NCBI GenBank assembly: GCA_023134145.1
Contig: JAGLUW010000010.1
Span: 62,001 to 126,000, forward strand
Source of the DNA: Sulfuriflexus sp.
Lineage (GTDB): Bacteria; Pseudomonadota; Gammaproteobacteria; AKS1
Length of the DNA: 64,000 nt
Direction of reading: 5' to 3'
The notes below the pieces were generated by a model. That model had not been told where the DNA came from. It did not search any database and worked only from the letters and a program-made list of their open reading frames with translations. A program made the position numbers and the translations under genes. Of the stretch, positions 1 to 64,000 are shown in pieces. The first letter of the stretch is position 1, and every line of letters begins with the position of its first letter.

Positions 1-502
1 CATCTGGCGACTTCTTGCTAATAAAGTAAGGAATGCCAAATTGCCTAGTGATGACATCAATCTGCGTACTAGATGTTCCTGTTAAACCAATAAACGAGTT
101 ATTGAAGTAAGGAATGTATTTACTGAGTATTTCAACGGTATCACGCTCTGGATCAACCGAGACCATAATGAAACGCGGCACAACTTTATCGGGTTGATTT
201 TTTTCTAAATTAGTCGCCATTACGTTCATGGTTGATAGCGTATTTGGGCAAACGTCAGGGCAATTGGTGTAGCCAAAAAATATAAATGACCAATTGCCTT
301 TTAATGAGTCTTGCGTAAATGTTTTATTAGTATGATCGGTTAATTCAAATGGGCTAATTATTCTAGGCACACGAAATACGGTTGCACTGAGATTATCTAA
401 GTCTGAACGATCTACGCGGCCACTTTGATAAAGGGTAATACCAACGATTGAAACGACTGCGATGATCGTGAGGATCAAGGTAATAAAGAGAGATTTGCTC
501 AT
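1..502 (-). CDS. SCO1/SenC family copper chaperone (3' end cut off)
   Basis: SCO1/SenC proteins deliver copper to, or keep reduced, the CuA site of cytochrome c oxidase; they are membrane-anchored with a periplasmic thioredoxin fold. I translated the minus strand from the ATG at 502. Residues about 5-24 form one hydrophobic anchor, followed by the thioredoxin-like start with the CPDVC copper/redox pair inside GYTNCPDVCPNTL and the family stretch FIMVSVDPERDT. The conserved distal histidine lies beyond the window edge, so only about 167 residues are visible. The gene follows the CHASE2 cyclase gene after 66 bases on the same strand, but a functional link is not evident. The family call is secure; which oxidase it serves cannot be seen. 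Confidence 0.9.
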   Translation of the reverse strand, partial: MSKSLFITLILTIIAVVSIVGITLYQSGRVDRSDLDNLSATVFRVPRIISPFELTDHTNKTFTQDSLKGNWSFIFFGYTNCPDVCPNTLSTMNVMATNLEKNQPDKVVPRFIMVSVDPERDTVEILSKYIPYFNNSFIGLTGTSSTQIDVITRQFGIPYFISKKSPD

Positions 503-568
503 GCTGTGTATTGCCTGAATATCTAATTAATGAGGCCGCATGATAGCAGATTTAGGCCATTGGTAGGT

Positions 569-2878
569 CTATTTTGTGGTCATGACATTTACCGCCTGCC
601 AGTCATCAGGTGGCGGGTTAATGCGGAATTCTGCTATGAGTTTCAGGTACATATCAGCAGTGAGATTTTCATCGTATTTGTCGTACCAATATTTAAAGAC
701 TGGCTCAGCGCTATCCCAGTCGCGGTCACGGTAGTTTGCGAGTGCTTTTTCCCAATCGGCAAGGTCTTTGCCCATCTCGGCATCAGGTTCACCACGGCCA
801 ATAACTTCATGAATCGGTACGGCCAGCTCTTTACCTTTAACAACAACACGGTCGAGTTCGCGTCCATAGAATAGGTCATTAACGGAGAGCCAAGTGCTTT
901 CAGAAAGAATTAAGCGCACACCATAATATTTGGTGAGGCCTTCAAGACGCGCACCCAAATTAACATTGTCACCAATTAGGGTGTAACTAAGACGGCGATC
1001 AGAACCCATGTTACCAACGCGCATGATACCGCTGTTGAGTCCGATACCAATTTGTACCGAGGGCAATCCTCTTTCTAACCAGCCAACACGTAATTCATCG
1101 AGTCGTTCAAGCATAAGCAAGGATGCTTCGGTAGCCAGTGCGGCATGATTTTCTTGTGGTAACGGCGCACCCCAGAAAGCCATGATGGCATCGCCAATGT
1201 ATTTATCGAGTGTGCCGTCTTTATCAAAGACGATATCAGTCATGGGTGAGAAATATTCATGCAAGAATTCTGTAAGGGCTTCTGCTTCCATGCTTTCTGA
1301 AATGGTGGTGAAACCACGAATATCAGAGAACAACACAGTTAAGTCTTCTTCTGCACCTTTAAGACTCAGTAGCTCAGGATTCTCTGAAACTTGTTCAGCC
1401 AGTTGCGGCGAGAGATAAAGGCCAAGCGCGCTTTTGTATAAGCGTTTTTGACGTTCATCAATAATAAATCGCATGGTGGTTGATTGTGCGTAAAGGATGG
1501 CAATAAAACTAACCGGAACAATAATGCTAAAGGTCATTCCCCATTGCACAAAGAATGTACTAACGTATAAAAATAATAAAGCAGTAAGGCCTAGTACGAT
1601 GGCAAGAGATTGCATCGGTTTTAATCTTGTTACGGCTAACATGACGAGCGTAAATAAAATAATCAGTATTGGTATTTCAAGCCAAGGAGCCCATGCCGGT
1701 TTGTAAAAGCTATCACCATTGAGAATATTTGAAACGCCATAGGCAACGAGTTCAGTTCCCCAGATTTTACCAACCGGGGTATTGTGATAATCATGTAACA
1801 GGTTTGAGTCTGAACCAAATATAACTACTTTTCCCTTGATTGCATCTAGTGCAATTTTGCCATTAATCAAATCGTGCGCACGGTACTGCGGGATGCGCGA
1901 TTCATATTGTCGATTATAGAAATTGATTTGTATTTCACCGGCAGGGTCAGTGTGTATTTCATGCTCCCCGACGCGAAGCTTTTCAGCTTTACCATTATTG
2001 AGTGTGAGCTTGTATGATTTTTCTTTTGTGTAAATACGCGCGGCTTCTGAAATAGCATTCATTAAGTAATAACTTTTAGGTTTCTCGCCGGTTGTTTGTA
2101 AACGGTGAAACAGAGGAGCAGAACTTATCGTGCCATAACGATCATTGTTTACCCAAGCAAAGCCTTGTCCTTTAGCCCTAAGTTGTAATGGTAAGATAGA
2201 TGTGCGTACACCTTGAATACGTTGGTACGGGAAAACTTCTATTTCACCTTGGCCTTCAATTTCAACTTTACTCTGGGATACAATGCGTACCATATTGGCA
2301 GCATATTGTTTACGTTGTTGTTCATTGGCGAATTCACTTTTTCGAGCCAGAATATAAATTAGCGCGTAGTTGAGCTTAGACAGTGAACGCTTTAATTGGC
2401 CATCAAAATTAAGTTCGCGAACTAATTTAAGGTAGGTTTGTTGCGGCATGTCACTGATGTGTTTGCCTAATGATTCTAAGACCCAGGGAGCTTGGGGCCA
2501 TTCAAATATCATATCAATGAGTACTGCGCGTGGCTGCATTGCAGCAAGTGTTCTAAATACATCAGCATGAACTTTACGAGCGAGAGGCCAGGTGTTTTGT
2601 TCTGCAATCAAATCACCATCGAGATTGATGAGTACCACATCAGGATGCGGGTCATCGTTGCGCAGCGCCATTAAGGCAGTTTGGTAGTAGCTATCTGGTT
2701 TTAATATTGTGCCAAAAAATTTTCGTGAACTTTGGTTAAAGTCGATGGTGCTAACTTCTGCTTTATAGGGCAGGGTGCGGAACACCCAGGTTTCAGCAAA
2801 AACGTATAGGCCGAGATAAATGATCAGAATGAGAGCACTGACCAGTGGAATAAGGTTCTTGGTTATAAATTGTATCAT
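569..2878 (-). CDS. CHASE2-domain class III adenylate/guanylate cyclase
   Basis: Membrane sensor cyclase of 769 residues that should make cAMP (or cGMP) from a periplasmic signal. One N-terminal membrane helix (about 9-31) leads into a large CHASE2 sensor region (about 40-390). Three closely spaced helices (about 395-480) and a cytoplasmic cyclase domain (about 515-700) follow. The cyclase has the metal motif FSDIRGFTT, the second metal/lysine motif LDKYIGDAIMAFWG and YTLIGDNVNLGARLE, which holds the Thr, Asn and Arg of active enzymes, so it looks catalytically intact. A 70-residue tail ends in PPPDDWQAVNVMTTK, much like the end of the second cyclase at 37972-40263. It lies 20 bases behind the TPR/barrel gene and downstream of two FecR genes, a grouping that suggests shared function. 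ATP versus GTP use is not proven. Confidence 0.93.
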   Translation of the reverse strand: MIQFITKNLIPLVSALILIIYLGLYVFAETWVFRTLPYKAEVSTIDFNQSSRKFFGTILKPDSYYQTALMALRNDDPHPDVVLINLDGDLIAEQNTWPLARKVHADVFRTLAAMQPRAVLIDMIFEWPQAPWVLESLGKHISDMPQQTYLKLVRELNFDGQLKRSLSKLNYALIYILARKSEFANEQQRKQYAANMVRIVSQSKVEIEGQGEIEVFPYQRIQGVRTSILPLQLRAKGQGFAWVNNDRYGTISSAPLFHRLQTTGEKPKSYYLMNAISEAARIYTKEKSYKLTLNNGKAEKLRVGEHEIHTDPAGEIQINFYNRQYESRIPQYRAHDLINGKIALDAIKGKVVIFGSDSNLLHDYHNTPVGKIWGTELVAYGVSNILNGDSFYKPAWAPWLEIPILIILFTLVMLAVTRLKPMQSLAIVLGLTALLFLYVSTFFVQWGMTFSIIVPVSFIAILYAQSTTMRFIIDERQKRLYKSALGLYLSPQLAEQVSENPELLSLKGAEEDLTVLFSDIRGFTTISESMEAEALTEFLHEYFSPMTDIVFDKDGTLDKYIGDAIMAFWGAPLPQENHAALATEASLLMLERLDELRVGWLERGLPSVQIGIGLNSGIMRVGNMGSDRRLSYTLIGDNVNLGARLEGLTKYYGVRLILSESTWLSVNDLFYGRELDRVVVKGKELAVPIHEVIGRGEPDAEMGKDLADWEKALANYRDRDWDSAEPVFKYWYDKYDENLTADMYLKLIAEFRINPPPDDWQAVNVMTTK

Positions 2879-2898
2879 TCGCCGTCCGTGGCCAATGC

Positions 2899-4218
2899 TT
2901 AGAAGGAGTAAATTAGGTTGATGCCAGTCGTTTCTTGGTCATAAACGAATGAAGTGAGTGACGAATCAGCATCATAGTAACGGTAGTATATTTCATTACG
3001 TAAACTACGGTTCCAAACTTTACCTACTTTAAAAGAAGTTTCTTTGTAAACATCAGTACGTTTGGTTGGATTTGGTTCATCGTAATCACGATCTTCTTTT
3101 CGGTAAGAAACATCGACATAAGTTGAAAACCAAGGTAATGGTGTAAAGAAACCAATGCGGTATTGATCAGATTCATATGAGAAAGTACTAGTGCCATCGG
3201 TATCATTTTCACGGTGACGGTAGTCAAGAGATACAGATGCACCTTGTGCAATAAATGGCAGCAAGACTCGGTTATTCAATTCCAGATCATATTTCTTGGC
3301 ATCTTGAAGACTATTCTGTTCGAAAGTATCATCGGCAACACGGGCTACTACTGATAGACGGTAATTTTTAGTAATCTTTTGATTGTAAGTCAGAATAGCG
3401 CGGTTGGTTGCAATGAATTCCTCATGACCAAAACCAACTAACTCATGTTCTACTGCAAGTTTAGCATCCCAGCCGTAACCAACCATACCGGCATGCACGC
3501 CAGCACGTGCTAGTTCAAGTTCAAAATTATGTGCTTCATTCTTTTTGTAAAATTGATCTAAAAGTAGGCCAGTCGCACCAACATAGAATCGTTTGCCTAT
3601 ACGGTGATTGTATTGTGCAGAAGCAGTCACTACCCAACGAAAATCTTTAATATTGGTGGAGTTGGTATTTCCAGACTCACTGGGTGCAGAAGAAATATTG
3701 GTATCACGTTCGTACGCAAGAATAAGTGAACCACGGAAGCCCTTAGGTCGGTAACTCAGCCCCGTTTCAGCAAGTGCCAGCTCAGAAGATGTTTGATAAG
3801 GATCATCATCACGTTCAGCTATACGACCAAAGTATTCACGTGCTTGTTCTTCGTTTTTAGCAAGGCGGTGGCCTTTTGCGGTAATGAATAAGGTACGGCT
3901 AGAGTCATCACCTGCAGCAATAAGTTGATCACCAGCTTGGGCCGTTACTTGACCATTTTCAGATTTAAAACCTGCAAACATTAAGTAGGTAAGGGCACCT
4001 TTATTACCGGGGGCGGCTTTCAGGGCTTGCTGGAATTTTTTAATTGCTTTTGGATAGTCACCCTTGTTGAAGGCGACAATACCGATAATGAAAGGGCGTT
4101 GAAAACGAATATCGTTAGCAGGATTTACAGCAACTTTTTCTTCGGCAGCAATTGAAACAGTAACGTGCGTAATACTTAGCAGTGCTGTAAGCGCACAAAT
4201 CGTTAATACCCTAATCAT
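2899..4218 (-). CDS. TPR plus outer-membrane beta-barrel protein
   Basis: Exported protein of 439 residues. A signal peptide (about 1-25, ending near SIAAEE) is followed by a TPR-like helical part (about 35-150, with GDYPKAIKKFQQALKAAPGN as the clearest repeat). The remaining 280 residues alternate polar and aromatic residues as in an outer-membrane barrel and end in the C-terminal phenylalanine typical of Bam substrates. The TPR-then-barrel layout resembles DUF560/SLAM surface-lipoprotein assembly proteins, but I cannot confirm homology. It sits between the FecR genes and the CHASE2 cyclase, so it may be the outer-membrane element of that group. The barrel call is firm; the role is unknown. 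Confidence 0.75.
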   Translation of the reverse strand: MIRVLTICALTALLSITHVTVSIAAEEKVAVNPANDIRFQRPFIIGIVAFNKGDYPKAIKKFQQALKAAPGNKGALTYLMFAGFKSENGQVTAQAGDQLIAAGDDSSRTLFITAKGHRLAKNEEQAREYFGRIAERDDDPYQTSSELALAETGLSYRPKGFRGSLILAYERDTNISSAPSESGNTNSTNIKDFRWVVTASAQYNHRIGKRFYVGATGLLLDQFYKKNEAHNFELELARAGVHAGMVGYGWDAKLAVEHELVGFGHEEFIATNRAILTYNQKITKNYRLSVVARVADDTFEQNSLQDAKKYDLELNNRVLLPFIAQGASVSLDYRHRENDTDGTSTFSYESDQYRIGFFTPLPWFSTYVDVSYRKEDRDYDEPNPTKRTDVYKETSFKVGKVWNRSLRNEIYYRYYDADSSLTSFVYDQETTGINLIYSF

Positions 4219-4413
4219 TTTCCCTGACTCCCATTCCCTGAATTTTCTTTATTTATAATTAGTTAGCGTGATTTTATCGTGCTATTTGTTAAGAATCAAT
4301 AGGTTTGTAATAGAATTATGCTTTACAGAAGACAGCGATAAAGCCACTTAATTGATTATTAAGATTTACTCAATGTTTGATTAGGCGCATTTGTTGTTGA
4401 ATCAGATTTATGG

Positions 4414-5637
4414 TTAATTTACTTTGTTGAGCAAGACCACACCTACTGGGCCTACTGGGCCTACTGGCGCGGGTGCTTGAACTGGTTCTGGCGCTAAAAC
4501 GAGTGCTGGAGCTGTGTAAATTGGCACATCGTAAGTTGGTGTGGCTTCAAATGCTTGTGGTGTGGTGAGGGATATAATGCTATCGAGCTCTGCATTAGCA
4601 CTAGAAAGTGACTTGGCATTCTTCTTTTTGTTTGTTGGATTTAGAAAGCCGATTAGGATGCCGCTTTTATTAAATACATCAACACTACCACTAAAATTAC
4701 CTTGGCTATTTTTAACTGTGCCACTCAGACCATTCGTAATAAAGGCTGTTATACCTTTGAGTTTATTAACGCCACCGCCTTGAGGAGTATCGGGGGTAAT
4801 TGGTGTCGTATCGGAAGCAGCTGTATTACCAAAGGTCATGTTACCTTGGTTTTTAATCAGACTAAGAGGGCTATCGTTAATTTCGAAAGATTGAGAACCA
4901 CCATTTATTCCGTCTTCGCCAGTACTAGTTGGACCAACTTTGGCTGCTACGATAGAGTTAGCCTTTAAACTATTACCACTACCTGTTTCGGGAGCAACTT
5001 GATCTAAGTCGGCTTGGTCATTTTTCTGTTCAGCATCGCTTCCAGCTTCGGTAGGGATGGTTTCTTCGATTCCCTCTGGTTGAAGACCATTGCCCTGGCT
5101 GTTTTCGGCATTCCCATTGCCCGTGTTATTACTATTAGATTTTTTTGTTGATGGGCTCTGCTCATTGGAGACCACTGAACTTACTTGTAGGCCGATATTA
5201 TTTTGAGGAGCATTAGCAACAGCACCGGCTTTACCTAATAACTTATTACCAACGGCAATAAATTGAGCACCACCATTTTCAAGAATGTCACCTGGAAAAT
5301 AACGGAATTGTCCATTGTGAACACGGATAATACTGCGACCAGGTTTACCGTCTTTGGCTTCCTCATAAACTTCGACGCTGGCATGTGCACCTGGGCCGAG
5401 TGTCAGCATGCTTTCATCATTAAACAGAATTGTGGTACTGCCTTCGCCACCTGTTTTTAATGCATCACCTTCATCAATGGTGTCATTAACGACAAACTTA
5501 CCTTTACCAACAAGACTAGAATCGACAGCAATCGCACCAATGCCAATTTCAACTTGCTTGGCGGATGATAAAGAACTGACAAACAACAGATTACTTGTTA
5601 TTAGAATAATAGATAATTTTTTAAATGTTGAGTTCAT
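4414..5637 (-). CDS. FecR-domain exported protein (paralog 1)
   Basis: Exported protein of 407 residues from the ATG at 5637. The open frame extends 30 codons further, but this start has an AAGGAA ribosome site and begins directly with a signal peptide (MNSTFKKLSIILITSNLL, cleavage near SSAKQ). Residues about 50-130 form a FecR domain, including LFNDESMLTLGP and GRSIIRVHNGQFRYFPG. The middle is a low-complexity Asn/Ser/Glu-rich stretch, and the end is Pro/Ala/Val-rich with a GPVGPVG repeat. FecR domains are known from TonB-linked signalling and stand-alone envelope proteins; no FecI sigma factor or FecA receptor is nearby. A close paralog lies just upstream. The partner and signal are unknown. 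Confidence 0.85.
   Translation of the reverse strand: MNSTFKKLSIILITSNLLFVSSLSSAKQVEIGIGAIAVDSSLVGKGKFVVNDTIDEGDALKTGGEGSTTILFNDESMLTLGPGAHASVEVYEEAKDGKPGRSIIRVHNGQFRYFPGDILENGGAQFIAVGNKLLGKAGAVANAPQNNIGLQVSSVVSNEQSPSTKKSNSNNTGNGNAENSQGNGLQPEGIEETIPTEAGSDAEQKNDQADLDQVAPETGSGNSLKANSIVAAKVGPTSTGEDGINGGSQSFEINDSPLSLIKNQGNMTFGNTAASDTTPITPDTPQGGGVNKLKGITAFITNGLSGTVKNSQGNFSGSVDVFNKSGILIGFLNPTNKKKNAKSLSSANAELDSIISLTTPQAFEATPTYDVPIYTAPALVLAPEPVQAPAPVGPVGPVGVVLLNKVN
4442..4470. repeat. Short tandem repeat coding GPVGPVG
   Basis: Three near-perfect copies of a 9-base unit (CCTACTGGG on the plus strand) lie in the 3' part of the FecR paralog 1 gene. They code for the Gly-Pro-Val repeats close to its C-terminus. 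Such a tract could vary in copy number by slippage without breaking the frame, because the unit is a multiple of three. Confidence 0.7.
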
Positions 5638-5753
5638 CGTTCTTTTCCTTGAAGAATAAGCGACAAGAATCCTTAGGTAGCCGCTTGTGATTTTGGGTTC
5701 AAATATTTGCTCATTATTTGCACACATTTTACGCTTCTGATTGCGTTTTTTCT

Positions 5754-5843
5754 ATCATAAATATCTTAATTCCTTGTAGGAAATAGACTACAAAAATACT
5801 TTATATGTAGTCATAAACATCTATTTATATAGATATTTATGAT
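5754..5843. repeat. Nested inverted repeats between the two FecR genes
   Basis: A perfect 13-base inverted repeat (ATCATAAATATCT at 5754-5766 and its complement at 5831-5843) encloses a smaller one (GACTACA at 5786-5792 and TGTAGTC at 5806-5812). It occupies the 324-base gap between the FecR paralogs (5638-5961), upstream of paralog 1 on its coding strand. The gap holds no credible gene. The structure could be an operator, a processing hairpin or a weak terminator of the upstream gene; the sequence does not decide. Confidence 0.6.
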
Positions 5844-5961
5844 GATCTAAGTCTATGAGAAAGGACTAAAAAGAACAGGGAATTATGGCTCGCGAACGGT
5901 GTGACATATTCACACGTGCTGCAGTCTATGCAGGCTGGGGCTTGTAGAGCGAATTGGAGAT

Positions 5962-6804
5962 TTAGCGGTTTCGCCCGAGAGCTTTTCCGTTGTTGCTAGG
6001 ATGAGAAATGCTTGCACTAGGGACGTCTGGAGTAGGGATATTCACATTTGGAATGCCAATATCAGAGAGATTATGATTCGGCGTATTGCCAATAGGTAAT
6101 TCCTTTCCAGATGGTAAAGAATTTTGCCCAAAGATTAGGCTTGTTGCTTGAAGAGCAGTGGAAGATCCTATGAGGCGCAGATCTGAACCTTCGTTACTAA
6201 ATATATTAACTGCACCTTGGAATTTGCTGGTATCTCCCAATACGTGGCCAGTGAGTCCACTGGAGGCAAACAGACTTAAGCCACCGGTGCCGATAGCGGG
6301 GACTTCTAATGTACTTACTCTATTCTTTTGTCGTACAGAAGGAATGATTTGTTTTATTGGATGATTGTCCACGGGTGCTTGAGTTTGGCTATCAGCCGTT
6401 TGGCCTAATAATTTATCGCCAATGGCAACAAATTGTGAGCCACCACCGGCAAGGATATTACCGGGAAAGTAACGGAATGAACCTTCAATGATACGGATGA
6501 TACTGCGTCCAGGTTTATTGTTAGTTTCGTCGTATTGGTCGAACTTGGCATGTCCGTTTGGACCTAGCATAAGCATGCTTTCGTCGTTAAACAGAATTGT
6601 GACATTGCCGTTGGCACCGATCTTTAATTCATCGCCTTCGTTAATGGAATCACTTGCTCTAAAAACACCTTGACCGACAATAAGAACATCTTTAGCGATA
6701 GCTGCTACGCCAATTTTATTTTGGCCCGCAGCAAGGAATGAGTTAGCAAGCAGGAGGCTGCTAGCTAGGAGAATGGTGAATATATTTTTAGGTACAAAGT
6801 TCAC
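5962..6804 (-). CDS. FecR-domain exported protein (paralog 2)
   Basis: Exported protein of 280 residues. The start is a GTG at 6804; an ATG overlapping it is out of frame and stops at once. A signal peptide (about 1-26, ending near FLAAGQ) is followed by a FecR domain (about 35-125) with LFNDESMLMLGPNGHA and GRSIIRIIEGSFRYFPG. These correspond almost residue for residue to paralog 1 downstream. The C-terminal half is shorter than in paralog 1, low in complexity and proline-rich. The pair looks like a tandem duplication with diverged C-termini, which may fit different partners. Function inferred only from the domain and the neighbouring CHASE2 cyclase. Confidence 0.83.
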   Translation of the reverse strand: MNFVPKNIFTILLASSLLLANSFLAAGQNKIGVAAIAKDVLIVGQGVFRASDSINEGDELKIGANGNVTILFNDESMLMLGPNGHAKFDQYDETNNKPGRSIIRIIEGSFRYFPGNILAGGGSQFVAIGDKLLGQTADSQTQAPVDNHPIKQIIPSVRQKNRVSTLEVPAIGTGGLSLFASSGLTGHVLGDTSKFQGAVNIFSNEGSDLRLIGSSTALQATSLIFGQNSLPSGKELPIGNTPNHNLSDIGIPNVNIPTPDVPSASISHPSNNGKALGRNR

Positions 6805-6991
6805 ATTCAGTCTCGAAAAAATATTGCGTAATGACAGGTTTAATTGTTATGTGTTATCGAGCCTACGCGCTCATTTCCATACACTTACATTAGAACAATT
6901 TTACGTGAATAATTGTTATATTTTTATAGAATCATTTCTCGGAACACTAAAATTACATATAATATCAATGTGTTACGATTTTTCTGGGTAA

Positions 6992-7019
6992 AAATAATAA
7001 GCAAACAGGCTTATTATTT
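6992..7019 (-). terminator. Hairpin downstream of ccmE (distal)
   Basis: An 11-base perfect stem (6992-7002 with 7009-7019, loop of six) lies about 100 bases past the ccmE stop. Read on the minus strand it is followed by a T-rich stretch, so it may end the ccmABCDE transcript. The stem is AT-rich and therefore weak. The surrounding 311-base gap (6805-7115) contains this and one further hairpin but no gene. Confidence 0.45.
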
Positions 7020-7061
7020 ATACGGCTATTTTACTAGTTTTTCGAAGGGACTGTAATGGCA

Positions 7062-7087
7062 AATTACCTACAAGCGTGTAGGTAATT
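7062..7087 (-). terminator. Hairpin just downstream of ccmE
   Basis: A perfect 11-base stem, AATTACCTACA (7062-7072) with TGTAGGTAATT (7077-7087), has a four-base loop and lies 28 bases past the ccmE stop. The T-run is on the plus-strand side (7089-7093), so for the minus-strand transcript it is a hairpin without a strong U-tail. It may act with the second hairpin at 6992-7019. Confidence 0.45.
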
Positions 7088-7115
7088 GTTTTTAAGTTAT
7101 TGAAATTAAAAGCAA

Positions 7116-7562
7116 TTATTTTTTAGGAAGTAGAAGTGTTCTCGCGGCTTGTTCCATAGCTGCTTTCGCCTCTGGCGGCATGTAGTTTTCATCATGTTTT
7201 GCTAGCACTTGGTCTGCTTTGAATTCACCTGTTTGGAGTAACTTTCCTTGCACCACCACGCCTTGTCCTTCGCGGAATAGATCCGGCAGGATACCTTTAT
7301 AAGTCACGTTGATATCTTTGATTGTGTCGGTGACGGTAAAGCTGACCTTTAGACCATCTTTGTTATGTTTAACGCTGTTGTCTTTTACCATACCGCCTAA
7401 ACGAAAGGTTTGGTTAATCGGCGCTTTGCCTTCGGAAATATCTGTTGGCGAGTGAAAGAAGACGATGTTGCTGCTAAAGGTATTCAGAATAAGCAGGGTT
7501 ACTGCGCTTAAACCAAATACAGCTAATGCAATAAAACTAATTTTCTTATGACGCGGTTTCAT
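7116..7562 (-). CDS. ccmE: Cytochrome c maturation heme chaperone CcmE
   Basis: CcmE takes heme from CcmC/CcmD in the periplasm, binds it covalently and passes it to CcmF/CcmH. The 148-residue protein has an N-terminal anchor (about 9-28) and a soluble OB-fold domain. Near the C-terminus is VLAKHDENYMPPE, where the histidine is the heme-binding residue and the nearby Tyr is also conserved. Length is normal for the family. It is the last gene of a ccmABCDE run and overlaps ccmD by 17 bases. Confidence 0.96.
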   Translation of the reverse strand: MKPRHKKISFIALAVFGLSAVTLLILNTFSSNIVFFHSPTDISEGKAPINQTFRLGGMVKDNSVKHNKDGLKVSFTVTDTIKDINVTYKGILPDLFREGQGVVVQGKLLQTGEFKADQVLAKHDENYMPPEAKAAMEQAARTLLLPKK

Positions 7563-7707
7563 GTTGCTGCCTTATCTTTCGTTGTTGTGCGCGATATTTA
7601 CGTAGCGGTAACCATATATTGAGGCCAAGAATAACAAACGCGAGTATATAGCTGCCCCATACGTTGAAGGCATGTCCTCCCATGTTAAAGAATTCAGCCC
7701 AGTTCAT
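7546..7707 (-). CDS. ccmD: Heme exporter protein CcmD
   Basis: Small membrane protein (53 residues) that stabilises the CcmABC-CcmE complex and helps release holo-CcmE. The open frame extends seven codons upstream, but the ATG at 7707 overlaps the ccmC stop as ATGA, the usual coupled arrangement. The protein begins MNWAEFFNMGGHAFNVWGSY, a typical CcmD start, has one membrane helix (about 16-36) and a basic cytoplasmic tail. The call rests on this motif, size and position between ccmC and ccmE. Confidence 0.93.
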   Translation of the reverse strand: MNWAEFFNMGGHAFNVWGSYILAFVILGLNIWLPLRKYRAQQRKIRQQHETAS

Positions 7708-8429
7708 GCGCCTTGCTCCTGCAGCCAACGTGAATCGGCTTCGTTGTCGAGAATACTTGATCGCATACGTATAAGGACAACACTGACGTAGAAAAGTTTA
7801 AAAGCGACAGCCATGATAAGTAGTGGCGTTAAAATGCTGCTATGAATTCGTGGGCCATCGATTCGAGCTACTGACGTTGGTTGGTGCAGGGTGTTCCACC
7901 ATTCTACTGAATAATGGATTACGGGTAGGTTGATAACACCAATGAGTAATAAAATAGCACCTGCTCGTGATGCGCGGCGAGGATCATCAATTGCCGAGTG
8001 TAATGACATAAAGCCAAGATATAAAAATAGCAGAATTAATTCTGATGTGAGTCGTGCATCCCATACCCACCATGCTCCCCACATGGGTTTACCCCAGAGT
8101 GAACCGGTGAGAAGCGCAAGTAGAGTAAACGAAGCACCAATTGCAGCGCTGGCGGTAATGAAAGTGTCGGTGAGTTTTATTTTCCAAACAAGTCCAATTG
8201 CGGCAGCGCCAGCCATCATTGCGTAGATGAACATCGACATCCATGCTGCGGGCACATGAATGAACATAATACGAACTGTTTCACCTTGTTGGTAGTCAGG
8301 TGGAGCGACAAATAAACCAAGATAGAGACCAGCGCAAATAGTCAAAATGGCGAGTGTGCCAAACCACGGTAAACATTTACCAGCAAGAGGGTAAAAATAT
8401 TTTGGTGCAGCGTATTTTTGAAATATCAC
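7704..8429 (-). CDS. ccmC: Heme transporter/handling protein CcmC
   Basis: CcmC loads heme onto CcmE. The 241-residue protein has six predicted membrane helices and the tryptophan-rich periplasmic motif WGAWWVWDARLTSELILLF shared by heme-handling proteins. Conserved histidines precede and follow it (FIHVPAAWMS and VIHYSVEWWNTLHQ). The start is a GTG at 8429 with an AAGGA site nine bases upstream. A 71-base gap separates it from ccmB and it overlaps ccmD by four bases. Confidence 0.96.
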   Translation of the reverse strand: MIFQKYAAPKYFYPLAGKCLPWFGTLAILTICAGLYLGLFVAPPDYQQGETVRIMFIHVPAAWMSMFIYAMMAGAAAIGLVWKIKLTDTFITASAAIGASFTLLALLTGSLWGKPMWGAWWVWDARLTSELILLFLYLGFMSLHSAIDDPRRASRAGAILLLIGVINLPVIHYSVEWWNTLHQPTSVARIDGPRIHSSILTPLLIMAVAFKLFYVSVVLIRMRSSILDNEADSRWLQEQGA

Positions 8430-8500
8430 TGCAATGTTCCTTGAGCGTGTAATGTTTGCATGGGCATAGTTTACCAGAACTTGTTTTCTAAAAGTGCCTA

Positions 8501-9187
8501 CTAGTCTAAGGATACTCTTAATGCATAACTGGTGACCCAGGGTGCAAAAATGAGTGTTATTATAAGGTATGCGCCGATGAGGGATAAATGCCCTTCGGCT
8601 GAGAATCCATTACTCGCCGCGATAATCGCGCCAGTGGAAAAGATAAGCACCGGTATGTAGAGCGGTAAAATCAGCAGCGCCAATAACACGCCGCCACCGC
8701 GAAGCCCTAATGTAAGCGCAGCACCAATGGCACCGATGAGGCTTAGAATAGGTGTGCCGAGCAAGAGGGTTAACATGGTGTAAATCAGGGCGGTTGAGGA
8801 CATATCCAAACTAAGTGCAAGCAGCGGGCTGATTAAAACCAAAGGCAGGCCGGTGGTTAACCAATGCGAGACGATCTTCGCGAAAACTAAAACACTGGCT
8901 GGTTGCGGTGTCAGTAGCAGCTGCTCAAGTGTGCCATCGTGTAATTCATTATTGAATAGACGTGCAAGGGACAGAAGCGTGGCTAATAGTGCCGCAACCC
9001 AAATTACCCCGGGGGCGATGGTGCGTAATATTTCTGGTTCTGGACCAACACCTAAAGGAAATAAGCTGATAACAATAATAAAAAATATCAGCGGCGTAAG
9101 TATGTCGTTACGTTGCCGATAGGCGAGTAACAATTCGCGTTTTAATACGCGTTGCCATGATGCAAGTAGCCCTAGGTTATGTGTCAT
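8501..9187 (-). CDS. ccmB: Heme exporter ABC permease CcmB
   Basis: Membrane subunit of the CcmAB ABC complex, which uses ATP to release heme-loaded CcmE from CcmC. The 228-residue protein has six hydrophobic segments. Its N-terminal stretch RELLLAYRQRNDILTPLIFF and PLGVGPEPE are typical of CcmB. The ATG at 9187 overlaps the ccmA stop as ATGA, implying translational coupling. Confidence 0.95.
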   Translation of the reverse strand: MTHNLGLLASWQRVLKRELLLAYRQRNDILTPLIFFIIVISLFPLGVGPEPEILRTIAPGVIWVAALLATLLSLARLFNNELHDGTLEQLLLTPQPASVLVFAKIVSHWLTTGLPLVLISPLLALSLDMSSTALIYTMLTLLLGTPILSLIGAIGAALTLGLRGGGVLLALLILPLYIPVLIFSTGAIIAASNGFSAEGHLSLIGAYLIITLIFAPWVTSYALRVSLD

Positions 9188-9792
9188 GAACCCAGCACCA
9201 CATTAATGCTGACATGCGAAATAAAACTCGCTTCTTGGTGTGTTGTTACTATCGCCATACCACCATTTTCTAAATGCTTAGCAAGACGTTGACTAAACCA
9301 TTCAACGGCATCCACGTCGAGTGCGGCGAGAGGTTCATCAAGAATCCAGAGTTTACGTGATTCAAGTAATAATCTTGCAAGCGCAACACGACGTTGTTGG
9401 CCTTGCGATAAAAGCCGTAAGGGTTTGTTGAGATGATGACTTAAACCAACTTCTTCAAGCGCAGAAAAAACCATTGTGCTGTTTGATAGTTGTTGGGTAG
9501 AAAGTTGCAGATTTTCTAGTGCATTCAGATCGCTGTGCATGCCATGACGATGACCTATATAAAGAAGGTCGGCATTAAAGGCATCACGGTTAGACTCAAT
9601 ATTTTTTTGTTGCCAAGAAATATCGCCATTTACAGGAAGGGTTAAACCGCAAAGCATGCGTAGTAAGGTTGTTTTGCCGCTGCCGTTACTGCCACTAAGG
9701 TGGAGTAGGTCACCATCTTTTAATGAGAATGAAACATCAGAGAAAAGTCGCTGGCCACCACGTTCGGCAGCCAGCGCATTAGCTTGTAACAT
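9184..9792 (-). CDS. ccmA: Heme exporter ABC ATPase CcmA
   Basis: ATPase subunit of the CcmABCD complex, 202 residues, standard length. Walker A is GSNGSGKTT, the ABC signature is LSQGQQRR and Walker B is LWILDEP, followed by a H-loop (TTHQE). The gene starts only 18 bases after the stop of the decaheme LVIVD cytochrome gene, with no visible terminator between. The ccmABCDE run is therefore probably read through from the multiheme cassette. Confidence 0.96.
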   Translation of the reverse strand: MLQANALAAERGGQRLFSDVSFSLKDGDLLHLSGSNGSGKTTLLRMLCGLTLPVNGDISWQQKNIESNRDAFNADLLYIGHRHGMHSDLNALENLQLSTQQLSNSTMVFSALEEVGLSHHLNKPLRLLSQGQQRRVALARLLLESRKLWILDEPLAALDVDAVEWFSQRLAKHLENGGMAIVTTHQEASFISHVSINVVLGS

Positions 9793-9810
9793 TACTTATT
9801 CACACCGATT

Positions 9811-12800
9811 TTAACGTCGGCGAAGTGATTTATTCTTTTCATCACGTACCATATCGTCGAGTTTTGCTTCGTCATGGACGAAGTAAGGTGAACCATGTTC
9901 ATCGAGATAAAGTTTCTTCATTTCGTCTAAGGTGAATGGACGTGAACCAATACGGCCGAAGACAGCGATTTGACCACCCGTTTCATCTACTGCACGGTCA
10001 CGATCTAGCCCCTTAGAAAGCGCGAGGGCAGGTGACTTCGTTGGTGCCGTTGCTATCAACTCTGGTACAGGTTCAGGACTAAAGCCGTAGAAGCGTGGTT
10101 GTGAATCAGGGGAAGTCAGCTGCAGTACTTTAAGGCCGTTCTTACCATCAGCAACATAGCCAATTAATGAGGCATTAGTACTCGCAACAACAACATCACG
10201 TGCATCGTTAAGCTGGCCGTCCGCGGTGTACTTCATGTACAACTTAGGTTGCTCTGCTTTTTCAACATCGATAATGACTAGACCTTCACTACCACCAGCA
10301 ACGTAAGCGTAGGTGCGCGCAACGTAGATACGGTGGCCGTCTTTGAGAGGTACAAATGCGTCCTTAACAACTTTAGGTTGTTCTGGAACAGTGACATCAA
10401 CAACCTTAAAGCCTTCATCATCAGTTACAAATAAGTAACGGAATTGCAGGGCAGTGGCACGTGGGTTCTTCATAGGAATAACATTAAGCAATCTCGGTTT
10501 GCTTGGGTTATCCATATTGAGAACGACAATACCTTTCGGTGTAGTGATGTAGAAGTAGTAACCAGCAATTGTTAAGTGGCTAGCACCATCAAGAATACCA
10601 TTCTCATTCCACGTTATTGTTCGTTCGAAGAAGTTATTGCGTGGTTCACCATCTGAAAGCGTGTTGATGTCGACAACAATCAAACCTTCTTCAGAATCGG
10701 TGATGAACATGCTGTCGTAAATCGCATGCATTTGTTGCTCAAGGTTAACCTCTTGCATCATTTTACTACGACTACGTACCGCATGAATGGGTTGCGTGGT
10801 CGGTAAGACAACACAAGTTGCATTCTTCGACTTGATGCGCGTGTTATGTCCTAGCGGACTAAACGGTGCGGTAATGATACGTTGCGAGAAGCCTTTGTTG
10901 GCAATACTCGCGACGTCATAGGCCTGCGTACCATTAGTGCCTTCAGAGACAAATAAGTATTCGCCACGCATTTGCAAACAGTTGGCTGCATTAGAATCAT
11001 GACGGAATACGTACTCTAATTTTTCTGGCAACACACGGTTGTTGTCTAAATGATCTTTAAACCAATCCGGGTAGGCATACTTATGTAAGTAACTACCAAT
11101 AACTGCTTGCGGTTCTTCCCACTCAGTAACACGTTGACCAATAACTTGATCTTCGGTTCCGACCCAAGCGTAGTAACCAACGAAGTTAACGAAGTTGGTA
11201 CCCATCAATAACAATTGCGACATGATGGCATTGTTGTCGTTTGCTTCAGACAAGTGACAATCAGTACAGGTCTTGGTTTCCGTTTTACGCGTGGTATGCG
11301 GGAAGTGTGGTGCAAAGGCTTGCGAACTGTAACCACTGGCTGCAATCGGTGGCTGCTGAATATAAAGCAGCTCACGGTTTACGTTACGTGAAGATAGAAC
11401 CAATGCAGATGAAGAACGTACCGGTGCGATACGGCCACCTTTAACTGGGCCATGTTTACCAAGTTGGTACATTTGGTCACGAACCACTTGTGGATTGTAA
11501 GTTGCGTAGTTACGTGTTTCGCCACCTTCATAATGGCCACGTTCTGTTTTCCAATTGGCTTGAACAGGTAAGTGACAGCCAGCACAACTGGTTGCCCAAG
11601 AACTGTGACAAGTGAAACAAAGAATTTCTTCGTTCTTATGCGCACGATCTTTTTTCGCAACACCAGGACCCCATTCAAAGGTATCTGTGTTTTGTGACAT
11701 TAACTTAGCGCGAGCAGACTTGGCATTGAAGTCTTTATGATCAGGGTTAACATTGTTTTTAACCAGTGACATTTCCCATTCACGATCAGGCCACAAAGAA
11801 GAACGTTGAATGAGTTTATCGCCACGCCATTCAAAACGTTTTTTACCCGTCGGCGTACGAAGTAATGACAGGTCGTTACCACCAGGAGGTGCTGCTGGCC
11901 CTGATGTTAACAGTGTAGGATATTCATCCGAGGTGCCGTGACAATCCATACAATCGATTTCTACAGCTTGTGCTACTTCACCATAGATATGACCATTGCC
12001 ATGTGAGTCTTGGGCAAAGTGACAATCGACACAATGCATACCGACATCAAGGTGAATTGATGACATGTGTACAGCTTTCTTAGCCCACTCAGGATCTTTT
12101 TCTGAAACGATCTTGCCTTCAGCATCGAGTAGGTTGCCTTTACGATCACGTTTGAAGATGGCGCGGAAGTTCCAGCCATGACCATGATAGTCAGCGAATT
12201 GAGTATCTTTAAGTTCGTCGTTGTTATCCCAAACTTTTTCTAGGAATTCACGGTCACTCCACTTACCACGGATAGCCGCTTCTTCAGGGTTATGCTCATT
12301 GATTTCGCGAATCTCGGCATCAGTTGGGTAGCGTTGTTCTTTCGGCCACATGCTAGGTGCATCTGACTCGTAATCCCACATGGTGTAACCAAGGTAACTG
12401 TTCACGAATACATTTGGTTGGTGCATGTGACAGTTCATACACAGTGAGGTTGGAATTGCACGTGAGAACTCGTGTTTAATTGGATGACCTGATTCATCTT
12501 TATCAATAGTTGGGTCAACAGTTTGGGTTTTACCTTTATGACCAAATTCAGCATAAGGACCTGAATGACGTGGGTCACGATCATTGGCGTAAACAACATG
12601 ACATGAAGAACAACCAGAAGAACGGAAGTCACCTGGACCATCATTGGTACCGAGGAACCAAAGGAACGGATCGTTCAAACGCGTCTTGGTAATATTAAGT
12701 ACAGGTACTGAAATACGTAGACCGGTTCCTGGACCACGGTTTGATTGTTTTAAATCAGGACGGCCTGGTTCTTCTAATTGCTGAATGCGGCCAAGCGAGT

Positions 12801-13593
12801 TTGGTAAGCCTGTTTCTGCGAACAAGTTAACAATGTTACGACCGCCACGCTCAAATACGCGGAAGACATCACCAGGAGGTGTCGTTTCCCATGCGGGTAG
12901 TGGGAATAGTTGTGCTAATGCGCCTTTGGCAGCCATTTCAGGTGTTGGTTTAACAGGTGCAACTAATGATGCAGGCTCACCATCGCGTGTGTAGGCTTCG
13001 CCAAGAATATATTGTTTGAAAGGTAGAATACCGTTGTTATAAGAACCACCACCCCAAAGCATAATACCGGTGGCCATCATGCTGCGTTCACTGGCCTGAA
13101 TAATCGGTAAGTGACAAGCACCACAGGCTTCACGTGCAATACGCAGATCGCCAGGGTTTACGAAACGAACAAACTCAGCGCTTTCGTTATTTAATAAGGT
13201 AAAACTAATCTCTGGGTTGGCACTGCTTGGGTAATTCCAGCGACCAGGGAAACGCGGTTGTACATGGCCTTTGTCGAGAGCGGCACGATAAGCCGCATCA
13301 CCTTTCTTGGTGTTCTCTGGTTTATTAATGGTTGAATCACCACCATGACAATCAGTACAGCCAAGTACAACGGCAGGACTGGCATGCATGGTTTTACGAT
13401 CTGATTTAGAATGACACGTAATACAACCGGCACTTTTAGGGTCGGCTTCTTTCCATGTCTGATGTTTAGGTGCGTCAGGCGTAACGGCATATTTAATATC
13501 ACGAGGCTTCTCGATATTAGATGCCAACGCAAATACGCTTGCGCTGCAAAGCAGGCCTATAGTTAATAAGCGGCTGAGTAGTGGTTGTTTCAT
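9811..13593 (-). CDS. Decaheme c-type cytochrome with C-terminal LVIVD repeats
   Basis: Exported protein of 1260 residues from the ATG at 13593 (a GTG directly before it is also possible). After a signal peptide (about 1-25) come ten CxxCH heme sites, among them CITCH, CTDCH, CGACH, CSSCH, CMNCH, CVDCH, CMDCH, CFTCH, CAGCH and CTDCH, spread over about the first 800 residues. From about residue 890 the protein turns into repeats of the LVIVD type (such as EGLIVVDI, KGIVVLNM, EGFKVVDV and EGLVIIDV), which usually build a beta-propeller. A cytochrome fused to a propeller suggests a periplasmic or surface electron carrier or oxidoreductase; the substrate is unknown. It is the last cytochrome gene of the cassette, directly before ccmA. 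Confidence 0.85.
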   Translation of the reverse strand: MKQPLLSRLLTIGLLCSASVFALASNIEKPRDIKYAVTPDAPKHQTWKEADPKSAGCITCHSKSDRKTMHASPAVVLGCTDCHGGDSTINKPENTKKGDAAYRAALDKGHVQPRFPGRWNYPSSANPEISFTLLNNESAEFVRFVNPGDLRIAREACGACHLPIIQASERSMMATGIMLWGGGSYNNGILPFKQYILGEAYTRDGEPASLVAPVKPTPEMAAKGALAQLFPLPAWETTPPGDVFRVFERGGRNIVNLFAETGLPNSLGRIQQLEEPGRPDLKQSNRGPGTGLRISVPVLNITKTRLNDPFLWFLGTNDGPGDFRSSGCSSCHVVYANDRDPRHSGPYAEFGHKGKTQTVDPTIDKDESGHPIKHEFSRAIPTSLCMNCHMHQPNVFVNSYLGYTMWDYESDAPSMWPKEQRYPTDAEIREINEHNPEEAAIRGKWSDREFLEKVWDNNDELKDTQFADYHGHGWNFRAIFKRDRKGNLLDAEGKIVSEKDPEWAKKAVHMSSIHLDVGMHCVDCHFAQDSHGNGHIYGEVAQAVEIDCMDCHGTSDEYPTLLTSGPAAPPGGNDLSLLRTPTGKKRFEWRGDKLIQRSSLWPDREWEMSLVKNNVNPDHKDFNAKSARAKLMSQNTDTFEWGPGVAKKDRAHKNEEILCFTCHSSWATSCAGCHLPVQANWKTERGHYEGGETRNYATYNPQVVRDQMYQLGKHGPVKGGRIAPVRSSSALVLSSRNVNRELLYIQQPPIAASGYSSQAFAPHFPHTTRKTETKTCTDCHLSEANDNNAIMSQLLLMGTNFVNFVGYYAWVGTEDQVIGQRVTEWEEPQAVIGSYLHKYAYPDWFKDHLDNNRVLPEKLEYVFRHDSNAANCLQMRGEYLFVSEGTNGTQAYDVASIANKGFSQRIITAPFSPLGHNTRIKSKNATCVVLPTTQPIHAVRSRSKMMQEVNLEQQMHAIYDSMFITDSEEGLIVVDINTLSDGEPRNNFFERTITWNENGILDGASHLTIAGYYFYITTPKGIVVLNMDNPSKPRLLNVIPMKNPRATALQFRYLFVTDDEGFKVVDVTVPEQPKVVKDAFVPLKDGHRIYVARTYAYVAGGSEGLVIIDVEKAEQPKLYMKYTADGQLNDARDVVVASTNASLIGYVADGKNGLKVLQLTSPDSQPRFYGFSPEPVPELIATAPTKSPALALSKGLDRDRAVDETGGQIAVFGRIGSRPFTLDEMKKLYLDEHGSPYFVHDEAKLDDMVRDEKNKSLRRR

Positions 13594-13625
13594 CACGCGT
13601 GGTTCATTCCATGTTGTGTTACGTA

Positions 13626-15500
13626 TTAGTAAGTAAGAATTAGGTTGGCGAGAACAGAGTAAGATGTTTCGTCACCGTATAATTCTTCGAAACCTTCTCC
13701 GGGTAATAATGCGGCGGCAGAAAGTCTGAATACAATATTTTGGCTAAAGAATGGGCGGTAGATACCTGATACAGATAAATCCCAACCGATATCATTATCA
13801 ATTGAACCAACTTGGCGGAAAACTTCTAGCGATGATGTATTAGCAAAGCCAAGTTTATTTGCATTGACTGATACGCGCCATTCCGGTGTAAGATCAAAAT
13901 CAGCACCAACACCAATCAGTGTGGTACCTGGATTTAAGAAGTTAGATTGACCTTGTTCCTTTGATGTCCGTAATGAGTTGAGTACACCATTACGTGCAGA
14001 CAATGCTACGCCACCACCACCAATATTGGCGACAGGTTGACGAATCCAGAAACTGGTATCAGCACCTGCAAATTGTGGGTTTTCAAAAATAGCATCAAAG
14101 CCCTGAGAAACATTGTCGAACGGATCTTTATCGCCACTGGCGTAAAGGCCGGATAGACGTAGACGAATCCAGTCAAAATCCATTGAGGCTTCGGCTGCAA
14201 CAAAGAAAGCATCAATGCGAGTCTTATCATTAAAGAGAGCATTGCGATCTTCATGACCAGTAGCATAGTACCAAGAGCTCGTCAGGTTAAGACGACCAAA
14301 GTGACCATCGCCATTAAGGCCTAAGTAAGTAACGTCATAGTTTCGTGGTCGTCCATCACCGAGGGGTGCAGGGCGCTGCAAGAAACCATTGGTATCATAG
14401 AATAGGCCATCTTCACCTTCACGATTTCGATTGTGAATAATCGTTGCTTGCGATGTGTGACCTACAACAGGAAAATCTTGTTTGTAAATGTTGGCGATAA
14501 AAACATCGTCATCACGTAATGCTTTTGATGTATCGTTTAGACCACTATTAAGATCTTTATCTACGCGACGAAACCAAGCTAAGTTATATTGCCAGAAATT
14601 ATTATCGCGGTTACCAAATAAACGAATACCAAATTGTTGGTCTTGGAATAAGAAGCCACGGAAATCAGAGTTGAAGGGCTGAATACCAATACGGATCGAA
14701 TCAAAGTCATACCGGTCAGATACGTTACGCAGATGTTTATCCCAGAACAGTTCCTGAAGGCCTACGTGAGTATCCCTACGAACATTGCCGCGTCCCGGGT
14801 TAATACTAAGCACACGATCTTCTTCTACTTCAACGCGGTTGTAGTTAAAGGCCAGTGTTAGGCGGAATTCATGATCGGGTGGCTTAAATGCAGTATCACC
14901 TTTATATAAAACAAACGCGGTGATTAATGTTTCACTAAATATAGTTTGATCTCGTCCACCAAAAACATCGAGGGCACCTGCAGAACGACTTGTTTGGGGA
15001 GATACAGGTGTAGGCAGGCGACGTGGTTCATAAACTGTATCTGAAATGACACCTAGGCTAAAGAACCAATCATTGGTACCTAAGATAGGTCGATCACCTT
15101 TTAGCGTGTTCTGATTGTAAGGATCAAACCAACGTTCGTTTACACCAACAGCTTCAACAATACGGTAGCGATCAGGAACAGGTACAACTGGATGCGGCAA
15201 GTTTGGATTCGAAATCGCGATAGGGCGTAGATCAGTATTACGGTTTGGATCAACCTGCTTAGGTGCAGGACGATCAGGTTCGCGCTCAGCACCTGGGCGT
15301 CGACGTGTTGCATCAGCAACGAGCCATTGTTCTTCTGGTGATTGATAAGCCCAAGGTGAATCATTTTGTTCGCTTACTGCATCTTGATCGCTGCTTAAAG
15401 TAAAGCCTGCCTCACGAATACTGAATTCATTTGCCAAGGCAATTTTGGCAGATAGAGACAGGACGAGAAATAAAGTGCTATGTGATTTAAAAATTCGCAT
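13626..15500 (-). CDS. Outer-membrane beta-barrel protein of the cytochrome cassette
   Basis: Protein of 624 residues from the ATG at 15500, two bases after the stop of the preceding lipoprotein gene; the frame reaches six codons further upstream. A signal peptide (about 1-23, ending near IALANEF) and a proline/arginine-rich linker (about 50-110) precede about 480 residues of alternating strands rich in Tyr, Phe, Arg and Asp. The protein ends in SVLANLILTY, consistent with a barrel. I do not recognise a named family. Placed between cytochrome genes, it may act as the porin sheath of a porin-cytochrome conduit, as MtrB does for MtrA, but no sequence similarity to MtrB can be claimed. Confidence 0.7.
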   Translation of the reverse strand: MRIFKSHSTLFLVLSLSAKIALANEFSIREAGFTLSSDQDAVSEQNDSPWAYQSPEEQWLVADATRRRPGAEREPDRPAPKQVDPNRNTDLRPIAISNPNLPHPVVPVPDRYRIVEAVGVNERWFDPYNQNTLKGDRPILGTNDWFFSLGVISDTVYEPRRLPTPVSPQTSRSAGALDVFGGRDQTIFSETLITAFVLYKGDTAFKPPDHEFRLTLAFNYNRVEVEEDRVLSINPGRGNVRRDTHVGLQELFWDKHLRNVSDRYDFDSIRIGIQPFNSDFRGFLFQDQQFGIRLFGNRDNNFWQYNLAWFRRVDKDLNSGLNDTSKALRDDDVFIANIYKQDFPVVGHTSQATIIHNRNREGEDGLFYDTNGFLQRPAPLGDGRPRNYDVTYLGLNGDGHFGRLNLTSSWYYATGHEDRNALFNDKTRIDAFFVAAEASMDFDWIRLRLSGLYASGDKDPFDNVSQGFDAIFENPQFAGADTSFWIRQPVANIGGGGVALSARNGVLNSLRTSKEQGQSNFLNPGTTLIGVGADFDLTPEWRVSVNANKLGFANTSSLEVFRQVGSIDNDIGWDLSVSGIYRPFFSQNIVFRLSAAALLPGEGFEELYGDETSYSVLANLILTY

Positions 15501-15502
15501 AA

Positions 15503-17548
15503 TTATTTTCCAGCACAAACGTTGTTATCTGAGCTTCCAATATATGGGTTTTGTGGACATTGAATATATTTTAGTGCTTCAGTAAATCCTGCTCCTGCAT
15601 TGATAGGAATCTTATCTGCACGTATGGCTTTAGGGGCATTCCCAAAGCCTTTACCAACTTCACCGAGACCATCAACAGAACCATTGGCGTTATTAGCAGC
15701 GTATGCAGCAAGGCTTGCTTCATAAAGACCAAGGAAAGAAATCATGTCATCTTGATCAACACCGTCACCAGAGACACCAATACCACCAACGAGCACACCA
15801 TTTTTATAAATGGGCACCGAGCCAGGGAAAATTTGTATACCATTACGCAGAGGGTTACCTGCAGCGATCTCGGTGCAATCAGTTTCATCATCAGCACCGC
15901 CTGTTAAATGTTCAACAACTTCATCGAGTACTAAATCAAGCTGTAGTCCATTTGAGAAGGGGCTCCATTGATTGACGGCTGCGTTGGTTGAGAAGGATTT
16001 ACTAAAAGGCCCATTGCTGTTCGCATCCACGCCATCTGGGTAGAACGGACGTGAAAGATTACCACCAGAGCGATCAGCAAAAGCAAAATCACCAGTTAAA
16101 TCACCAACAGCAACACCAATGAAGGTACGTGCGGCTGCAGAATAACCGGAAATAGTAGAGTTGTATCCGTTGACAGCATTAAGAGAAGTGACAGTTCCCG
16201 CTCCATCTAAATCGGTTTCACCATCATTACTGCTGAAGAAGGTTGCTGTACGTGCTTTTTGTAATGAAACATCAGTGCCGAATAACGGTGCATCACGTGT
16301 TCTGGCAATTGCCAAGATAGTGCCGTCAATATCAACGATTGAAATACTCACGCGTGCCTGACTATTAAGAGGGCGACGAATTTGTGCACGTGAACGATTA
16401 GCGACCGCAAGTGCACCACGTATGATTTGAGTAACTTCGGTCGTGAGTAACTGTTCACCACCATTCATAGCACCATTTGCAAGAGGGTGACGAAGATTAC
16501 CCGCGCCATCGGTTAAGACAAAGGCATCAAGCCCTGGATATAAAGCGGCATCAACAACATCTGCATCTTCAATACCGGAGTCAGCTGCGGCAAAAGTAGT
16601 GCCTGCACGTATACCACCGGCCAGTAAGAAATAAAGTCCAGTTGAATCATCGATTAAAGCGCCAGCGGCTGGAGGGAAGGTGGCTACCGCAGGGTTTGGA
16701 GTAGCTAGGTCACCGCTATCAACATCAGAATAACGTAAAGAGCGACCATCAACAGTAATACGATTCGCTTGTCGATCAACTGATGGCGCAAAACCAAATT
16801 GGCCAGCGATGGCGATTAATTCATCAATATTGCTATCTGTATTGAGAATATTCCGGTCAATACCGTAGACTCCATCGGCGATGACACCAATAGCACCAAC
16901 AGGATGTCCATTTTTGTATAGAGGTAGGCCGCCAGGATCAGCCGATAAGCCAAGTGGTGCACGGCGTGGTCCTAAACCAATTGCATTACCTTTTTGTACC
17001 AGATCACCACAGGGTAGTTGACTGAATTGCACACCAAATAATGGACCACCGGGTGTGCCTTGCTCATGAGGGTTGAAATGTTCCTGGATTATCTGGCTGG
17101 CAGTACGCGTGCTGAAGGCATTACCTTCTGATGCGAGATAAGAACCGGTAACAGCTTTTGAAATAGCCGCTAGTGAGTTATCTAAAACGTTAACGTTTTC
17201 TAAACCAAAACCACCATTGACTAGACCAGATGTAATATTAAAAGTTGTCGCACCACCAATCCGGTAGATAGCAAGTACATTACCAACACGATCCGTCACA
17301 GCGATAGTGACATTAGCCGCACCTCGGTTTGATGCTTCTAATGCGGCTTGAGCAATGACTTGTTGCACATTAGTAACGGTCAGATTTGCAGGACTACTGG
17401 TCGCACAAAAACCAGTACAGCCAGAATCAGCGTTACTACCTTGCGCGGCGCGATTACCACCACTGCCACCACCACCGCCACCACAGGCAGTAATGAGAGT
17501 CAGGCTGGCGAGCAGCGCGATGCTGCGTGTGAGTTGTGCTACGTTCAC
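15503..17548 (-). CDS. Lipoprotein with two GlcG/HbpS-like (DUF336) domains
   Basis: Protein of 681 residues with a lipoprotein signal (LITAC, lipid Cys at about residue 22) and a glycine-rich linker after it. Two copies of a GlcG/HbpS-like domain follow. The first (about 50-275) includes VTIAVTDRVGNVLAIYRIGG and PLYKNGHPVGAIGV. The second (about 375-640) includes VSISIVDIDGTILAIARTRDA and PIYKNGVLVGGIGVSGDGV. HbpS-type domains bind or sense heme in some bacteria, whereas other members have no known ligand. Both copies carry long insertions relative to the usual 130-150 residues. In this cassette it may handle heme or interact with the cytochromes; that is inference. Confidence 0.72.
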   Translation of the reverse strand: MNVAQLTRSIALLASLTLITACGGGGGGSGGNRAAQGSNADSGCTGFCATSSPANLTVTNVQQVIAQAALEASNRGAANVTIAVTDRVGNVLAIYRIGGATTFNITSGLVNGGFGLENVNVLDNSLAAISKAVTGSYLASEGNAFSTRTASQIIQEHFNPHEQGTPGGPLFGVQFSQLPCGDLVQKGNAIGLGPRRAPLGLSADPGGLPLYKNGHPVGAIGVIADGVYGIDRNILNTDSNIDELIAIAGQFGFAPSVDRQANRITVDGRSLRYSDVDSGDLATPNPAVATFPPAAGALIDDSTGLYFLLAGGIRAGTTFAAADSGIEDADVVDAALYPGLDAFVLTDGAGNLRHPLANGAMNGGEQLLTTEVTQIIRGALAVANRSRAQIRRPLNSQARVSISIVDIDGTILAIARTRDAPLFGTDVSLQKARTATFFSSNDGETDLDGAGTVTSLNAVNGYNSTISGYSAAARTFIGVAVGDLTGDFAFADRSGGNLSRPFYPDGVDANSNGPFSKSFSTNAAVNQWSPFSNGLQLDLVLDEVVEHLTGGADDETDCTEIAAGNPLRNGIQIFPGSVPIYKNGVLVGGIGVSGDGVDQDDMISFLGLYEASLAAYAANNANGSVDGLGEVGKGFGNAPKAIRADKIPINAGAGFTEALKYIQCPQNPYIGSSDNNVCAGK

Positions 17549-17579
17549 TGAAACTTCCCCTACATAAATCTTTTATTGT

Positions 17580-19328
17580 TTACTTAATATTTTTATCCAT
17601 ACGCTCGGCAGTTGCCGACATTGCTTTTCGAGCAGGCATGCCTTTGCGATCACCGAGCAAGAAATCTTCGGCAATATGGAAACCATGACAATCAACACAG
17701 GTTGACTCAATCTTGTTATGCGCAGCTTCCGTGCCAGCATGACACTGCTGACAATTATCAATCGCTGGAATTAATACATCACCACTTTCTTCAGACTTAG
17801 CTGCATCATGACAATCAGTACATTGCATAGTTTGGTGTTTGTTATGTACAAAGCGTGCTTTTGGTAACCAGGTGTCGGCTAAACGAACCGGTGCAATTTC
17901 CCATTTAGGTGCATCGCCATCGCGCAAGTTACCATCACTCACTTTAGTTACATCGTGGCAGGTTGAACAAACGCGATCTTCAAACAAGTCTTCACCAACG
18001 TCGAAGGCTTTTTGTTTTGCCCAGAGGAAAGCATCTTTGCGTTCACGTTTCGTAATACGTTGACCTGGACGACGACGGTTGCGAACAACAGCAGGGGCAT
18101 CAAGATCATCATAGCCACCCTTGAGTGCTAAGTTGCCGTAGTACTCAGTTAGGGTATATAGAATATGTTCAAGGTTGCCATGTGGAACAATGCGATCAGG
18201 AATGTCGGCTTCAAATTCAAGACGGTGACATTCAGAACAATGATCTTTCATAACGATAGGCTTCATGCCAATGCCGCCTGGTTCTGCTTGGTGACAATCT
18301 GCACAAACCATAACGCGTGAACCACCTGGGGCATCAACACCTTCTACGGTTAGATGTTTGTCATGTGGGAACTTCAAGTTCGATGTTTCAACTGGCTTAT
18401 CTTTCAACGCTTCACGGTTAGTGGAGAAGGTTTTTGCCCTAGCATCAAAACGGAACATGGTTGCTTTAAAGTCAGGGTGGTTATTACCAAAGTCCTGAAC
18501 ATTAGTCAGGTCGGTACCAGTCGTTGTATCAAGATCTTTATGACAGTCGCCACAAAGTCCTTCATCACGACGAACTAAACCATCACGGCCATTGTGTTCT
18601 TTATGACAGGTTGCACAACGCGTTTCGTTTAAGCCTGATAGCTCAAAGAATTGTGGATCGGCATGTGTGTGTGTTTCGGTGTGACAAGTTGCACAAGCGG
18701 TATCACGTACGGTAGTGAAGGCTTCTTGGTGACAGGCCTTACAGTCGTTAGCAAAGAAAGTATGTGCAGATTCAAATTCACCCGACTTCCATGCAACATC
18801 TGCAGTGATCGGCGCATCTTTAAATACATCTCGAACAGCATCAGAGAAAAAGGCACTAATAGGTAAAACCAGGAACAGGAGAGAAATAATCGTGTAGAAA
18901 ACCCATGACCAACGACGGCGACTAAAACCGGTTGCAGCTAATGTTGTTGTAGATCGTTGTTTTAATTGTTCTAAGTCATCGCCTAATTGGCGAACCAATT
19001 CAATGGTGATGTCGAGATCTTGACCTTCTTCGGCAGAGATAACTTCAATGTCGTATGGGCCAACCGCGATCTTATCGCCTTTATTAAGACGGGTACTTTG
19101 TGCGATGGCATTGTTTACACGAAGATCAGAACCTGATTCAGCTTCAATATAGTAACGACCTTGACGGTCATGAATGGTTGCATGGTGTAAGGAAACGCGG
19201 AAATCAGATAGGTAGAGTTCATTCTCGGTACTACGCCCGACACGAATACTGGAACCCGATACGATTTCGTCTATATGAGTGACGCCACCGCGGGACTTAC
19301 GTGTGAGAAAACTGACTTTACACTGCAT
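17580..19328 (-). CDS. FHA domain-TM-decaheme cytochrome c fusion
   Basis: Protein of 582 residues. The frame opens 31 codons earlier, but that part overlaps the upstream gene; the ATG at 19328 is eight bases past that gene's stop and starts an FHA domain (about 10-100, with SIRVGRSTENELYL and SDFRVSLHHATI). One membrane helix (about 141-161) follows, then a periplasmic part with ten CxxCH heme sites (CKACH, CATCH twice, CGDCH, CADCH, CSECH, CSTCH, CTDCH, CQQCH and CVDCH). FHA domains bind phosphothreonine peptides in the cytoplasm, so the protein joins a kinase-type readout to a periplasmic electron wire. I know of no characterised member with this architecture. Confidence 0.85.
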   Translation of the reverse strand: MQCKVSFLTRKSRGGVTHIDEIVSGSSIRVGRSTENELYLSDFRVSLHHATIHDRQGRYYIEAESGSDLRVNNAIAQSTRLNKGDKIAVGPYDIEVISAEEGQDLDITIELVRQLGDDLEQLKQRSTTTLAATGFSRRRWSWVFYTIISLLFLVLPISAFFSDAVRDVFKDAPITADVAWKSGEFESAHTFFANDCKACHQEAFTTVRDTACATCHTETHTHADPQFFELSGLNETRCATCHKEHNGRDGLVRRDEGLCGDCHKDLDTTTGTDLTNVQDFGNNHPDFKATMFRFDARAKTFSTNREALKDKPVETSNLKFPHDKHLTVEGVDAPGGSRVMVCADCHQAEPGGIGMKPIVMKDHCSECHRLEFEADIPDRIVPHGNLEHILYTLTEYYGNLALKGGYDDLDAPAVVRNRRRPGQRITKRERKDAFLWAKQKAFDVGEDLFEDRVCSTCHDVTKVSDGNLRDGDAPKWEIAPVRLADTWLPKARFVHNKHQTMQCTDCHDAAKSEESGDVLIPAIDNCQQCHAGTEAAHNKIESTCVDCHGFHIAEDFLLGDRKGMPARKAMSATAERMDKNIK

Positions 19329-19336
19329 GATTCGGC

Positions 19337-20170
19337 CTACCAGTAAAAGAAGATTGAAACGACATGTGCGGTGAGTGCAGCAAGTAAAGCAAATGAAAGT
19401 GGCACATGGAAATACAACCAAATGTCCATCATTGCTTTGTACTGCACATCGCGACGTGCGCGTTGAACAAGTTCACATTTTTTGCCAAGTAATGTCATTA
19501 GGTGACTTGCATCACCGGCCATTTCTTTTGGCAGTAATTTATTTAATTCACCGGCCTTATTAAATGCGGCCAATGTTGCACAGTTACTATCTTTGCCGGA
19601 TAGTTGTTGCCAAACGGAGCCACCAATCTTGGTGTTCTCACTGCAATCGAGTATGCACTTATTAATTTCATCAGTAAGTTGTGCTGCGGCTTCGCGACAT
19701 TCACGATCAAGCTCAGACATTTCAACCAGCATGAGCTCTAAGGTATTACCACGACGATTTTTTGTCATTAAAGCGGGGTAACGCAGGTAGGCGTAAACGC
19801 CAAAGATGCCACTAAAGATAACAATGAACATTAATATGTAGGCAAGGGTGTGAATGTTCCAACCAATTTGGAAACCCGCATGTAGAGTGGCAATAATAAT
19901 CAGTGCAACACCTAGGTAAACATGAGCAGATAACCAACCTTGTACTTGACCCATATCTGATTTGTAAGAACGCTTGCGCATACCAAACCACATAAGCAAT
20001 AAAATAATCGCCGCACCTAATCCGCCGAGTGTATAACCCAACCACGTACCACCGTTAGGGCCATCAACAGGCGTGTGAATTGCGTAAGCAATCACTGACG
20101 TGATAATTAAGACCATACAGAGTTTGAAGTAACGATAACCACTGTAAACAAAAAGCGACTGATGCATCAT
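19337..20170 (-). CDS. Cytochrome b-like membrane protein
   Basis: Protein of 277 residues with about five membrane helices. Histidines sit in the positions expected for b-heme ligation: AHVYLGVALIIIATLHAGF in the middle and HVPLSFALLAALTAHVV at the end. Between helices lies a soluble segment of about 95 residues with four cysteines and a hydrophobic-charged heptad pattern. The gene lies 12 bases after the fused oxidoreductase gene and eight bases before the FHA cytochrome, so it probably carries electrons between these two across the inner membrane. It could belong to the cytochrome b561 or ferric-reductase-like groups; the exact family is uncertain. Confidence 0.65.
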   Translation of the reverse strand: MMHQSLFVYSGYRYFKLCMVLIITSVIAYAIHTPVDGPNGGTWLGYTLGGLGAAIILLLMWFGMRKRSYKSDMGQVQGWLSAHVYLGVALIIIATLHAGFQIGWNIHTLAYILMFIVIFSGIFGVYAYLRYPALMTKNRRGNTLELMLVEMSELDRECREAAAQLTDEINKCILDCSENTKIGGSVWQQLSGKDSNCATLAAFNKAGELNKLLPKEMAGDASHLMTLLGKKCELVQRARRDVQYKAMMDIWLYFHVPLSFALLAALTAHVVSIFFYW

Positions 20171-20182
20171 TGCTAACGTGTC

Positions 20183-22615
20183 CTAGTAATTTTCAAGGTT
20201 AGTGACAGACATAAACTCGCCTGGGTTAACGCGAATTGCTGCGCCTGTTGGGCATGCCCTTACACAAGATGGGCCGCCGGAGATGTCTTTACACATATCG
20301 CACTTAACTGCCATTTTCTTCGCGTCGGGATCTTTCTTCGCTGCTGCGGCATCATGGCCACCAGGTGCGATACCGGCACCGGTTAACAGCCAAGAAACTA
20401 AGCTGGTTTTTTGTTTCTTCGATACCAAGGCCATTTGGATTACGCCGTAAGGGCAGTTGCGCTGACAGTTGCCACAACCGATACAGTTGTTGGCAATATA
20501 AACTTCACCATTTTCGGCACGATGAATCGCATCCGGTGGGCAATCTTGCATACAGTGTGGATGTTCACAGTGACGACAAGAGGTTGGAACATGTAGTGCA
20601 GCAAAAGTAGGGCCGGCTTCACGATCAAGACGCGAAGTACCAAAGTGTGTATCGGCACAGGCCTTTTCACAGTTGTCGCAACGAACACAAAGTGATTCGT
20701 CGATTAATAGTACATCGGTTGCTTCACCAAGACCTTGTTCAACTAAGAAGCTAATAATTGTGCCGGAATCAGAGTTGTCTTCCATTTGCACGTTAGCTTG
20801 CTTACGGTTATCAATAACTTCTTGAACGCGTTTACGAACGTCTTCATCTTCATCGGCTAATTTGCGGAAGGCATCACCATCAAGACAAATTGTTTCAGTG
20901 GCAACGGCAGCACGTATTGTTGCAGAACGCATGTCATCACCGAATAAAGCCATTTCACCAACGTAGTTACCCGCAGGCAAGTAAGACAGTACAACTTCTT
21001 TGCCGCCGACTGTTTTAGAAACAGTGAGCGAACCTGAACGCACCAAGTGCAAAGTATCGCCTTCATCACCTTCGTGGAAAAGTTCTTCGCCAGCTTTGAA
21101 ACTTTGTAATGTCGCGGTACTAATAACAGACTGTAATTTTTCAACAGAAGTATTTGGTGCAATCTTCGCTTGCAGTGCGCGCATTAAGAAAGCTTCATCA
21201 ATAACACGTTTAACAGATTCAACTGAGCTAATAGTTTTGTTCATTGAACGACGTGGCGTTTCAATGAGCACACAGTTCTTACCAGCAAGAATAGTTGCGG
21301 AACGACGGTGACCAGAAATCAAACTCATTTCACCAAAGAACGCACCTTTGTTTAAAGAGATTCGCTGGCTAGGATCTTGAGGATTAATTTGCACTTGAAC
21401 TTCGCCACCAACAATAGAATAGAAGGTGTTAGTGAAATCATCGCGTTCGAAAATGATTTCGCCTTCAGCCGGTGTGCGCATGTCGCTGTCGATCATGAAT
21501 TCACGTAACTGCAATGTTGTTAGACCCGATAGTAATGGGACGTTGGTAGTAATCATCTCTAATACGTTGCTAACAGACATATTATTGTTGCGAGCACTAA
21601 AGCTGCGGAATTTTTCTTTTAGTAAAGGTTCGTCTGCAGGCTCAACATCGTTACCTTCAATAAACTCGATAACTTCATAACCTTGGTTCATTGCTGATTT
21701 AATTAACGGGTAACCAGCAAGCGCGCCAACAATATATAAACCAGATACATTTGATTCGTATTGATCGGTAAGCGCAGGAACAGCAGAAGGATCATCACTT
21801 GGGAATTCAATACCACAAGACTGCACAAAGCGACGTGGCGCAATGGCACCAAGACGAGCAATGATGCGGTGACAATTAACTTCTGTTTCACCGCTCTTGG
21901 TAGATAAAACGATTTTACCAATTTCACCGGAGCCTAGGGCTTCGCCAAATTTTTCAACTTTAACGGTGTTGGCAAAATAGTAAGGAGTAATAACGTTGGT
22001 ATCGATGGCTTTATTAATACCATCTTCGTTACCTTGTTTAGCACGAGAGAATTCATCTTTTCGGTTAACAATAATAACGTTGTTTTGTTTGGTCAGTGCG
22101 AGGGCATTTTCAATTGCGGCATCACCGGCACCGATAACAACAATTGTTTCATCGGCATATTCATCAGGATCATCGAGCTGGTATTGAACCATGTCGAGAT
22201 CCTCACCTTCAACGCCGAGTTTACGAAGGTTACCCTGTAGACCGATACCTAATACAACGAATTCAGCAGTAATGGTTTCACCAGACTTGGTCTTGATGCT
22301 GAAATTACCTTTTTCACCGCCGATCTCAGTGACTTCAGTGTTGTATTTAACATTGGTATTGTGACCGGCAACCTGGGTATTCCATATTTCAAGAATATGT
22401 TCGCGGGTACCTGCAGTAAAATCGAGCGGACTACGTAGGGGAAGAACCTGTGGTTCGTCCATGACGTGTTTGCCTTTCTGGTACTTAAAAATCGTATCAG
22501 ATAGGTGGTCGGTACTTTCCAGTAACACGTGTGATAAGCCTAGTTCTGCAGCATGTGAGGCAGCACTCATGCCGCCAGGACCAGAACCAATGATGGCGAT
22601 TTTGAAATCGGCCAT
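20183..22615 (-). CDS. Fused FAD/NAD(P) oxidoreductase, two cNMP-binding domains, 4x[4Fe-4S]
   Basis: Cytoplasmic protein of 810 residues with four parts in order. First is a thioredoxin-reductase-like flavoprotein (about 1-320): FAD motif IIGSGPGGMSAASHAAE, NAD(P) motif VVIGAGDAAIENALAL. Then come two cyclic-nucleotide-binding domains (about 355-470 and 490-605), each with the phosphate cassette intact: GEMSLISGHRRSAT and GEMALFGDDMRSAT hold the Glu and Arg-Ser that contact the nucleotide in CRP-like proteins. Last is a DmsB/HycB-like ferredoxin part (about 640-800) with sixteen cysteines in four groups, enough for four [4Fe-4S] clusters. It should move electrons from NAD(P)H to the membrane protein encoded next, under cAMP or cGMP control. 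It leads the cassette and has a strong GGGGGAG ribosome site. Confidence 0.88.
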   Translation of the reverse strand: MADFKIAIIGSGPGGMSAASHAAELGLSHVLLESTDHLSDTIFKYQKGKHVMDEPQVLPLRSPLDFTAGTREHILEIWNTQVAGHNTNVKYNTEVTEIGGEKGNFSIKTKSGETITAEFVVLGIGLQGNLRKLGVEGEDLDMVQYQLDDPDEYADETIVVIGAGDAAIENALALTKQNNVIIVNRKDEFSRAKQGNEDGINKAIDTNVITPYYFANTVKVEKFGEALGSGEIGKIVLSTKSGETEVNCHRIIARLGAIAPRRFVQSCGIEFPSDDPSAVPALTDQYESNVSGLYIVGALAGYPLIKSAMNQGYEVIEFIEGNDVEPADEPLLKEKFRSFSARNNNMSVSNVLEMITTNVPLLSGLTTLQLREFMIDSDMRTPAEGEIIFERDDFTNTFYSIVGGEVQVQINPQDPSQRISLNKGAFFGEMSLISGHRRSATILAGKNCVLIETPRRSMNKTISSVESVKRVIDEAFLMRALQAKIAPNTSVEKLQSVISTATLQSFKAGEELFHEGDEGDTLHLVRSGSLTVSKTVGGKEVVLSYLPAGNYVGEMALFGDDMRSATIRAAVATETICLDGDAFRKLADEDEDVRKRVQEVIDNRKQANVQMEDNSDSGTIISFLVEQGLGEATDVLLIDESLCVRCDNCEKACADTHFGTSRLDREAGPTFAALHVPTSCRHCEHPHCMQDCPPDAIHRAENGEVYIANNCIGCGNCQRNCPYGVIQMALVSKKQKTSLVSWLLTGAGIAPGGHDAAAAKKDPDAKKMAVKCDMCKDISGGPSCVRACPTGAAIRVNPGEFMSVTNLENY

Positions 22616-23069
22616 TTACTCCCCCTAAAAATAAACTGCACTGAGCAGCTTGAATAGTGTCTACACCTCAAGGAATATCATTAAATGGCTGGTTTAAACC
22701 AAGCTATATGACCATTCCGTGGGTCTAAGCAGCCGTGCTCGCTTATTAATGAGCATTCTTTTTGGACTGCGTTAGATGATTATTTATTGTTCTTCCATGC
22801 GGGACTAATCGCAGGGTTGATAACATTACAGCAGCTTTAGTTATCGATCAATGCGCTTTAGACTATGCGTCGAAATTACAGAAATCTCTTACATGTAGAA
22901 TAGGCCCGAACAGATTAAACTGCGGATGTGATAATACATGTTGCCAAGCAATAACATTATGTAATGTAGGTGAAATGACAGAGAATAACAAGCCGAAGTC
23001 TTGTACAATAGTGACCCTCTTGATATTTAATGCAATTAAAACAATAAGTTATAATAATAAGGATGGGGT
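22616..23069. other. Divergent promoter region between cassette and ccmF
   Basis: This 454-base gap separates the divergent starts of the oxidoreductase cassette and ccmF and must hold promoters for both. It has a 12-base palindrome TGGTTTAAACCA (22690-22701), 75 bases upstream of the oxidoreductase start. A plausible but weak sigma70 promoter for ccmF is TTGTAC (23001-23006) and TATTTA (23024-23029), 17 bases apart. I found no complete FNR or CRP site by eye and no credible gene. Confidence 0.5.
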
Positions 23070-25070
23070 ATGCAAGGGTTTTTAAGCAACTACCTAATTG
23101 AATTTGGCCATTTAGCCACCTTTACAGCGTTTATTCTCACTCTGTTTCAGTTAGCTGCGCCATGGTTGGCTGGGCGGCTTCAAGCACCTGCTTTAGCGCG
23201 TAGTGGTGTAATGGCTAGCTATATCGTATTGATTTTAATGACAATTGGTGGGGCAACACTGATCCACGCCTTTGTCACCGGTGATTTTACCGTTAAATAC
23301 GTCGCATCGCATTCAAATACTGAATTGCCACTTCTATATAAGGTTACAGCTCTCTGGGGTGGTCATGAAGGCTCTTTATTCCTTTGGGCTTGGATCTTGG
23401 CAGCATTTACCACAGTCCTTGCGATTCAAGGTAAACGTCTGTTTCCATTAAGATTACCTGTCATGTTGAGCGTGCAGGCAGGCCTACTACTCGGCTTTCT
23501 CGGTTTAATCTTATTTTTATCGAATCCATTTGAGCGTCTTTTACCAGGAGCGGTCGCAGGACGTGATCTCAATCCTTTATTACAAGATCCTGGTATGGCC
23601 TTCCATCCGCCGATGCTTTATTTGGGTTATGTGGGCTTTTCGATACCTTTTGCCTTTGCGATGACGGCGATGTTGACGCGTTGGGAAACCACACTTTGGA
23701 TTGGCCTTATTCGACGTTGGACCTTGTTTGCATGGACGATGCTGACTATTGGCATCATGTTAGGGGGCTGGTGGGCCTATTATGAACTCGGTTGGGGTGG
23801 TTATTGGGCATGGGATCCAGTTGAAAATGCCTCTTTCATGCCTTGGCTTCTCGGTACAGCATTGATCCATTCGATTACGGTGCAGGAAAATCGCCGTATG
23901 TTACAGAGTTGGAATTTGTTTCTCGCGATCAGTACTTTTTCGCTGTCGTTACTTGGTACATTCTTAGTTCGTTCTGGTGTGTTGTCATCGGTGCATGCCT
24001 TTGCCGTCGATCCTGGGCGCGGTGTCTACATCTTGCTCTTCATGATAACGGTATTAGTTATCGCTTTTGGTTTGTTCTTAGTAAAAGGCCGTGTTGATTC
24101 AGAAAAGGAAGCAGTCACTTCCTTAGCCTCACGAGAAACGTTGTTTGTGCTTAACAATGTGCTCTTTAGTGTGCTGTGTCTGTGTGTGATGTTAGGGACT
24201 TTATATCCATTAGCGCTTGAAGCGATTAATGGCGCCAAAATTACCGTGGGTGCACCGTATTTTAATAGTGTGTTAGTGCCGCTATTTTTCTTGGTGATTT
24301 TCTTAATGGGCATAGGTCCAGCTACACCTTGGCGACAAGTTAATCTTTCGCGTTTGTGGTTACGCTTGTGGTTACCAACAGTACTGGGCATTGTTGCGGC
24401 TATCTCTATATTTGTATGGGATGCGCAAGCACATTGGTTTGCCTTGGTTGGCACAGGCGTGGTGACGTTTGTGGTAGTTGCGATGTTGGTAGATTTTATT
24501 CACAACGCAAATCGCCGAGCCAAGCAACAAAATGAAAATATTATTAGCGCATGGTTACAACTGGTTAAACGCAATCGTCGTTATTATGGCGGCATGTTTG
24601 TTCACTTTGGTATTTTAGTTATCGCAATGGGCATGATTGGTTCAGGTTTGTTTCGTAGTGAGCAAGTTGTGTTAATGGCCAAAGGCGATGTGATTGAAAT
24701 CGGCGGTGAGAAGTTGCGTTTTGATGGTGTTAAGCAATTCCGCAAAGATAATTATTTTGCATTGCAAGGTCAGTTTGCATTAGTTGGAACGGATATTGTT
24801 TTAAAACCAGAACGTCGTAAGTATCCAGTACAAGAAGCACCCACAACGGAATCAGGTATTCATTCAAATTGGGCGCGTGATGTTTACGTTGTGATTGGCG
24901 AAGTAGTTGATGGTCGATATTCTGTGCATGCCTATGTAAATCCTTTGGTTGGTTGGATTTGGTTGGGAGCATTTATTATCGTTTTTGGTATCGGTTGGTC
25001 GTTCTCACAACGTTTGCGTGAGAAACGAGTTCGCGCATCGGCAGCGTTATCGCAAGGTAAAACGGCATGA
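23070..25070 (+). CDS. ccmF: Heme lyase subunit CcmF
   Basis: CcmF, with CcmH and CcmI, attaches heme to apocytochromes c in the periplasm. The protein has 666 residues and about fifteen membrane helices. The WWD heme-handling motif is WGGYWAWDPVENASFMPWL, and conserved histidine-bearing stretches are WGGHEGSLFLW and FHPPMLYLGYVGF. A good AAGGA ribosome site precedes the ATG. It overlaps ccmG by four bases. Together with ccmGHI it lies opposite to ccmABCDE, 13 kb away, with the multiheme cassette between. Confidence 0.97.
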   Translation: MQGFLSNYLIEFGHLATFTAFILTLFQLAAPWLAGRLQAPALARSGVMASYIVLILMTIGGATLIHAFVTGDFTVKYVASHSNTELPLLYKVTALWGGHEGSLFLWAWILAAFTTVLAIQGKRLFPLRLPVMLSVQAGLLLGFLGLILFLSNPFERLLPGAVAGRDLNPLLQDPGMAFHPPMLYLGYVGFSIPFAFAMTAMLTRWETTLWIGLIRRWTLFAWTMLTIGIMLGGWWAYYELGWGGYWAWDPVENASFMPWLLGTALIHSITVQENRRMLQSWNLFLAISTFSLSLLGTFLVRSGVLSSVHAFAVDPGRGVYILLFMITVLVIAFGLFLVKGRVDSEKEAVTSLASRETLFVLNNVLFSVLCLCVMLGTLYPLALEAINGAKITVGAPYFNSVLVPLFFLVIFLMGIGPATPWRQVNLSRLWLRLWLPTVLGIVAAISIFVWDAQAHWFALVGTGVVTFVVVAMLVDFIHNANRRAKQQNENIISAWLQLVKRNRRYYGGMFVHFGILVIAMGMIGSGLFRSEQVVLMAKGDVIEIGGEKLRFDGVKQFRKDNYFALQGQFALVGTDIVLKPERRKYPVQEAPTTESGIHSNWARDVYVVIGEVVDGRYSVHAYVNPLVGWIWLGAFIIVFGIGWSFSQRLREKRVRASAALSQGKTA

Positions 25071-25585
25071 TGCGAAACATCTGGTGGGTTATTATTCCAG
25101 TTTTGATCTTGTTGTTTGGTTTGCTTGCTTATGGTTTAACAAGTAATCCAAAGCATATTCCTTCGCCTTTAATTGGCAAAGTATTTCCAACGCTGCAAGG
25201 GAAGGACCTTAACGGCAATGACGTTACCTTAGGCGTAGTGGATGGTAAGCCAACGATTGTGAATGTGTGGGCATCATGGTGTGGCGCATGTCGTTCGGAA
25301 CACAAAGTATTATTACGTGGTGCACGTCGTTATGGTGACAGCATTTCTTTAGTGGCGATTAATTACAAAGATGAACTTGTTAATGCGCGCCGCTGGTTAC
25401 GTAGTTTAGGTGATCCTTACCAATGGTCGTTTCATGACCTTTCTGGTCGAGCCGGTATAGAACTTGGTGTTTATGGTGTGCCGGAAACATTCTTTGTCAA
25501 TAAGCAGGGGATTATTGTTGAAAAAATATCCGCGCCATTAACAGATAAAATGCTTGCCGATGGCATTGCTTTAATGAATGAGTAA
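25067..25585 (+). CDS. ccmG: Thiol:disulfide interchange protein CcmG/DsbE
   Basis: Periplasmic thioredoxin-like protein (172 residues) that keeps the CxxCH cysteines of apocytochromes reduced for heme attachment. It has an N-terminal membrane anchor (about 5-24), the active site WASWCGACRSEH (CxxC) and the later YGVPETFFV motif with the cis-proline. The start is ATGATG, overlapping the ccmF stop. It lies in the usual place between ccmF and ccmH. Confidence 0.96.
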   Translation: MMRNIWWVIIPVLILLFGLLAYGLTSNPKHIPSPLIGKVFPTLQGKDLNGNDVTLGVVDGKPTIVNVWASWCGACRSEHKVLLRGARRYGDSISLVAINYKDELVNARRWLRSLGDPYQWSFHDLSGRAGIELGVYGVPETFFVNKQGIIVEKISAPLTDKMLADGIALMNE

Positions 25586-25600
25586 TTTGGGTACGGATAC

Positions 25601-26086
25601 ATGAATAAAAAAATAAAAAACATTCTCATATCAATTTTACTATTAAGTGTTTCGTCATTGGTTTTTTCTGGTGATGTAAATGAAGATCCGCTTGAGCGGA
25701 AGGTGTTAGATATCGCAGCCAAGTTACGTTGTACGGTTTGTCAAAATCAACCTGTCGCCGAATCTAATTCTGGTCTTGCTCGTGACATGCGTGCGGTAAT
25801 TAAAGAAAAGTTACAAGAAGGTAAAAACGAACAAGAAATAGTTAAGTTTTTTGTTGATCGTTATGGTGATTATGTTTTGTTGTCACCGCCGCAATCAGGA
25901 AATGGTATTCCGCTTTGGGTTTTTCCTCCGTTGTTTCTTTTGTTAGCAATAATCGCAGTGATTTTAATTATGAAATCACGCAGTGAGAAAGTTGTCGCTA
26001 CGCCACCATCAGCATTGAGTGTGGAAGATCAAGAACGAATTCGTTTAGCTCGTGAAGCAATGAATAAATCAGGAGAAGATGAATAA
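25601..26086 (+). CDS. ccmH: Cytochrome c biogenesis protein CcmH
   Basis: Periplasmic thiol-reductase partner of CcmF (161 residues). A signal peptide (about 1-22) is followed by the diagnostic LRCTVCQNQPVAESNSGLA motif, where the two cysteines exchange with apocytochromes. A second membrane helix lies at about 105-125. This is the short form of CcmH; the TPR part is a separate gene, ccmI, that starts within its stop codon (TAATG). Confidence 0.96.
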   Translation: MNKKIKNILISILLLSVSSLVFSGDVNEDPLERKVLDIAAKLRCTVCQNQPVAESNSGLARDMRAVIKEKLQEGKNEQEIVKFFVDRYGDYVLLSPPQSGNGIPLWVFPPLFLLLAIIAVILIMKSRSEKVVATPPSALSVEDQERIRLAREAMNKSGEDE

Positions 26087-27549
26087 TGTTAGTACTTATT
26101 ATTGCATCAGTGTTGTTGTTTGCATTATGCGCATGGTTTCTTGCAAAGCCATTTCGTGAAGTATCAGACGCTGAAGAGAATACAGCACAGGTTCGTCAAT
26201 ATTCATTGGCGCGCGATCGCGTATTACGCCAGTTGGAACAACTCGAATCACAAGCTGATGAAGGCATACTTGAAGCGACCGTTGCTGGTGATGAAACGCT
26301 GCGTTTAGAAACTGAGTTAGCGACAATTCTTAATCATCTTGAAACGCTTGAAACAACGAGCGAGTCAACGCCACTAAGTTCGCAAGGGCGTTTGCAGTGG
26401 TGGTTGGCAATGGCCGTGTTTGCTCTCGTTGTACCCCTTGTTACAGTGATTTCCTATGGCAGCTGGCAAGCCGATGCTTTATTAAAATTGGCAGGTGGCA
26501 GTGATGATGGTATGAGCACCATGAGACAGTCGGCGCGGTCAGCACAACCTATGTCAGCTCCTGCACAGTCTTTCCCACCGGAAGTACTCGAAATGGTTGC
26601 TCAGTTAGAAAGACGCATGGCCGATTCGCCTAATGATGGCGCTGGCTGGAAACGTCTAGGCCGTTCTTATTCTGTAATGGGACGTCAAAGTGAAGCGGTA
26701 AAGGCATACCGTAAAGCTGCGGCATTATTACCAAATGATGCAGAGATACAGGCATCATTGAAAGATCTACAAGGTAACTCATCAAATAATGCACCGGTTA
26801 CATCGGCACAAGGCCAACAATCTTTCCCGCCGCAGGTAATGGCGATGGTCGCGCAGTTAGAAAAACGACTGAGTGAATCACCAGAAGATGGCGATGGTTG
26901 GAAGCGTCTTGGCCGAGCTTATACGGTTATGCAACGCTATAATGAAGCTGTTTCAGCTTATACCTCGGCAGCAGAAATCTTGCCGAACGATCAGTCTATT
27001 CAACAAGCATTGCAGCAATTAGCGCAGATCGCAGTTAAGCGTGGCGGGCATGAAGGCACGCAAGCGATGGATAATACGGCTCAAGCCGCTCATCCACCGA
27101 TGCCAGAAGGTTCGCTGGAAAACATTATTAATTTAGAAAAGGCGATTGCAAAAGATCCAACAAATGCAATTGCCTGGACTGAATTAGCCAAGGCCTATGA
27201 AGAGATTAACCGCAAACAAGAAGCACTTCGTGCTTTTGCGAAGGCTTATGAATTGCGTCAAGACAGTGTTTTAATCTTATCAATGTACGCTGAAGCGGTA
27301 TTTAACTCTGATCCTCGTGATCCTGAGGGCAAAGCACTTGCCTTATATACTAAGCTGAATGAGTTATCGCCAAGACACCCTGATGGTCTATGGTTCTTGG
27401 GGCTAGCTGCCTATAGTGAAGGCAACTTAGGTCGTACGATTAAGCTATGGAACAAGCTATTATCGGTGTTACCGCCGCAGAGCGAAGGCCATGCAAGTGT
27501 TAGACAGGCTCTAGCTAGGATTGAGATCCTTTTAAATAAGGGAAAATAG
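26086..27549 (+). CDS. ccmI: Cytochrome c biogenesis TPR protein CcmI
   Basis: CcmI is the membrane TPR chaperone that holds apocytochrome C-termini for the CcmFH lyase. The 487-residue protein has two membrane helices (about 2-20 and 100-120) and then TPR repeats. An internal duplication is obvious: SFPPEVLEMVAQLERRM with WKRLGRSYSVMGRQSEAVKAY, and again SFPPQVMAMVAQLEKRL with WKRLGRAYTVMQRYNEAVSAY. Further TPRs fill the C-terminal part. It overlaps ccmH by one base and ends the ccmFGHI run. Confidence 0.94.
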   Translation: MLVLIIASVLLFALCAWFLAKPFREVSDAEENTAQVRQYSLARDRVLRQLEQLESQADEGILEATVAGDETLRLETELATILNHLETLETTSESTPLSSQGRLQWWLAMAVFALVVPLVTVISYGSWQADALLKLAGGSDDGMSTMRQSARSAQPMSAPAQSFPPEVLEMVAQLERRMADSPNDGAGWKRLGRSYSVMGRQSEAVKAYRKAAALLPNDAEIQASLKDLQGNSSNNAPVTSAQGQQSFPPQVMAMVAQLEKRLSESPEDGDGWKRLGRAYTVMQRYNEAVSAYTSAAEILPNDQSIQQALQQLAQIAVKRGGHEGTQAMDNTAQAAHPPMPEGSLENIINLEKAIAKDPTNAIAWTELAKAYEEINRKQEALRAFAKAYELRQDSVLILSMYAEAVFNSDPRDPEGKALALYTKLNELSPRHPDGLWFLGLAAYSEGNLGRTIKLWNKLLSVLPPQSEGHASVRQALARIEILLNKGK

Positions 27550-27563
27550 TTTCATAATGGGGG

Positions 27564-27589
27564 GGATCAACAGGGGGCGTGGTTGATCC
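27564..27589. repeat. Inverted repeat upstream of the c554-like gene
   Basis: A perfect 8-base inverted repeat, GGATCAAC (27564-27571) and GTTGATCC (27582-27589), lies 15 bases past the ccmI stop. It could be a weak intrinsic hairpin or an operator for the cytochrome gene that follows. Confidence 0.4.
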
Positions 27590-27610
27590 GGAAATAATAT
27601 AGTGGGCATT

Positions 27611-27623
27611 TCCCGTAACGGGA
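27611..27623. promoter_or_regulatory. 13-base palindrome TCCCGTAACGGGA
   Basis: TCCCGT-A-ACGGGA is a perfect 6-base dyad about a single central base. It ends 25 bases upstream of the ATG of the c554-like cytochrome gene, a usual position for a repressor operator or the edge of a 5' UTR hairpin. I cannot assign a regulator. Confidence 0.4.
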
Positions 27624-27648
27624 TAGAACAACAATAAGGGATTTTGGC

Positions 27649-28989
27649 ATGAAAGTATTCTTCTCTCGCAGTTTATTGCTGGTTGGACTTTTGTTTGGTC
27701 TGTCGGCGGTATCAGCTGATAACACAACGTTGCCGCATTACGCAAAGGACAAACATCTTGGTGTGGGGAGTTGTTCAAACAGTACTTGCCACGGTTCAAT
27801 TCAGCCTTGGAAAAAATCCAACGTATTACAAAATGAATATGTAACGTGGACAAAAGAAGATAACCATTCGCGTAAAGCTTATAAGGTTCTCACCAATAAA
27901 CTTTCTAAACGTATTGCTCGAAACCTAGGCTTGAAAGATCCTGCTCATGAAGCAAAGGTTTGTCTTGATTGTCATGCCGACAATGTTCCCACTGATGTAC
28001 GTGGCGAACGTTTTGATTTAGCTGATGGTGTTGGCTGTGAAGCTTGTCACGGTGGTTCTGAACGTTGGTTAGAATCTCATACATCAAGCGAAACAACGCA
28101 TGAAGAAAATCTAGAGAATGGTTTGTACCCAACAGAAGATCCTGTTGCTCGCGCTACCTTATGTTATTCATGTCACTTTGGTGATGCGAATAAATTAGTC
28201 ACGCACCGTATTATGGGTGCAGGGCATCCGCGTATTCGTTTCGAGTTAGATACCTTTAGTGCAACGCAGCCTGCGCATTATGAAGTAGATAAAGATTACC
28301 GTGAACGTAAACCGACATTTGACGGTGTACAAATTTGGGCGATTGGTCAAGCGATTGGTATGCGTTCAAACTTAGATTTATTAATGGATCCAAAACGCGG
28401 TCATGATGGAATATTTCCTGAATTAGTTTTGTTTGATTGTCATGCTTGTCACAAGAAAATGGAGACAGCAAGCTGGCGACCACGAGCAGGCACAGGGCTG
28501 CCTCCAGGTATTGTGCGTTTAAATGATGCCAACTTTATTATGTTACGTCATATTGTGAAAGTGGTTGATGCTGGCTTAGGCTCGCAGCTACGCAAGCAAA
28601 CACGTGCATTGCATAGATCTGTTATTAAAGGCAATGCAGCGGTAAAACGTGCAGCAGTTGCTGTGCGGGCGACAACAGAAAAAGCAATTAAGTTGATTGC
28701 TAATCATGAATTCTCTGATAAAGATATTGTGGCTATATTGAAGAGCATTGTTGCCGAAGGCTTGAAAGGCGAATTGCGAGATTACGCCTCTGCTGAGCAA
28801 ACCATGATGGCAGCAAATAATGTTGTTGTCGTATTAGAAAACGCGAAGGCAATTAATGATCTTGAGCTTGATGTGCTGAATAAGGCATTGGACAAAATGT
28901 TTGATGCAACTAAGAACGACAAGGTTTACCGTCCAGGTAAATTTGCTGCAGCACTGAAAATATTAAAGAGTGCGATACCTAATCTTTAG
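27649..28989 (+). CDS. Multiheme cytochrome c554-like protein
   Basis: Exported cytochrome of 446 residues, signal peptide about 1-24. Visible heme sites are CLDCH, CEACH, CYSCH and CHACH, plus an unusual CSNSTCH near the N-terminus, in which four residues separate the cysteines instead of two. The spacing, with early TWTKEDNHSRKAYKVL, resembles the cytochrome c554 family, which carries electrons from hydroxylamine oxidation in nitrifiers and occurs widely elsewhere; nothing here points to nitrification. The C-terminal third is alpha-helical without hemes. It lies 99 bases after ccmI on the same strand and ends at a strong terminator. The family call is moderate; the partner is unknown. Confidence 0.78.
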   Translation: MKVFFSRSLLLVGLLFGLSAVSADNTTLPHYAKDKHLGVGSCSNSTCHGSIQPWKKSNVLQNEYVTWTKEDNHSRKAYKVLTNKLSKRIARNLGLKDPAHEAKVCLDCHADNVPTDVRGERFDLADGVGCEACHGGSERWLESHTSSETTHEENLENGLYPTEDPVARATLCYSCHFGDANKLVTHRIMGAGHPRIRFELDTFSATQPAHYEVDKDYRERKPTFDGVQIWAIGQAIGMRSNLDLLMDPKRGHDGIFPELVLFDCHACHKKMETASWRPRAGTGLPPGIVRLNDANFIMLRHIVKVVDAGLGSQLRKQTRALHRSVIKGNAAVKRAAVAVRATTEKAIKLIANHEFSDKDIVAILKSIVAEGLKGELRDYASAEQTMMAANNVVVVLENAKAINDLELDVLNKALDKMFDATKNDKVYRPGKFAAALKILKSAIPNL

Positions 28990-29006
28990 CACTTAAGTGA
29001 TTTTTA

Positions 29007-29044
29007 AATAAAAAAGGGGATGCCGTTGCATCCCCTTTTTTATT
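29007..29044. terminator. Bidirectional intrinsic terminator
   Basis: A GC-core stem GGGGATGC/GCATCCCC, extended by A and T runs on both sides (29007-29023 with 29028-29044, loop CGTT), lies between two convergent genes. The plus-strand side ends in a T-run for the c554-like gene. The minus-strand side does the same for trhP. Confidence 0.93.
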
Positions 29045-29057
29045 GAGCAATGAGAAG

Positions 29058-30425
29058 CTAATGAAATTTTGCGATTAGCCCTAGTGTCATTTTTTTCACA
29101 GGAACAGGAATGATTACTTCGTAGCCGCTGCCTAGTGCTGAATCCATTACTTCACCATTTTTACTATCTTTCATACTTTCTAGTTTGAATGTTTTATTTC
29201 CTTCAGGAATAATTAATTCAAGCTCATCACCCACAGAGAATTTGTTTTTAGCAACAACTGTGGCAAGTTGTTTTTCTGCATCGAAGTGTATAATTTCACC
29301 AACAAAACGCTGTGTAAAGCTAGTAGATGCATTTTGCATGTAGTTTTGATGGTCTTTGGTATGGTGACGTTGATAAAAACCATCGGTGTAACCACGGTTT
29401 GCAAGTGACTCTAAGCTAGGTAGGAGACGTTCGTCAAAAGGACGACCAGCTTCAGCATCTTCAATAGCTTGTTTATAAACTTGTGCGGTACGTGCAACAT
29501 AGTAATGCGATTTTGTACGGCCTTCGATCTTGAGTGAATCAATACCGATGTCGACTAATCGTTGTACATGTTCAACAGCACGTAGATCTTTTGAGTTCAT
29601 AATATAAGTGCCAAGTTCGTCTTCCATGATTGGCATCATTTCACCGCGGCGCTGGCCTTCTTCAATCATATACACTTGATCAGCCATTGGGTGGCGTTGC
29701 ATGCTGCCAGCTTGTGCAATCTGCACACCAGCAACATTGCTAATATCTTCTATCAGATTTTCTTTTTGATTCGGTAAATGAATATCACCGGTTACATCTT
29801 CTTCGGCAGGCGATAGGAAATATTCCCAACGACATGAATTAGTGCAAGAGCCTTGATTAGGATCGCGGTGGTTAAAGTAACCTGATAATAGGCAACGTCC
29901 AGAGTAGGCGATACACAGTGCGCCATGCACAAAAACTTCGAGTTCGATATCGGGGCAACGCTGGCGTATGTCTGCAATTTCATCGAGTGATAATTCACGC
30001 GATAAAATAATCCGTTCAACGCCTAATGATTTCCAAAATTTTACGGAAGCATAGTTCATGGTGTTGGCTTGCACGGAAAGGTGAATCGCCATCTCGGGCC
30101 AACGTTCGCGAACCATCATGATCAAGCCGGGATCAGCCATGATTAAGGCGTCTGGCTTCATGGCAATAATGGGTTCCATATCTCCCATGTAGGTATCTAC
30201 TTTGCCATTGTGTGGCAATAGATTACTGGCAACAAATAACTTCTTACCAAAATCATGTGCTTCGTTAATACCTTGTTCAAGTTTCTCTAAAGAAAATTCA
30301 TTATTCCGCACGCGCAGGCTATAACGCGGCTGGCCGGCGTAAACAGCATCGGCACCATAGGCAAAGGCATAGCGCATGCTGTGCAATGTGCCTGCAGGAG
30401 ATAAGAGTTCAGTTTTAGTAGCCAT
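29058..30425 (-). CDS. trhP: U32 peptidase-like tRNA hydroxylation protein TrhP (YegQ)
   Basis: YegQ/TrhP belongs to the U32 group and takes part in prephenate-dependent formation of 5-hydroxyuridine at position 34 of tRNAs in E. coli. The protein has 455 residues, the usual length. It opens with ELLSPAGTLHSMRYAFAYGADAVYAG and holds the U32 signature with its cysteine cluster, ELEVFVHGALCIAYSGRC and GSCTNSCRW, typical for an iron-sulfur site. The C-terminal part is a small beta domain. No neighbour is functionally linked, as is usual for this gene. Confidence 0.88.
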   Translation of the reverse strand: MATKTELLSPAGTLHSMRYAFAYGADAVYAGQPRYSLRVRNNEFSLEKLEQGINEAHDFGKKLFVASNLLPHNGKVDTYMGDMEPIIAMKPDALIMADPGLIMMVRERWPEMAIHLSVQANTMNYASVKFWKSLGVERIILSRELSLDEIADIRQRCPDIELEVFVHGALCIAYSGRCLLSGYFNHRDPNQGSCTNSCRWEYFLSPAEEDVTGDIHLPNQKENLIEDISNVAGVQIAQAGSMQRHPMADQVYMIEEGQRRGEMMPIMEDELGTYIMNSKDLRAVEHVQRLVDIGIDSLKIEGRTKSHYYVARTAQVYKQAIEDAEAGRPFDERLLPSLESLANRGYTDGFYQRHHTKDHQNYMQNASTSFTQRFVGEIIHFDAEKQLATVVAKNKFSVGDELELIIPEGNKTFKLESMKDSKNGEVMDSALGSGYEVIIPVPVKKMTLGLIAKFH

Positions 30426-30497
30426 ACAAAGTATCAGGTAGTTAAGGTTAGTATTTGGTCGCGAGTATAAAGTAAACGCGGGCGGGCAAACAGTACT

Positions 30498-31343
30498 TTA
30501 AAGCTGAGGACGTAGATTATTATCTAGCACGTAACTGCGTAATTTGTTGCTTAGGGGACAAGTAAAGCTAAGTGATACGGCAGTTAATTGCAGATCAGTT
30601 GAAGGTGTTTTTTCATTTCCGTATAAACGGTCACCTAAAATAGGATAACCAGCCTCGGATAGATGACGTCGAATTTGGTGTTTACGACCGGTTTCAATAT
30701 CAACATTTACCAGTGAGCAATCTCGTTGAGTTGAATATTCAATCAAGCTTACATGACTTACTGCTGGTCGGTCTTCAATTGGGCTGTTGAGTGTGAGCAC
30801 TTCAGGTGATGCCGGAAATTGTCCCTGTACGATAGCTTGGTATTGTTTGGTAATGTCACGTTGTTGGAATAGTTTGGTTAAAGCTACTGTCGCTTTCTTT
30901 GAGTGCGCCACTAAAATTAAACCAGTGGCCGCGCGATCAAGTCGATGCACAATAAAGGCAGGGCGTTCAGGTTGTAGGTGTTGCGAGGCCCAACGTGCGA
31001 TGGTGCAGTGATCACCCCATTTACTGCCTTGTGATAATAACCCGCAGGGTTTGTACCAAACGCTATAGTCACCTTCATCTGCAATTAAATGGGCTGCTGG
31101 AGGTTCGGTAGCAAGTATTTCTGGGTTGTAATAAAGATGTAAAGTGTCGTCAATATTAAGCTTTCGGCTAGCACGTCGCAGTCGTTGAGTATGCTTGCCA
31201 CGAGTTAACCAAATCGCACCTTTGTTCATGGCTTGTTTAACCGCTTGTTTTGACAAGGAAGTTACATTGCTCAATACATCCGCAGCAGTAAGATCTGCTT
31301 CGCTAATTTCGATGTGTTCTTCAAAAGGTTTATCAATATTCAT
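30498..31343 (-). CDS. RluA-family pseudouridine synthase
   Basis: Enzyme that turns uridine into pseudouridine in rRNA or tRNA. The 281-residue protein has an S4-like RNA-binding start (about 28-75, SKQAVKQAMNKGAIWL) and the catalytic motif FIVHRLDRAATGL with the nucleophilic aspartate. The late ETGRKHQIRRHLSEAGYPILGDRLYG motif is also present. The exact target (RluA, RluC, RluD or TruC type) cannot be told; the S4-like part and length fit none of the E. coli enzymes perfectly. It is 16 bases downstream of chrA on the same strand. Confidence 0.88.
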   Translation of the reverse strand: MNIDKPFEEHIEISEADLTAADVLSNVTSLSKQAVKQAMNKGAIWLTRGKHTQRLRRASRKLNIDDTLHLYYNPEILATEPPAAHLIADEGDYSVWYKPCGLLSQGSKWGDHCTIARWASQHLQPERPAFIVHRLDRAATGLILVAHSKKATVALTKLFQQRDITKQYQAIVQGQFPASPEVLTLNSPIEDRPAVSHVSLIEYSTQRDCSLVNVDIETGRKHQIRRHLSEAGYPILGDRLYGNEKTPSTDLQLTAVSLSFTCPLSNKLRSYVLDNNLRPQL

Positions 31344-31359
31344 TGCATTGTGATTTTAA

Positions 31360-32709
31360 CTACATCACTAGTGAATAGCCAAAACCAATCGCTGCACATG
31401 CGCCAATAACTTGAACAATACCTACTTTATATTTAAACAGAGCAATAAAAGCAGCTACGCCAATAATGGCAGAAACCCATTCAAAGTTGGCATCTATGCC
31501 CGCCGGCCACAACACATGAATCGCAAAGAACACGGCTAAGTTGAGAATTACGCCGACCACCGCGGCAGTAATGCCGGTTAATGGTGCTGTGAATTTTAGA
31601 TCACCTCGGGTTGCTTCAACGGTAGGGCCACCTAATAAAATAAATAGGAATGAAGGTAAAAAAGTAAATAAGGCTGCGATGCAGGCACCGGCAACACCGG
31701 CTAAGAAAAGACCATCAGGACCAAACACTTCTTTAGTCCAACCGCCGACAAAACCGACAAACGATACAACCATAATAAGTGGGCCCGGTGTAGTTTCACC
31801 TAGCGCTAGTCCATCAATCATTTGCGTACCGGTTAGCCATGCAAATTGCTCAACACCACCTTGATAAACATAAGGCAGTACGGCATAGGCACCACCGAAT
31901 GTAACTAGCGCAGCTTTGGTAAAGAACCAACCCATTTGCGTGAGCGTGCCATCCCATCCGTAAGAAGTAGCAAGCATTGCCATTGCAGCTATCCAGATTG
32001 TGAGACCAATTAATGTATAACTGATGAAGCGACTCCACTTGAAGCGGGTATGGGCTGGAGCAGGGGTGTCATCATCAATAATTGCGGGGCCATAGCTACT
32101 GCTACCATCACCATGGTGACCACCGGCTTTAAATTGTTCTGGAGCAATACGTGAACCGGCATAACCAATCATACCTGCAATTAAAACAATGTAAGGAAAA
32201 GGAATATTAAAGGCATAGATGGCGATAAAGGCGAGTAGCGCCATGACGCGTAGCGAATTCGTTTTTAGCGCACGTGAGCCAATGCGAAAAGCAGCAAAAA
32301 CAACAATCGCGGTTACAGCTGGTTTAATACCATATAAAATACCTGCGACAGCAGGGACGTCACCATAGCTTAGGTAAACCCAAGTAAGGCCTATTAATAT
32401 AAAGAGTGACGGAATCACAAAAAGTACGCCCGCAGCAATGCCGCCCCATACGCCATGCATTAACCAGCCGATGTAGGTTGCTAATTGCTGCGCTTCAGGC
32501 CCAGGTAATACCATGGTGTAGTTAAGTGCATGCAGGAAACGGTGTTCGGAAATCCAGCGGCGTTTTTCTACAAGTTCTTGGTGCATCATGCTAATTTGCC
32601 CAGCGGGACCACCAAAACTGATGAATCCTAATTTAAGCCAATAGATAAACGCTTCCATAAAAGAAACGGATTGTGGTTTTTCAGTAGGTGTTTCGGGTGT
32701 TGATGACAT
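31360..32709 (-). CDS. chrA: Chromate transporter ChrA family
   Basis: CHR-family permeases export chromate, and some carry sulfate-like anions. The 449-residue protein is the long form with two homologous halves, each of about five or six helices. The N-terminal half has FGGPAGQISMMHQELVEKRRW and NYTMVLPGPEAQQL. The second half repeats the pattern with FGGAYAVLPYV and GLALGETTPGPLIM. It follows the DUF2238 gene by 32 bases. No chromate-responsive regulator is adjacent. Family certain; substrate inferred. Confidence 0.9.
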   Translation of the reverse strand: MSSTPETPTEKPQSVSFMEAFIYWLKLGFISFGGPAGQISMMHQELVEKRRWISEHRFLHALNYTMVLPGPEAQQLATYIGWLMHGVWGGIAAGVLFVIPSLFILIGLTWVYLSYGDVPAVAGILYGIKPAVTAIVVFAAFRIGSRALKTNSLRVMALLAFIAIYAFNIPFPYIVLIAGMIGYAGSRIAPEQFKAGGHHGDGSSSYGPAIIDDDTPAPAHTRFKWSRFISYTLIGLTIWIAAMAMLATSYGWDGTLTQMGWFFTKAALVTFGGAYAVLPYVYQGGVEQFAWLTGTQMIDGLALGETTPGPLIMVVSFVGFVGGWTKEVFGPDGLFLAGVAGACIAALFTFLPSFLFILLGGPTVEATRGDLKFTAPLTGITAAVVGVILNLAVFFAIHVLWPAGIDANFEWVSAIIGVAAFIALFKYKVGIVQVIGACAAIGFGYSLVM

Positions 32710-32741
32710 TGCTTGAATTCCGATTTTATTATTTTGATTTT

Positions 32742-33353
32742 TTATGATCGTTTAGATTGGATTATAGGATTTAATTGTCTATCGTGATAGCCACGAAGAA
32801 AGGTCAATGCAGCGATAGCACCTAGTAGAGCTACTGCCATATCAGATTGGGTATCCCATATGTAACCTTGTGTACCTAAGAATTCAACTGCACCTTGACC
32901 TGAGGTGAGTGCTACCCACCACTCAATGAGTTCATAAAAGGCACTAAAGCCGAGGCAGAAAAAAATAATAAAAAAATTCTGCCAATAGTGACCATTAATA
33001 ACATTTTTACGGAGAATAATTTCACGTGTAATTAAAGCGGGCACAAAACCTTGTGCAAAATGACCAAGTTTGTCGTAGTTGTTGCGCGACGAGCCCATGA
33101 TGTCTTGCAGATAATCAAATAAAGGTACTTCAGCATAGGTGTAGTGTCCACCTATCATCAGAATGACACAGTGAACTAAGATTAGGCTATAAACCAAGTT
33201 GGTAAGGTGAAATGATTTATAGGTTGCCGCGAGTACAATGAAGCCAATGAGTGCCGGAAGTACCTCGAGAAACCAAGTGAGTGAGTCTTTGGGATTGATT
33301 CCTGACCATATAAATATCGTGATGAAGATGATTAACCATAGATATTTGATAAT
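32742..33353 (-). CDS. DUF2238 (YjdF-like) membrane protein with non-standard start
   Basis: Inner-membrane protein of about 203 residues with five or six helices and the conserved stretches WSGINPKDSLTWFLEVLPAL, GGHYTYAEVPLFDYL, RNNYDKLGHFAQGFVP and FYELIEWW. An internal TTG at 33197 would give only 151 residues and drop the first helices. The family-like sequence continues in frame upstream to about 33353, but there is no ATG, GTG or TTG there before an in-frame stop. The best candidate is an ATT at 33353 behind a GGGAAGA purine run, 18 bases after the preceding gene's stop. So either a rare start codon, reinitiation after the upstream gene or a point change in the start applies. Function unknown in the family. 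Confidence 0.75.
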   Translation of the reverse strand: MIKYLWLIIFITIFIWSGINPKDSLTWFLEVLPALIGFIVLAATYKSFHLTNLVYSLILVHCVILMIGGHYTYAEVPLFDYLQDIMGSSRNNYDKLGHFAQGFVPALITREIILRKNVINGHYWQNFFIIFFCLGFSAFYELIEWWVALTSGQGAVEFLGTQGYIWDTQSDMAVALLGAIAALTFLRGYHDRQLNPIIQSKRS

Positions 33354-33370
33354 GATTCTTCCCGTAATAT

Positions 33371-33826
33371 TTATACCGTGACAGAGTCAAGCTCGGCTGC
33401 TTCAAGTTTGATGACGGTGAGTGATATATTGATATCGGCAATAAAAAATATCAGCGAGCCAATAAGGCATAGCATACATATAGAAAACAGAATGCTGATT
33501 AGAAATATAAAGCCGAGTTGTAATAATGAATTAAGAAATAATACAATAATGAGTAGTGCTGCGAGTAGGGCGCTTAACCCAGCTAAGGCTATGGCGGCTC
33601 TAACAATATTGGCGCGGCGTAGTAATACTTTAAGTTGAGATTCAATATTCTTTTTATGTTGATCAGAATCATTACCAGCAAGAAGTTGATCGCAAAACTG
33701 CCGAGAACGATCAATAATTCGGCCAAAACGATTTGTCATTGTTAATAATAAGAGACCAACGCCTGAAATAAGAATCACAGGACCAATTGAAACTTGAAGG
33801 ATGGGTAATAGATCATTTAATGACAT
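33371..33826 (-). CDS. DUF2721 membrane protein
   Basis: Protein of 151 residues with three membrane helices (about 10-30, 75-100 and 103-130). The first helix is followed by the conserved MTNRFGRIIDRSR, which is typical for DUF2721. The family's function is unknown. It lies upstream of the DUF2238 gene with the latter's apparent start about 18 bases past its stop, so the two may be translationally coupled. Confidence 0.82.
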   Translation of the reverse strand: MSLNDLLPILQVSIGPVILISGVGLLLLTMTNRFGRIIDRSRQFCDQLLAGNDSDQHKKNIESQLKVLLRRANIVRAAIALAGLSALLAALLIIVLFLNSLLQLGFIFLISILFSICMLCLIGSLIFFIADINISLTVIKLEAAELDSVTV

Positions 33827-33861
33827 TTTCTTAGTCCTTTAAGATTGTTTTATGATTTTAT

Positions 33862-34104
33862 TTATTCTCGTGTTTCAATATCGAATTCTAGATTTAAACG
33901 TCCATCATCTTCTAATATACCGATAGATTTACCATCAGCGCTAGAGACGAAAACAACAGGTTCTTGAAATAAGGGGTGGCGAATATATTTTATATCCCAG
34001 CCAAAGCTTTCGATTTTATGTAGACCGGATTGTTGGGCAGCATTTAGGTAGCTATCGGTATGATCCGGTATTGGTTTGTCGCCAATTCTTTTTTCATCAT
34101 TCAT
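33862..34104 (-). CDS. Small hypothetical protein
   Basis: Soluble protein of 80 residues that I do not recognise. It is acidic with no membrane helix or signal. The middle (SFGWDIKYIRHPLFQEPVVFV) suggests a short beta-rich fold. It begins 15 bases past the pilU stop on the same strand, with an AGGAGGG ribosome site, which supports it as real and co-transcribed with pilU. Confidence 0.65.
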   Translation of the reverse strand: MNDEKRIGDKPIPDHTDSYLNAAQQSGLHKIESFGWDIKYIRHPLFQEPVVFVSSADGKSIGILEDDGRLNLEFDIETRE

Positions 34105-34119
34105 TATGTTCCCTCCTAA

Positions 34120-35211
34120 TTAGAAAACATCATCAGATGATGATGATATTCCTTCCCCACCCAGTTTGATTGATAGTTTTACGTTACCAGGAAGATCCGC
34201 GTTGGCAATGGCTTCTTCCATGCTTATTTTCCCTTGTTTATGCAGGCGGATTAGATCGTCTTCAAATGAGACTAATTCGCTATTAATTTTTTTACTGAGT
34301 TGTTCTTTAATGGTATTGATTTCGCCATCACGAATCGAGGAACGAATACTGGCGGTGTTAAGTAAAATCTCTAGTGTAGGGACTAGTTTTCCATCAACAC
34401 CAACAACAAGTCGCTGGGCAATAATAGCGCGTAGTGAGAGTGACAGATCCATGTACAGTTGTTCACGTGCATTTTCAGGGAAGAAATTAACCACTCGTTG
34501 TAGGGCTTGTTCTGCATTAGTGGCATGCAATGTGGTGAGGCATAAATGCCCTGTATCGGCATAAGATATCGCGTGTTTCATGGTATCTTGATCGCGAACC
34601 TCACCAATTAAAATAGCATCAGGAGCTTCGCGTACAGCATGTCGTAAACCATTGGCATAAGATTTGGTATCGAGACCAATTTCACGTTGGTTAACAATAG
34701 ATTTACGATGTTTGAAAATAAATTCAATTGGATCTTCAAGGGTAAGAATATGACCGGTGGTATTGCTATTACGGTAATCAAGCATTGATGCAAGTGTTGT
34801 TGATTTACCTGAACCGGTTGCGCCACAAACAATAATTAAACCGCGTTTTTCCATCGCAAGTTGCCCGAGTCTTTTAGGCAGTTTTAATTCTTCAAGACTT
34901 GGCACTTCCCATTTGATGTAGCGAATGACCATAGAGACTTCGCCACGCTGCATGAAAAGATTAATTCTGAATCGGCCAACCTTATCTTCTGTGTGGGCCA
35001 TATCCATTTCAAGTTCTTCTTCAAACTTAGTTTTCTGCGCATCAGATAAAATATCGTAGGCGAGTTTTCTTACTTGTCCTGGAGGAAAGGCAGTTTCGCC
35101 TATGGGGGAGGTGACACCTTCAATTTTCATATTGACGGGTGCGCCAGTGGTAAAAAAGAGATCCGATGCTTGTTTTTGCACCATGATTTCAAGGTATGTC
35201 TTTATATCCAT
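34120..35211 (-). CDS. pilU: Type IV pilus retraction ATPase PilU
   Basis: PilU helps the PilT ATPase retract type IV pili. The 363-residue protein has the PilT/PilU layout: N-terminal PAS-like part (about 1-100) and a RecA-like ATPase with Walker A GATGSGKST. An Asp box (LTLEDPIEF) and Walker B (DAILIGEVRD) follow, then a His box (GHLCLTTLHATNA). The FMQRGEVSMVIR stretch and the extended C-terminus with an acidic/serine tail favour PilU over PilT. No pilT lies next to it here, unlike the usual pilT-pilU pair, so retraction must depend on a pilT elsewhere. Confidence 0.9.
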   Translation of the reverse strand: MDIKTYLEIMVQKQASDLFFTTGAPVNMKIEGVTSPIGETAFPPGQVRKLAYDILSDAQKTKFEEELEMDMAHTEDKVGRFRINLFMQRGEVSMVIRYIKWEVPSLEELKLPKRLGQLAMEKRGLIIVCGATGSGKSTTLASMLDYRNSNTTGHILTLEDPIEFIFKHRKSIVNQREIGLDTKSYANGLRHAVREAPDAILIGEVRDQDTMKHAISYADTGHLCLTTLHATNAEQALQRVVNFFPENAREQLYMDLSLSLRAIIAQRLVVGVDGKLVPTLEILLNTASIRSSIRDGEINTIKEQLSKKINSELVSFEDDLIRLHKQGKISMEEAIANADLPGNVKLSIKLGGEGISSSSDDVF

Positions 35212-35271
35212 ATTTATCAGGTTCCGTTGGATGCTTTTATTAATATTAGTTGTTATTTAGCAGGGATACCA

Positions 35272-35994
35272 TTATTTACTTTTACGAGCTAAGTAGACCG
35301 TATTCGACGATTCTTTGCGTGTATAAGGGTTTGGGAAATTAATAACATGCGCTTCTGATGATGCAAAGATGCTATCTAATAGTTTAATAAATTGTGTATC
35401 AGGGGGATCATCAGACCAAAGTCCGAAAATACCTCCAGGATGGAGTTTATTTGCCATACTTTGTAATGATTTAGTCGTGTAAAACGTACTGTTTTGTGGA
35501 TTCAGCCAATAGTTAGGGGTGTGATCAATATCGAGTAATACAGCATGTACTAATTTAGTTGGTTCTTCTGGATAAAAACCGGTTTCGGTTGCAGAAGCGA
35601 CAGCAAAAAAGTCGGCATGTACGAGTTGGCAACGAGGATCAGATGTTAGTTCTTTTCCTAGCGGGACAATACCGCGTTGGTGCCAATCAATCACCGCTTC
35701 CATTACATCAATGACCATGAGTGATTTTAGCTTAGGATTCTCTAAAGCGGCAGCAGCAGTGTAGCCTAGGCCCAATCCACCAACAATAACATCCCAGTCG
35801 CTACCTTCGAGTGCAGCGAGTCCAATATTTGATAATTGAATTTCAGCCTCAGGAAATAGGCTAGACATGAGGAATTCATCACCCAATTTTACTTCGTAGA
35901 TAATCGTGCCTTCAAGACGAGGTTCCGCACGGCGTCTGAGGCTTATTTCACCTAGAGGCGTTTCTTGATAATCGAGTTCTTCAAAATCGAGCAT
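35272..35994 (-). CDS. Spermidine-synthase-like SAM-binding protein
   Basis: Protein of 240 residues with a Rossmann methyltransferase-type fold. The glycine loop is VGGLGLGYTA and the following acidic residue is in LMVIDVMEAVIDWH. The layout resembles spermidine synthase homologs that transfer aminopropyl groups from decarboxylated SAM, but the polyamine-site motifs are not clear, so true substrate and reaction are open. It lies alone, 60 bases after pilU on the upstream side, and a terminator separates it from the genes before it. Confidence 0.7.
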   Translation of the reverse strand: MLDFEELDYQETPLGEISLRRRAEPRLEGTIIYEVKLGDEFLMSSLFPEAEIQLSNIGLAALEGSDWDVIVGGLGLGYTAAAALENPKLKSLMVIDVMEAVIDWHQRGIVPLGKELTSDPRCQLVHADFFAVASATETGFYPEEPTKLVHAVLLDIDHTPNYWLNPQNSTFYTTKSLQSMANKLHPGGIFGLWSDDPPDTQFIKLLDSIFASSEAHVINFPNPYTRKESSNTVYLARKSK

Positions 35995-36018
35995 TTAAAT
36001 GCCTACGTGGAATAAAAA

Positions 36019-36040
36019 AACGGGCTCTAATGAGCCCGTT
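36019..36040 (-). terminator. Intrinsic terminator after small membrane proteins
   Basis: A GC-rich stem AACGGGCTC (36019-36027) with GAGCCCGTT (36032-36040), loop TAAT, is followed on the minus strand by a run of seven T. It ends the transcript of the two small membrane-protein genes and isolates the spermidine-synthase-like gene. Confidence 0.93.
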
Positions 36041-36067
36041 CTATAGTACTAAAACTACTGCTGTTTG

Positions 36068-36292
36068 TTATTTATTTTTAAAAACTATTAAGAATAGTAA
36101 CAAAGCAATTAAACCAGCAAGTCCGTCTTTTGAGAATTGAGCGACGATGGTGCCGAGGTTATTTACAACTCCGGTTGTTCCTGGGAACAATACGTCGATA
36201 ATTACAAAAGCAAGAACGAGCGCTAGGCCTAATTCAGTTGCTGTACGCAACCAGCCAGTTAATTGAGACATTGCATCGGTAACTGATGTCAT
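36068..36292 (-). CDS. Small two-TM membrane protein, paralog B
   Basis: Protein of 74 residues with two membrane helices (about 19-38 and 55-72). Shared with its neighbour upstream are a short amphipathic start, LFPGTT right after the first helix, a V-N pair, and GLxGLIxL in the second helix. A strong AAGGAG site precedes its ATG and a strong terminator follows, so it is probably well expressed. I do not recognise the family. Size and topology recall holins or small channel-forming peptides, but there are no phage genes nearby. Confidence 0.75.
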   Translation of the reverse strand: MTSVTDAMSQLTGWLRTATELGLALVLAFVIIDVLFPGTTGVVNNLGTIVAQFSKDGLAGLIALLLFLIVFKNK

Positions 36293-36339
36293 AGCCCGTT
36301 TCTCCTTGTGTTAGTTAGTGGTAACAAGTGAATGAGAAA

Positions 36340-36564
36340 CTAGTCACGTGCATTGTAGATTGAAACAAACACAATCAATGTAATTAGCCCAGTAAGACCT
36401 TGGCTAGTGAAGCTTGTAACAAGTCCAGAGACGTTAGATACGATGTTAGTTGTACCAGGGAAAAGTAGGTCTACAACAAGCGCAACAACAGCAAGAGTCA
36501 TACCTAGTGCTACAACACCTTTAAGAGCAGAAGTAACTGTATTTAGGGAATCATTTATATTCAT
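36340..36564 (-). CDS. Small two-TM membrane protein, paralog A
   Basis: Protein of 74 residues, clearly homologous to the next gene downstream: two helices (about 15-35 and 55-70), VVDLLFPGTTNIVSNV between them, then FTSQGLTGLITLIVFV. A GGAGA ribosome site lies seven bases before the ATG. The gap of 300 bases upstream (36565-36864) contains no credible gene. The pair probably arose by tandem duplication and may form a hetero-oligomer. Function unknown. Confidence 0.75.
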   Translation of the reverse strand: MNINDSLNTVTSALKGVVALGMTLAVVALVVDLLFPGTTNIVSNVSGLVTSFTSQGLTGLITLIVFVSIYNARD

Positions 36565-36864
36565 TTTTATTATCTCCAGAGTAGGTCAATTTTTATATTA
36601 ATTATTATATTTATAATGGAACCGAGGCAAATCCTACACTAAGATTATTGATTTAGATATGGGTATAAGTTTGTTTAATATATTGGCATATAACTATGCA
36701 CTAAATTAGTGAAAACGCACATAATTAATCTCCTGCTTGATAAGGAGTATGAAGCGGGTTGTTTAAATAGTAGGCAATGAATTCTGCTCAGAATCTTAAT
36801 AAACTTTCAGGTTTACTAGATAATTTTCCCGTTTTAGAGACTAAATTGTTCGATTCCGAGATTG

Positions 36865-37941
36865 CTAGTCGTCTTCATCCTGTAATTCATCTGGATTTCG
36901 ATCGAAATATTCGACTAATTGAGGTGGTCGAAAGTCCTCTCGGTCACGATAACGCACCAAAACAGACTCATGTAAGGCTTCTGCTGTTATGAGTAATTCA
37001 CCTGTTTTAGGATCGTTGCTGGGATTGTTTATAGGGCGATGATGAGCAGGGATCAGTTTGTAATATTTTATCCGGCTCTCTTCGCGATCTTGTATAGGAT
37101 CTTTTGCCAGCGAAATATCAGCCAATTCTAGACCACAAAGAGACGCTTTCTCAGCCATCCACTCCAAGGAAATATCAGAAAGTCCGGTGGCGTGATAGCC
37201 ACCGCCAACATTGGTGTGGACGCCAGTAAACCAGACTTGTTGTAAGATTTGTGTGCCCATATTGCTGGGCTTCTGCTGCCATAATGCCGGAATGAAATGC
37301 TTACGTTTCTCATCAATGGCGACGGCATGGAATGCGTTCAAGATGCTGGAGCTCAATTGATAATCATGGAATTTATGACGTTCAGTAGTAATGCCTCGTA
37401 ATAGTAATGGATTACCTAATGCGCCCACTGTATCCCACACGCCGATGTACTTAATCTTGGTCAGTTCTTCAACCGCATAGGTACGGCGAAATAGAGTAGA
37501 TATATTTGATGAAGGTTTATCTGCAGCATCGCTAGATTGGTATATCTCGTAGGCGCGATCGAGTTGGTCAAGCGCATCTTTACGCAGTAGGCCACAGTTA
37601 CGGATCAATCCGGCTAGGCTACGCACTGTGAAGGCGCCGCGACTAAAACCGAAGAAATACAATTCATCACCCGGTTCGTAGTGATTAATCAAATAGGTGT
37701 AGGCTTCTTTAATATTGCGAGAAATACCTGCACCGGTTGCGCCTTCGTAATTGCGTTTTAGAAAACTGCCAGATGAACCTACACCGGGATCGTAAAAAAT
37801 AGTTTGCTTGGTACCATCAGCTGCATTGAATTTAATTGCGCGAGCGATTTTTACAACATTAGTTGGTGATGCTACGCCTTCTTCATCTTTTTGATCGGGG
37901 GAGTTCCACGTGCCATCACAGCAAATTGCTATCCGTTTCAT
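36865..37941 (-). CDS. DUF2235 alpha/beta hydrolase (Tle1-like)
   Basis: Protein of 358 residues of the DUF2235 group, which includes Tle1 phospholipases of type VI secretion. It starts with the family's ICCDGTWN motif. The nucleophile elbow is FFGFSRGAFTVRSLAG, the likely Asp is in GVWDTVGALG and the His in WFTGVHTNVGGGY, so a full triad is visible. There is no signal peptide, and no VgrG or other T6SS gene nearby. It is 30 bases behind the GAF-PAS cyclase gene and last in a five-gene run. A role as a lipase effector controlled by a nucleotide is speculative; a housekeeping hydrolase is also possible. Confidence 0.85.
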   Translation of the reverse strand: MKRIAICCDGTWNSPDQKDEEGVASPTNVVKIARAIKFNAADGTKQTIFYDPGVGSSGSFLKRNYEGATGAGISRNIKEAYTYLINHYEPGDELYFFGFSRGAFTVRSLAGLIRNCGLLRKDALDQLDRAYEIYQSSDAADKPSSNISTLFRRTYAVEELTKIKYIGVWDTVGALGNPLLLRGITTERHKFHDYQLSSSILNAFHAVAIDEKRKHFIPALWQQKPSNMGTQILQQVWFTGVHTNVGGGYHATGLSDISLEWMAEKASLCGLELADISLAKDPIQDREESRIKYYKLIPAHHRPINNPSNDPKTGELLITAEALHESVLVRYRDREDFRPPQLVEYFDRNPDELQDEDD

Positions 37942-37971
37942 TTTATTTAGTCCTTTAAATTACAGTAGATG

Positions 37972-40263
37972 TTATTTTGTTGTCATTACAAAAACACCAT
38001 TCCAATCTTTGGGTGGGTCTTTCTTCAGCGCCTCACATCGGTCAATATATTTTTGTGACAACTTATCATCAGGGTTTGCACGCAATACATCACTAAACGA
38101 TTTAATAGCGGGCTTCCAATCTCCTGCGCGGTAATGTGTTCGACCTTCACTGAAATAACCAATTACATCCATCATATTAGGGAAACTTTCCGCTGTGTAG
38201 TAATCAAGCACTTCATAAACACGAACGGGTTTGGTTTTACCTTTTACAATAACGTCGTCAATGTCTCGTATTCGATAGCTACCACGTAATTTTTCGTGTG
38301 TGTTTCCGCTAATGAGAATGCGCGCTGAATATGATTTACATGCAGACTCAAGACGTGCAGCGAGATTAACGCCATCGCCAATCATGGTGAGATCTTTAAA
38401 CTTAGGTGAACCAATTTCACCACAGACAACATCATCTGTATTTAATCCCAGTCCCATATCAACTGGTTTAAGGCCGCTTTTTGCTCGTTCCTCATTCCAG
38501 TCCCAGACTGAACGAATCATTTCAATTCCGGCACGTAACGCACGATCTTCATCATCGTCATGTGCAATGGGCGTACCAAATGCGGCCATGATGGCATCAC
38601 CAATAAATTTATCGATCATGCCTTCTTCTTTGTTTATACAATCATACATACGGGTAAAGTATTCATTTAAAAATGATACGGTTCCCTTCGCGCCTAACTC
38701 TTCAGTGAGCGTAGTAAACCCACGGATGTCTGAGAATAATACGGTGGGACGAGCAATATGACCTTCTGACATGGCCTCCTGATCTTCCATCAATTGGTCA
38801 GCTAATCGAGGATCGATATATCTCGACATGGTCGCTTTCATGCGTTTTTCTGTACTGACATCTTCAACCATGATCATGCTACCCAATTTGTCGCCGTCAC
38901 TGCTATTCAGTGGCAGTAGGGTAATATTCACAGACAAGGTGACTTTACCAAACATCAACTCGGCATCCATAATCAGATCAGAGGTTTGCGATTCAACTAA
39001 TTTATGCACACGTTTGGTCAGCCATTCATTTTCAGTAGTAAGAAAATCATCAACGGGTTTGTCGCATAGATCATTCGTTTCTAAATTAAATATTTTTAGC
39101 ACAGCACTATTGCAGGTAACAATGGTGCCTTTCTCATCGAGTGTGATAACACCATTCGACATACTATCCAGCATACTCTCGCTGTAGTTCTTCATGTTTT
39201 GCACATCGTTGAAGAGCTTGGCATTTTCAAGCGCGATAGAAACTTGTGCGGTGAAGGCCTTTAAGCGTGCTTCATCTTCGTGATTGAAAGCACCACCACG
39301 TTTATTTAGCATTTGCGTAACGCCAATGACCTTGCCACTTTTATTAACTAAGGGAACACATAAGATTGAACGGGTGAAAAATCCTGTTTGCTTATCAAAG
39401 GATGGATTGAAACGTAAATCAGCATAGGCATGCGGCATATTAATACTTTCACCAGAGCTGAAAACAGCACCGGCTATACCTAAGTGATTCGGAAAACGAA
39501 TTTCAGTCGCACCAATACCTTCACCAATTTGTGAAAACAGTTCATTGGTTTTTTCATCATTGACGAATAAGGTTGAGCGTTCGGCATTAAGCATGCGGGT
39601 TGCTTCACTCATTACTTTTTGTAATAACTTGCCGAGATCAATTTCAGAAGTGATGTCGGCAACAATATCGAGAAATTCTAATTCTTGGTCGCGTGACTTT
39701 TGCATCTTTTCAGATGTTTGGCGGTTCTTTAGAACAGTTGCCGCTTGCGTTGACATGGCTTTGATTAGGTCAATGTCATCTTCTGTAAATTGACCGTCAA
39801 GTTTGTTTAATGCTTGAGTAACACCAATGACTTCACCTGTAACGGTTCTTATTGGCACACAGATAATACTTTTTGTTTCATAACCTGTTTGTTTATCAGT
39901 TTCTGGGTTGAAGCGTTCATCTGCGTAAGCATCATGAATAATAATGTGTTCATGTGTCGTGAATACGTGACCGGCAATACCTTTGTTATTAATAATGCGA
40001 ATAGTATGCTGACGGTTACCGAGTGCAATACGAGAATAAAGTTCGCCAGTTTCTTTATCATTAAGAAAGATAGTGCCGCGATCAGCGCCTAACTCTTGGG
40101 TTGTTAATTGCACCAACGTTTCAAGAGCGCCATCCAGCGAGTCGCGTTTTGACATGCTTCGACTGACATTTACTAATAGCTCAGCTTGGCGTAGACGTTT
40201 TCGTTCGTCTGCGTTTAAGGCTTGAACATCGCTAGTACTTTTAGTTTTTTTCTTAGTGGCCAT
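37972..40263 (-). CDS. GAF-GAF-PAS class III nucleotide cyclase
   Basis: Soluble cyclase of 763 residues from the ATG at 40263; the frame extends 40 codons further but would overlap the upstream gene. Two GAF domains (about 25-170 and 190-340), a PAS domain (about 355-465) and a cyclase domain (about 500-690) follow in order. The catalytic core has FSDIRGFTTL, IDKFIGDAIMAAFG and LTMIGDGVNLAARLE, so the metal aspartates, the Lys/Thr pair and the Asn/Arg pair are all present. The end PPKDWNGVFVMTTK matches the tail of the CHASE2 cyclase at 569-2878. GAF domains suggest control by small ligands or cyclic nucleotides. It is between a coiled-coil gene and a DUF2235 gene. Confidence 0.92.
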   Translation of the reverse strand: MATKKKTKSTSDVQALNADERKRLRQAELLVNVSRSMSKRDSLDGALETLVQLTTQELGADRGTIFLNDKETGELYSRIALGNRQHTIRIINNKGIAGHVFTTHEHIIIHDAYADERFNPETDKQTGYETKSIICVPIRTVTGEVIGVTQALNKLDGQFTEDDIDLIKAMSTQAATVLKNRQTSEKMQKSRDQELEFLDIVADITSEIDLGKLLQKVMSEATRMLNAERSTLFVNDEKTNELFSQIGEGIGATEIRFPNHLGIAGAVFSSGESINMPHAYADLRFNPSFDKQTGFFTRSILCVPLVNKSGKVIGVTQMLNKRGGAFNHEDEARLKAFTAQVSIALENAKLFNDVQNMKNYSESMLDSMSNGVITLDEKGTIVTCNSAVLKIFNLETNDLCDKPVDDFLTTENEWLTKRVHKLVESQTSDLIMDAELMFGKVTLSVNITLLPLNSSDGDKLGSMIMVEDVSTEKRMKATMSRYIDPRLADQLMEDQEAMSEGHIARPTVLFSDIRGFTTLTEELGAKGTVSFLNEYFTRMYDCINKEEGMIDKFIGDAIMAAFGTPIAHDDDEDRALRAGIEMIRSVWDWNEERAKSGLKPVDMGLGLNTDDVVCGEIGSPKFKDLTMIGDGVNLAARLESACKSYSARILISGNTHEKLRGSYRIRDIDDVIVKGKTKPVRVYEVLDYYTAESFPNMMDVIGYFSEGRTHYRAGDWKPAIKSFSDVLRANPDDKLSQKYIDRCEALKKDPPKDWNGVFVMTTK

Positions 40264-40276
40264 AATTAGTAGTCTT

Positions 40277-40708
40277 TTATTTAGATGCTTCGATTTGATC
40301 GCGCAATTCTTGAATCGTATTTTGCAGTTGACTACGTTCATTCTTAAAATTGGCGGCTTCTTCTGCGAGTTTTTCATTGCCACCTAAGCGAAGGTGTTCA
40401 AGTTCTTCACGGAGTGTTGCAATTGTTTCTTTTAGTTGCGATATCTCGATTTGACCATCGGCAACCGCATCCTGCATTTTTCGTTGGGTGTCATTATTCA
40501 GCGCTTCAATTTCATCACGTATTGCACCAATAGTTGTAGTCAGTTGTGAAATTTCACTGTTAGCGTCAGCAACCGCATCTTGTACGCGTGTATTAGAGTC
40601 ATGATGAACAGTTTCAAGTTCTTCACGCATGGCACTAATGCTGTCTTTTAGGTGATTATTATCACGATGACATTCATGTAGTTGTTCTTTTAATGTGTCT
40701 TGTGCCAT
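40277..40708 (-). CDS. Coiled-coil protein with internal repeats
   Basis: Soluble protein of 143 residues predicted to be almost all coiled coil. Two similar segments, DAVADANSEISQLTTTIGAIRDEIEAL and DAVADGQIEISQLKETIATLREELEHL, show a repeat of about 35 residues. No cysteine pair, signal or membrane helix is seen. It ends 13 bases before the cyclase start, so it is likely translated with it and may be an adaptor or oligomerising partner. Not a recognised family. Confidence 0.7.
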   Translation of the reverse strand: MAQDTLKEQLHECHRDNNHLKDSISAMREELETVHHDSNTRVQDAVADANSEISQLTTTIGAIRDEIEALNNDTQRKMQDAVADGQIEISQLKETIATLREELEHLRLGGNEKLAEEAANFKNERSQLQNTIQELRDQIEASK

Positions 40709-40788
40709 TTATCTATCTCGGTGCTTAGCCTTAAGTATGCTAAATAGTTGTCCTAATAGTAGACAATATTAGCCTTGACTGCACTTGC

Positions 40789-41223
40789 TTATAGGAATCT
40801 TTTTGGTATCTCGGGGCATTCATTCGCTAATGAGTCTAATTGTTGCTTTATCTTATGAACTTTGGCTTTCACATTGCCATCATCGTCAGCGAGAATGATC
40901 AAGGTTTCCTCAAGTGTCCTTTTTACGCTGCCATAATGAGCACCTGCTGAGCGGTGTCGTTCTGAACGCTGTGAAAACTTTAGAAAAGTTTGTAAACCTG
41001 CAAGTACGGCAATACATAAGCTGATAATCCCACCGATTTTTGGGCTAATAACATTTAATATTTCTGAGCCACCAATAACAGCAGATAATACAATGACAGG
41101 AATACCTAGAAACAAGAAAAATCGCTCATAAAACAATCCCGCTTTATAATGCCCGTGCTGTGCTCGCTCGGCATGAAGTTTCCAGTCGAGTATAAGATCG
41201 TGTAGTTCTTCTTTTACATCCAT
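40789..41223 (-). CDS. SLATT-like two-TM protein
   Basis: Protein of 144 residues with a soluble helical start, two adjacent membrane helices (about 35-58 and 62-82) and a C-terminal helical region. The layout, with SQRSERHRSAGAHYGSVKRTLEE after the helices, fits the SLATT family of two-TM proteins. SLATT domains are known as predicted pore-forming effectors in nucleotide-signalling and other conflict systems (SMODS/SLOG-associated). An AAGGGA site precedes the ATG. It is second in the five-gene run with the cyclase. The family assignment is good but by pattern only; toxicity is inference. Confidence 0.7.
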   Translation of the reverse strand: MDVKEELHDLILDWKLHAERAQHGHYKAGLFYERFFLFLGIPVIVLSAVIGGSEILNVISPKIGGIISLCIAVLAGLQTFLKFSQRSERHRSAGAHYGSVKRTLEETLIILADDDGNVKAKVHKIKQQLDSLANECPEIPKRFL

Positions 41224-41265
41224 ATCAATCCCTTTATATTTGATTCTTTATATTTTCAAGAGGAA

Positions 41266-41673
41266 TTATTCAGCAGCTTGTCGAGCAATGTTATCAAGAG
41301 CAGTGTTTATTTTGTTAATTAGCTCATCACAGCCATTAATATGGTGACGCTGGGCTAGATAATCTGGCGCGTTATAGGATATCGACACCATCCCATCGGC
41401 ATCTTGCCAAACCAACATTTTTTGTGGCAGATCAATCGCAACCGTTTGCTCGCTTTGCATCAGGGGAGTACCCGTTTGTGGGTTACCAAAAATAATCAGT
41501 TCGGTTGGGCGTAACATCTCGCCGATCTTTTCTGCGTCGGCGGCATGATTGACCCGTGCAAATACATTCATGCCTTTTTCTTTCAGAATATTGTCGAGAC
41601 GATCTGCCGTGGTTGCTACGTTGTGATTGCTTTCGATGGTTTTAAGCCCATCCACATTTAATGCGATACCCAT
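41266..41673 (-). CDS. DUF302-domain protein
   Basis: Protein of 135 residues with the DUF302 pattern: TADRLDNILKEKGMNVFARVNHA, TELIIFGNPQTGTPLM and ALDLPQKMLVW-like IDLPQKMLVWQD. DUF302 proteins are small, soluble, of unknown function, sometimes linked to redox or thiol enzymes. It leads the run DUF302, SLATT, coiled coil, cyclase, DUF2235 with 42 bases to the next gene. An AAGGA site precedes its ATG. Confidence 0.85.
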   Translation of the reverse strand: MGIALNVDGLKTIESNHNVATTADRLDNILKEKGMNVFARVNHAADAEKIGEMLRPTELIIFGNPQTGTPLMQSEQTVAIDLPQKMLVWQDADGMVSISYNAPDYLAQRHHINGCDELINKINTALDNIARQAAE

Positions 41674-41818
41674 TTACATGGTTCCTTGAAATTACTAGCG
41701 AGTCATTATGTTCATAGTAGTACAATACAGCGGTACAGGTATGTAGTTAATTTGATTATTCTTATGCAGTTACATGCTGATTTCATTAATATTTTGAATA
41801 GAGGACGGTTTGCCCTTA

Positions 41819-42577
41819 ATGGAAACGATGTTTGTTGAATTCCTACAAATGACGGCTGTGCAAATAGCCTTAGTTGTCATGATTATATTCACCGCTTATA
41901 TGGTGAAAGGTATTTCTGGTTTTGGTTCAGGTTTAATTGCCATACCGTTACTGGCTTTTTTCTTGCCGTTGGCGGTTATTGTGCCGACCTTAGGTTTGTT
42001 GAGCTACACGGGCACACTTTATCAAAGCCTGAGCTTGCGTAAACATGTGGCATGGCGAGATATTCTGCCGTTATTACCGTTCTCATTAGCGGGCATTGCG
42101 CTGGCGCTTTGGTTATTGGTCAATATTGAAACAGACACACTTACCTTTGCTCTAGGACTTTTTATTGTCACATATTCCTTGTACTCATTATTTATGAAAA
42201 TGGAATTACGTGGTGGCAGGCGCTGGGCCATTCTAGCCGGTAGCCTCGGTGGTTTTATTAGTGCCATATTTGGTACGGGCGGGCCGTTCTATGTGATTTA
42301 TTTAAAACTACGCCAATTAGATAAAACGCAGTTTCGTGCCAGCATCGCGATGGTGTTTTTAATTGATGGAGGCGCGCGTATTAGTGGTTATGCACTCAGT
42401 GGTTTATATGTTCAGCAAGCCTTATGGTTGGTGCTGATTTTAGTACCTGTGCTGGTATTGGCAATGTGGGTAGGGCATCGCTTACATCATCGAATAAATC
42501 AAGATAAGTTTAATCAAATTATTAATGTATTACTTTGTGTGAGTGGGATCATGTTGATGGTGAAGACAGTTACATAA
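41819..42577 (+). CDS. TSUP (TauE/SafE) family permease
   Basis: Anion permease of about 252 residues and eight helices. Family motifs are KGISGFGSGLIAIPLL and, in the second half, GSLGGFISAIFGTGGPFYVIY, which mirror each other as in all TSUP proteins. Members export or import sulfite, sulfoacetate or other C2/C3 sulfonates; the substrate here is unknown. The start is uncertain: a TTG at 41810 is only four bases from GAGGA and an ATG at 41819 is thirteen, so I chose the ATG. It stands alone. Confidence 0.85.
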   Translation: METMFVEFLQMTAVQIALVVMIIFTAYMVKGISGFGSGLIAIPLLAFFLPLAVIVPTLGLLSYTGTLYQSLSLRKHVAWRDILPLLPFSLAGIALALWLLVNIETDTLTFALGLFIVTYSLYSLFMKMELRGGRRWAILAGSLGGFISAIFGTGGPFYVIYLKLRQLDKTQFRASIAMVFLIDGGARISGYALSGLYVQQALWLVLILVPVLVLAMWVGHRLHHRINQDKFNQIINVLLCVSGIMLMVKTVT

Positions 42578-42648
42578 TGAATGAGGCATTGTTGATTTTT
42601 ATAATGCGAAGTAAGTCAGCGTGTTCAATTTAAGTGCTTTTACATAAA

Positions 42649-43293
42649 TCAGGATTGCGCGAGTACAGTAAACCGACAACAGCTCCCCCCCTTAACCATA
42701 CATTCTTTATGCTCGATATTTACATTTTTTAACAGGGCTGAAATTAAAGATAAATCTAAATCACAAACTGAGTTGTTTTCAGTCGCGAGCTTATGAAATA
42801 CACAATTGCTGGCAACAATTTCATATAGGCCATCCTGTCCTAGCTCGGCTTTTGCTTCATAGCCTAAGTCATACATAATGCTTGTTAATTCACTAACTCG
42901 ATCAGCAAGACTATCTTTATCATGCATCTGCCCTTCAAACTCACTCGCTAGTTGATTCCCGAGTTCCACTAGGTAGCTTTTCAGCGTATTTTCACCAATT
43001 TTTTCTTTGAGCAAGCGCATCAATAAATTTGTAAACAAATCATAATGCCTAGGAAACAATTCCTTTCCCTCAGTGGTCAACGCGTAAACTTTGCTTGGAC
43101 GTCCGCCCGTGCTCGACATTGTTGAGCTTTCAATAAAGTCATTTCCCTTGAGGCTGACAAGATGTTGCTTAACGGCGTTGCGTGAGATCTCTAAGGCTTT
43201 AGACAATTCATCAACGGTTAAGCCTGCCGGACTATGTAGCAATAATTTAAGCAGGGATTTTTGACGTTGGCCAATAGTTACGAGTACAGACAT
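42649..43293 (-). CDS. HTH regulator with cysteine-rich C-terminus (SufR-like)
   Basis: Transcription factor of 214 residues. A winged helix (about 10-80, SRNAVKQHLVSLKGNDFIES and RPSKVYALTTEG) is followed by a dimer helix part and a C-terminal domain with cysteines in NCVFHK, VCDLD, KECMV and GGSCCRF. The first two are 12 residues apart, as in the iron-sulfur binding SufR family; the next lies 20 on, unlike SufR's 13. A redox, NO or iron-sulfur sensing role is likely. It is divergent from two small membrane-protein genes and probably controls them through the shared 124-base gap. Confidence 0.78.
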   Translation of the reverse strand: MSVLVTIGQRQKSLLKLLLHSPAGLTVDELSKALEISRNAVKQHLVSLKGNDFIESSTMSSTGGRPSKVYALTTEGKELFPRHYDLFTNLLMRLLKEKIGENTLKSYLVELGNQLASEFEGQMHDKDSLADRVSELTSIMYDLGYEAKAELGQDGLYEIVASNCVFHKLATENNSVCDLDLSLISALLKNVNIEHKECMVKGGSCCRFTVLAQS

Positions 43294-43336
43294 AAGATAA
43301 TTCTACCAAAAGAGAGGAGCCGCGTAGCAATAAATA

Positions 43337-43375
43337 CACTTATAGCATATTTATATTGCATATATGTCATAAGTG
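43337..43375. promoter_or_regulatory. Inverted repeat in the regulator/membrane-gene gap
   Basis: CACTTAT (43337-43343) and ATAAGTG (43369-43375) form a perfect 7-base inverted repeat with 25 bases between them. It lies between the SufR-like regulator (start 43293) and the divergent gene starting at 43418. The AT-rich core has two GCATAT direct repeats. It may be the regulator's operator overlapping both promoters. Confidence 0.4.
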
Positions 43376-43417
43376 CCGTATATTTCCTTTCAACCCATAA
43401 TAATAAGGAGATATAAC

Positions 43418-43762
43418 ATGCTTACCTATGCGATTATTTTATTAGCAATTACTGCCGTTGGTGGATTAGTTCTTGCGGCCAGCGTGCTCAGAGAGAAACT
43501 AGCCCCATGGCCTTTATCTATTGTTCACGCACTACTTGGCGCCGCTGGTTTAGTGATTTTGGTGCTTCTTGCCCTAGGTGAATCTACTTCGATGCAGAGC
43601 ACAGTGGCATTAGGTTTACTCGTTGTTGCTGCTCTTGGTGGTTTTTACCTTGCTTCATTACATCTTCGTGGAAAAGTTGCCCCCAAAGCGGTGGTTATTA
43701 TTCATGCTGGTGTGGCCGTTGCCGGTTTCCTTACCCTTGTCAGTATTGTTGTAAGTGTCTGA
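43418..43762 (+). CDS. Four-TM membrane protein with internal duplication
   Basis: Membrane protein of 114 residues from the ATG at 43418, seven bases after a perfect AAGGAG. The open frame starts 15 codons earlier but this ATG fits best. It has four helices in two similar halves: GGLVLAASVLREKLAPWPLS then IVHALLGAAG, and GGFYLASLHLRGKVAPKAVV then IIHAGVAVAG. The conserved histidine at the same place in each half could bind heme b or a metal. Not a family I recognise. It overlaps the DUF2231 gene by eight bases, so they form one unit. Confidence 0.75.
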   Translation: MLTYAIILLAITAVGGLVLAASVLREKLAPWPLSIVHALLGAAGLVILVLLALGESTSMQSTVALGLLVVAALGGFYLASLHLRGKVAPKAVVIIHAGVAVAGFLTLVSIVVSV

Positions 43763-44201
43763 TGAAGGATTGAAAAATTTGCTCAAGAATCACCCGATTC
43801 ACCCAGCATTTGTTCATTTTCCAATAGCCTGTTGGTCGCTTGCGACAGCAGGGGATGTTGCAAGTATATTTTATGGTGAAATTGCATGGAGACTTTCAGG
43901 AGTTTTACATGTCAGTGGCACATTGATTGCGCTTATTACCATGCTCACTGGTTTAATTGAAATGGTAAAGGTAGATGAGAATAGCCCGGCAATGAAAATA
44001 GTTAATCTACACATGAAATTTGTGATGATTACATGGTGTCTTTATGCGACAAGTCTTTTCTTACGTTTAGAATCCGGCAGTTTGGTAAAGCCCGATTTGT
44101 TAGAAATTTGTTTATCATTAAGCGCTTTTCTATTTCTTTTTGCTGTTGGCTTGTCTGGTGGAACCCTAGTATATAAATATAGGGTCGGTGTTAAAAATTA
44201 A
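43755..44201 (+). CDS. DUF2231-like membrane protein
   Basis: Membrane protein of 148 residues with four helices. The N-terminal NHPIHPAFVHFPIACWSLATAGD is typical of DUF2231, whose members often carry histidines in the membrane and are suspected to bind heme. The start is a GTG at 43755 overlapping the preceding stop. It ends before a strong terminator. With the preceding gene it forms a two-gene unit opposite a cysteine-rich regulator. Confidence 0.8.
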   Translation: MSDEGLKNLLKNHPIHPAFVHFPIACWSLATAGDVASIFYGEIAWRLSGVLHVSGTLIALITMLTGLIEMVKVDENSPAMKIVNLHMKFVMITWCLYATSLFLRLESGSLVKPDLLEICLSLSAFLFLFAVGLSGGTLVYKYRVGVKN

Positions 44202-44274
44202 TTTTTAAATATTTTATTAAGTTTTATATGAGTTTGTTGAACCGTATACTTCTCCCGATGTATCGGCTTTCTCG

Positions 44275-44302
44275 AAGCGCAGCTTAGGCTGCGCTTTTTT
44301 TT
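44275..44302 (+). terminator. Intrinsic terminator after DUF2231 gene
   Basis: A GC-rich 9-base stem AAGCGCAGC (44275-44283) with GCTGCGCTT (44288-44296), loop TTAG, runs into eight T. It is about 75 bases past the DUF2231 stop and fits a rho-independent terminator on the plus strand. Confidence 0.93.
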
Positions 44303-44329
44303 ATCTCGAATATTTGCAGGTCAGCTTAT

Positions 44330-44581
44330 TTAATCAAAAAGATCATTCGATAATAATGAGCTGATATAAGGTGCATAAGTCAGAACAGAACCTTGAGCAA
44401 TGCCCAGCGCCGAAAAAGCATCAGAAAATTCTCCAAAAAGAGATTCGTTACTAGGGTCTTTTTTTAATGCTTCTAAAGCAAATATTAAAGGCTCAATACT
44501 AGGGTCGTTAACGTATTGTCTTAATAATGTAATTGATATATCTAATTTCGCAGGGTCTACATTCTTTGTCATATTGGCCAT
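44330..44581 (-). CDS. Small hypothetical helical protein
   Basis: Soluble protein of 83 residues from the ATG at 44581, which has an AAAGGAT site nine bases upstream; the frame itself opens 17 codons earlier. It is acidic and probably all alpha-helical, with no signal peptide, and opens MANMTKNVDPAKLDIS. I recognise no family. It is transcribed alone between convergent and divergent neighbours. Confidence 0.6.
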   Translation of the reverse strand: MANMTKNVDPAKLDISITLLRQYVNDPSIEPLIFALEALKKDPSNESLFGEFSDAFSALGIAQGSVLTYAPYISSLLSNDLFD

Positions 44582-44663
44582 GTTTTTTATCCTTTCTTTA
44601 GTAAAAACAGGGGCATGATAAACCGTAATCATGCGTATTTCTATTTGTCACTACACCCTATTA

Positions 44664-45089
44664 TTACTTTAACATATGTGAGGCATAAGCCGCTGTAAAG
44701 GCCTGTTTTTGGAACACCTTTAGTTCAGTTTCTTCAAATGGAATTGGTAACGGGTTTTCTTTCAGAGCTGATTTTATCTGCGTTGCTGAAAGTATAGTTA
44801 CATCTATATCCGAAATAAGCTGAATGGCAGACTCTAGCTTAAAGCTGATCGCGCCACCTGCGAATTTTCCGGTTGGCATGCGCTCTCTTATGACAATTTC
44901 ATCAATCTTGTAATCGCGCATTAGTTTAGCAAATGTAAATTGAAAATTCTGGAGATCTTCTCGGCTGTGTTTTTTTTGTAGTGTTAGTTTTCGTACTCTA
45001 CAATCAGGAAGGTCAAACAGTTTATTTTCAAGAAAAAGTAAACAAATAACGGCGTCGCTACCGGTTAGATCAACACCACATATTCTCAT
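44664..45089 (-). CDS. DUF3010-like protein
   Basis: Soluble protein of 141 residues. It opens MRICGVDLTGSDAVICLL, an RNase H-like first strand, and later has IVIRERMPTGKFAGGAISFKLE. These resemble DUF3010, a small family of unknown function with a RuvC/RNase H-type fold. No known partner nearby. The family call is moderate. Confidence 0.6.
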   Translation of the reverse strand: MRICGVDLTGSDAVICLLFLENKLFDLPDCRVRKLTLQKKHSREDLQNFQFTFAKLMRDYKIDEIVIRERMPTGKFAGGAISFKLESAIQLISDIDVTILSATQIKSALKENPLPIPFEETELKVFQKQAFTAAYASHMLK

Positions 45090-45238
45090 TTATGATCCTT
45101 TATCGAAATTATTAATATTTCATTTGCAACCGGCTTTCGTAGGTCAAATAAAAACCTTAATTTATTTTTCATGTCCAATATTGTCAGGTGCTTAGCAATA
45201 TACATGGAATGTTATTAGTCCTAAATTGATAATAATAA

Positions 45239-47899
45239 TTATCTTCGCCATTCATCAATCAATGAGGCAACGAGTGCTGTCCAACCAGTTTGGTGTGATG
45301 CACCAAGTCCTGTGCCTTTGTCTCCGTGGAAGTATTCATAAAACAAAATATGATCTTTCCAGAGTGGATCGGTTTGGAATCGTTCATTGTTACCGTAAAC
45401 AGCGCGGCGGCCATCTTTGTCTTTAGCAAAGATATTAATCATGCCGTTAGCAAGACGTTCGGCCATGTCGCCTGCAGTGGCTTCTGTACCATCTTCCATT
45501 TTTATTTTTAGAAGATCACCATAGGCTTTGTCGAGTTTACGCAGTGACTCGATCATTAAGAAACTAGTCGGGAACCAAATTGGCCCACGCCAGTTGGAGT
45601 TGCCACCTTTGAGTTTGCATACGGCTTCACCTGGCTCATACCCCACCATGTTGTCGCCGAGAACGAAGGGGTGTTCTTCATGGTGTTTAGATAAACTACG
45701 CAGGCCGTAGTCTGACATGAATTCACCTTCGTCCCACATGCGTTCGAGAATACGTTTAAGCTGTTCTTCATTAACGATAGTAAGTATGTGCGTGTCAGTG
45801 TCTTTGGTCTTGATGCGGTTACAAACGTGTTGCACAACATCTTGACGATTTTTTACAAACCAATCAAAGCTGGAAGTAAATTCATTAAATGAATTTATTT
45901 TTTCTCGTTCGAGACGCTCCACTGCAAATAATGGAATCAAACCAACCAGCGAACGTACGCGTAGTTTGTGGAAACTTTCGTCTGGGTAGCGTAGTACGTC
46001 GTAGAAGAAACCATCTTCTTCATCCCAAAGATTGTAATTACGGTTGCCCATTTGTTTCATGGCGGCGCCAACGTAGATGTAATGTTGGAAGTACTTCGTC
46101 GCAAGGCCTTCGTAAACAGGATTGTCTTTTGCCAGCTCTAGTGCAATACGCATGAGGTTAAGACAGAACATGCCCATCCAGCCGGTGGCATCAGATTGTT
46201 CGAGTGTTGCGCCACCTGGGAGTTCTTCAGAGCGATCAAATACCGTGATGTTATCTAGGCCAAGGAAACCGCCTTCGAAAACATTATTGCCTTCGGAATC
46301 AACTTTATTAATCCACCAAGCAAAGTTGATAAGTAATTTGTGGAAACACTTTTGTAAGAATTCGCGATCAGGTTTGCCGTTGCGTTTCCTATCCATATTG
46401 TAAACACGCCAAACAGCCCAAGCATGTACGGGTGGATTAAGATCGGAGAATTCCCATTCGTAAGCAGGGATCTGTCCATTAGGGTGTTGGAACTGTTCAA
46501 ACAACATTAACCACAGTTGGTCTTTGGCAAATTCAGGATCGATCAATGTAATCGGCACGGTATGGAAGGCGAGATCCCATGCGGCGAACCAGGGGTATTC
46601 CCATTTGTCTGGCATGGAGAGTATGCGCATTGAATTTAGGTGACGCCAATGTTGGTTACGAATACCCCAACGTGAATCGGGTGGTGGCATTTTGCCATTA
46701 TCACCAGCAAGCCAGCGTTGCACATCGAAGATGTAGTTTTGCTTCGTCCACATTAAACCCGCAAAGGCTTGGCGTTGAATATTCTTTTCGTCTTCATTGG
46801 CTTTTGGCGGATGCACGTCGGCGTAAAATTCATCGGCGTCTTTTAAACGGGCTTCAACAATCTTATCAACATCGGCGAGCGGATCTTTCATCGCGCTATC
46901 AGTAAGGCGAAGTTTTAATACCGTAGTGCCACCGGCTTTAACGGTACGGGTGAAATGAATCCCTGCCTTGGTACCCGTGTTCTTGGTGTTAATACATTTT
47001 TCACCATTAACGACGTGCCCATGAAACGCATCTTTAACAAATTTATTTCCGTCATCGGCATCTTCACCGTAAACGCGAGCCATATTAGTTTCGTTGTTGG
47101 TGAACATGGGCGTGCCATCTTCATCAGCATACAAATAACGTTTACCTAATTTGTATTCAAACGGCAGATTCTTCAGGCCAGTTGATTCACTATCATCGGC
47201 TTCAAGGTGAACATGTTTGCTCGCCTTGCGACCTTTTTTGATAATAGGTGCATCAAGCGCTTCGTCACCCCATGACCAAATATTGCGGAACCATAGGTTC
47301 GGAATAAGATGAATTTCAGCATCTTCAGGGCCGCGGTTGTGAACCGTAATACGAATCGCAATATCTTCGGCATCTTGTTTGGCGTATTCCATAAATACAT
47401 CGAAGTAACGGTCGTCATCAAAGGCGCCGGTATCGAGTAGTTCGTATTCTTCGCCTTGACCACCGCGTGATTTATTTACGTCGATGAGTTCCTGATAAGG
47501 GTATTCCGCATGCGGATACTTGTAGAGGAACTTCATGTAACTGTGAGTAGGGGTACTGTCTAGGTAGAAATAATATTCTTTTACGTCCTCTCCGTGGTTG
47601 CCTTCGTGTGGCGTCAGGCCAAACAGGCGTTCTTTGAGAATAGGATCTTTGCCATTCCACAAAGCGAGAGAAAAGTTCAGGAGTTGGTAGCGATCACTGA
47701 TGGCGCCAATGCCATCTTCACCCCAGCGGTAGGCTTTACTGCGCGCCATGTCATGGCTGAGGTAACCCCACGCATCACCGTCGTCACTGTAGTCTTCGCG
47801 AACGGTGCCCCACGAACGTTCACTGAGGTAGGGCCCCCAACGTTGCCATGTTGCTTGTTCGTCTTTGATTGCTTGTAAGCGTTTTTTTTCCTGACTCAT
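45239..47899 (-). CDS. Glycoside hydrolase family 63-like glucosidase
   Basis: Large cytoplasmic protein of 886 residues without a signal peptide. It has the (alpha/alpha)6 barrel stretches typical of bacterial GH63 glucosidases, such as [51 protein letters not shown] and near the C-terminus [22 protein letters not shown]63 enzymes cleave alpha-glucosides; bacterial forms with this layout often act on compatible-solute glucosides. The N-terminal half is a beta-sandwich domain (about 1-330). It stands alone. Substrate not determined. Confidence 0.88.
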
Positions 47900-48022
47900 A
47901 TTTCAACTACCTTGTTGTGGCCATTAGCCATTCGAGATTTTTATTGTTTGTTTGAGGCTCACAATTCTTGATGAGCGCACTTGGCTATTTATATCTCAGC
48001 TTAACTGTTGAGAAAGGGTTTG

Positions 48023-49057
48023 TCAGGTCAGCAATTTCCAGTTTATGGTCTCGCCAGCACGAAGCGGGATAACGCGCTGCTCTCCAAGTGGATAATGGTC
48101 AGGCACCGTCCATTGTTGTTGTTGCAGAGTAATGCTACCGGCATTGCGGGGCAGGCCATAGAAATCAGGGCCATAGAAACTGGCAAAGCCTTCTAATTTG
48201 TCGAGCGCACCGGCGGCGGCAAAGGCTTCGGTATAAAGTTCGATGGCAGCATGTGCGGTATACATACCGGCACAACCACAGGCAGATTCTTTTGCGCCTT
48301 GTGGATGCGGGGCGCTATCTGTGCCGAGGAAGAATTTAGGGTTACCGCTAGTCGCTGCAAAAATCAGCGCTTCTCGATGTGCTTCGCGCTTGAGTATGGG
48401 GAGGCAGTAATGGTGCGGGCGCATGCCACCCACGAACATGGCATTACGGTTCATCAACAGATGGTGGGCGGTAATAGTCGCAGCAACATTAGCGGGTGTG
48501 TTGAGGATAAAATCTACCGCATCGCGTGTGGTGATGTGTTCGAGCACAACCTTCAATTTGGGGAAAGCGCCCAATAGAGGCATTAGCTGATCGTGAATAA
48601 AGACCTTCTCTCGGTCAAAGACATCAATGGCGGGATCGGTAACCTCTCCATGTATAAGGAGTAACAGACCTGTTTCTTGCATGGCCTTCAATGCCGGATG
48701 GGTTTTACGGATATCCGTAACACCTGAATCTGCATTGGTGGTTGCGCCAGAAGGATAGAGTTTTACTGCATAAATATGCTCGCAGGCGGCGGCCTTGTGG
48801 ATCTCTTCAGCCGAGGTGTTATCCGTGAGATACAGGGTCATCAATGGCGTGAAACCAGTATCCGCAGGTAGTGCAGCGAGGATCTGTTCTCGGTAGGCCA
48901 AGGCCATATCGACCGTGATGATGGGCGACTTTAGATTCGGCATGATAATCGCGCGGCCAAATTGGCTTGCGGTATGCGTGATAACGCTGGCCATGGCATC
49001 GCCATCACGTACGTGTAGGTGCCAATCGTCAGGTTTTGTCAGGTTAATGCTTTGCAT
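48023..49057 (-). CDS. pyrC: Dihydroorotase PyrC
   Basis: Catalyses the cyclisation of carbamoyl aspartate to dihydroorotate, step three of pyrimidine synthesis. The 344-residue protein is a class II dihydroorotase. It has the metal-binding [10 protein letters not shown], the carbamylated lysine in [30 protein letters not shown] and the catalytic Asp in [10 protein letters not shown]. Length is normal. No other pyr gene is adjacent. Confidence 0.96.
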
Positions 49058-49108
49058 AGTGTATTCCGTTGTTTGGAGAATTATGCCACGAAGCGGCGGG
49101 TACGTCTG

Positions 49109-49678
49109 CTATGAGGCAGGTTCTTCTTCAAACGATTCGGTGTGATAACGCTGCACCTTAATATTGTCTGACCAATAGTCACCCGGTAGACCAGCCTTGT
49201 TTTTCAGATGAAACAGGAACTGCTCGGGTCGGGGGAGTGATTCCCATACGGTTGGCAAAAAGGTGCCGCGATGCAGTCCTTCACTGAGTAGCAGACCGTC
49301 TTTGCCCAGTTGTAGTTGATCGAGCAGCTCTTGTTCAGAACTAAATTGAATCGGTTCGGGGGGAGTAAGTATTTCGATATGGATATGCAGTTGGTCAAAC
49401 TCGTTAGCCTGTAGTGGCGGGAAGCGCGGGTCACGGAAGGCCGCGTTAAATGCGTTACTGGCGATATCATCGACCAGTGCCTGATGTGCTTCAAGGCTAC
49501 CGATACAACCGCGAAGTTCTCCATGTTTATGCAGGGTGACAAAGCTGGCGCGTGGTTGTTGTAGTTCGGTGGAGTAGGTTTGTTTTTTTACAGCCAGTGG
49601 CTGACCGTGTGTTAATCCAGATTGAATTGATTCTCGAGCAAGATTGAGAAGGGTTTGTCTGTCGGTGTTGCAAAGCAT
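49109..49678 (-). CDS. amrA: AMMECR1-domain protein (AmmeMemoRadiSam system A)
   Basis: Protein of 189 residues from the ATG at 49678, two bases after the amrB stop; a GTG start at 49699 overlapping amrB is also possible. It has the AMMECR1 pattern: ASFVTLHKHGELRGCIGSLEA, FNAAFRDPRFPPL, LGKDGLLLSEG and GTFLPTVWESLP. The AMMECR1 family is conserved from bacteria to humans without a settled activity. It is next to the MEMO-like and radical SAM partners that define the system. Confidence 0.9.
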   Translation of the reverse strand: MLCNTDRQTLLNLARESIQSGLTHGQPLAVKKQTYSTELQQPRASFVTLHKHGELRGCIGSLEAHQALVDDIASNAFNAAFRDPRFPPLQANEFDQLHIHIEILTPPEPIQFSSEQELLDQLQLGKDGLLLSEGLHRGTFLPTVWESLPRPEQFLFHLKNKAGLPGDYWSDNIKVQRYHTESFEEEPAS

Positions 49679-49680
49679 GG

Positions 49681-50481
49681 CTAACGGGTTACGCTCCACG
49701 CTCCATAACCAACTACCTGGTTACGATCACCCGCGGTATCGCCTGAGTTACGTAGATCAAGAGTGTGCACCTGCAGACCACGTTGCCGCGCAACGGTGAG
49801 TAAACCTTTTACGGGGTTACGGCCACAGGCATCTTCATCACCGATGGCATCCGGGTTAAGGGATTCAATTGCGGTGCAGGTGTGTCTGTCCATCTTTTGC
49901 GCCGAACTGTATTCGTGATAGTGACTTAGATCAGAGCTGATGACGATTAGAGTCGAATCGTCTTGCCAGGCAAGATCGATGACCTCGGCAACTTCATTGG
50001 CGGTCGCATCGCCGACCACGATGGGCACTAATTCAAATTCACCAAGCACTTCCTGCAGGAAGGGTAACTGAACCTCAAGGCTGTGTTCCTGTGCATGTGC
50101 GACATCCATTGTCTGTACCTGTGGCAACTGGTTTAGCTGTTCCGTAGTAATGGCATCAAGCTTGATATTGCCAAGCGGCGTGGTAAAAAATGTCGCGCCG
50201 GACGTGGCAAGCCCACGGAAACCGACCCGGTGCGATGGGCCAAGCAAGATCACGCGTTGAATTTTATTACGCAGCGGGCGTAGATTGACATAGGCACTGG
50301 CGGCAATGGGACCAGAGTAGATGTAACCGGCATGGGGGACGATAAGGGCCAGCGGGGCTTGTTCAATTGACGATGCTGCGGCAAGGAAATCGGTGATCTG
50401 CTCATGTAACTCATTCGAGTTGGCGGGATAGAATAATCCCGCTACCGCTGCAGGTCTGATTGTTTCGGTATTCTGAACCAT
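49681..50481 (-). CDS. amrB: MEMO1-family protein (AmmeMemoRadiSam system B)
   Basis: Protein of 266 residues from the ATG at 50481; the frame continues 79 codons upstream, but that part runs through the divergent gene amrS and has no family similarity. MEMO features are AAVAGLFYPANSNEL, IVPHAGYIYSGPIAASAY, LLGPSHRVGF, AQEHSLEVQLPFLQ and VISSDLSHYH, with histidines that could bind metal as in human MEMO1. It pairs with amrA on one strand and diverges from amrS. Confidence 0.92.
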   Translation of the reverse strand: MVQNTETIRPAAVAGLFYPANSNELHEQITDFLAAASSIEQAPLALIVPHAGYIYSGPIAASAYVNLRPLRNKIQRVILLGPSHRVGFRGLATSGATFFTTPLGNIKLDAITTEQLNQLPQVQTMDVAHAQEHSLEVQLPFLQEVLGEFELVPIVVGDATANEVAEVIDLAWQDDSTLIVISSDLSHYHEYSSAQKMDRHTCTAIESLNPDAIGDEDACGRNPVKGLLTVARQRGLQVHTLDLRNSGDTAGDRNQVVGYGAWSVTR

Positions 50482-50574
50482 CGCACTGACACCCTCATTA
50501 TTGGTAATGTAATAGCTGAGCGTATGTGTACATAAAGACTTGAAGTCGCCCTGTAAGAGGCCTATATATAGAGT

Positions 50575-51672
50575 ATGACACATAAAAGTGACCCGACAAC
50601 TATTGATACAAAATACTGGCACCTGCTTGAGGATGGGCGGGTACAGTGTGATTTGTGTCCACGCTTTTGCAAGTTGCACGAAGGGCAGCGCGGCCTGTGT
50701 TTCATTCGCGCCAATCAAGATAACCGGATCGTGATGACGAGTTATGGGCTTTCAAGCGGTTACTGTATTGACCCTATTGAAAAGAAGCCATTGAATCATT
50801 TTCTGCCAGGAACCCCGGTGTTGTCATTTGGTACGGCCGGTTGCAACCTTGCCTGTAAGTTTTGCCAGAACTGGGACATTAGCAAGTCACGCGAGATCCA
50901 CACACTGGCTGATTCTGCATCACCCGAGCTGATCGCCCGTGCGGCTAAAGAACTGAATTGTCGTAGTGTCGCCTACACCTATAACGACCCGGTAATCTTC
51001 CATGAATATGCAATTGATGTGGCTAAGGCCTGTCATGAGGTTGGCGTAAAATCAGTTTCGGTGAGTGCGGGTTATGTTTGTCCAGAACCACGTGCTGAAT
51101 TTTACCAACACATGGATGCGGCGAATATTGATCTAAAAGCTTTTGATGAAGATTTTTATCATAAGCTGACTGGCGCCCATTTGCAGCCAGTGCTGGAAAC
51201 ATTGCAATACTTGTATCATGACACTGATGTTTGGCTGGAAACCACGACACTGTTAATTCCCGGTAAAAATGATAGTGACAAAGAGCTGGAAGAAATGACT
51301 CAATGGGTCGTGGAAAATCTTGGGCCCGATATGCCGATGCACTTTTCTGCCTTCCACCCGGATTACAAGATGATGGATATTCCTTCGACGCCGAAGGAAA
51401 CTTTGATCAAGGCTCGCGAGATCGCGATGAAGAACGGGGTACGATATGCCTATACCGGCAATGTTCATAATCAGGCAGGGGACAGCACCTATTGTCACCA
51501 CTGCGGTACAACGCTGATTGGCCGTGACTGGTATGAACTCAGTGAGTGGAACCTTGATGCACAAGGGCATTGCAAGAGCTGTGGCACTGCTTGCGCCGGG
51601 GTGTTTGAGGAAAAGCCCGGCCAATGGGGCCGACGTCAACAACCGGTTCACCTGGCAGATTTCGCTGTTTGA
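50575..51672 (+). CDS. amrS: AmmeMemoRadiSam radical SAM enzyme
   Basis: Radical SAM protein of 365 residues. The [4Fe-4S] motif is CNLACKFC; before it lies an extra cysteine set (CDLCPRFCKLHEGQRGLC), and the C-terminus has two zinc-ribbon-like pairs (CHHCG and CKSCG). The layout matches the third component of the AmmeMemoRadiSam system. The reaction is unknown. Its start is 93 bases from the divergent amrB start, so the two units probably share a regulatory region. Confidence 0.93.
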   Translation: MTHKSDPTTIDTKYWHLLEDGRVQCDLCPRFCKLHEGQRGLCFIRANQDNRIVMTSYGLSSGYCIDPIEKKPLNHFLPGTPVLSFGTAGCNLACKFCQNWDISKSREIHTLADSASPELIARAAKELNCRSVAYTYNDPVIFHEYAIDVAKACHEVGVKSVSVSAGYVCPEPRAEFYQHMDAANIDLKAFDEDFYHKLTGAHLQPVLETLQYLYHDTDVWLETTTLLIPGKNDSDKELEEMTQWVVENLGPDMPMHFSAFHPDYKMMDIPSTPKETLIKAREIAMKNGVRYAYTGNVHNQAGDSTYCHHCGTTLIGRDWYELSEWNLDAQGHCKSCGTACAGVFEEKPGQWGRRQQPVHLADFAV

Positions 51673-51695
51673 CCAATAATAAATAGGGTTATTGG
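51673..51695 (+). terminator. Weak hairpin after amrS
   Basis: CCAATAA (51673-51679) with TTATTGG (51689-51695) forms a 7-base stem directly at the amrS stop, followed by GGTTT only. It is AT-rich without a proper T-run, so termination is uncertain. Confidence 0.35.
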
Positions 51696-51705
51696 GGTTT
51701 CGTGC

Positions 51706-51733
51706 TTGACTTGCTAGCTGCTGCGCTTAGACT
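51706..51733 (+). promoter_or_regulatory. Sigma70-type promoter upstream of the S24-like gene
   Basis: TTGACT (51706-51711) and TAGACT (51728-51733) are spaced by 16 bases and lie 52 bases before the ATG. A hairpin GCCTCTC/GAGAGGC (51734-51740 with 51758-51764) follows directly and would form at the 5' end of the message. Prediction by pattern only. Confidence 0.55.
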
Positions 51734-51785
51734 GCCTCTCCGATATTTAGTCTGGCCGAGAGGCTTGGATGCATAGGAGCTAGCT

Positions 51786-52121
51786 ATGAGTGGTGGTTGT
51801 TCATCAAGTGACGTAGAACCGTTTGCCTTAATGGTGATGGGTGACAGCATGTCGCCTGAATTTGTGGATGGCACGATTATTATCGTTGACCAATCGGCTC
51901 CCTGTGGCCCCGGTGCTTATGCCGTGATCGATTACCAAGGTGAGACAACGTTCCGCCAGTATATTGAACGCGATGGCAAAAAATTTATGCATGCCTTAGA
52001 TGGCAGTGAAGACGATATTGAATTGGTCGAAAAATACAAAGTGCGTGGTGTGGTGATTCAGCAAAAACTTAGACGCAAAGTAAAGCATTATGAATGGTCA
52101 CCTGTGAGTAATGCAAAGTAA
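51786..52121 (+). CDS. Stand-alone S24/LexA-like peptidase-fold protein
   Basis: Protein of 111 residues with the S24 fold of LexA and phage repressors but no DNA-binding domain. The nucleophile motif is GDSMSPEFVDGTIIIVD. At the place of the catalytic lysine (VKRL in LexA) I read TFRQYI, so the general base seems replaced by arginine. It may therefore bind rather than cut, or use another residue. A GGAG site precedes the ATG. It overlaps prmB by one base (TAATG), so both are one transcript. Cellular role unknown. Confidence 0.78.
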   Translation: MSGGCSSSDVEPFALMVMGDSMSPEFVDGTIIIVDQSAPCGPGAYAVIDYQGETTFRQYIERDGKKFMHALDGSEDDIELVEKYKVRGVVIQQKLRRKVKHYEWSPVSNAK

Positions 52122-53041
52122 TGTCGAACGATAGCCACCCAATTGATGAATTACATACCCTAGTAGATTTTATTCGCTGGGGCGCAAGCCGCTTTGCTGA
52201 AGCAAAATTATATTATGGTCACGGAACTAATAATGCAGTTGATGATGCAATGGCCTTGGTGTTGCATACATTGCATTTGCCATTCGGACTATCGAGTGAG
52301 TTGTTTTCATCGCGATTAACGCGTAGCGAAAAACAAGCGATTTTAGAATTATTTGATCAGCGTATTAATAAGCGTATCCCGGTTCCTTATTTAACGAATG
52401 AGGCAGTGTTTGCCGGTTTAAGTTTTTATGTTGATGAACGTGTATTGGTACCTCGCTCACCGATTGCTGAATTAATAGAACAAGGTTTTTCACCGTGGGT
52501 TGATGCAGATAATGTTGAGCATGTATTAGATCTTTGTACTGGCAGTGGTTGTATTGCGATTGCTTGTGCAATGGCATTACCGTATGCGCAAGTTGATGCT
52601 TCAGATATTTCAAAGGATGCCTTAGCGGTTGCCGAGATGAATATTCAACGCCATCAGCTTGAGGGTCGAGTTCAGGCGTATCGAGCAGATTTGTTTGATG
52701 GCTTGCCAACACAGCGTTACGATTTAATTGTTAGTAACCCACCTTATGTAGATGCTGATGACATGGCAAGTTTGCCCGATGAATTTCACCATGAACCTAA
52801 ATTAGGTTTGGCATCAGGCAATGATGGGTTAGATGCTTGTGTGCAGATTCTTGCCGAAGCCAGCAATTGGTTAACGGATGAAGGCGTATTGATTGTGGAA
52901 GTGGGTAATAGCGCCCATGCCTTGGCAATGCGCTTCCCGAATGTGCCTTTTTTATGGTTAGAATTTGAGCGGGGCGGAGACGGTGTGTTCTTGCTTACTG
53001 CTAGTCAATTAAATGAATTTAAGAATGGTTTTATTGCGTAA
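52121..53041 (+). CDS. prmB: Ribosomal protein L3 glutamine methyltransferase PrmB
   Basis: SAM-dependent enzyme that methylates a glutamine of ribosomal protein L3. The 306-residue protein has the PrmB N-terminal part (about 1-110), VLVPRSPIAELI, the SAM loop VLDLCTGSGCIAIA and the glutamine-binding NPPYVDADDM. PrmB rather than PrmC is supported by the SPIAELI start motif and by aroC lying close downstream, as in other gammaproteobacteria. Confidence 0.95.
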   Translation: MSNDSHPIDELHTLVDFIRWGASRFAEAKLYYGHGTNNAVDDAMALVLHTLHLPFGLSSELFSSRLTRSEKQAILELFDQRINKRIPVPYLTNEAVFAGLSFYVDERVLVPRSPIAELIEQGFSPWVDADNVEHVLDLCTGSGCIAIACAMALPYAQVDASDISKDALAVAEMNIQRHQLEGRVQAYRADLFDGLPTQRYDLIVSNPPYVDADDMASLPDEFHHEPKLGLASGNDGLDACVQILAEASNWLTDEGVLIVEVGNSAHALAMRFPNVPFLWLEFERGGDGVFLLTASQLNEFKNGFIA

Positions 53042-53174
53042 GCGATAAAAAATGTACTGAAAGACCTGCCTTTTAAGAAATCTCTTGGTAAATAAGATTA
53101 TTTACTCTTAGCAATCAAGCCTTTACTGCGTGTTATTAATGAAACCACCATGAAGGCTTAAGTATCGGCGAAGA

Positions 53175-53188
53175 TTGATCCAGATCAT
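53175..53188 (+). promoter_or_regulatory. FNR/ANR-type site upstream of hemN
   Basis: TTGATCCAGATCAT matches the FNR consensus TTGAT-N4-ATCAA at nine of ten defined positions. It lies 57 bases before the hemN start. Anaerobic hemN genes are often activated by FNR/ANR, so the site fits its context. Confidence 0.72.
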
Positions 53189-53245
53189 TTCGAAGCGGCT
53201 TATGAGTAGGCATAATTTGGCGCACTATTAGCGAAAGATTACGTC

Positions 53246-54631
53246 ATGGAACAACAACTTGTTTTTGATACGCAGTTGCTAACGAAGTATGACGTTAGTG
53301 GGCCGCGTTATACTTCCTACCCAACTGCGCCACAGTTTAGCGAAGATTTTTGTGAGCAGAATTATCGCGATAGTATTGCCGAAAGTAATGGTGATTTTCT
53401 AGCTCGACCATTATCTATTTATATACATATTCCATTTTGTAATACGGTTTGTTTCTACTGTGGGTGCAACAAAGTAGTAACAAAAGATCGTAGTAAGGGC
53501 GCAGATTATCTTATTCGCTTGCATAAAGAAATTGCCATGCAAGCGGAAATGTTTGATGGTGATAGAATCGTTAAACAGATTCATCTCGGTGGTGGTACGC
53601 CTACATTTATCAATGACCCACAATTAACGGTATTGATGAATGAGTTGCATAAAAATTTCCCAATTGCTGAAGATGACATCGGCGAATATTCAATTGAAAT
53701 AGATCCTCGTGAAGCTAATAAAGAAACGATTATCATGTTGCGTGATATTGGTTTTAATCGTTTGAGCTTAGGTGTTCAGGATTTAGATAAGAGTGTTCAA
53801 TTAGCAGTTAACAGAGTTCAGTCTGAGCGAGAAACCTTCGACATAATTGATGCGGCTCGAGCAAGTAATTTTCGCTCTATCAGTCTTGATCTTATGTATG
53901 GCCTACCAAACCAAAGTGTTGATAGTTTTAGTCGTACTTTAGACAGAGTGATTGAAGCAAAACCAGATCGACTCTCATTGTTTAATTACGCGCACATGCC
54001 TAAGTTGTTTAAACCACAACGGCGTATTAATGAAGTAGATTTACCTAGTCCATCGGTTAAAATGGCGATCCTTAAACAAAGTATTCAGCAACTTGAAGAA
54101 GCGGGTTACATTTATATCGGCATGGATCATTTTGCCTTGCCAGATGACGAGCTGAGTATTGCGCAAAGCGAAGGAAAGCTACAGCGTAATTTCCAAGGCT
54201 ACTCAACACACGGTGATTGTGATTTATTAGCGATGGGGGTAACTGCAATTGGTCAAACACATAACAGTTTTAGTCAAAACCACCGCAATCTAGATGACTA
54301 CTACGCCGCTATTGATGCCGGTCATTTGCCTATTTTTCGTGGCATGACTTTAACTGCAGATGACCGACTCCGTGCCCGAGTTATTCAAGAACTTATTTGT
54401 CATTTTCGACTCGACTTTAATCTTATTTCCAAGCAATTCGATATTGATTTCAATGAATATTTTTCACATGAACTAACAAAATTATTGTCGATGGAGAAAG
54501 ATGGTTTGTTACAAGTGGAAGCCAATGCCATCGAGGTTTTGCCTGCGGGAAGGTTGTTGATACGTAATATTTGCATGGTGTTTGATGCTTATTTACAAAA
54601 AAATCAGCAACAATACTCAAAAGTCATCTAA
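53246..54631 (+). CDS. hemN: Oxygen-independent coproporphyrinogen III oxidase HemN
   Basis: Radical SAM enzyme of heme synthesis working without oxygen. The 461-residue protein has RYTSYPTAPQF at the start, the radical SAM motif HIPFCNTVCFYCGCNK, LGGGTPTF and the later SLDLMYGLP and MDHFALPDDEL. It is the true HemN form in length and motif content, not the HemW relative. A good FNR site precedes it. The heme demand of the many cytochromes in this window fits. Confidence 0.95.
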   Translation: MEQQLVFDTQLLTKYDVSGPRYTSYPTAPQFSEDFCEQNYRDSIAESNGDFLARPLSIYIHIPFCNTVCFYCGCNKVVTKDRSKGADYLIRLHKEIAMQAEMFDGDRIVKQIHLGGGTPTFINDPQLTVLMNELHKNFPIAEDDIGEYSIEIDPREANKETIIMLRDIGFNRLSLGVQDLDKSVQLAVNRVQSERETFDIIDAARASNFRSISLDLMYGLPNQSVDSFSRTLDRVIEAKPDRLSLFNYAHMPKLFKPQRRINEVDLPSPSVKMAILKQSIQQLEEAGYIYIGMDHFALPDDELSIAQSEGKLQRNFQGYSTHGDCDLLAMGVTAIGQTHNSFSQNHRNLDDYYAAIDAGHLPIFRGMTLTADDRLRARVIQELICHFRLDFNLISKQFDIDFNEYFSHELTKLLSMEKDGLLQVEANAIEVLPAGRLLIRNICMVFDAYLQKNQQQYSKVI

Positions 54632-54673
54632 TCTGAACTGACGCGGTGGTAAGAAACGGCTACAATGCTGGCC

Positions 54674-55771
54674 ATGTCAGGAAATTCAATTGGAAAATTA
54701 TTCGTTGTAACCGGTTTTGGCGAAAGCCACGGCCCAGCCATTGGCTGTATTGTTGACGGTTGCCCTCCGGGAATGGAACTTTGTGAGGCAGATCTGCAGG
54801 GTGATCTGGATCTGCGTAAGCCGGGTACTTCACGACATACTACACAGCGCCGTGAGTCAGATGAAGTTAAGATCCTTTCCGGTGTATTCGAAGGTAAGAC
54901 CACCGGTACGCCAATCGCCTTACAAATCCAGAATACTGACCAACGTTCTAAAGATTACTCCAAGATCATGGATAGTTTCCGTCCCGGACATGCCGATTAC
55001 ACCTATCAGCAAAAGTACGGCATGCGTGATTACCGTGGTGGTGGTCGTTCTTCTGCTCGTGAAACAGCAATGCGTGTTGCAGCGGGAGGCATTGCCAAGA
55101 AATACCTACGCGAACGTTACAATATTGAAATTCGTGGTTACTTATCTCAACTAGGGCCAATTGTGCCTGAGCAGTTTGATTGGGATGAAGTTCACAATAA
55201 TCCATTCTTTTGTCCTGATGCGAGCAAGGTTGCCGAGCTTGAAGCCTACATGGATGCCTTGCGTAAAGAAGGTAACTCAATCGGTGCCAAGGTCAGTGTT
55301 GTTGCTACCGGTGTGCCACCAGGTTGGGGCGAACCTATTTTTGATCGTCTTGATGCCGAGATTTCCCATTCATTAATGAGTATTAATGCGGTTAAAGGTG
55401 TTGAGATTGGCGCCGGTTTTGACAGCGTGACCCAAAAAGGCACCGAACATCGTGATGAGATCACACCGGAAGGATTCATTGGCAATAACGCCGGGGGCGT
55501 TCTTGGTGGTATTTCCAGTGGCCAAGACATTGTTGCGCACATTGCATTGAAGGCAACTTCAAGCCTGCGTTTGCCGGGTAAAAGCGTCAATGTAAAAGGT
55601 GAGGCGATTGAGGTGATAACCGAAGGTCGTCATGACCCTTGTGTTGGCATTCGTGCAACACCGATTGCAGAAGCCATGCTGGCGATCACGCTGATGGATC
55701 ACATGTTACGACATCGTGCACAGAATCAGGATGTTGAATCTCAAACACCCGTTATTCCTTCTGGCAGCTAA
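54674..55771 (+). CDS. aroC: Chorismate synthase AroC
   Basis: Converts EPSP to chorismate with reduced FMN. Conserved motifs are [40 protein letters not shown] and [13 protein letters not shown]. The frame opens at an ATG at 54665, but the protein family starts with MSGN, so the ATG at 54674 is chosen (365 residues). Neither has a strong ribosome site. It lies in the conserved prmB-aroC-MFS order. Confidence 0.96.
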
Positions 55772-55803
55772 GTCGAAACTAACCACCCAAGCCTACTGAA
55801 AAG

Positions 55804-56958
55804 ATGACGACTCCCTCGGCTACTCCTTACTGGCGTCTGTCAGGTTTCTATTTATTCTATTTTGCCTCGATTGGTGTGCTGGTTCCTTATTGGCCGCTTT
55901 ACCTTGAGTCGCTCGACTTTGGTCCCCGTGAAATTGGTGAGTTAATGGCCGTGGTCATGGCAACCAAGATCATTGCGCCAAATATTTGGGGTTGGATTGC
56001 AGACCATACCGGTAAGCGCATGATGATCGTGCGTGGTGGTTCTTTATTAGCCTGTATTTTTTTCGCAGGAGTATTCTGGGGCGATTCTTATTTATGGATC
56101 GCTCTAACAATGGCCGCGTTCAGTTTCTTTTGGAATGCAACCTTGCCGCAATTTGAAGCGACGACATTTAACTACTTACATGAGGAAACGCATCGCTATA
56201 GTTTTATTCGGCTATGGGGCTCAATTGGTTTTGTGGTTGCGGCGGTATTGATTGGTTATCTTCTTGAAACATCAACCGCGCGTATTGTACCGATTGCAAT
56301 GTTAATTATGTTCGTGTTGATTTGGTTAAACAGTTTAGTTGTTCCAGAACGTTCGGCAGGGCATTTACCTTTAGATGAAAATTCTATTATCAAGGTAATA
56401 AAACGCCCTGAAGTCTTAGCTTTAATTACCGTGGTTTTTTTAATGCAGGCGAGTCACGGTCCGTATTACACTTTCTATAGTATTTACCTAGAAGATAATG
56501 GCTATTCAAAAACAATTATTGGTGGTCTATGGGCATTCGGTGTTGTTGCTGAAGTCGGTGTGTTTTTAGTAATGCACAAATTGATTCCACGTTTTGGTTT
56601 ACGCAATATGCTGCTGTTTAGTTTATTGGTAGCGAGTCTGCGTTGGTTATTATTGGGTTCCTATGTTGAATCTTTTGTGATGATTGTCATTATTCAGCTA
56701 GGGCATGCGGCAACCTTTGGTGTTTTTCATGCGGTTGCAATTCAATACTTTCATAATTATTTTCGTGGCCGACATCAAGGTCGGGGTCAAGCGCTATATA
56801 GCAGTATGAGTTTTGGTGCTGGCGGCGCCTTGGGTGCATTGCTTGCGGGTTACACCTGGTCACTCGGCGCGACATTAACATATGGGATTGCCGCTGCGAT
56901 TAGTATGTTGGCAGTCGTTATTACTTTGTTGTTTGTGCGCGATCAGCCATCTGAATAA
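55804..56958 (+). CDS. MFS transporter (HcaT/NupG-like)
   Basis: Major facilitator protein of 384 residues with twelve helices. It opens with FYFASIGVLVPYWPLYL-type sequence and GWIADHTGKRMM, the MFS loop motif, and resembles the 3-phenylpropionate/nucleoside proton symporter branch. The substrate is not known; the gene is conserved next to aroC in gammaproteobacteria. Its last 38 bases overlap the LysR gene on the other strand. Confidence 0.85.
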   Translation: MTTPSATPYWRLSGFYLFYFASIGVLVPYWPLYLESLDFGPREIGELMAVVMATKIIAPNIWGWIADHTGKRMMIVRGGSLLACIFFAGVFWGDSYLWIALTMAAFSFFWNATLPQFEATTFNYLHEETHRYSFIRLWGSIGFVVAAVLIGYLLETSTARIVPIAMLIMFVLIWLNSLVVPERSAGHLPLDENSIIKVIKRPEVLALITVVFLMQASHGPYYTFYSIYLEDNGYSKTIIGGLWAFGVVAEVGVFLVMHKLIPRFGLRNMLLFSLLVASLRWLLLGSYVESFVMIVIIQLGHAATFGVFHAVAIQYFHNYFRGRHQGRGQALYSSMSFGAGGALGALLAGYTWSLGATLTYGIAAAISMLAVVITLLFVRDQPSE

Positions 56959-57811
56959 GCAAGTCACACATCGCTTGTGCGGCATTTGATAAGGTGCGAT
57001 CACTGTGATGCACAATACCTAGTTGACGACTTAGATTCACACCTTTCACTTCTATTGAACACAATTCAGAATGAATCATCGTTTCAGGTAACACACTCCA
57101 ACCCAAACCGATTTCCACCATCATACGAATGGTTTCTAAATAGTTTGTTGATAGTCTCACTTGTAACTTAATGTCCGCGGGCTGCAGCATTTCTTCAATC
57201 ACTTCTCGTGTAAACGTGCCACGTGCAGGCAGTATCGCGGGGTGATCTGCCAATGACTGCAACTGAATATTTGTCTCGGTTGTTAAGGGGTGATCTTTGC
57301 TGGTGACAATATGCAGAGGATCGTTCCAGAGCGGAATCAATGTCAGTGGATCGGTATTGTCGGGGGGCAGGGTAACAATGCCAAGTTCTAACTCACCATG
57401 TAAGACGGCTTTGCAGGCTAACTCGGAATCAAGAAACTGCATATCGAGTTCTACATCGGGAAATGACTGATTATAGTTTCTTAAAACAGGCGGTAAACGA
57501 TGCAAGCCAATGTGATGGCTGGTACCGATATGCAGCTGGCCAGTAACAGAGGATGAAAGGTTACTAATCGCGCGTTGGCTATCCTGTACTTCATTAATAA
57601 TATTTTGCGCCCTCGGTAATAGAGCTCGACCGGCTTCGGTTAGTTGGATCTTGCGGCCAAGGCGATCAAATAGACGATTATTCAGCTCAGCTTCAAGGCT
57701 CGCAATTCGTTTACTGACGGCAGGTTGGGTTAAATGCAGGGCGTCAGCAGCAGCTGAAAAAGATGCATTTTCAGAGACACTGACAAAAGCCTGTAAACCA
57801 GCGATATCCAT
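56921..57811 (-). CDS. LysR-type regulator divergent from leuC
   Basis: LysR-family regulator of 296 residues with an N-terminal winged helix (about 1-62, SFSAAADALHLTQPAVSKRIASLE) and a C-terminal effector-binding domain. It is divergent from leuCDB, where a LysR regulator is common; control of the leu genes is likely but not proven. A dyad with LysR spacing is in the gap. Its 3' end overlaps the end of the MFS gene. Confidence 0.92.
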   Translation of the reverse strand: MDIAGLQAFVSVSENASFSAAADALHLTQPAVSKRIASLEAELNNRLFDRLGRKIQLTEAGRALLPRAQNIINEVQDSQRAISNLSSSVTGQLHIGTSHHIGLHRLPPVLRNYNQSFPDVELDMQFLDSELACKAVLHGELELGIVTLPPDNTDPLTLIPLWNDPLHIVTSKDHPLTTETNIQLQSLADHPAILPARGTFTREVIEEMLQPADIKLQVRLSTNYLETIRMMVEIGLGWSVLPETMIHSELCSIEVKGVNLSRQLGIVHHSDRTLSNAAQAMCDLLIQMADRAQTTK

Positions 57812-57819
57812 GTAATCAC

Positions 57820-57835
57820 TATAGCTCTATCTATA
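57820..57835. promoter_or_regulatory. Candidate LysR operator (TATAG-N6-CTATA)
   Basis: A perfect dyad TATAG-CTCTAT-CTATA lies in the 112-base gap between the LysR gene and leuC, close to the LysR start. Its length and A/T ends fit the T-N11-A rule for LysR binding sites, consistent with self-control and regulation of leuC. Confidence 0.45.
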
Positions 57836-57923
57836 ACTATTTGGAATAGAAAATATAATAAATATGAATTTGTTTTATGTGTTCGGCAGGCGTAGTCTAG
57901 CCCTCCTAAATTAGGAGAAGACA

Positions 57924-59339
57924 ATGGCTGGGCAAACACTTTACGACAAATTATGGGATAGCCACGTGGTGCGCATTGAAGATAATGGCACGGCGCTACT
58001 CTATATAGATCGTCACCTTGTCCATGAAGTGACTTCACCGCAGGCCTTTGAAGGTTTGCGCACGGCGGGTCGCAAACCATGGCGGGTCGATAGCATTGTT
58101 GCAACGCCGGATCATAATGTACCGACAACCGATCGTAGTGCCGGTATCACCGATCCTGTGGCACGCTTACAGGTTGAGACCTTGGATCAAAACTGCGCGG
58201 AGTTCGGTTTAACCGAATTTGGTATGGACGATATTCGTCAAGGTATCGTGCATGTTATTGGGCCTGAGCAGGGCGCAACCTTACCCGGTATGACCGTGGT
58301 GTGTGGAGACTCACATACTTCGACTCATGGCGCCTTTGGCGCATTGGCATTTGGTATTGGTACTTCTGAAGTTGAGCATGTCATTGCAACGCAGTGTTTG
58401 TTACAAACTAAATCCAAGAATATGTTGGTGAGTGTTGATGGTGATGTTGCGGAAGGTGTAACCGCTAAAGATATTGTCTTGCGCATTATTGGTGAGATCG
58501 GCACAGCCGGTGGAACTGGTTATGCGATTGAATTTGGTGGCACAGCAATTCAAGCTTTATCCATTGAAGGACGTATGACCGTTTGTAATATGGCCATTGA
58601 AGCGGGTGCACGTGCAGGCATGGTCGCTGTCGATGATGCGACGATTGATTATGTGCATGGCCGACCTTATGCGCCAAATGAGCAACAGTGGGATGCTGCA
58701 GTGGAACAATGGCAAACATTACACAGTGATGATGATGCTAAGTTCGATACAGTTGTGAGGATTGAGGCAGCAAGTATTCGTCCGCAAGTAACTTGGGGAA
58801 CATCACCTGAGATGGTTATCGCGGTTGATGCAACAATCCCGGATCCCGCATCTGAAAAAGATGAAGTGAAACGTGAAGGTATGCAACGTGCATTGGATTA
58901 CATGGGCTTGACTGCCAACACACCGATTGAAGAAATCAGCGTTGATAAAGTCTTTATTGGTTCATGTACTAATTCACGTATTGAAGATTTACGTGCTGCG
59001 GCTGATGTTGCGAAAGGTCGCAAGGTAGCAGATAACATTAAGCTTGCTTTAGTCGTACCGGGTTCCGGTTTGGTTAAACAACAAGCCGAAGCAGAAGGGC
59101 TTGATAAAATATTTATTGAAGCCGGTTTTGAATGGCGTGAACCTGGTTGTTCAATGTGTCTTGCGATGAATGCAGATCGTCTTGAAGACGGTGAGCGTTG
59201 TGCATCAACTTCAAATCGAAATTTTGAAGGCCGGCAAGGTCGCGGTGGACGTACACATTTGGTTGGGCCAGCAATGGCTGCTGCCGCAGCGGTAGTCGGT
59301 CATTTTACTGATGTTACAAACATGAAGCAGGCAGGATAA
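57924..59339 (+). CDS. leuC: 3-isopropylmalate dehydratase large subunit LeuC
   Basis: Aconitase-type [4Fe-4S] enzyme that isomerises 2- to 3-isopropylmalate in leucine synthesis. The 471-residue protein has [20 protein letters not shown], the cluster cysteines in [13 protein letters not shown] and [11 protein letters not shown], and [23 protein letters not shown] site precedes its ATG. It is the first gene of leuC-leuD-leuB. Confidence 0.97.
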
Positions 59340-59343
59340 GACA

Positions 59344-59991
59344 ATGGATGCATTTACAAAATTAGATGGAATCGTATTGCCATTGGATCGAGCTAATGTT
59401 GATACCGATGCGATTATTCCGAAACAGTTTTTAAAATCGATTAAGCGCAGTGGTTTTGGTGTAAATTTATTTGATGACTGGCGCTACCTTGATACGGGTG
59501 AGCCAGGCATGGATAACAGTACGCGTCCTATTAACGAAGATTTTATTTTAAACAAACCTCGTTACCAAGGCGCGCAGATATTATTAGCGCGTAAAAACTT
59601 TGGTTGTGGCTCATCACGTGAGCATGCGCCCTGGGCTTTATTAGATTATGGCTTTCGTGTCGTGATTGCGCCAAGTTATGCAGATATCTTTTTTAACAAT
59701 TGTTTTAAGAACGGTATCTTGCCAATTACTTTTGACGAAGAGGTTGTTAGTAAATTATTCAAAGAGGTTGAGTCAGTTGAAGGATATCAATTAAGCGTTG
59801 ATCTCGAAGCGCAAACGGTAACAACACCATCAGGTGATGTATTGAGTTTCGATGTTGATGAATTCCGTAAACACTGCTTAATTAATGGTTTGGATGATAT
59901 CGGTTTAACCTTGCAGCACATAGATGACATTAAAGCCTATGAAGAAAGGCAGAAACAGAATGCACCATGGTTATTTAGCAAAGTTATTTGA
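59344..59991 (+). CDS. leuD: 3-isopropylmalate dehydratase small subunit LeuD
   Basis: Partner of LeuC, 215 residues. Characteristic are [16 protein letters not shown] and [18 protein letters not shown] near the substrate site. It starts four bases after leuC, with AGGA before its ATG. Confidence 0.97.
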
Positions 59992-60023
59992 CTAAAAGAA
60001 CAGAATACACAGGATTAACAATT

Positions 60024-61106
60024 ATGAAAATTGCAATTTTACCCGGTGACGGAATTGGTACTGAGATTATGGCTGAGGCCGTTAAGGTTATTGAATGCCT
60101 TAACACTGATTTTGGTCTTAACGCTGAAATGGAAAAGGGTCTTGTTGGTGGTGCGGGTTACGATGCGCATGGTCACCCATTACCAGAAGAAACATTGACA
60201 TTGGTTAAAGATGCCGACGCAATCATGCTGGGTGCAGTTGGTGGTTATAAATGGGAGTCATTGGATATTGTAGTGCGCCCTGAAAAAGGTCTGCTTGGCT
60301 TGCGTAGTGAATTAGAATTATTTTCTAATCTACGTCCTGCGATTTTATATCCACAACTTGCAGATGCTTCAAGCCTAAAGCCTGAAGTGGTTTCAGGTTT
60401 AGATATTATGATTGTGCGTGAACTCACAGGTGGCATTTACTTTGGTCAACCACGCGGCATTCGCATATTAGAAGATGGCCAGCGCCAAGGTTATAATACT
60501 TTGGTTTATTCCGAATCAGAAGTTGAACGCATAGGTCGCAATGCATTTGATATTGCGATGAAGCGTGATCGTCGTCTTTGTTCAGTTGATAAGGCTAACG
60601 TTTTAGAAGTGACTGAGATGTGGCGTGAAGTTATGATCGAAGTATCAAAAGATTATCCTGATGTTGAATTAAGTCATATGTATGTTGATAACGCAGCGAT
60701 GCAATTAGTTCGCGCGCCAAAACAGTTTGACGTAATGGTAACAACAAATATGTTTGGCGATATTCTTTCTGATTGTGCAGCAATGTTGACCGGTTCAATT
60801 GGTATGTTGCCATCGGCATCATTGGATGCGAACGGTAAAGGCATGTACGAACCGATTCATGGTTCGGCGCCGGATATTGCGGGACAAAATAAAGCCAACC
60901 CATTAGCAACGATTCTTTCTGTTGCAATGATGTTGCGTTATACCTTTGACAACAATGAAATGGCACAGCGTATTGATGCGGCGGTGGGTTCAGTGCTTGA
61001 TCAAGGTTTACGTACGATTGATATTAGCTCGGATGGCATGAAGGAAATTGGTACTGCCGAAATGGGCGATGCCGTTGTTGCAGCGATGCGTGCAAATAAA
61101 GTATAA
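60024..61106 (+). CDS. leuB: 3-isopropylmalate dehydrogenase LeuB
   Basis: Oxidises and decarboxylates 3-isopropylmalate. The protein has 360 residues from the ATG at 60024, preceded by AGGA nine bases upstream; an upstream in-frame extension of twelve codons overlaps leuD and lacks family similarity. Seen are [20 protein letters not shown] and [18 protein letters not shown], the NAD-binding loop. Third gene of the leu run. Confidence 0.97.
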
Positions 61107-61185
61107 ATATTAGTTGTTTGGCGTTCTTAGCGTTTTGACGGTTAATAAATAAAAAATTACGATTAAAGGTTTAGGAGTTACGGAA

Positions 61186-62298
61186 ATGCGTACAGGTTTA
61201 ATTGGTTGGCGAGGTATGGTGGGTTCGGTTCTGATGCAGCGCATGCGTGAGGAAAAAGACTTTGATTTAATCGAACCCGTATTTTTCACAACATCACAAA
61301 CGGGTCAAGCGGGTCCTGATGTTGGCAAAGATGTGCCTTCATTAAAAGATGCCAAAGATATTGCTGAGTTATCGAAGATGGAAGTTATCATCTCTTGTCA
61401 GGGCGGAGATTACACTGAGGAAGTTTATCCTCAACTTCGCAAATCTGGCTGGAAGGGTTACTGGATTGATGCTGCATCATCTTTGCGTATGGAAGATGAA
61501 AGTGTGATTGTCCTCGACCCTGTGAATATGGATGTGATTAAAGATTCATTAGCTAAAGGTGGCAAGACCTTCGTTGGCGGTAACTGTACGGTCAGTTTAA
61601 TGTTGATGGCGATTGGTGGTTTGTTCAAACAAAATCTCGTTGAATGGATTAGCCCAATGACTTATCAAGCTGCATCGGGCGCTGGCGCAAAGAACATGCG
61701 TGAATTAATTACACAAATGGGCGCGATTCATGATGACGTAAAAGGTTTGGTTGATGATCCCGCCTCAGCGATCCTAGATATTGATCGCCAAGTGACTAAC
61801 TTCATGCGCGGTGATAGTTACCCAGTTGATCAGTGGGGCGTGCCTTTAGCGGGTAGTTTGATCCCTTGGTTGGATTCACAACTGGAATCGGGACAAACTC
61901 GTGAAGAGTGGAAGGCGCAAGTTGAAACTAACAAGATCCTTGGTACTTCAGCGAACCCAACCCCGATTGACGGTATCTGCGTGCGAATTGGTGCAATGCG
62001 TTGTCACAGTCAGGCAATGACCATTAAATTGAATAAAGATGTGCCTTTGGATGAAATCGACAACATCCTTGCTGAGGCCAATGATTGGGTTAAAGTTGTA
62101 CCAAATGACCGTGATATCAGCATGAAAGAACTCACTCCGGCTGCCGTTACCGGTACTTTGGATGTGCCAGTGGGGCGTTTACGTAAATTAACCATGGGTA
62201 ATGACTATTTGTCAGCCTTCACCGTGGGTGATCAGTTGTTATGGGGGGCTGCAGAGCCACTTCGACGCATGCTACGTATCGTACTAGAGCAAAAATAA
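61186..62298 (+). CDS. asd: Aspartate-semialdehyde dehydrogenase Asd
   Basis: Reduces aspartyl phosphate to the semialdehyde for lysine, threonine, methionine and cell-wall synthesis. The 370-residue enzyme has the NADP loop [16 protein letters not shown], the catalytic cysteine in [10 protein letters not shown] and [13 protein letters not shown]. Length and motifs fit the proteobacterial type. It follows leuB by 79 bases and is followed by a terminator. Confidence 0.97.
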
Positions 62299-62352
62299 TC
62301 GAAAATATCCTTTTAATACAGAGGGATAGTTTGTTTTAGCGTTATAACCTTG

Positions 62353-62388
62353 ATCGCTGGTTAGGATGGTTTCCTAGCAGCGATTTTT
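62353..62388 (+). terminator. Terminator after asd
   Basis: ATCGCTG (62353-62359) pairs with CAGCGAT (62378-62384), with further AGGA/TCCT pairing inside, and runs into a T-stretch. It lies 55 bases past asd and separates it from the FimV-like gene. Confidence 0.75.
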
Positions 62389-62467
62389 CATTATTGAGCT
62401 ATTCTTTAATCTTCTTATTAGGATGAGGGCTGGTCGATAGTTTTTCATCATGAAATTTGTAAAATGC

Positions 62468-62521
62468 TAACTATAATGTATAGTTACAAGAACTATATAA
62501 AGGCCATTCTAGTTAATGGCC
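62468..62521. repeat. Small inverted repeats upstream of fimV-like gene
   Basis: AACTATA-TATAGTT (a 7-base dyad, about 62469-62485) and the hairpin GGCCATT (62502-62508) with AATGGCC (62515-62521) lie in the 311-base gap between asd and the FimV-like gene. They could be operator or 5' UTR structure. No gene is visible in the gap. Confidence 0.4.
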
Positions 62522-62609
62522 GATAACCCTGTGATAATAGGGACAGACTGACACTGTGAATATCTCTGTGCGGTCAATAATTATAATGAATAGAAATGGA
62601 GTAGGGACG

Positions 62610-64000
62610 TTGCGCAAACTCAAAATATTTTTCATTACTGTGGTGTGCCTACTGGCGTCAAATATCGCTTTCACATTAGGTGTTGGTGATATCAAAGTGA
62701 ACTCAGGACTGAGTCAGCCATTAGATGCAGAAATTAAACTATTTTCAGTTCGACCAGGTGAAGGCGATAATATTCGTGTCTCGCTAGCGACCTTAAAAGA
62801 GTTTGATAAAGCCGGTATTGATCGTCCATTGCATCTTTCTTCTTTGAAATTTAAAGTCGTTGAGAAGGGTGATGGCAACGCCTATATTAAGGTTTATTCA
62901 AAAGGTCCAATTCGTGAACCGTTTCTTGATTTCCTAGTTGATATTGATTGGCCAAGTGGCCGCTTGTTGCGTGAATACACCTTATTACTTGATCCACCTA
63001 TATTCACACAGCGTAAGGCTGCACCTGTTCAATCAGCTGTCGTCGCCGCGCCGACTCGTATTATTCGCGAAGAGCTTGCACCAGCACCTGTTGTTTCTAC
63101 TCCTTTATTTGTGCCGACAGCACCGGTAGTGAGTAATAATGAAACTGGCTTGTTCCCACATATTCAAATTGATGAAGCACCTGCACCCGCTGTTACGTTA
63201 GGTGCAACTAAAGCACTTGCTTTGGAGTCAGCTGCGTTTTCTGGGGATAATTATAAGGTTAAGAAAAGCGAAACACTTTGGTCTATAGCGAGAAGTGTTC
63301 GTCCTGACGATAGCATTAGCGTGTCACAGATGATGATTGCATTGCAGCAAGCAAATCCTGAAGCATTCGCAAATAATAATATTAATGGTTTGAAGTCGGG
63401 TTTTGTTTTACGCATACCTGATCGTGCTGATATCGAAGCAATCGGACATAGCCAAGCGTTAAGAAACTCACTTCAGCAGAATGAACTTTGGCGTGCTGCG
63501 CAAGATAACTTAGCTAGCGCGGTAACACCGAGTGGCACAACAGCGCTAACAACAACAAATAAGACAGCGACGGCTACACCGAAGCAAGAACAAGCTTCAA
63601 TCAAGCTGATTACACCCGATGCTAATGCCGGTGCGGCGGCACAAGGTGGCGGGGTAGATGCAGGAGCTTCATCTGAGAAACTTGCTCTTGCGACTGAGCA
63701 GTTGGCTTCAAAAGATAAAGAGAATGATGAATTACAAGATCGTGTTCAATCTCTTGAAGATCAAATCGGTTCAATGGAACGTTTGCTTGAGTTGAAAGAC
63801 GATTCACTTTCTGAATTGCAAAATAAACTCACCACTGAAACATCTAAGCCAGCGGTAGAAACAGCACCAATGGTTGAAGCAACGCCTGAGCCAGTTGTTG
63901 CAGAGAAAAAACCAGAGCCTGCACCGGTTGTAAAACCAATAGTGAAGGAAGAGGCTAAAGTTAATCCATACGCCTTAGCTGAAGCTGAAGCGCCAAAAGC
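62610..64000 (+). CDS. fimV: FimV-like LysM polar-hub protein (3' end cut off)
   Basis: FimV organises the cell pole and type IV pili in Pseudomonas-type bacteria. I translated it from the edge of the gene, as it runs off the window. The TTG at 62610 has a GGAG site eight bases upstream and begins a signal peptide; an ATG at 62586 is in frame but has no such site. After the signal comes the FimV N-terminal domain (LGVGDIKVNSGLSQPLDAEI) and a proline-rich linker. A LysM domain (YKVKKSETLWSIARSV) and a coiled coil follow, then an acidic/proline-rich part up to the edge. Its position after asd is typical. Confidence 0.92.
   Translation, partial: MRKLKIFFITVVCLLASNIAFTLGVGDIKVNSGLSQPLDAEIKLFSVRPGEGDNIRVSLATLKEFDKAGIDRPLHLSSLKFKVVEKGDGNAYIKVYSKGPIREPFLDFLVDIDWPSGRLLREYTLLLDPPIFTQRKAAPVQSAVVAAPTRIIREELAPAPVVSTPLFVPTAPVVSNNETGLFPHIQIDEAPAPAVTLGATKALALESAAFSGDNYKVKKSETLWSIARSVRPDDSISVSQMMIALQQANPEAFANNNINGLKSGFVLRIPDRADIEAIGHSQALRNSLQQNELWRAAQDNLASAVTPSGTTALTTTNKTATATPKQEQASIKLITPDANAGAAAQGGGVDAGASSEKLALATEQLASKDKENDELQDRVQSLEDQIGSMERLLELKDDSLSELQNKLTTETSKPAVETAPMVEATPEPVVAEKKPEPAPVVKPIVKEEAKVNPYALAEAEAPK

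Follow-up and report, generated by a model that had tools for sequence, protein, structure and literature searches.

Among described systems, PCC4 offers the closest comparison with the locus analysed here. The main text of He et al. 2017 (PMC5566968) presents it as a putative porin-cytochrome c complex whose parts are a porin, cytochromes with 4, 5 and 10 hemes, an inner-membrane protein (IMP) and a pfam13247 gene. The IMP of PCC3 and PCC4 is recognized there by five transmembrane helices, an SGXXG motif on TM4 and a WX3HX13H motif on both TM3 and TM5, and the authors interpret its histidine pairs as two b hemes. A role of PCC4 in extracellular electron transfer has only been hypothesised, having been proposed for Fe(II) oxidizers (PMC5566968). 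A second relevant system is the Uet complex of Tenderiales and Gallionella, whose described gene set joins a barrel with cytochromes and with propeller proteins (NHL) (PMC10734462). The same paper lists an FHA-decaheme type in the Gallionellaceae without a function.

We analysed a 64,000-nucleotide stretch of a Sulfuriflexus sp. draft genome (2.3 Mb, 40 contigs), referred to here as the window; the nearest named relative of this genome is an uncultured gammaproteobacterium MAG (locus L053). A first-pass annotation had described a six-gene multiheme cassette with a particular order, spacing and set of domains. Open reading frames and Pfam matches agree with that description: all six genes, A to F, lie on the minus strand, separated by 12 (A-B), 8 (B-C), about 31 (C-D), 2 (D-E) and about 30 (E-F) bases, and the barrel is supported by a structural model. 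The annotation had missed two flanking cytochrome c maturation (ccm) blocks and a tetraheme partner, which we count as the seventh component. The features are as follows.

569-2878, minus strand: CHASE2 plus class III nucleotide cyclase (PF05226, PF00211)
2899-4218, minus strand: TPR/barrel protein next to the cyclase; relatives in loci L044 and L119 match TPR/SlipAM families
4414-5727, minus strand: FecR-like protein next to the cyclase, by resemblance only; itself without a Pfam match, with relatives in L044 and L119 that match FecR families
7116-9792, minus strand: ccmE, ccmC, ccmB and ccmA, cytochrome c maturation (from ORFs)
9811-13596, minus strand: F, predicted exported decaheme cytochrome with a C-terminal LVIVD beta-propeller, 1261 aa
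13626-15500, minus strand: E, predicted outer-membrane beta-barrel, AlgE-like, about 18 strands, 624 aa
15503-17548, minus strand: D, predicted secreted protein with two HbpS-like domains, 681 aa
17580-19328, minus strand: C, predicted cytosolic FHA domain, one TM helix and periplasmic decaheme cytochrome, 582 aa counted from the ATG kept in relatives
19337-20170, minus strand: B, predicted inner-membrane protein with five TM helices, bis-His sites for two b hemes and an IMP signature of the PCC3/PCC4 type, 277 aa
20183-22615, minus strand: A, predicted cytosolic FAD/NAD(P)-type oxidoreductase with two cNMP-binding domains and four [4Fe-4S] clusters, 810 aa
23070-27549, plus strand: ccmF, ccmG, ccmH and ccmI, cytochrome c maturation (from ORFs)
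27649-28989, plus strand: tetraheme cytochrome of a cytochrome c554-like family, the seventh component

The ccm blocks flank the cassette on both sides, with the tetraheme gene following the ccmI-side block, and both blocks adjoin the cassette across the genus. C, E and F are absent from the complete genome G002, which is given as the same genus and whose ccmF is 44% identical. In a wider sample, ccm genes lie near the cassette in 16 of 95 fetched loci from three classes, in varying arrangements, as would be expected for a heme-rich product.

The inner half of the set fits PCC4 as described in the main text of its publication. B matches no Pfam family above cut-off and gives a weak cytochrome b561 match (E 0.0027). 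It nevertheless shows five hydrophobic helices, and its two HX13H pairs are embedded in the motifs W79-x3-H83-x13-H97 on TM3 and W251-x3-H255-x13-H269 on TM5, with SGIFG at residues 120-124 providing the SGxxG motif on TM4. H83, H97, H255 and H269 are invariant in 15 homologs. Together these features reproduce the IMP signature described for PCC4 and also for PCC3 (PMC5566968). A, whose gene lies 12 bp ahead of that for B, matches PF13247 (E 7e-11) and so takes the place of the pfam13247 Fe-S gene that precedes the IMP gene in PCC4 subgroup II (PMC5566968). C and the tetraheme cytochrome correspond to the 10-heme and 4-heme cytochromes, and the window's tetraheme family is also found beside PCC4-type clusters in L040 and L108.

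C contains an FHA domain (PF00498), a TM helix at residues 143-161 and matches to cytochrome C7/c3 Pfam families, and it is 30-40% identical between classes. Its heme domain has 10 CXXCH motifs and exactly 10 invariant free histidines, the pattern of a bis-His wire. F likewise has 10 CXXCH motifs, which confirms the count of twenty heme sites previously given for the two large cytochromes; the whole unit has 24 c-type heme sites. A proposed phosphopeptide input through the FHA domain fared less well. The Gly-Arg pair is kept in 95% of C homologs, but the phosphate-contact serine is replaced by alanine in 54%, and the domain is missing altogether in 3 of 86 homologs. We therefore rejected a conserved phosphopeptide reader as a general feature of the family.

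The outer half departs from PCC4. The window genome (G000) contains no relative of the PCC4-type pentaheme cytochrome and none of the PCC4 porin, and E showed no match to the PCC4-type porin when the two were compared with hhalign. In place of the pentaheme and porin, the window has D, the AlgE-like E and F with its 10 hemes and propeller. Among the other E- or F-bearing genomes tested, the pentaheme is present in G157 alone; there, the D-E-F set and the pentaheme with a PCC4-type porin lie about 8 kb apart. In this genome (G157:C1 340860-344048, and L039), both outer modules are thus found no more than about 10 kb from a single inner module. Loci with all or most of the PCC4 make-up (L040, L079 and L108), and those with part of it (L066 and L090), carry relatives of window A and/or B and C.

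To what extent these genes belong together can be read from their distribution. Among 369 gammaproteobacterial genomes, C is present in 16, F in 13, E in 14 and the tetraheme cytochrome in 15, with carriers spread over about a dozen families. Pairwise overlaps amount to 12 to 14 genomes (Fisher p 2e-18 to 2e-22, uncorrected for phylogeny); C and the tetraheme cytochrome, for example, occur together in 14 genomes (p 2e-22). The exceptions are mostly contig ends or incomplete genomes: E occurs without F at contig ends in G216 and G367, while G231 (E/F and tetraheme but no C) and G041 (F but no E) are incomplete drafts. C without E and F, found in G031 and G094, is accompanied by reduced or PCC4-type sets.

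A contig scan with B as query returned at least 584 relatives, and we retrieved the 80 best matches; the C alignment offered no sufficiently conserved stretch for this purpose, and gene maps of high-GC loci were made by tblastn. Thirty-nine of the 95 fetched B-bearing loci hold A-B-C-D-E-F in order; apart from one in a Marinimicrobia MAG, they come from alpha- and gammaproteobacteria. Another 10 hold B-C-D-E-F with A not beside B. L046 is the only exception in order or strand. In the Burkholderiales the order is B-C-D-E-F-tetraheme-A with gaps of 30-126 bp (five genomes of the B-F kind tested); an apparent absence of A from this group was rejected, since A sits behind F and the tetraheme gene. 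The tetraheme gene was found in all 37 cassette or PCC4-type genomes tested. It neighbours F in the Burkholderiales and lies within the D-E-F operon of Sphingobium megaplasmids, which divide the set into two operons, tetraheme-D-E-F and A-B-C-phosphodiesterase. The F tree follows the alpha, beta and gamma classes with a few rows excepted. Many members of the three classes keep the set together. The homologs are linked and not scattered singly, bearing out the earlier suggestion of one unit running from cytosol to outer membrane, and we conclude that the seven genes have evolved as one unit whose cofactor sites are conserved.

Several further observations concern individual loci. On the Sphingobium megaplasmids L143 and L144, the complete set is accompanied by a gene for a CcmI-like TPR protein, and pMSHV is typed as conjugative; L143 additionally encodes a two-partner secretion pair as well as a CHAT protein. 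Genome G115 has two cassette copies (L044 and L045). Thirteen loci, most of them from alphaproteobacteria, encode a small secreted protein of about 130-160 aa within the cassette or next to it, lying between C and D (loci L056-L092 and L132). L100, on a contig binned as Lysobacter, has a betaproteobacterial-type cassette nearly identical to that of L103, which is likely a binning error or a recent transfer.

In the outer half, E of the window itself has no Pfam match, and 5 of 43 E homologs match PF13372 (Alginate_exp). An AlphaFold2 model (pLDDT 78.8, pTM 0.76) forms a barrel of 18 long strands, for which Foldseek returned AlgE first (TM 0.61-0.69 by target length) and then OprD-type porins; no MtrB was among the top 50 matches shown. 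The MtrB barrel has 26 strands and is wider than an 18-strand AlgE/OprD-like barrel such as E, whose interior may be too small for a folded multiheme chain. The first-pass annotation had named a substrate-specific porin as the outcome that would count against a conduit, and E goes halfway toward it, resembling AlgE/OprD-type 18-strand porins and not MtrB. D has PF03928 HbpS-like domains behind a lipobox that is present in most gamma and beta homologs and missing from alpha homologs, which led us to reject D as a lipoprotein everywhere.

F carries LVIVD repeats (PF08309), 17 conserved free histidines for its 10 hemes and two invariant cysteines in its propeller, and it is 63-70% identical across the alpha, beta and gamma classes, compared to 30-40% for C. 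This is above expectation for a mere wire and suggests an enzyme. Structure prediction for F (1200 aa, alignment of 32 rows) gave a good propeller and a poor heme part (mean pLDDT 56.6); Foldseek with this model returned generic propellers only, and PDB sequence searches with E and F profiles gave nothing convincing. The AlgE/OprD-like fold of E and the strong conservation of F lend weight to a reading in which no electrons cross the outer membrane: E would admit a specific small, perhaps anionic, substrate, F (with D) would oxidize or reduce it in the periplasm, and the tetraheme cytochrome, C, B and A would merely link F to the cytosol or quinone pool. The conserved residues within a long loop of E, the surplus of histidines in F beyond the bis-His need for 10 hemes, and the segment that F shares with ExtM, a family named by NCBI for a selenite/tellurite reduction operon, are all consistent with such a periplasmic enzyme with its own porin. 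However, no known active-site family was recognised in F, and besides ccm, cyclase and cytochrome genes, no substrate-pathway genes recur within the limited flanks of the cassette. We judge this reading somewhat unlikely, although it stays a serious rival in view of how AlgE-like the barrel is and how strongly F is conserved.

At the cytosolic end, A combines a pyridine nucleotide-disulphide oxidoreductase fold (PF13738), two cNMP-binding domains (PF00027) and Fer4 families. In 71 homologs, all 16 cluster cysteines (four clusters of four) are invariant or nearly so, the GxGPxG and GAGDAA nucleotide motifs (FAD, NAD(P)) are conserved, and the arginines of the two cNMP pockets (GE...R) are kept in 100% and 97%. 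Relatives of the CHASE2 cyclase adjoin the cassette in 7 of 97 loci (L043-L046, L101, L119 and L143), and a cyclic-nucleotide phosphodiesterase-type gene, scoring below family cut-offs, follows C in Sphingobium. Adjacency to a cyclase is therefore recurrent, not general. The pocket arginines together with these cyclase and phosphodiesterase neighbours make a cyclic-nucleotide input to A likely, and this part of the first-pass annotation gains support. The cyclase at 569-2878 is a candidate source of the nucleotide; the window genome encodes only two CHASE2 proteins. The trio of CHASE2 cyclase, TPR/Slam-like barrel protein and FecR-like protein (569-5727) recurs beside the cassette in L043, L044, L045 and L119, and another class III cyclase, which has a PAS domain and two GAF domains, lies on the same contig at window positions 37972-40383.

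Taken together, we favor, at slightly better than an even chance, a trans-envelope multiheme electron-transfer chain whose inner module is PCC4-like and whose outer module is of a different kind. In such a chain, the flavin and four [4Fe-4S] clusters of A would exchange electrons with NAD(P), and its activity would be modulated by a cyclic nucleotide on its two cNMP domains. The two b hemes of B may move electrons through the inner membrane, perhaps also exchanging them with quinol, and C, anchored in that membrane, would carry them through the periplasm with the tetraheme cytochrome. F, docked at barrel E with D, would pass them to an acceptor, or receive them from a donor, at the outer membrane or beyond it. 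We infer the topology, the path A-B-C-tetraheme-F/E, the gating and the direction; electrons may pass through barrel E, or a small substrate may do so instead. F has no lipobox that would point to a surface location, and most hosts are not known as metal oxidizers or reducers, which also weighs against the chain. A narrower version has A-B-C-tetraheme as a modular chain whose entry enzyme is switched directly by the nucleotide of the neighbouring CHASE2 cyclase and whose outer modules, pentaheme plus porin or D-E-F, are interchangeable; we put it forward tentatively and consider it somewhat unlikely as a whole.

The resemblance of a flavoprotein feeding an HX13H two-heme protein to ferric-reductase/NOX logic slightly favors outward flow. 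The opposite direction is compatible with the trans-envelope chain and concerns only its sense: an outer donor, such as Fe(II) or reduced organics, would pass electrons from F through the tetraheme cytochrome, C and B to A or quinone. He et al. 2017 draw PCC4, with which the inner module is shared, as such an inward path (PMC5566968), and a decaheme FHA protein, perhaps a counterpart of C, occurs in 27 of 87 genomes of Gallionellaceae iron oxidizers (PMC10734462). Cassette L068 belongs to a MAG with the isolate name Biocath_Alpha_33, which hints at a biocathode as its origin. Against this, most hosts are not known iron oxidizers, and sequence cannot tell direction; inward flow seems to us quite possible, if short of an even chance. 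The pairing of a flavoprotein with a two-b-heme membrane protein also resembles MsrQ logic, and a module like MsrPQ could use A and B to supply periplasmic targets for redox repair under stress, with the outer part serving in scavenging or protection. Repair should need far less than an outer-membrane barrel and 24 c-type heme sites, and the unit has no repair enzyme, making this explanation very improbable.

Proteobacteria with no known electroactivity, from soil, lakes and the sea or associated with plants, carry this conserved seven-gene electron-transfer set, and it is mobile, as the Sphingobium megaplasmids, one of them conjugative, illustrate. Annotations of its components include 'cytochrome c3 family protein' and 'hypothetical protein'. 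If the set works as proposed, many aerobes would gain a redox route that spans the envelope, and the predicted input to A would be a case of a cyclic nucleotide acting directly on a redox enzyme instead of on transcription. Named strains that carry it, including Sphingobium herbicidovorans MH, Tahibacter soli, Oceanibacterium hippocampi and Lysobacter sp. CAU 1642, make the cassette testable.

How, then, does the set relate to known systems? Its general plan is like that of MtrCAB, MtoAB and PioAB. The match of C to the DmsE/MtrA decaheme family is weak (E 3e-7, 30 bits against a cut-off of 192), and C differs from the MtrCAB cytochromes by its membrane anchor and FHA domain; E is AlgE-like by Foldseek and not an MtrB-type barrel, and the window set contains no match to MtrC. 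Residues 512-783 of F match ExtM of the Geobacter Ext system (extHIJKLMNOPQS) with an E-value of 1.5e-16, at 60 bits against the NCBIfam cut-off of 800, but F has an LVIVD propeller and the gene sets differ. The earlier statement that there was no similarity to MtrCAB or Ext is thus corrected by two matches, both far below family cut-offs. As a side observation, an 11-heme ExtM-like cytochrome of about 800 aa is found in other gammaproteobacteria (L050, L051 and L052), near ccm in L052. The window set resembles Uet, compared by description only, in joining cytochromes, a barrel and a propeller, and differs from the described set with its 11-heme UetJ, triheme UetDEG and isomerase UetB (PMC10734462). 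It shares the IMP signature with PCC3 and has none of the large repeat-rich cytochromes (medians of 21 and 34 hemes) reported there (PMC5566968). In the literature we found no description of the D-E-F half, nor of LVIVD, FHA or alginate-export barrels combined with multiheme electron transfer. The claim of a new conduit is not supported for the inner half, which fits the published PCC4 description. Because the inner module is common to PCC4 and the outer module differs, the best reading of these comparisons is that the window set, with its PCC4-like inner module and distinct outer module, represents a variant of PCC4-like systems rather than a member of PCC4.
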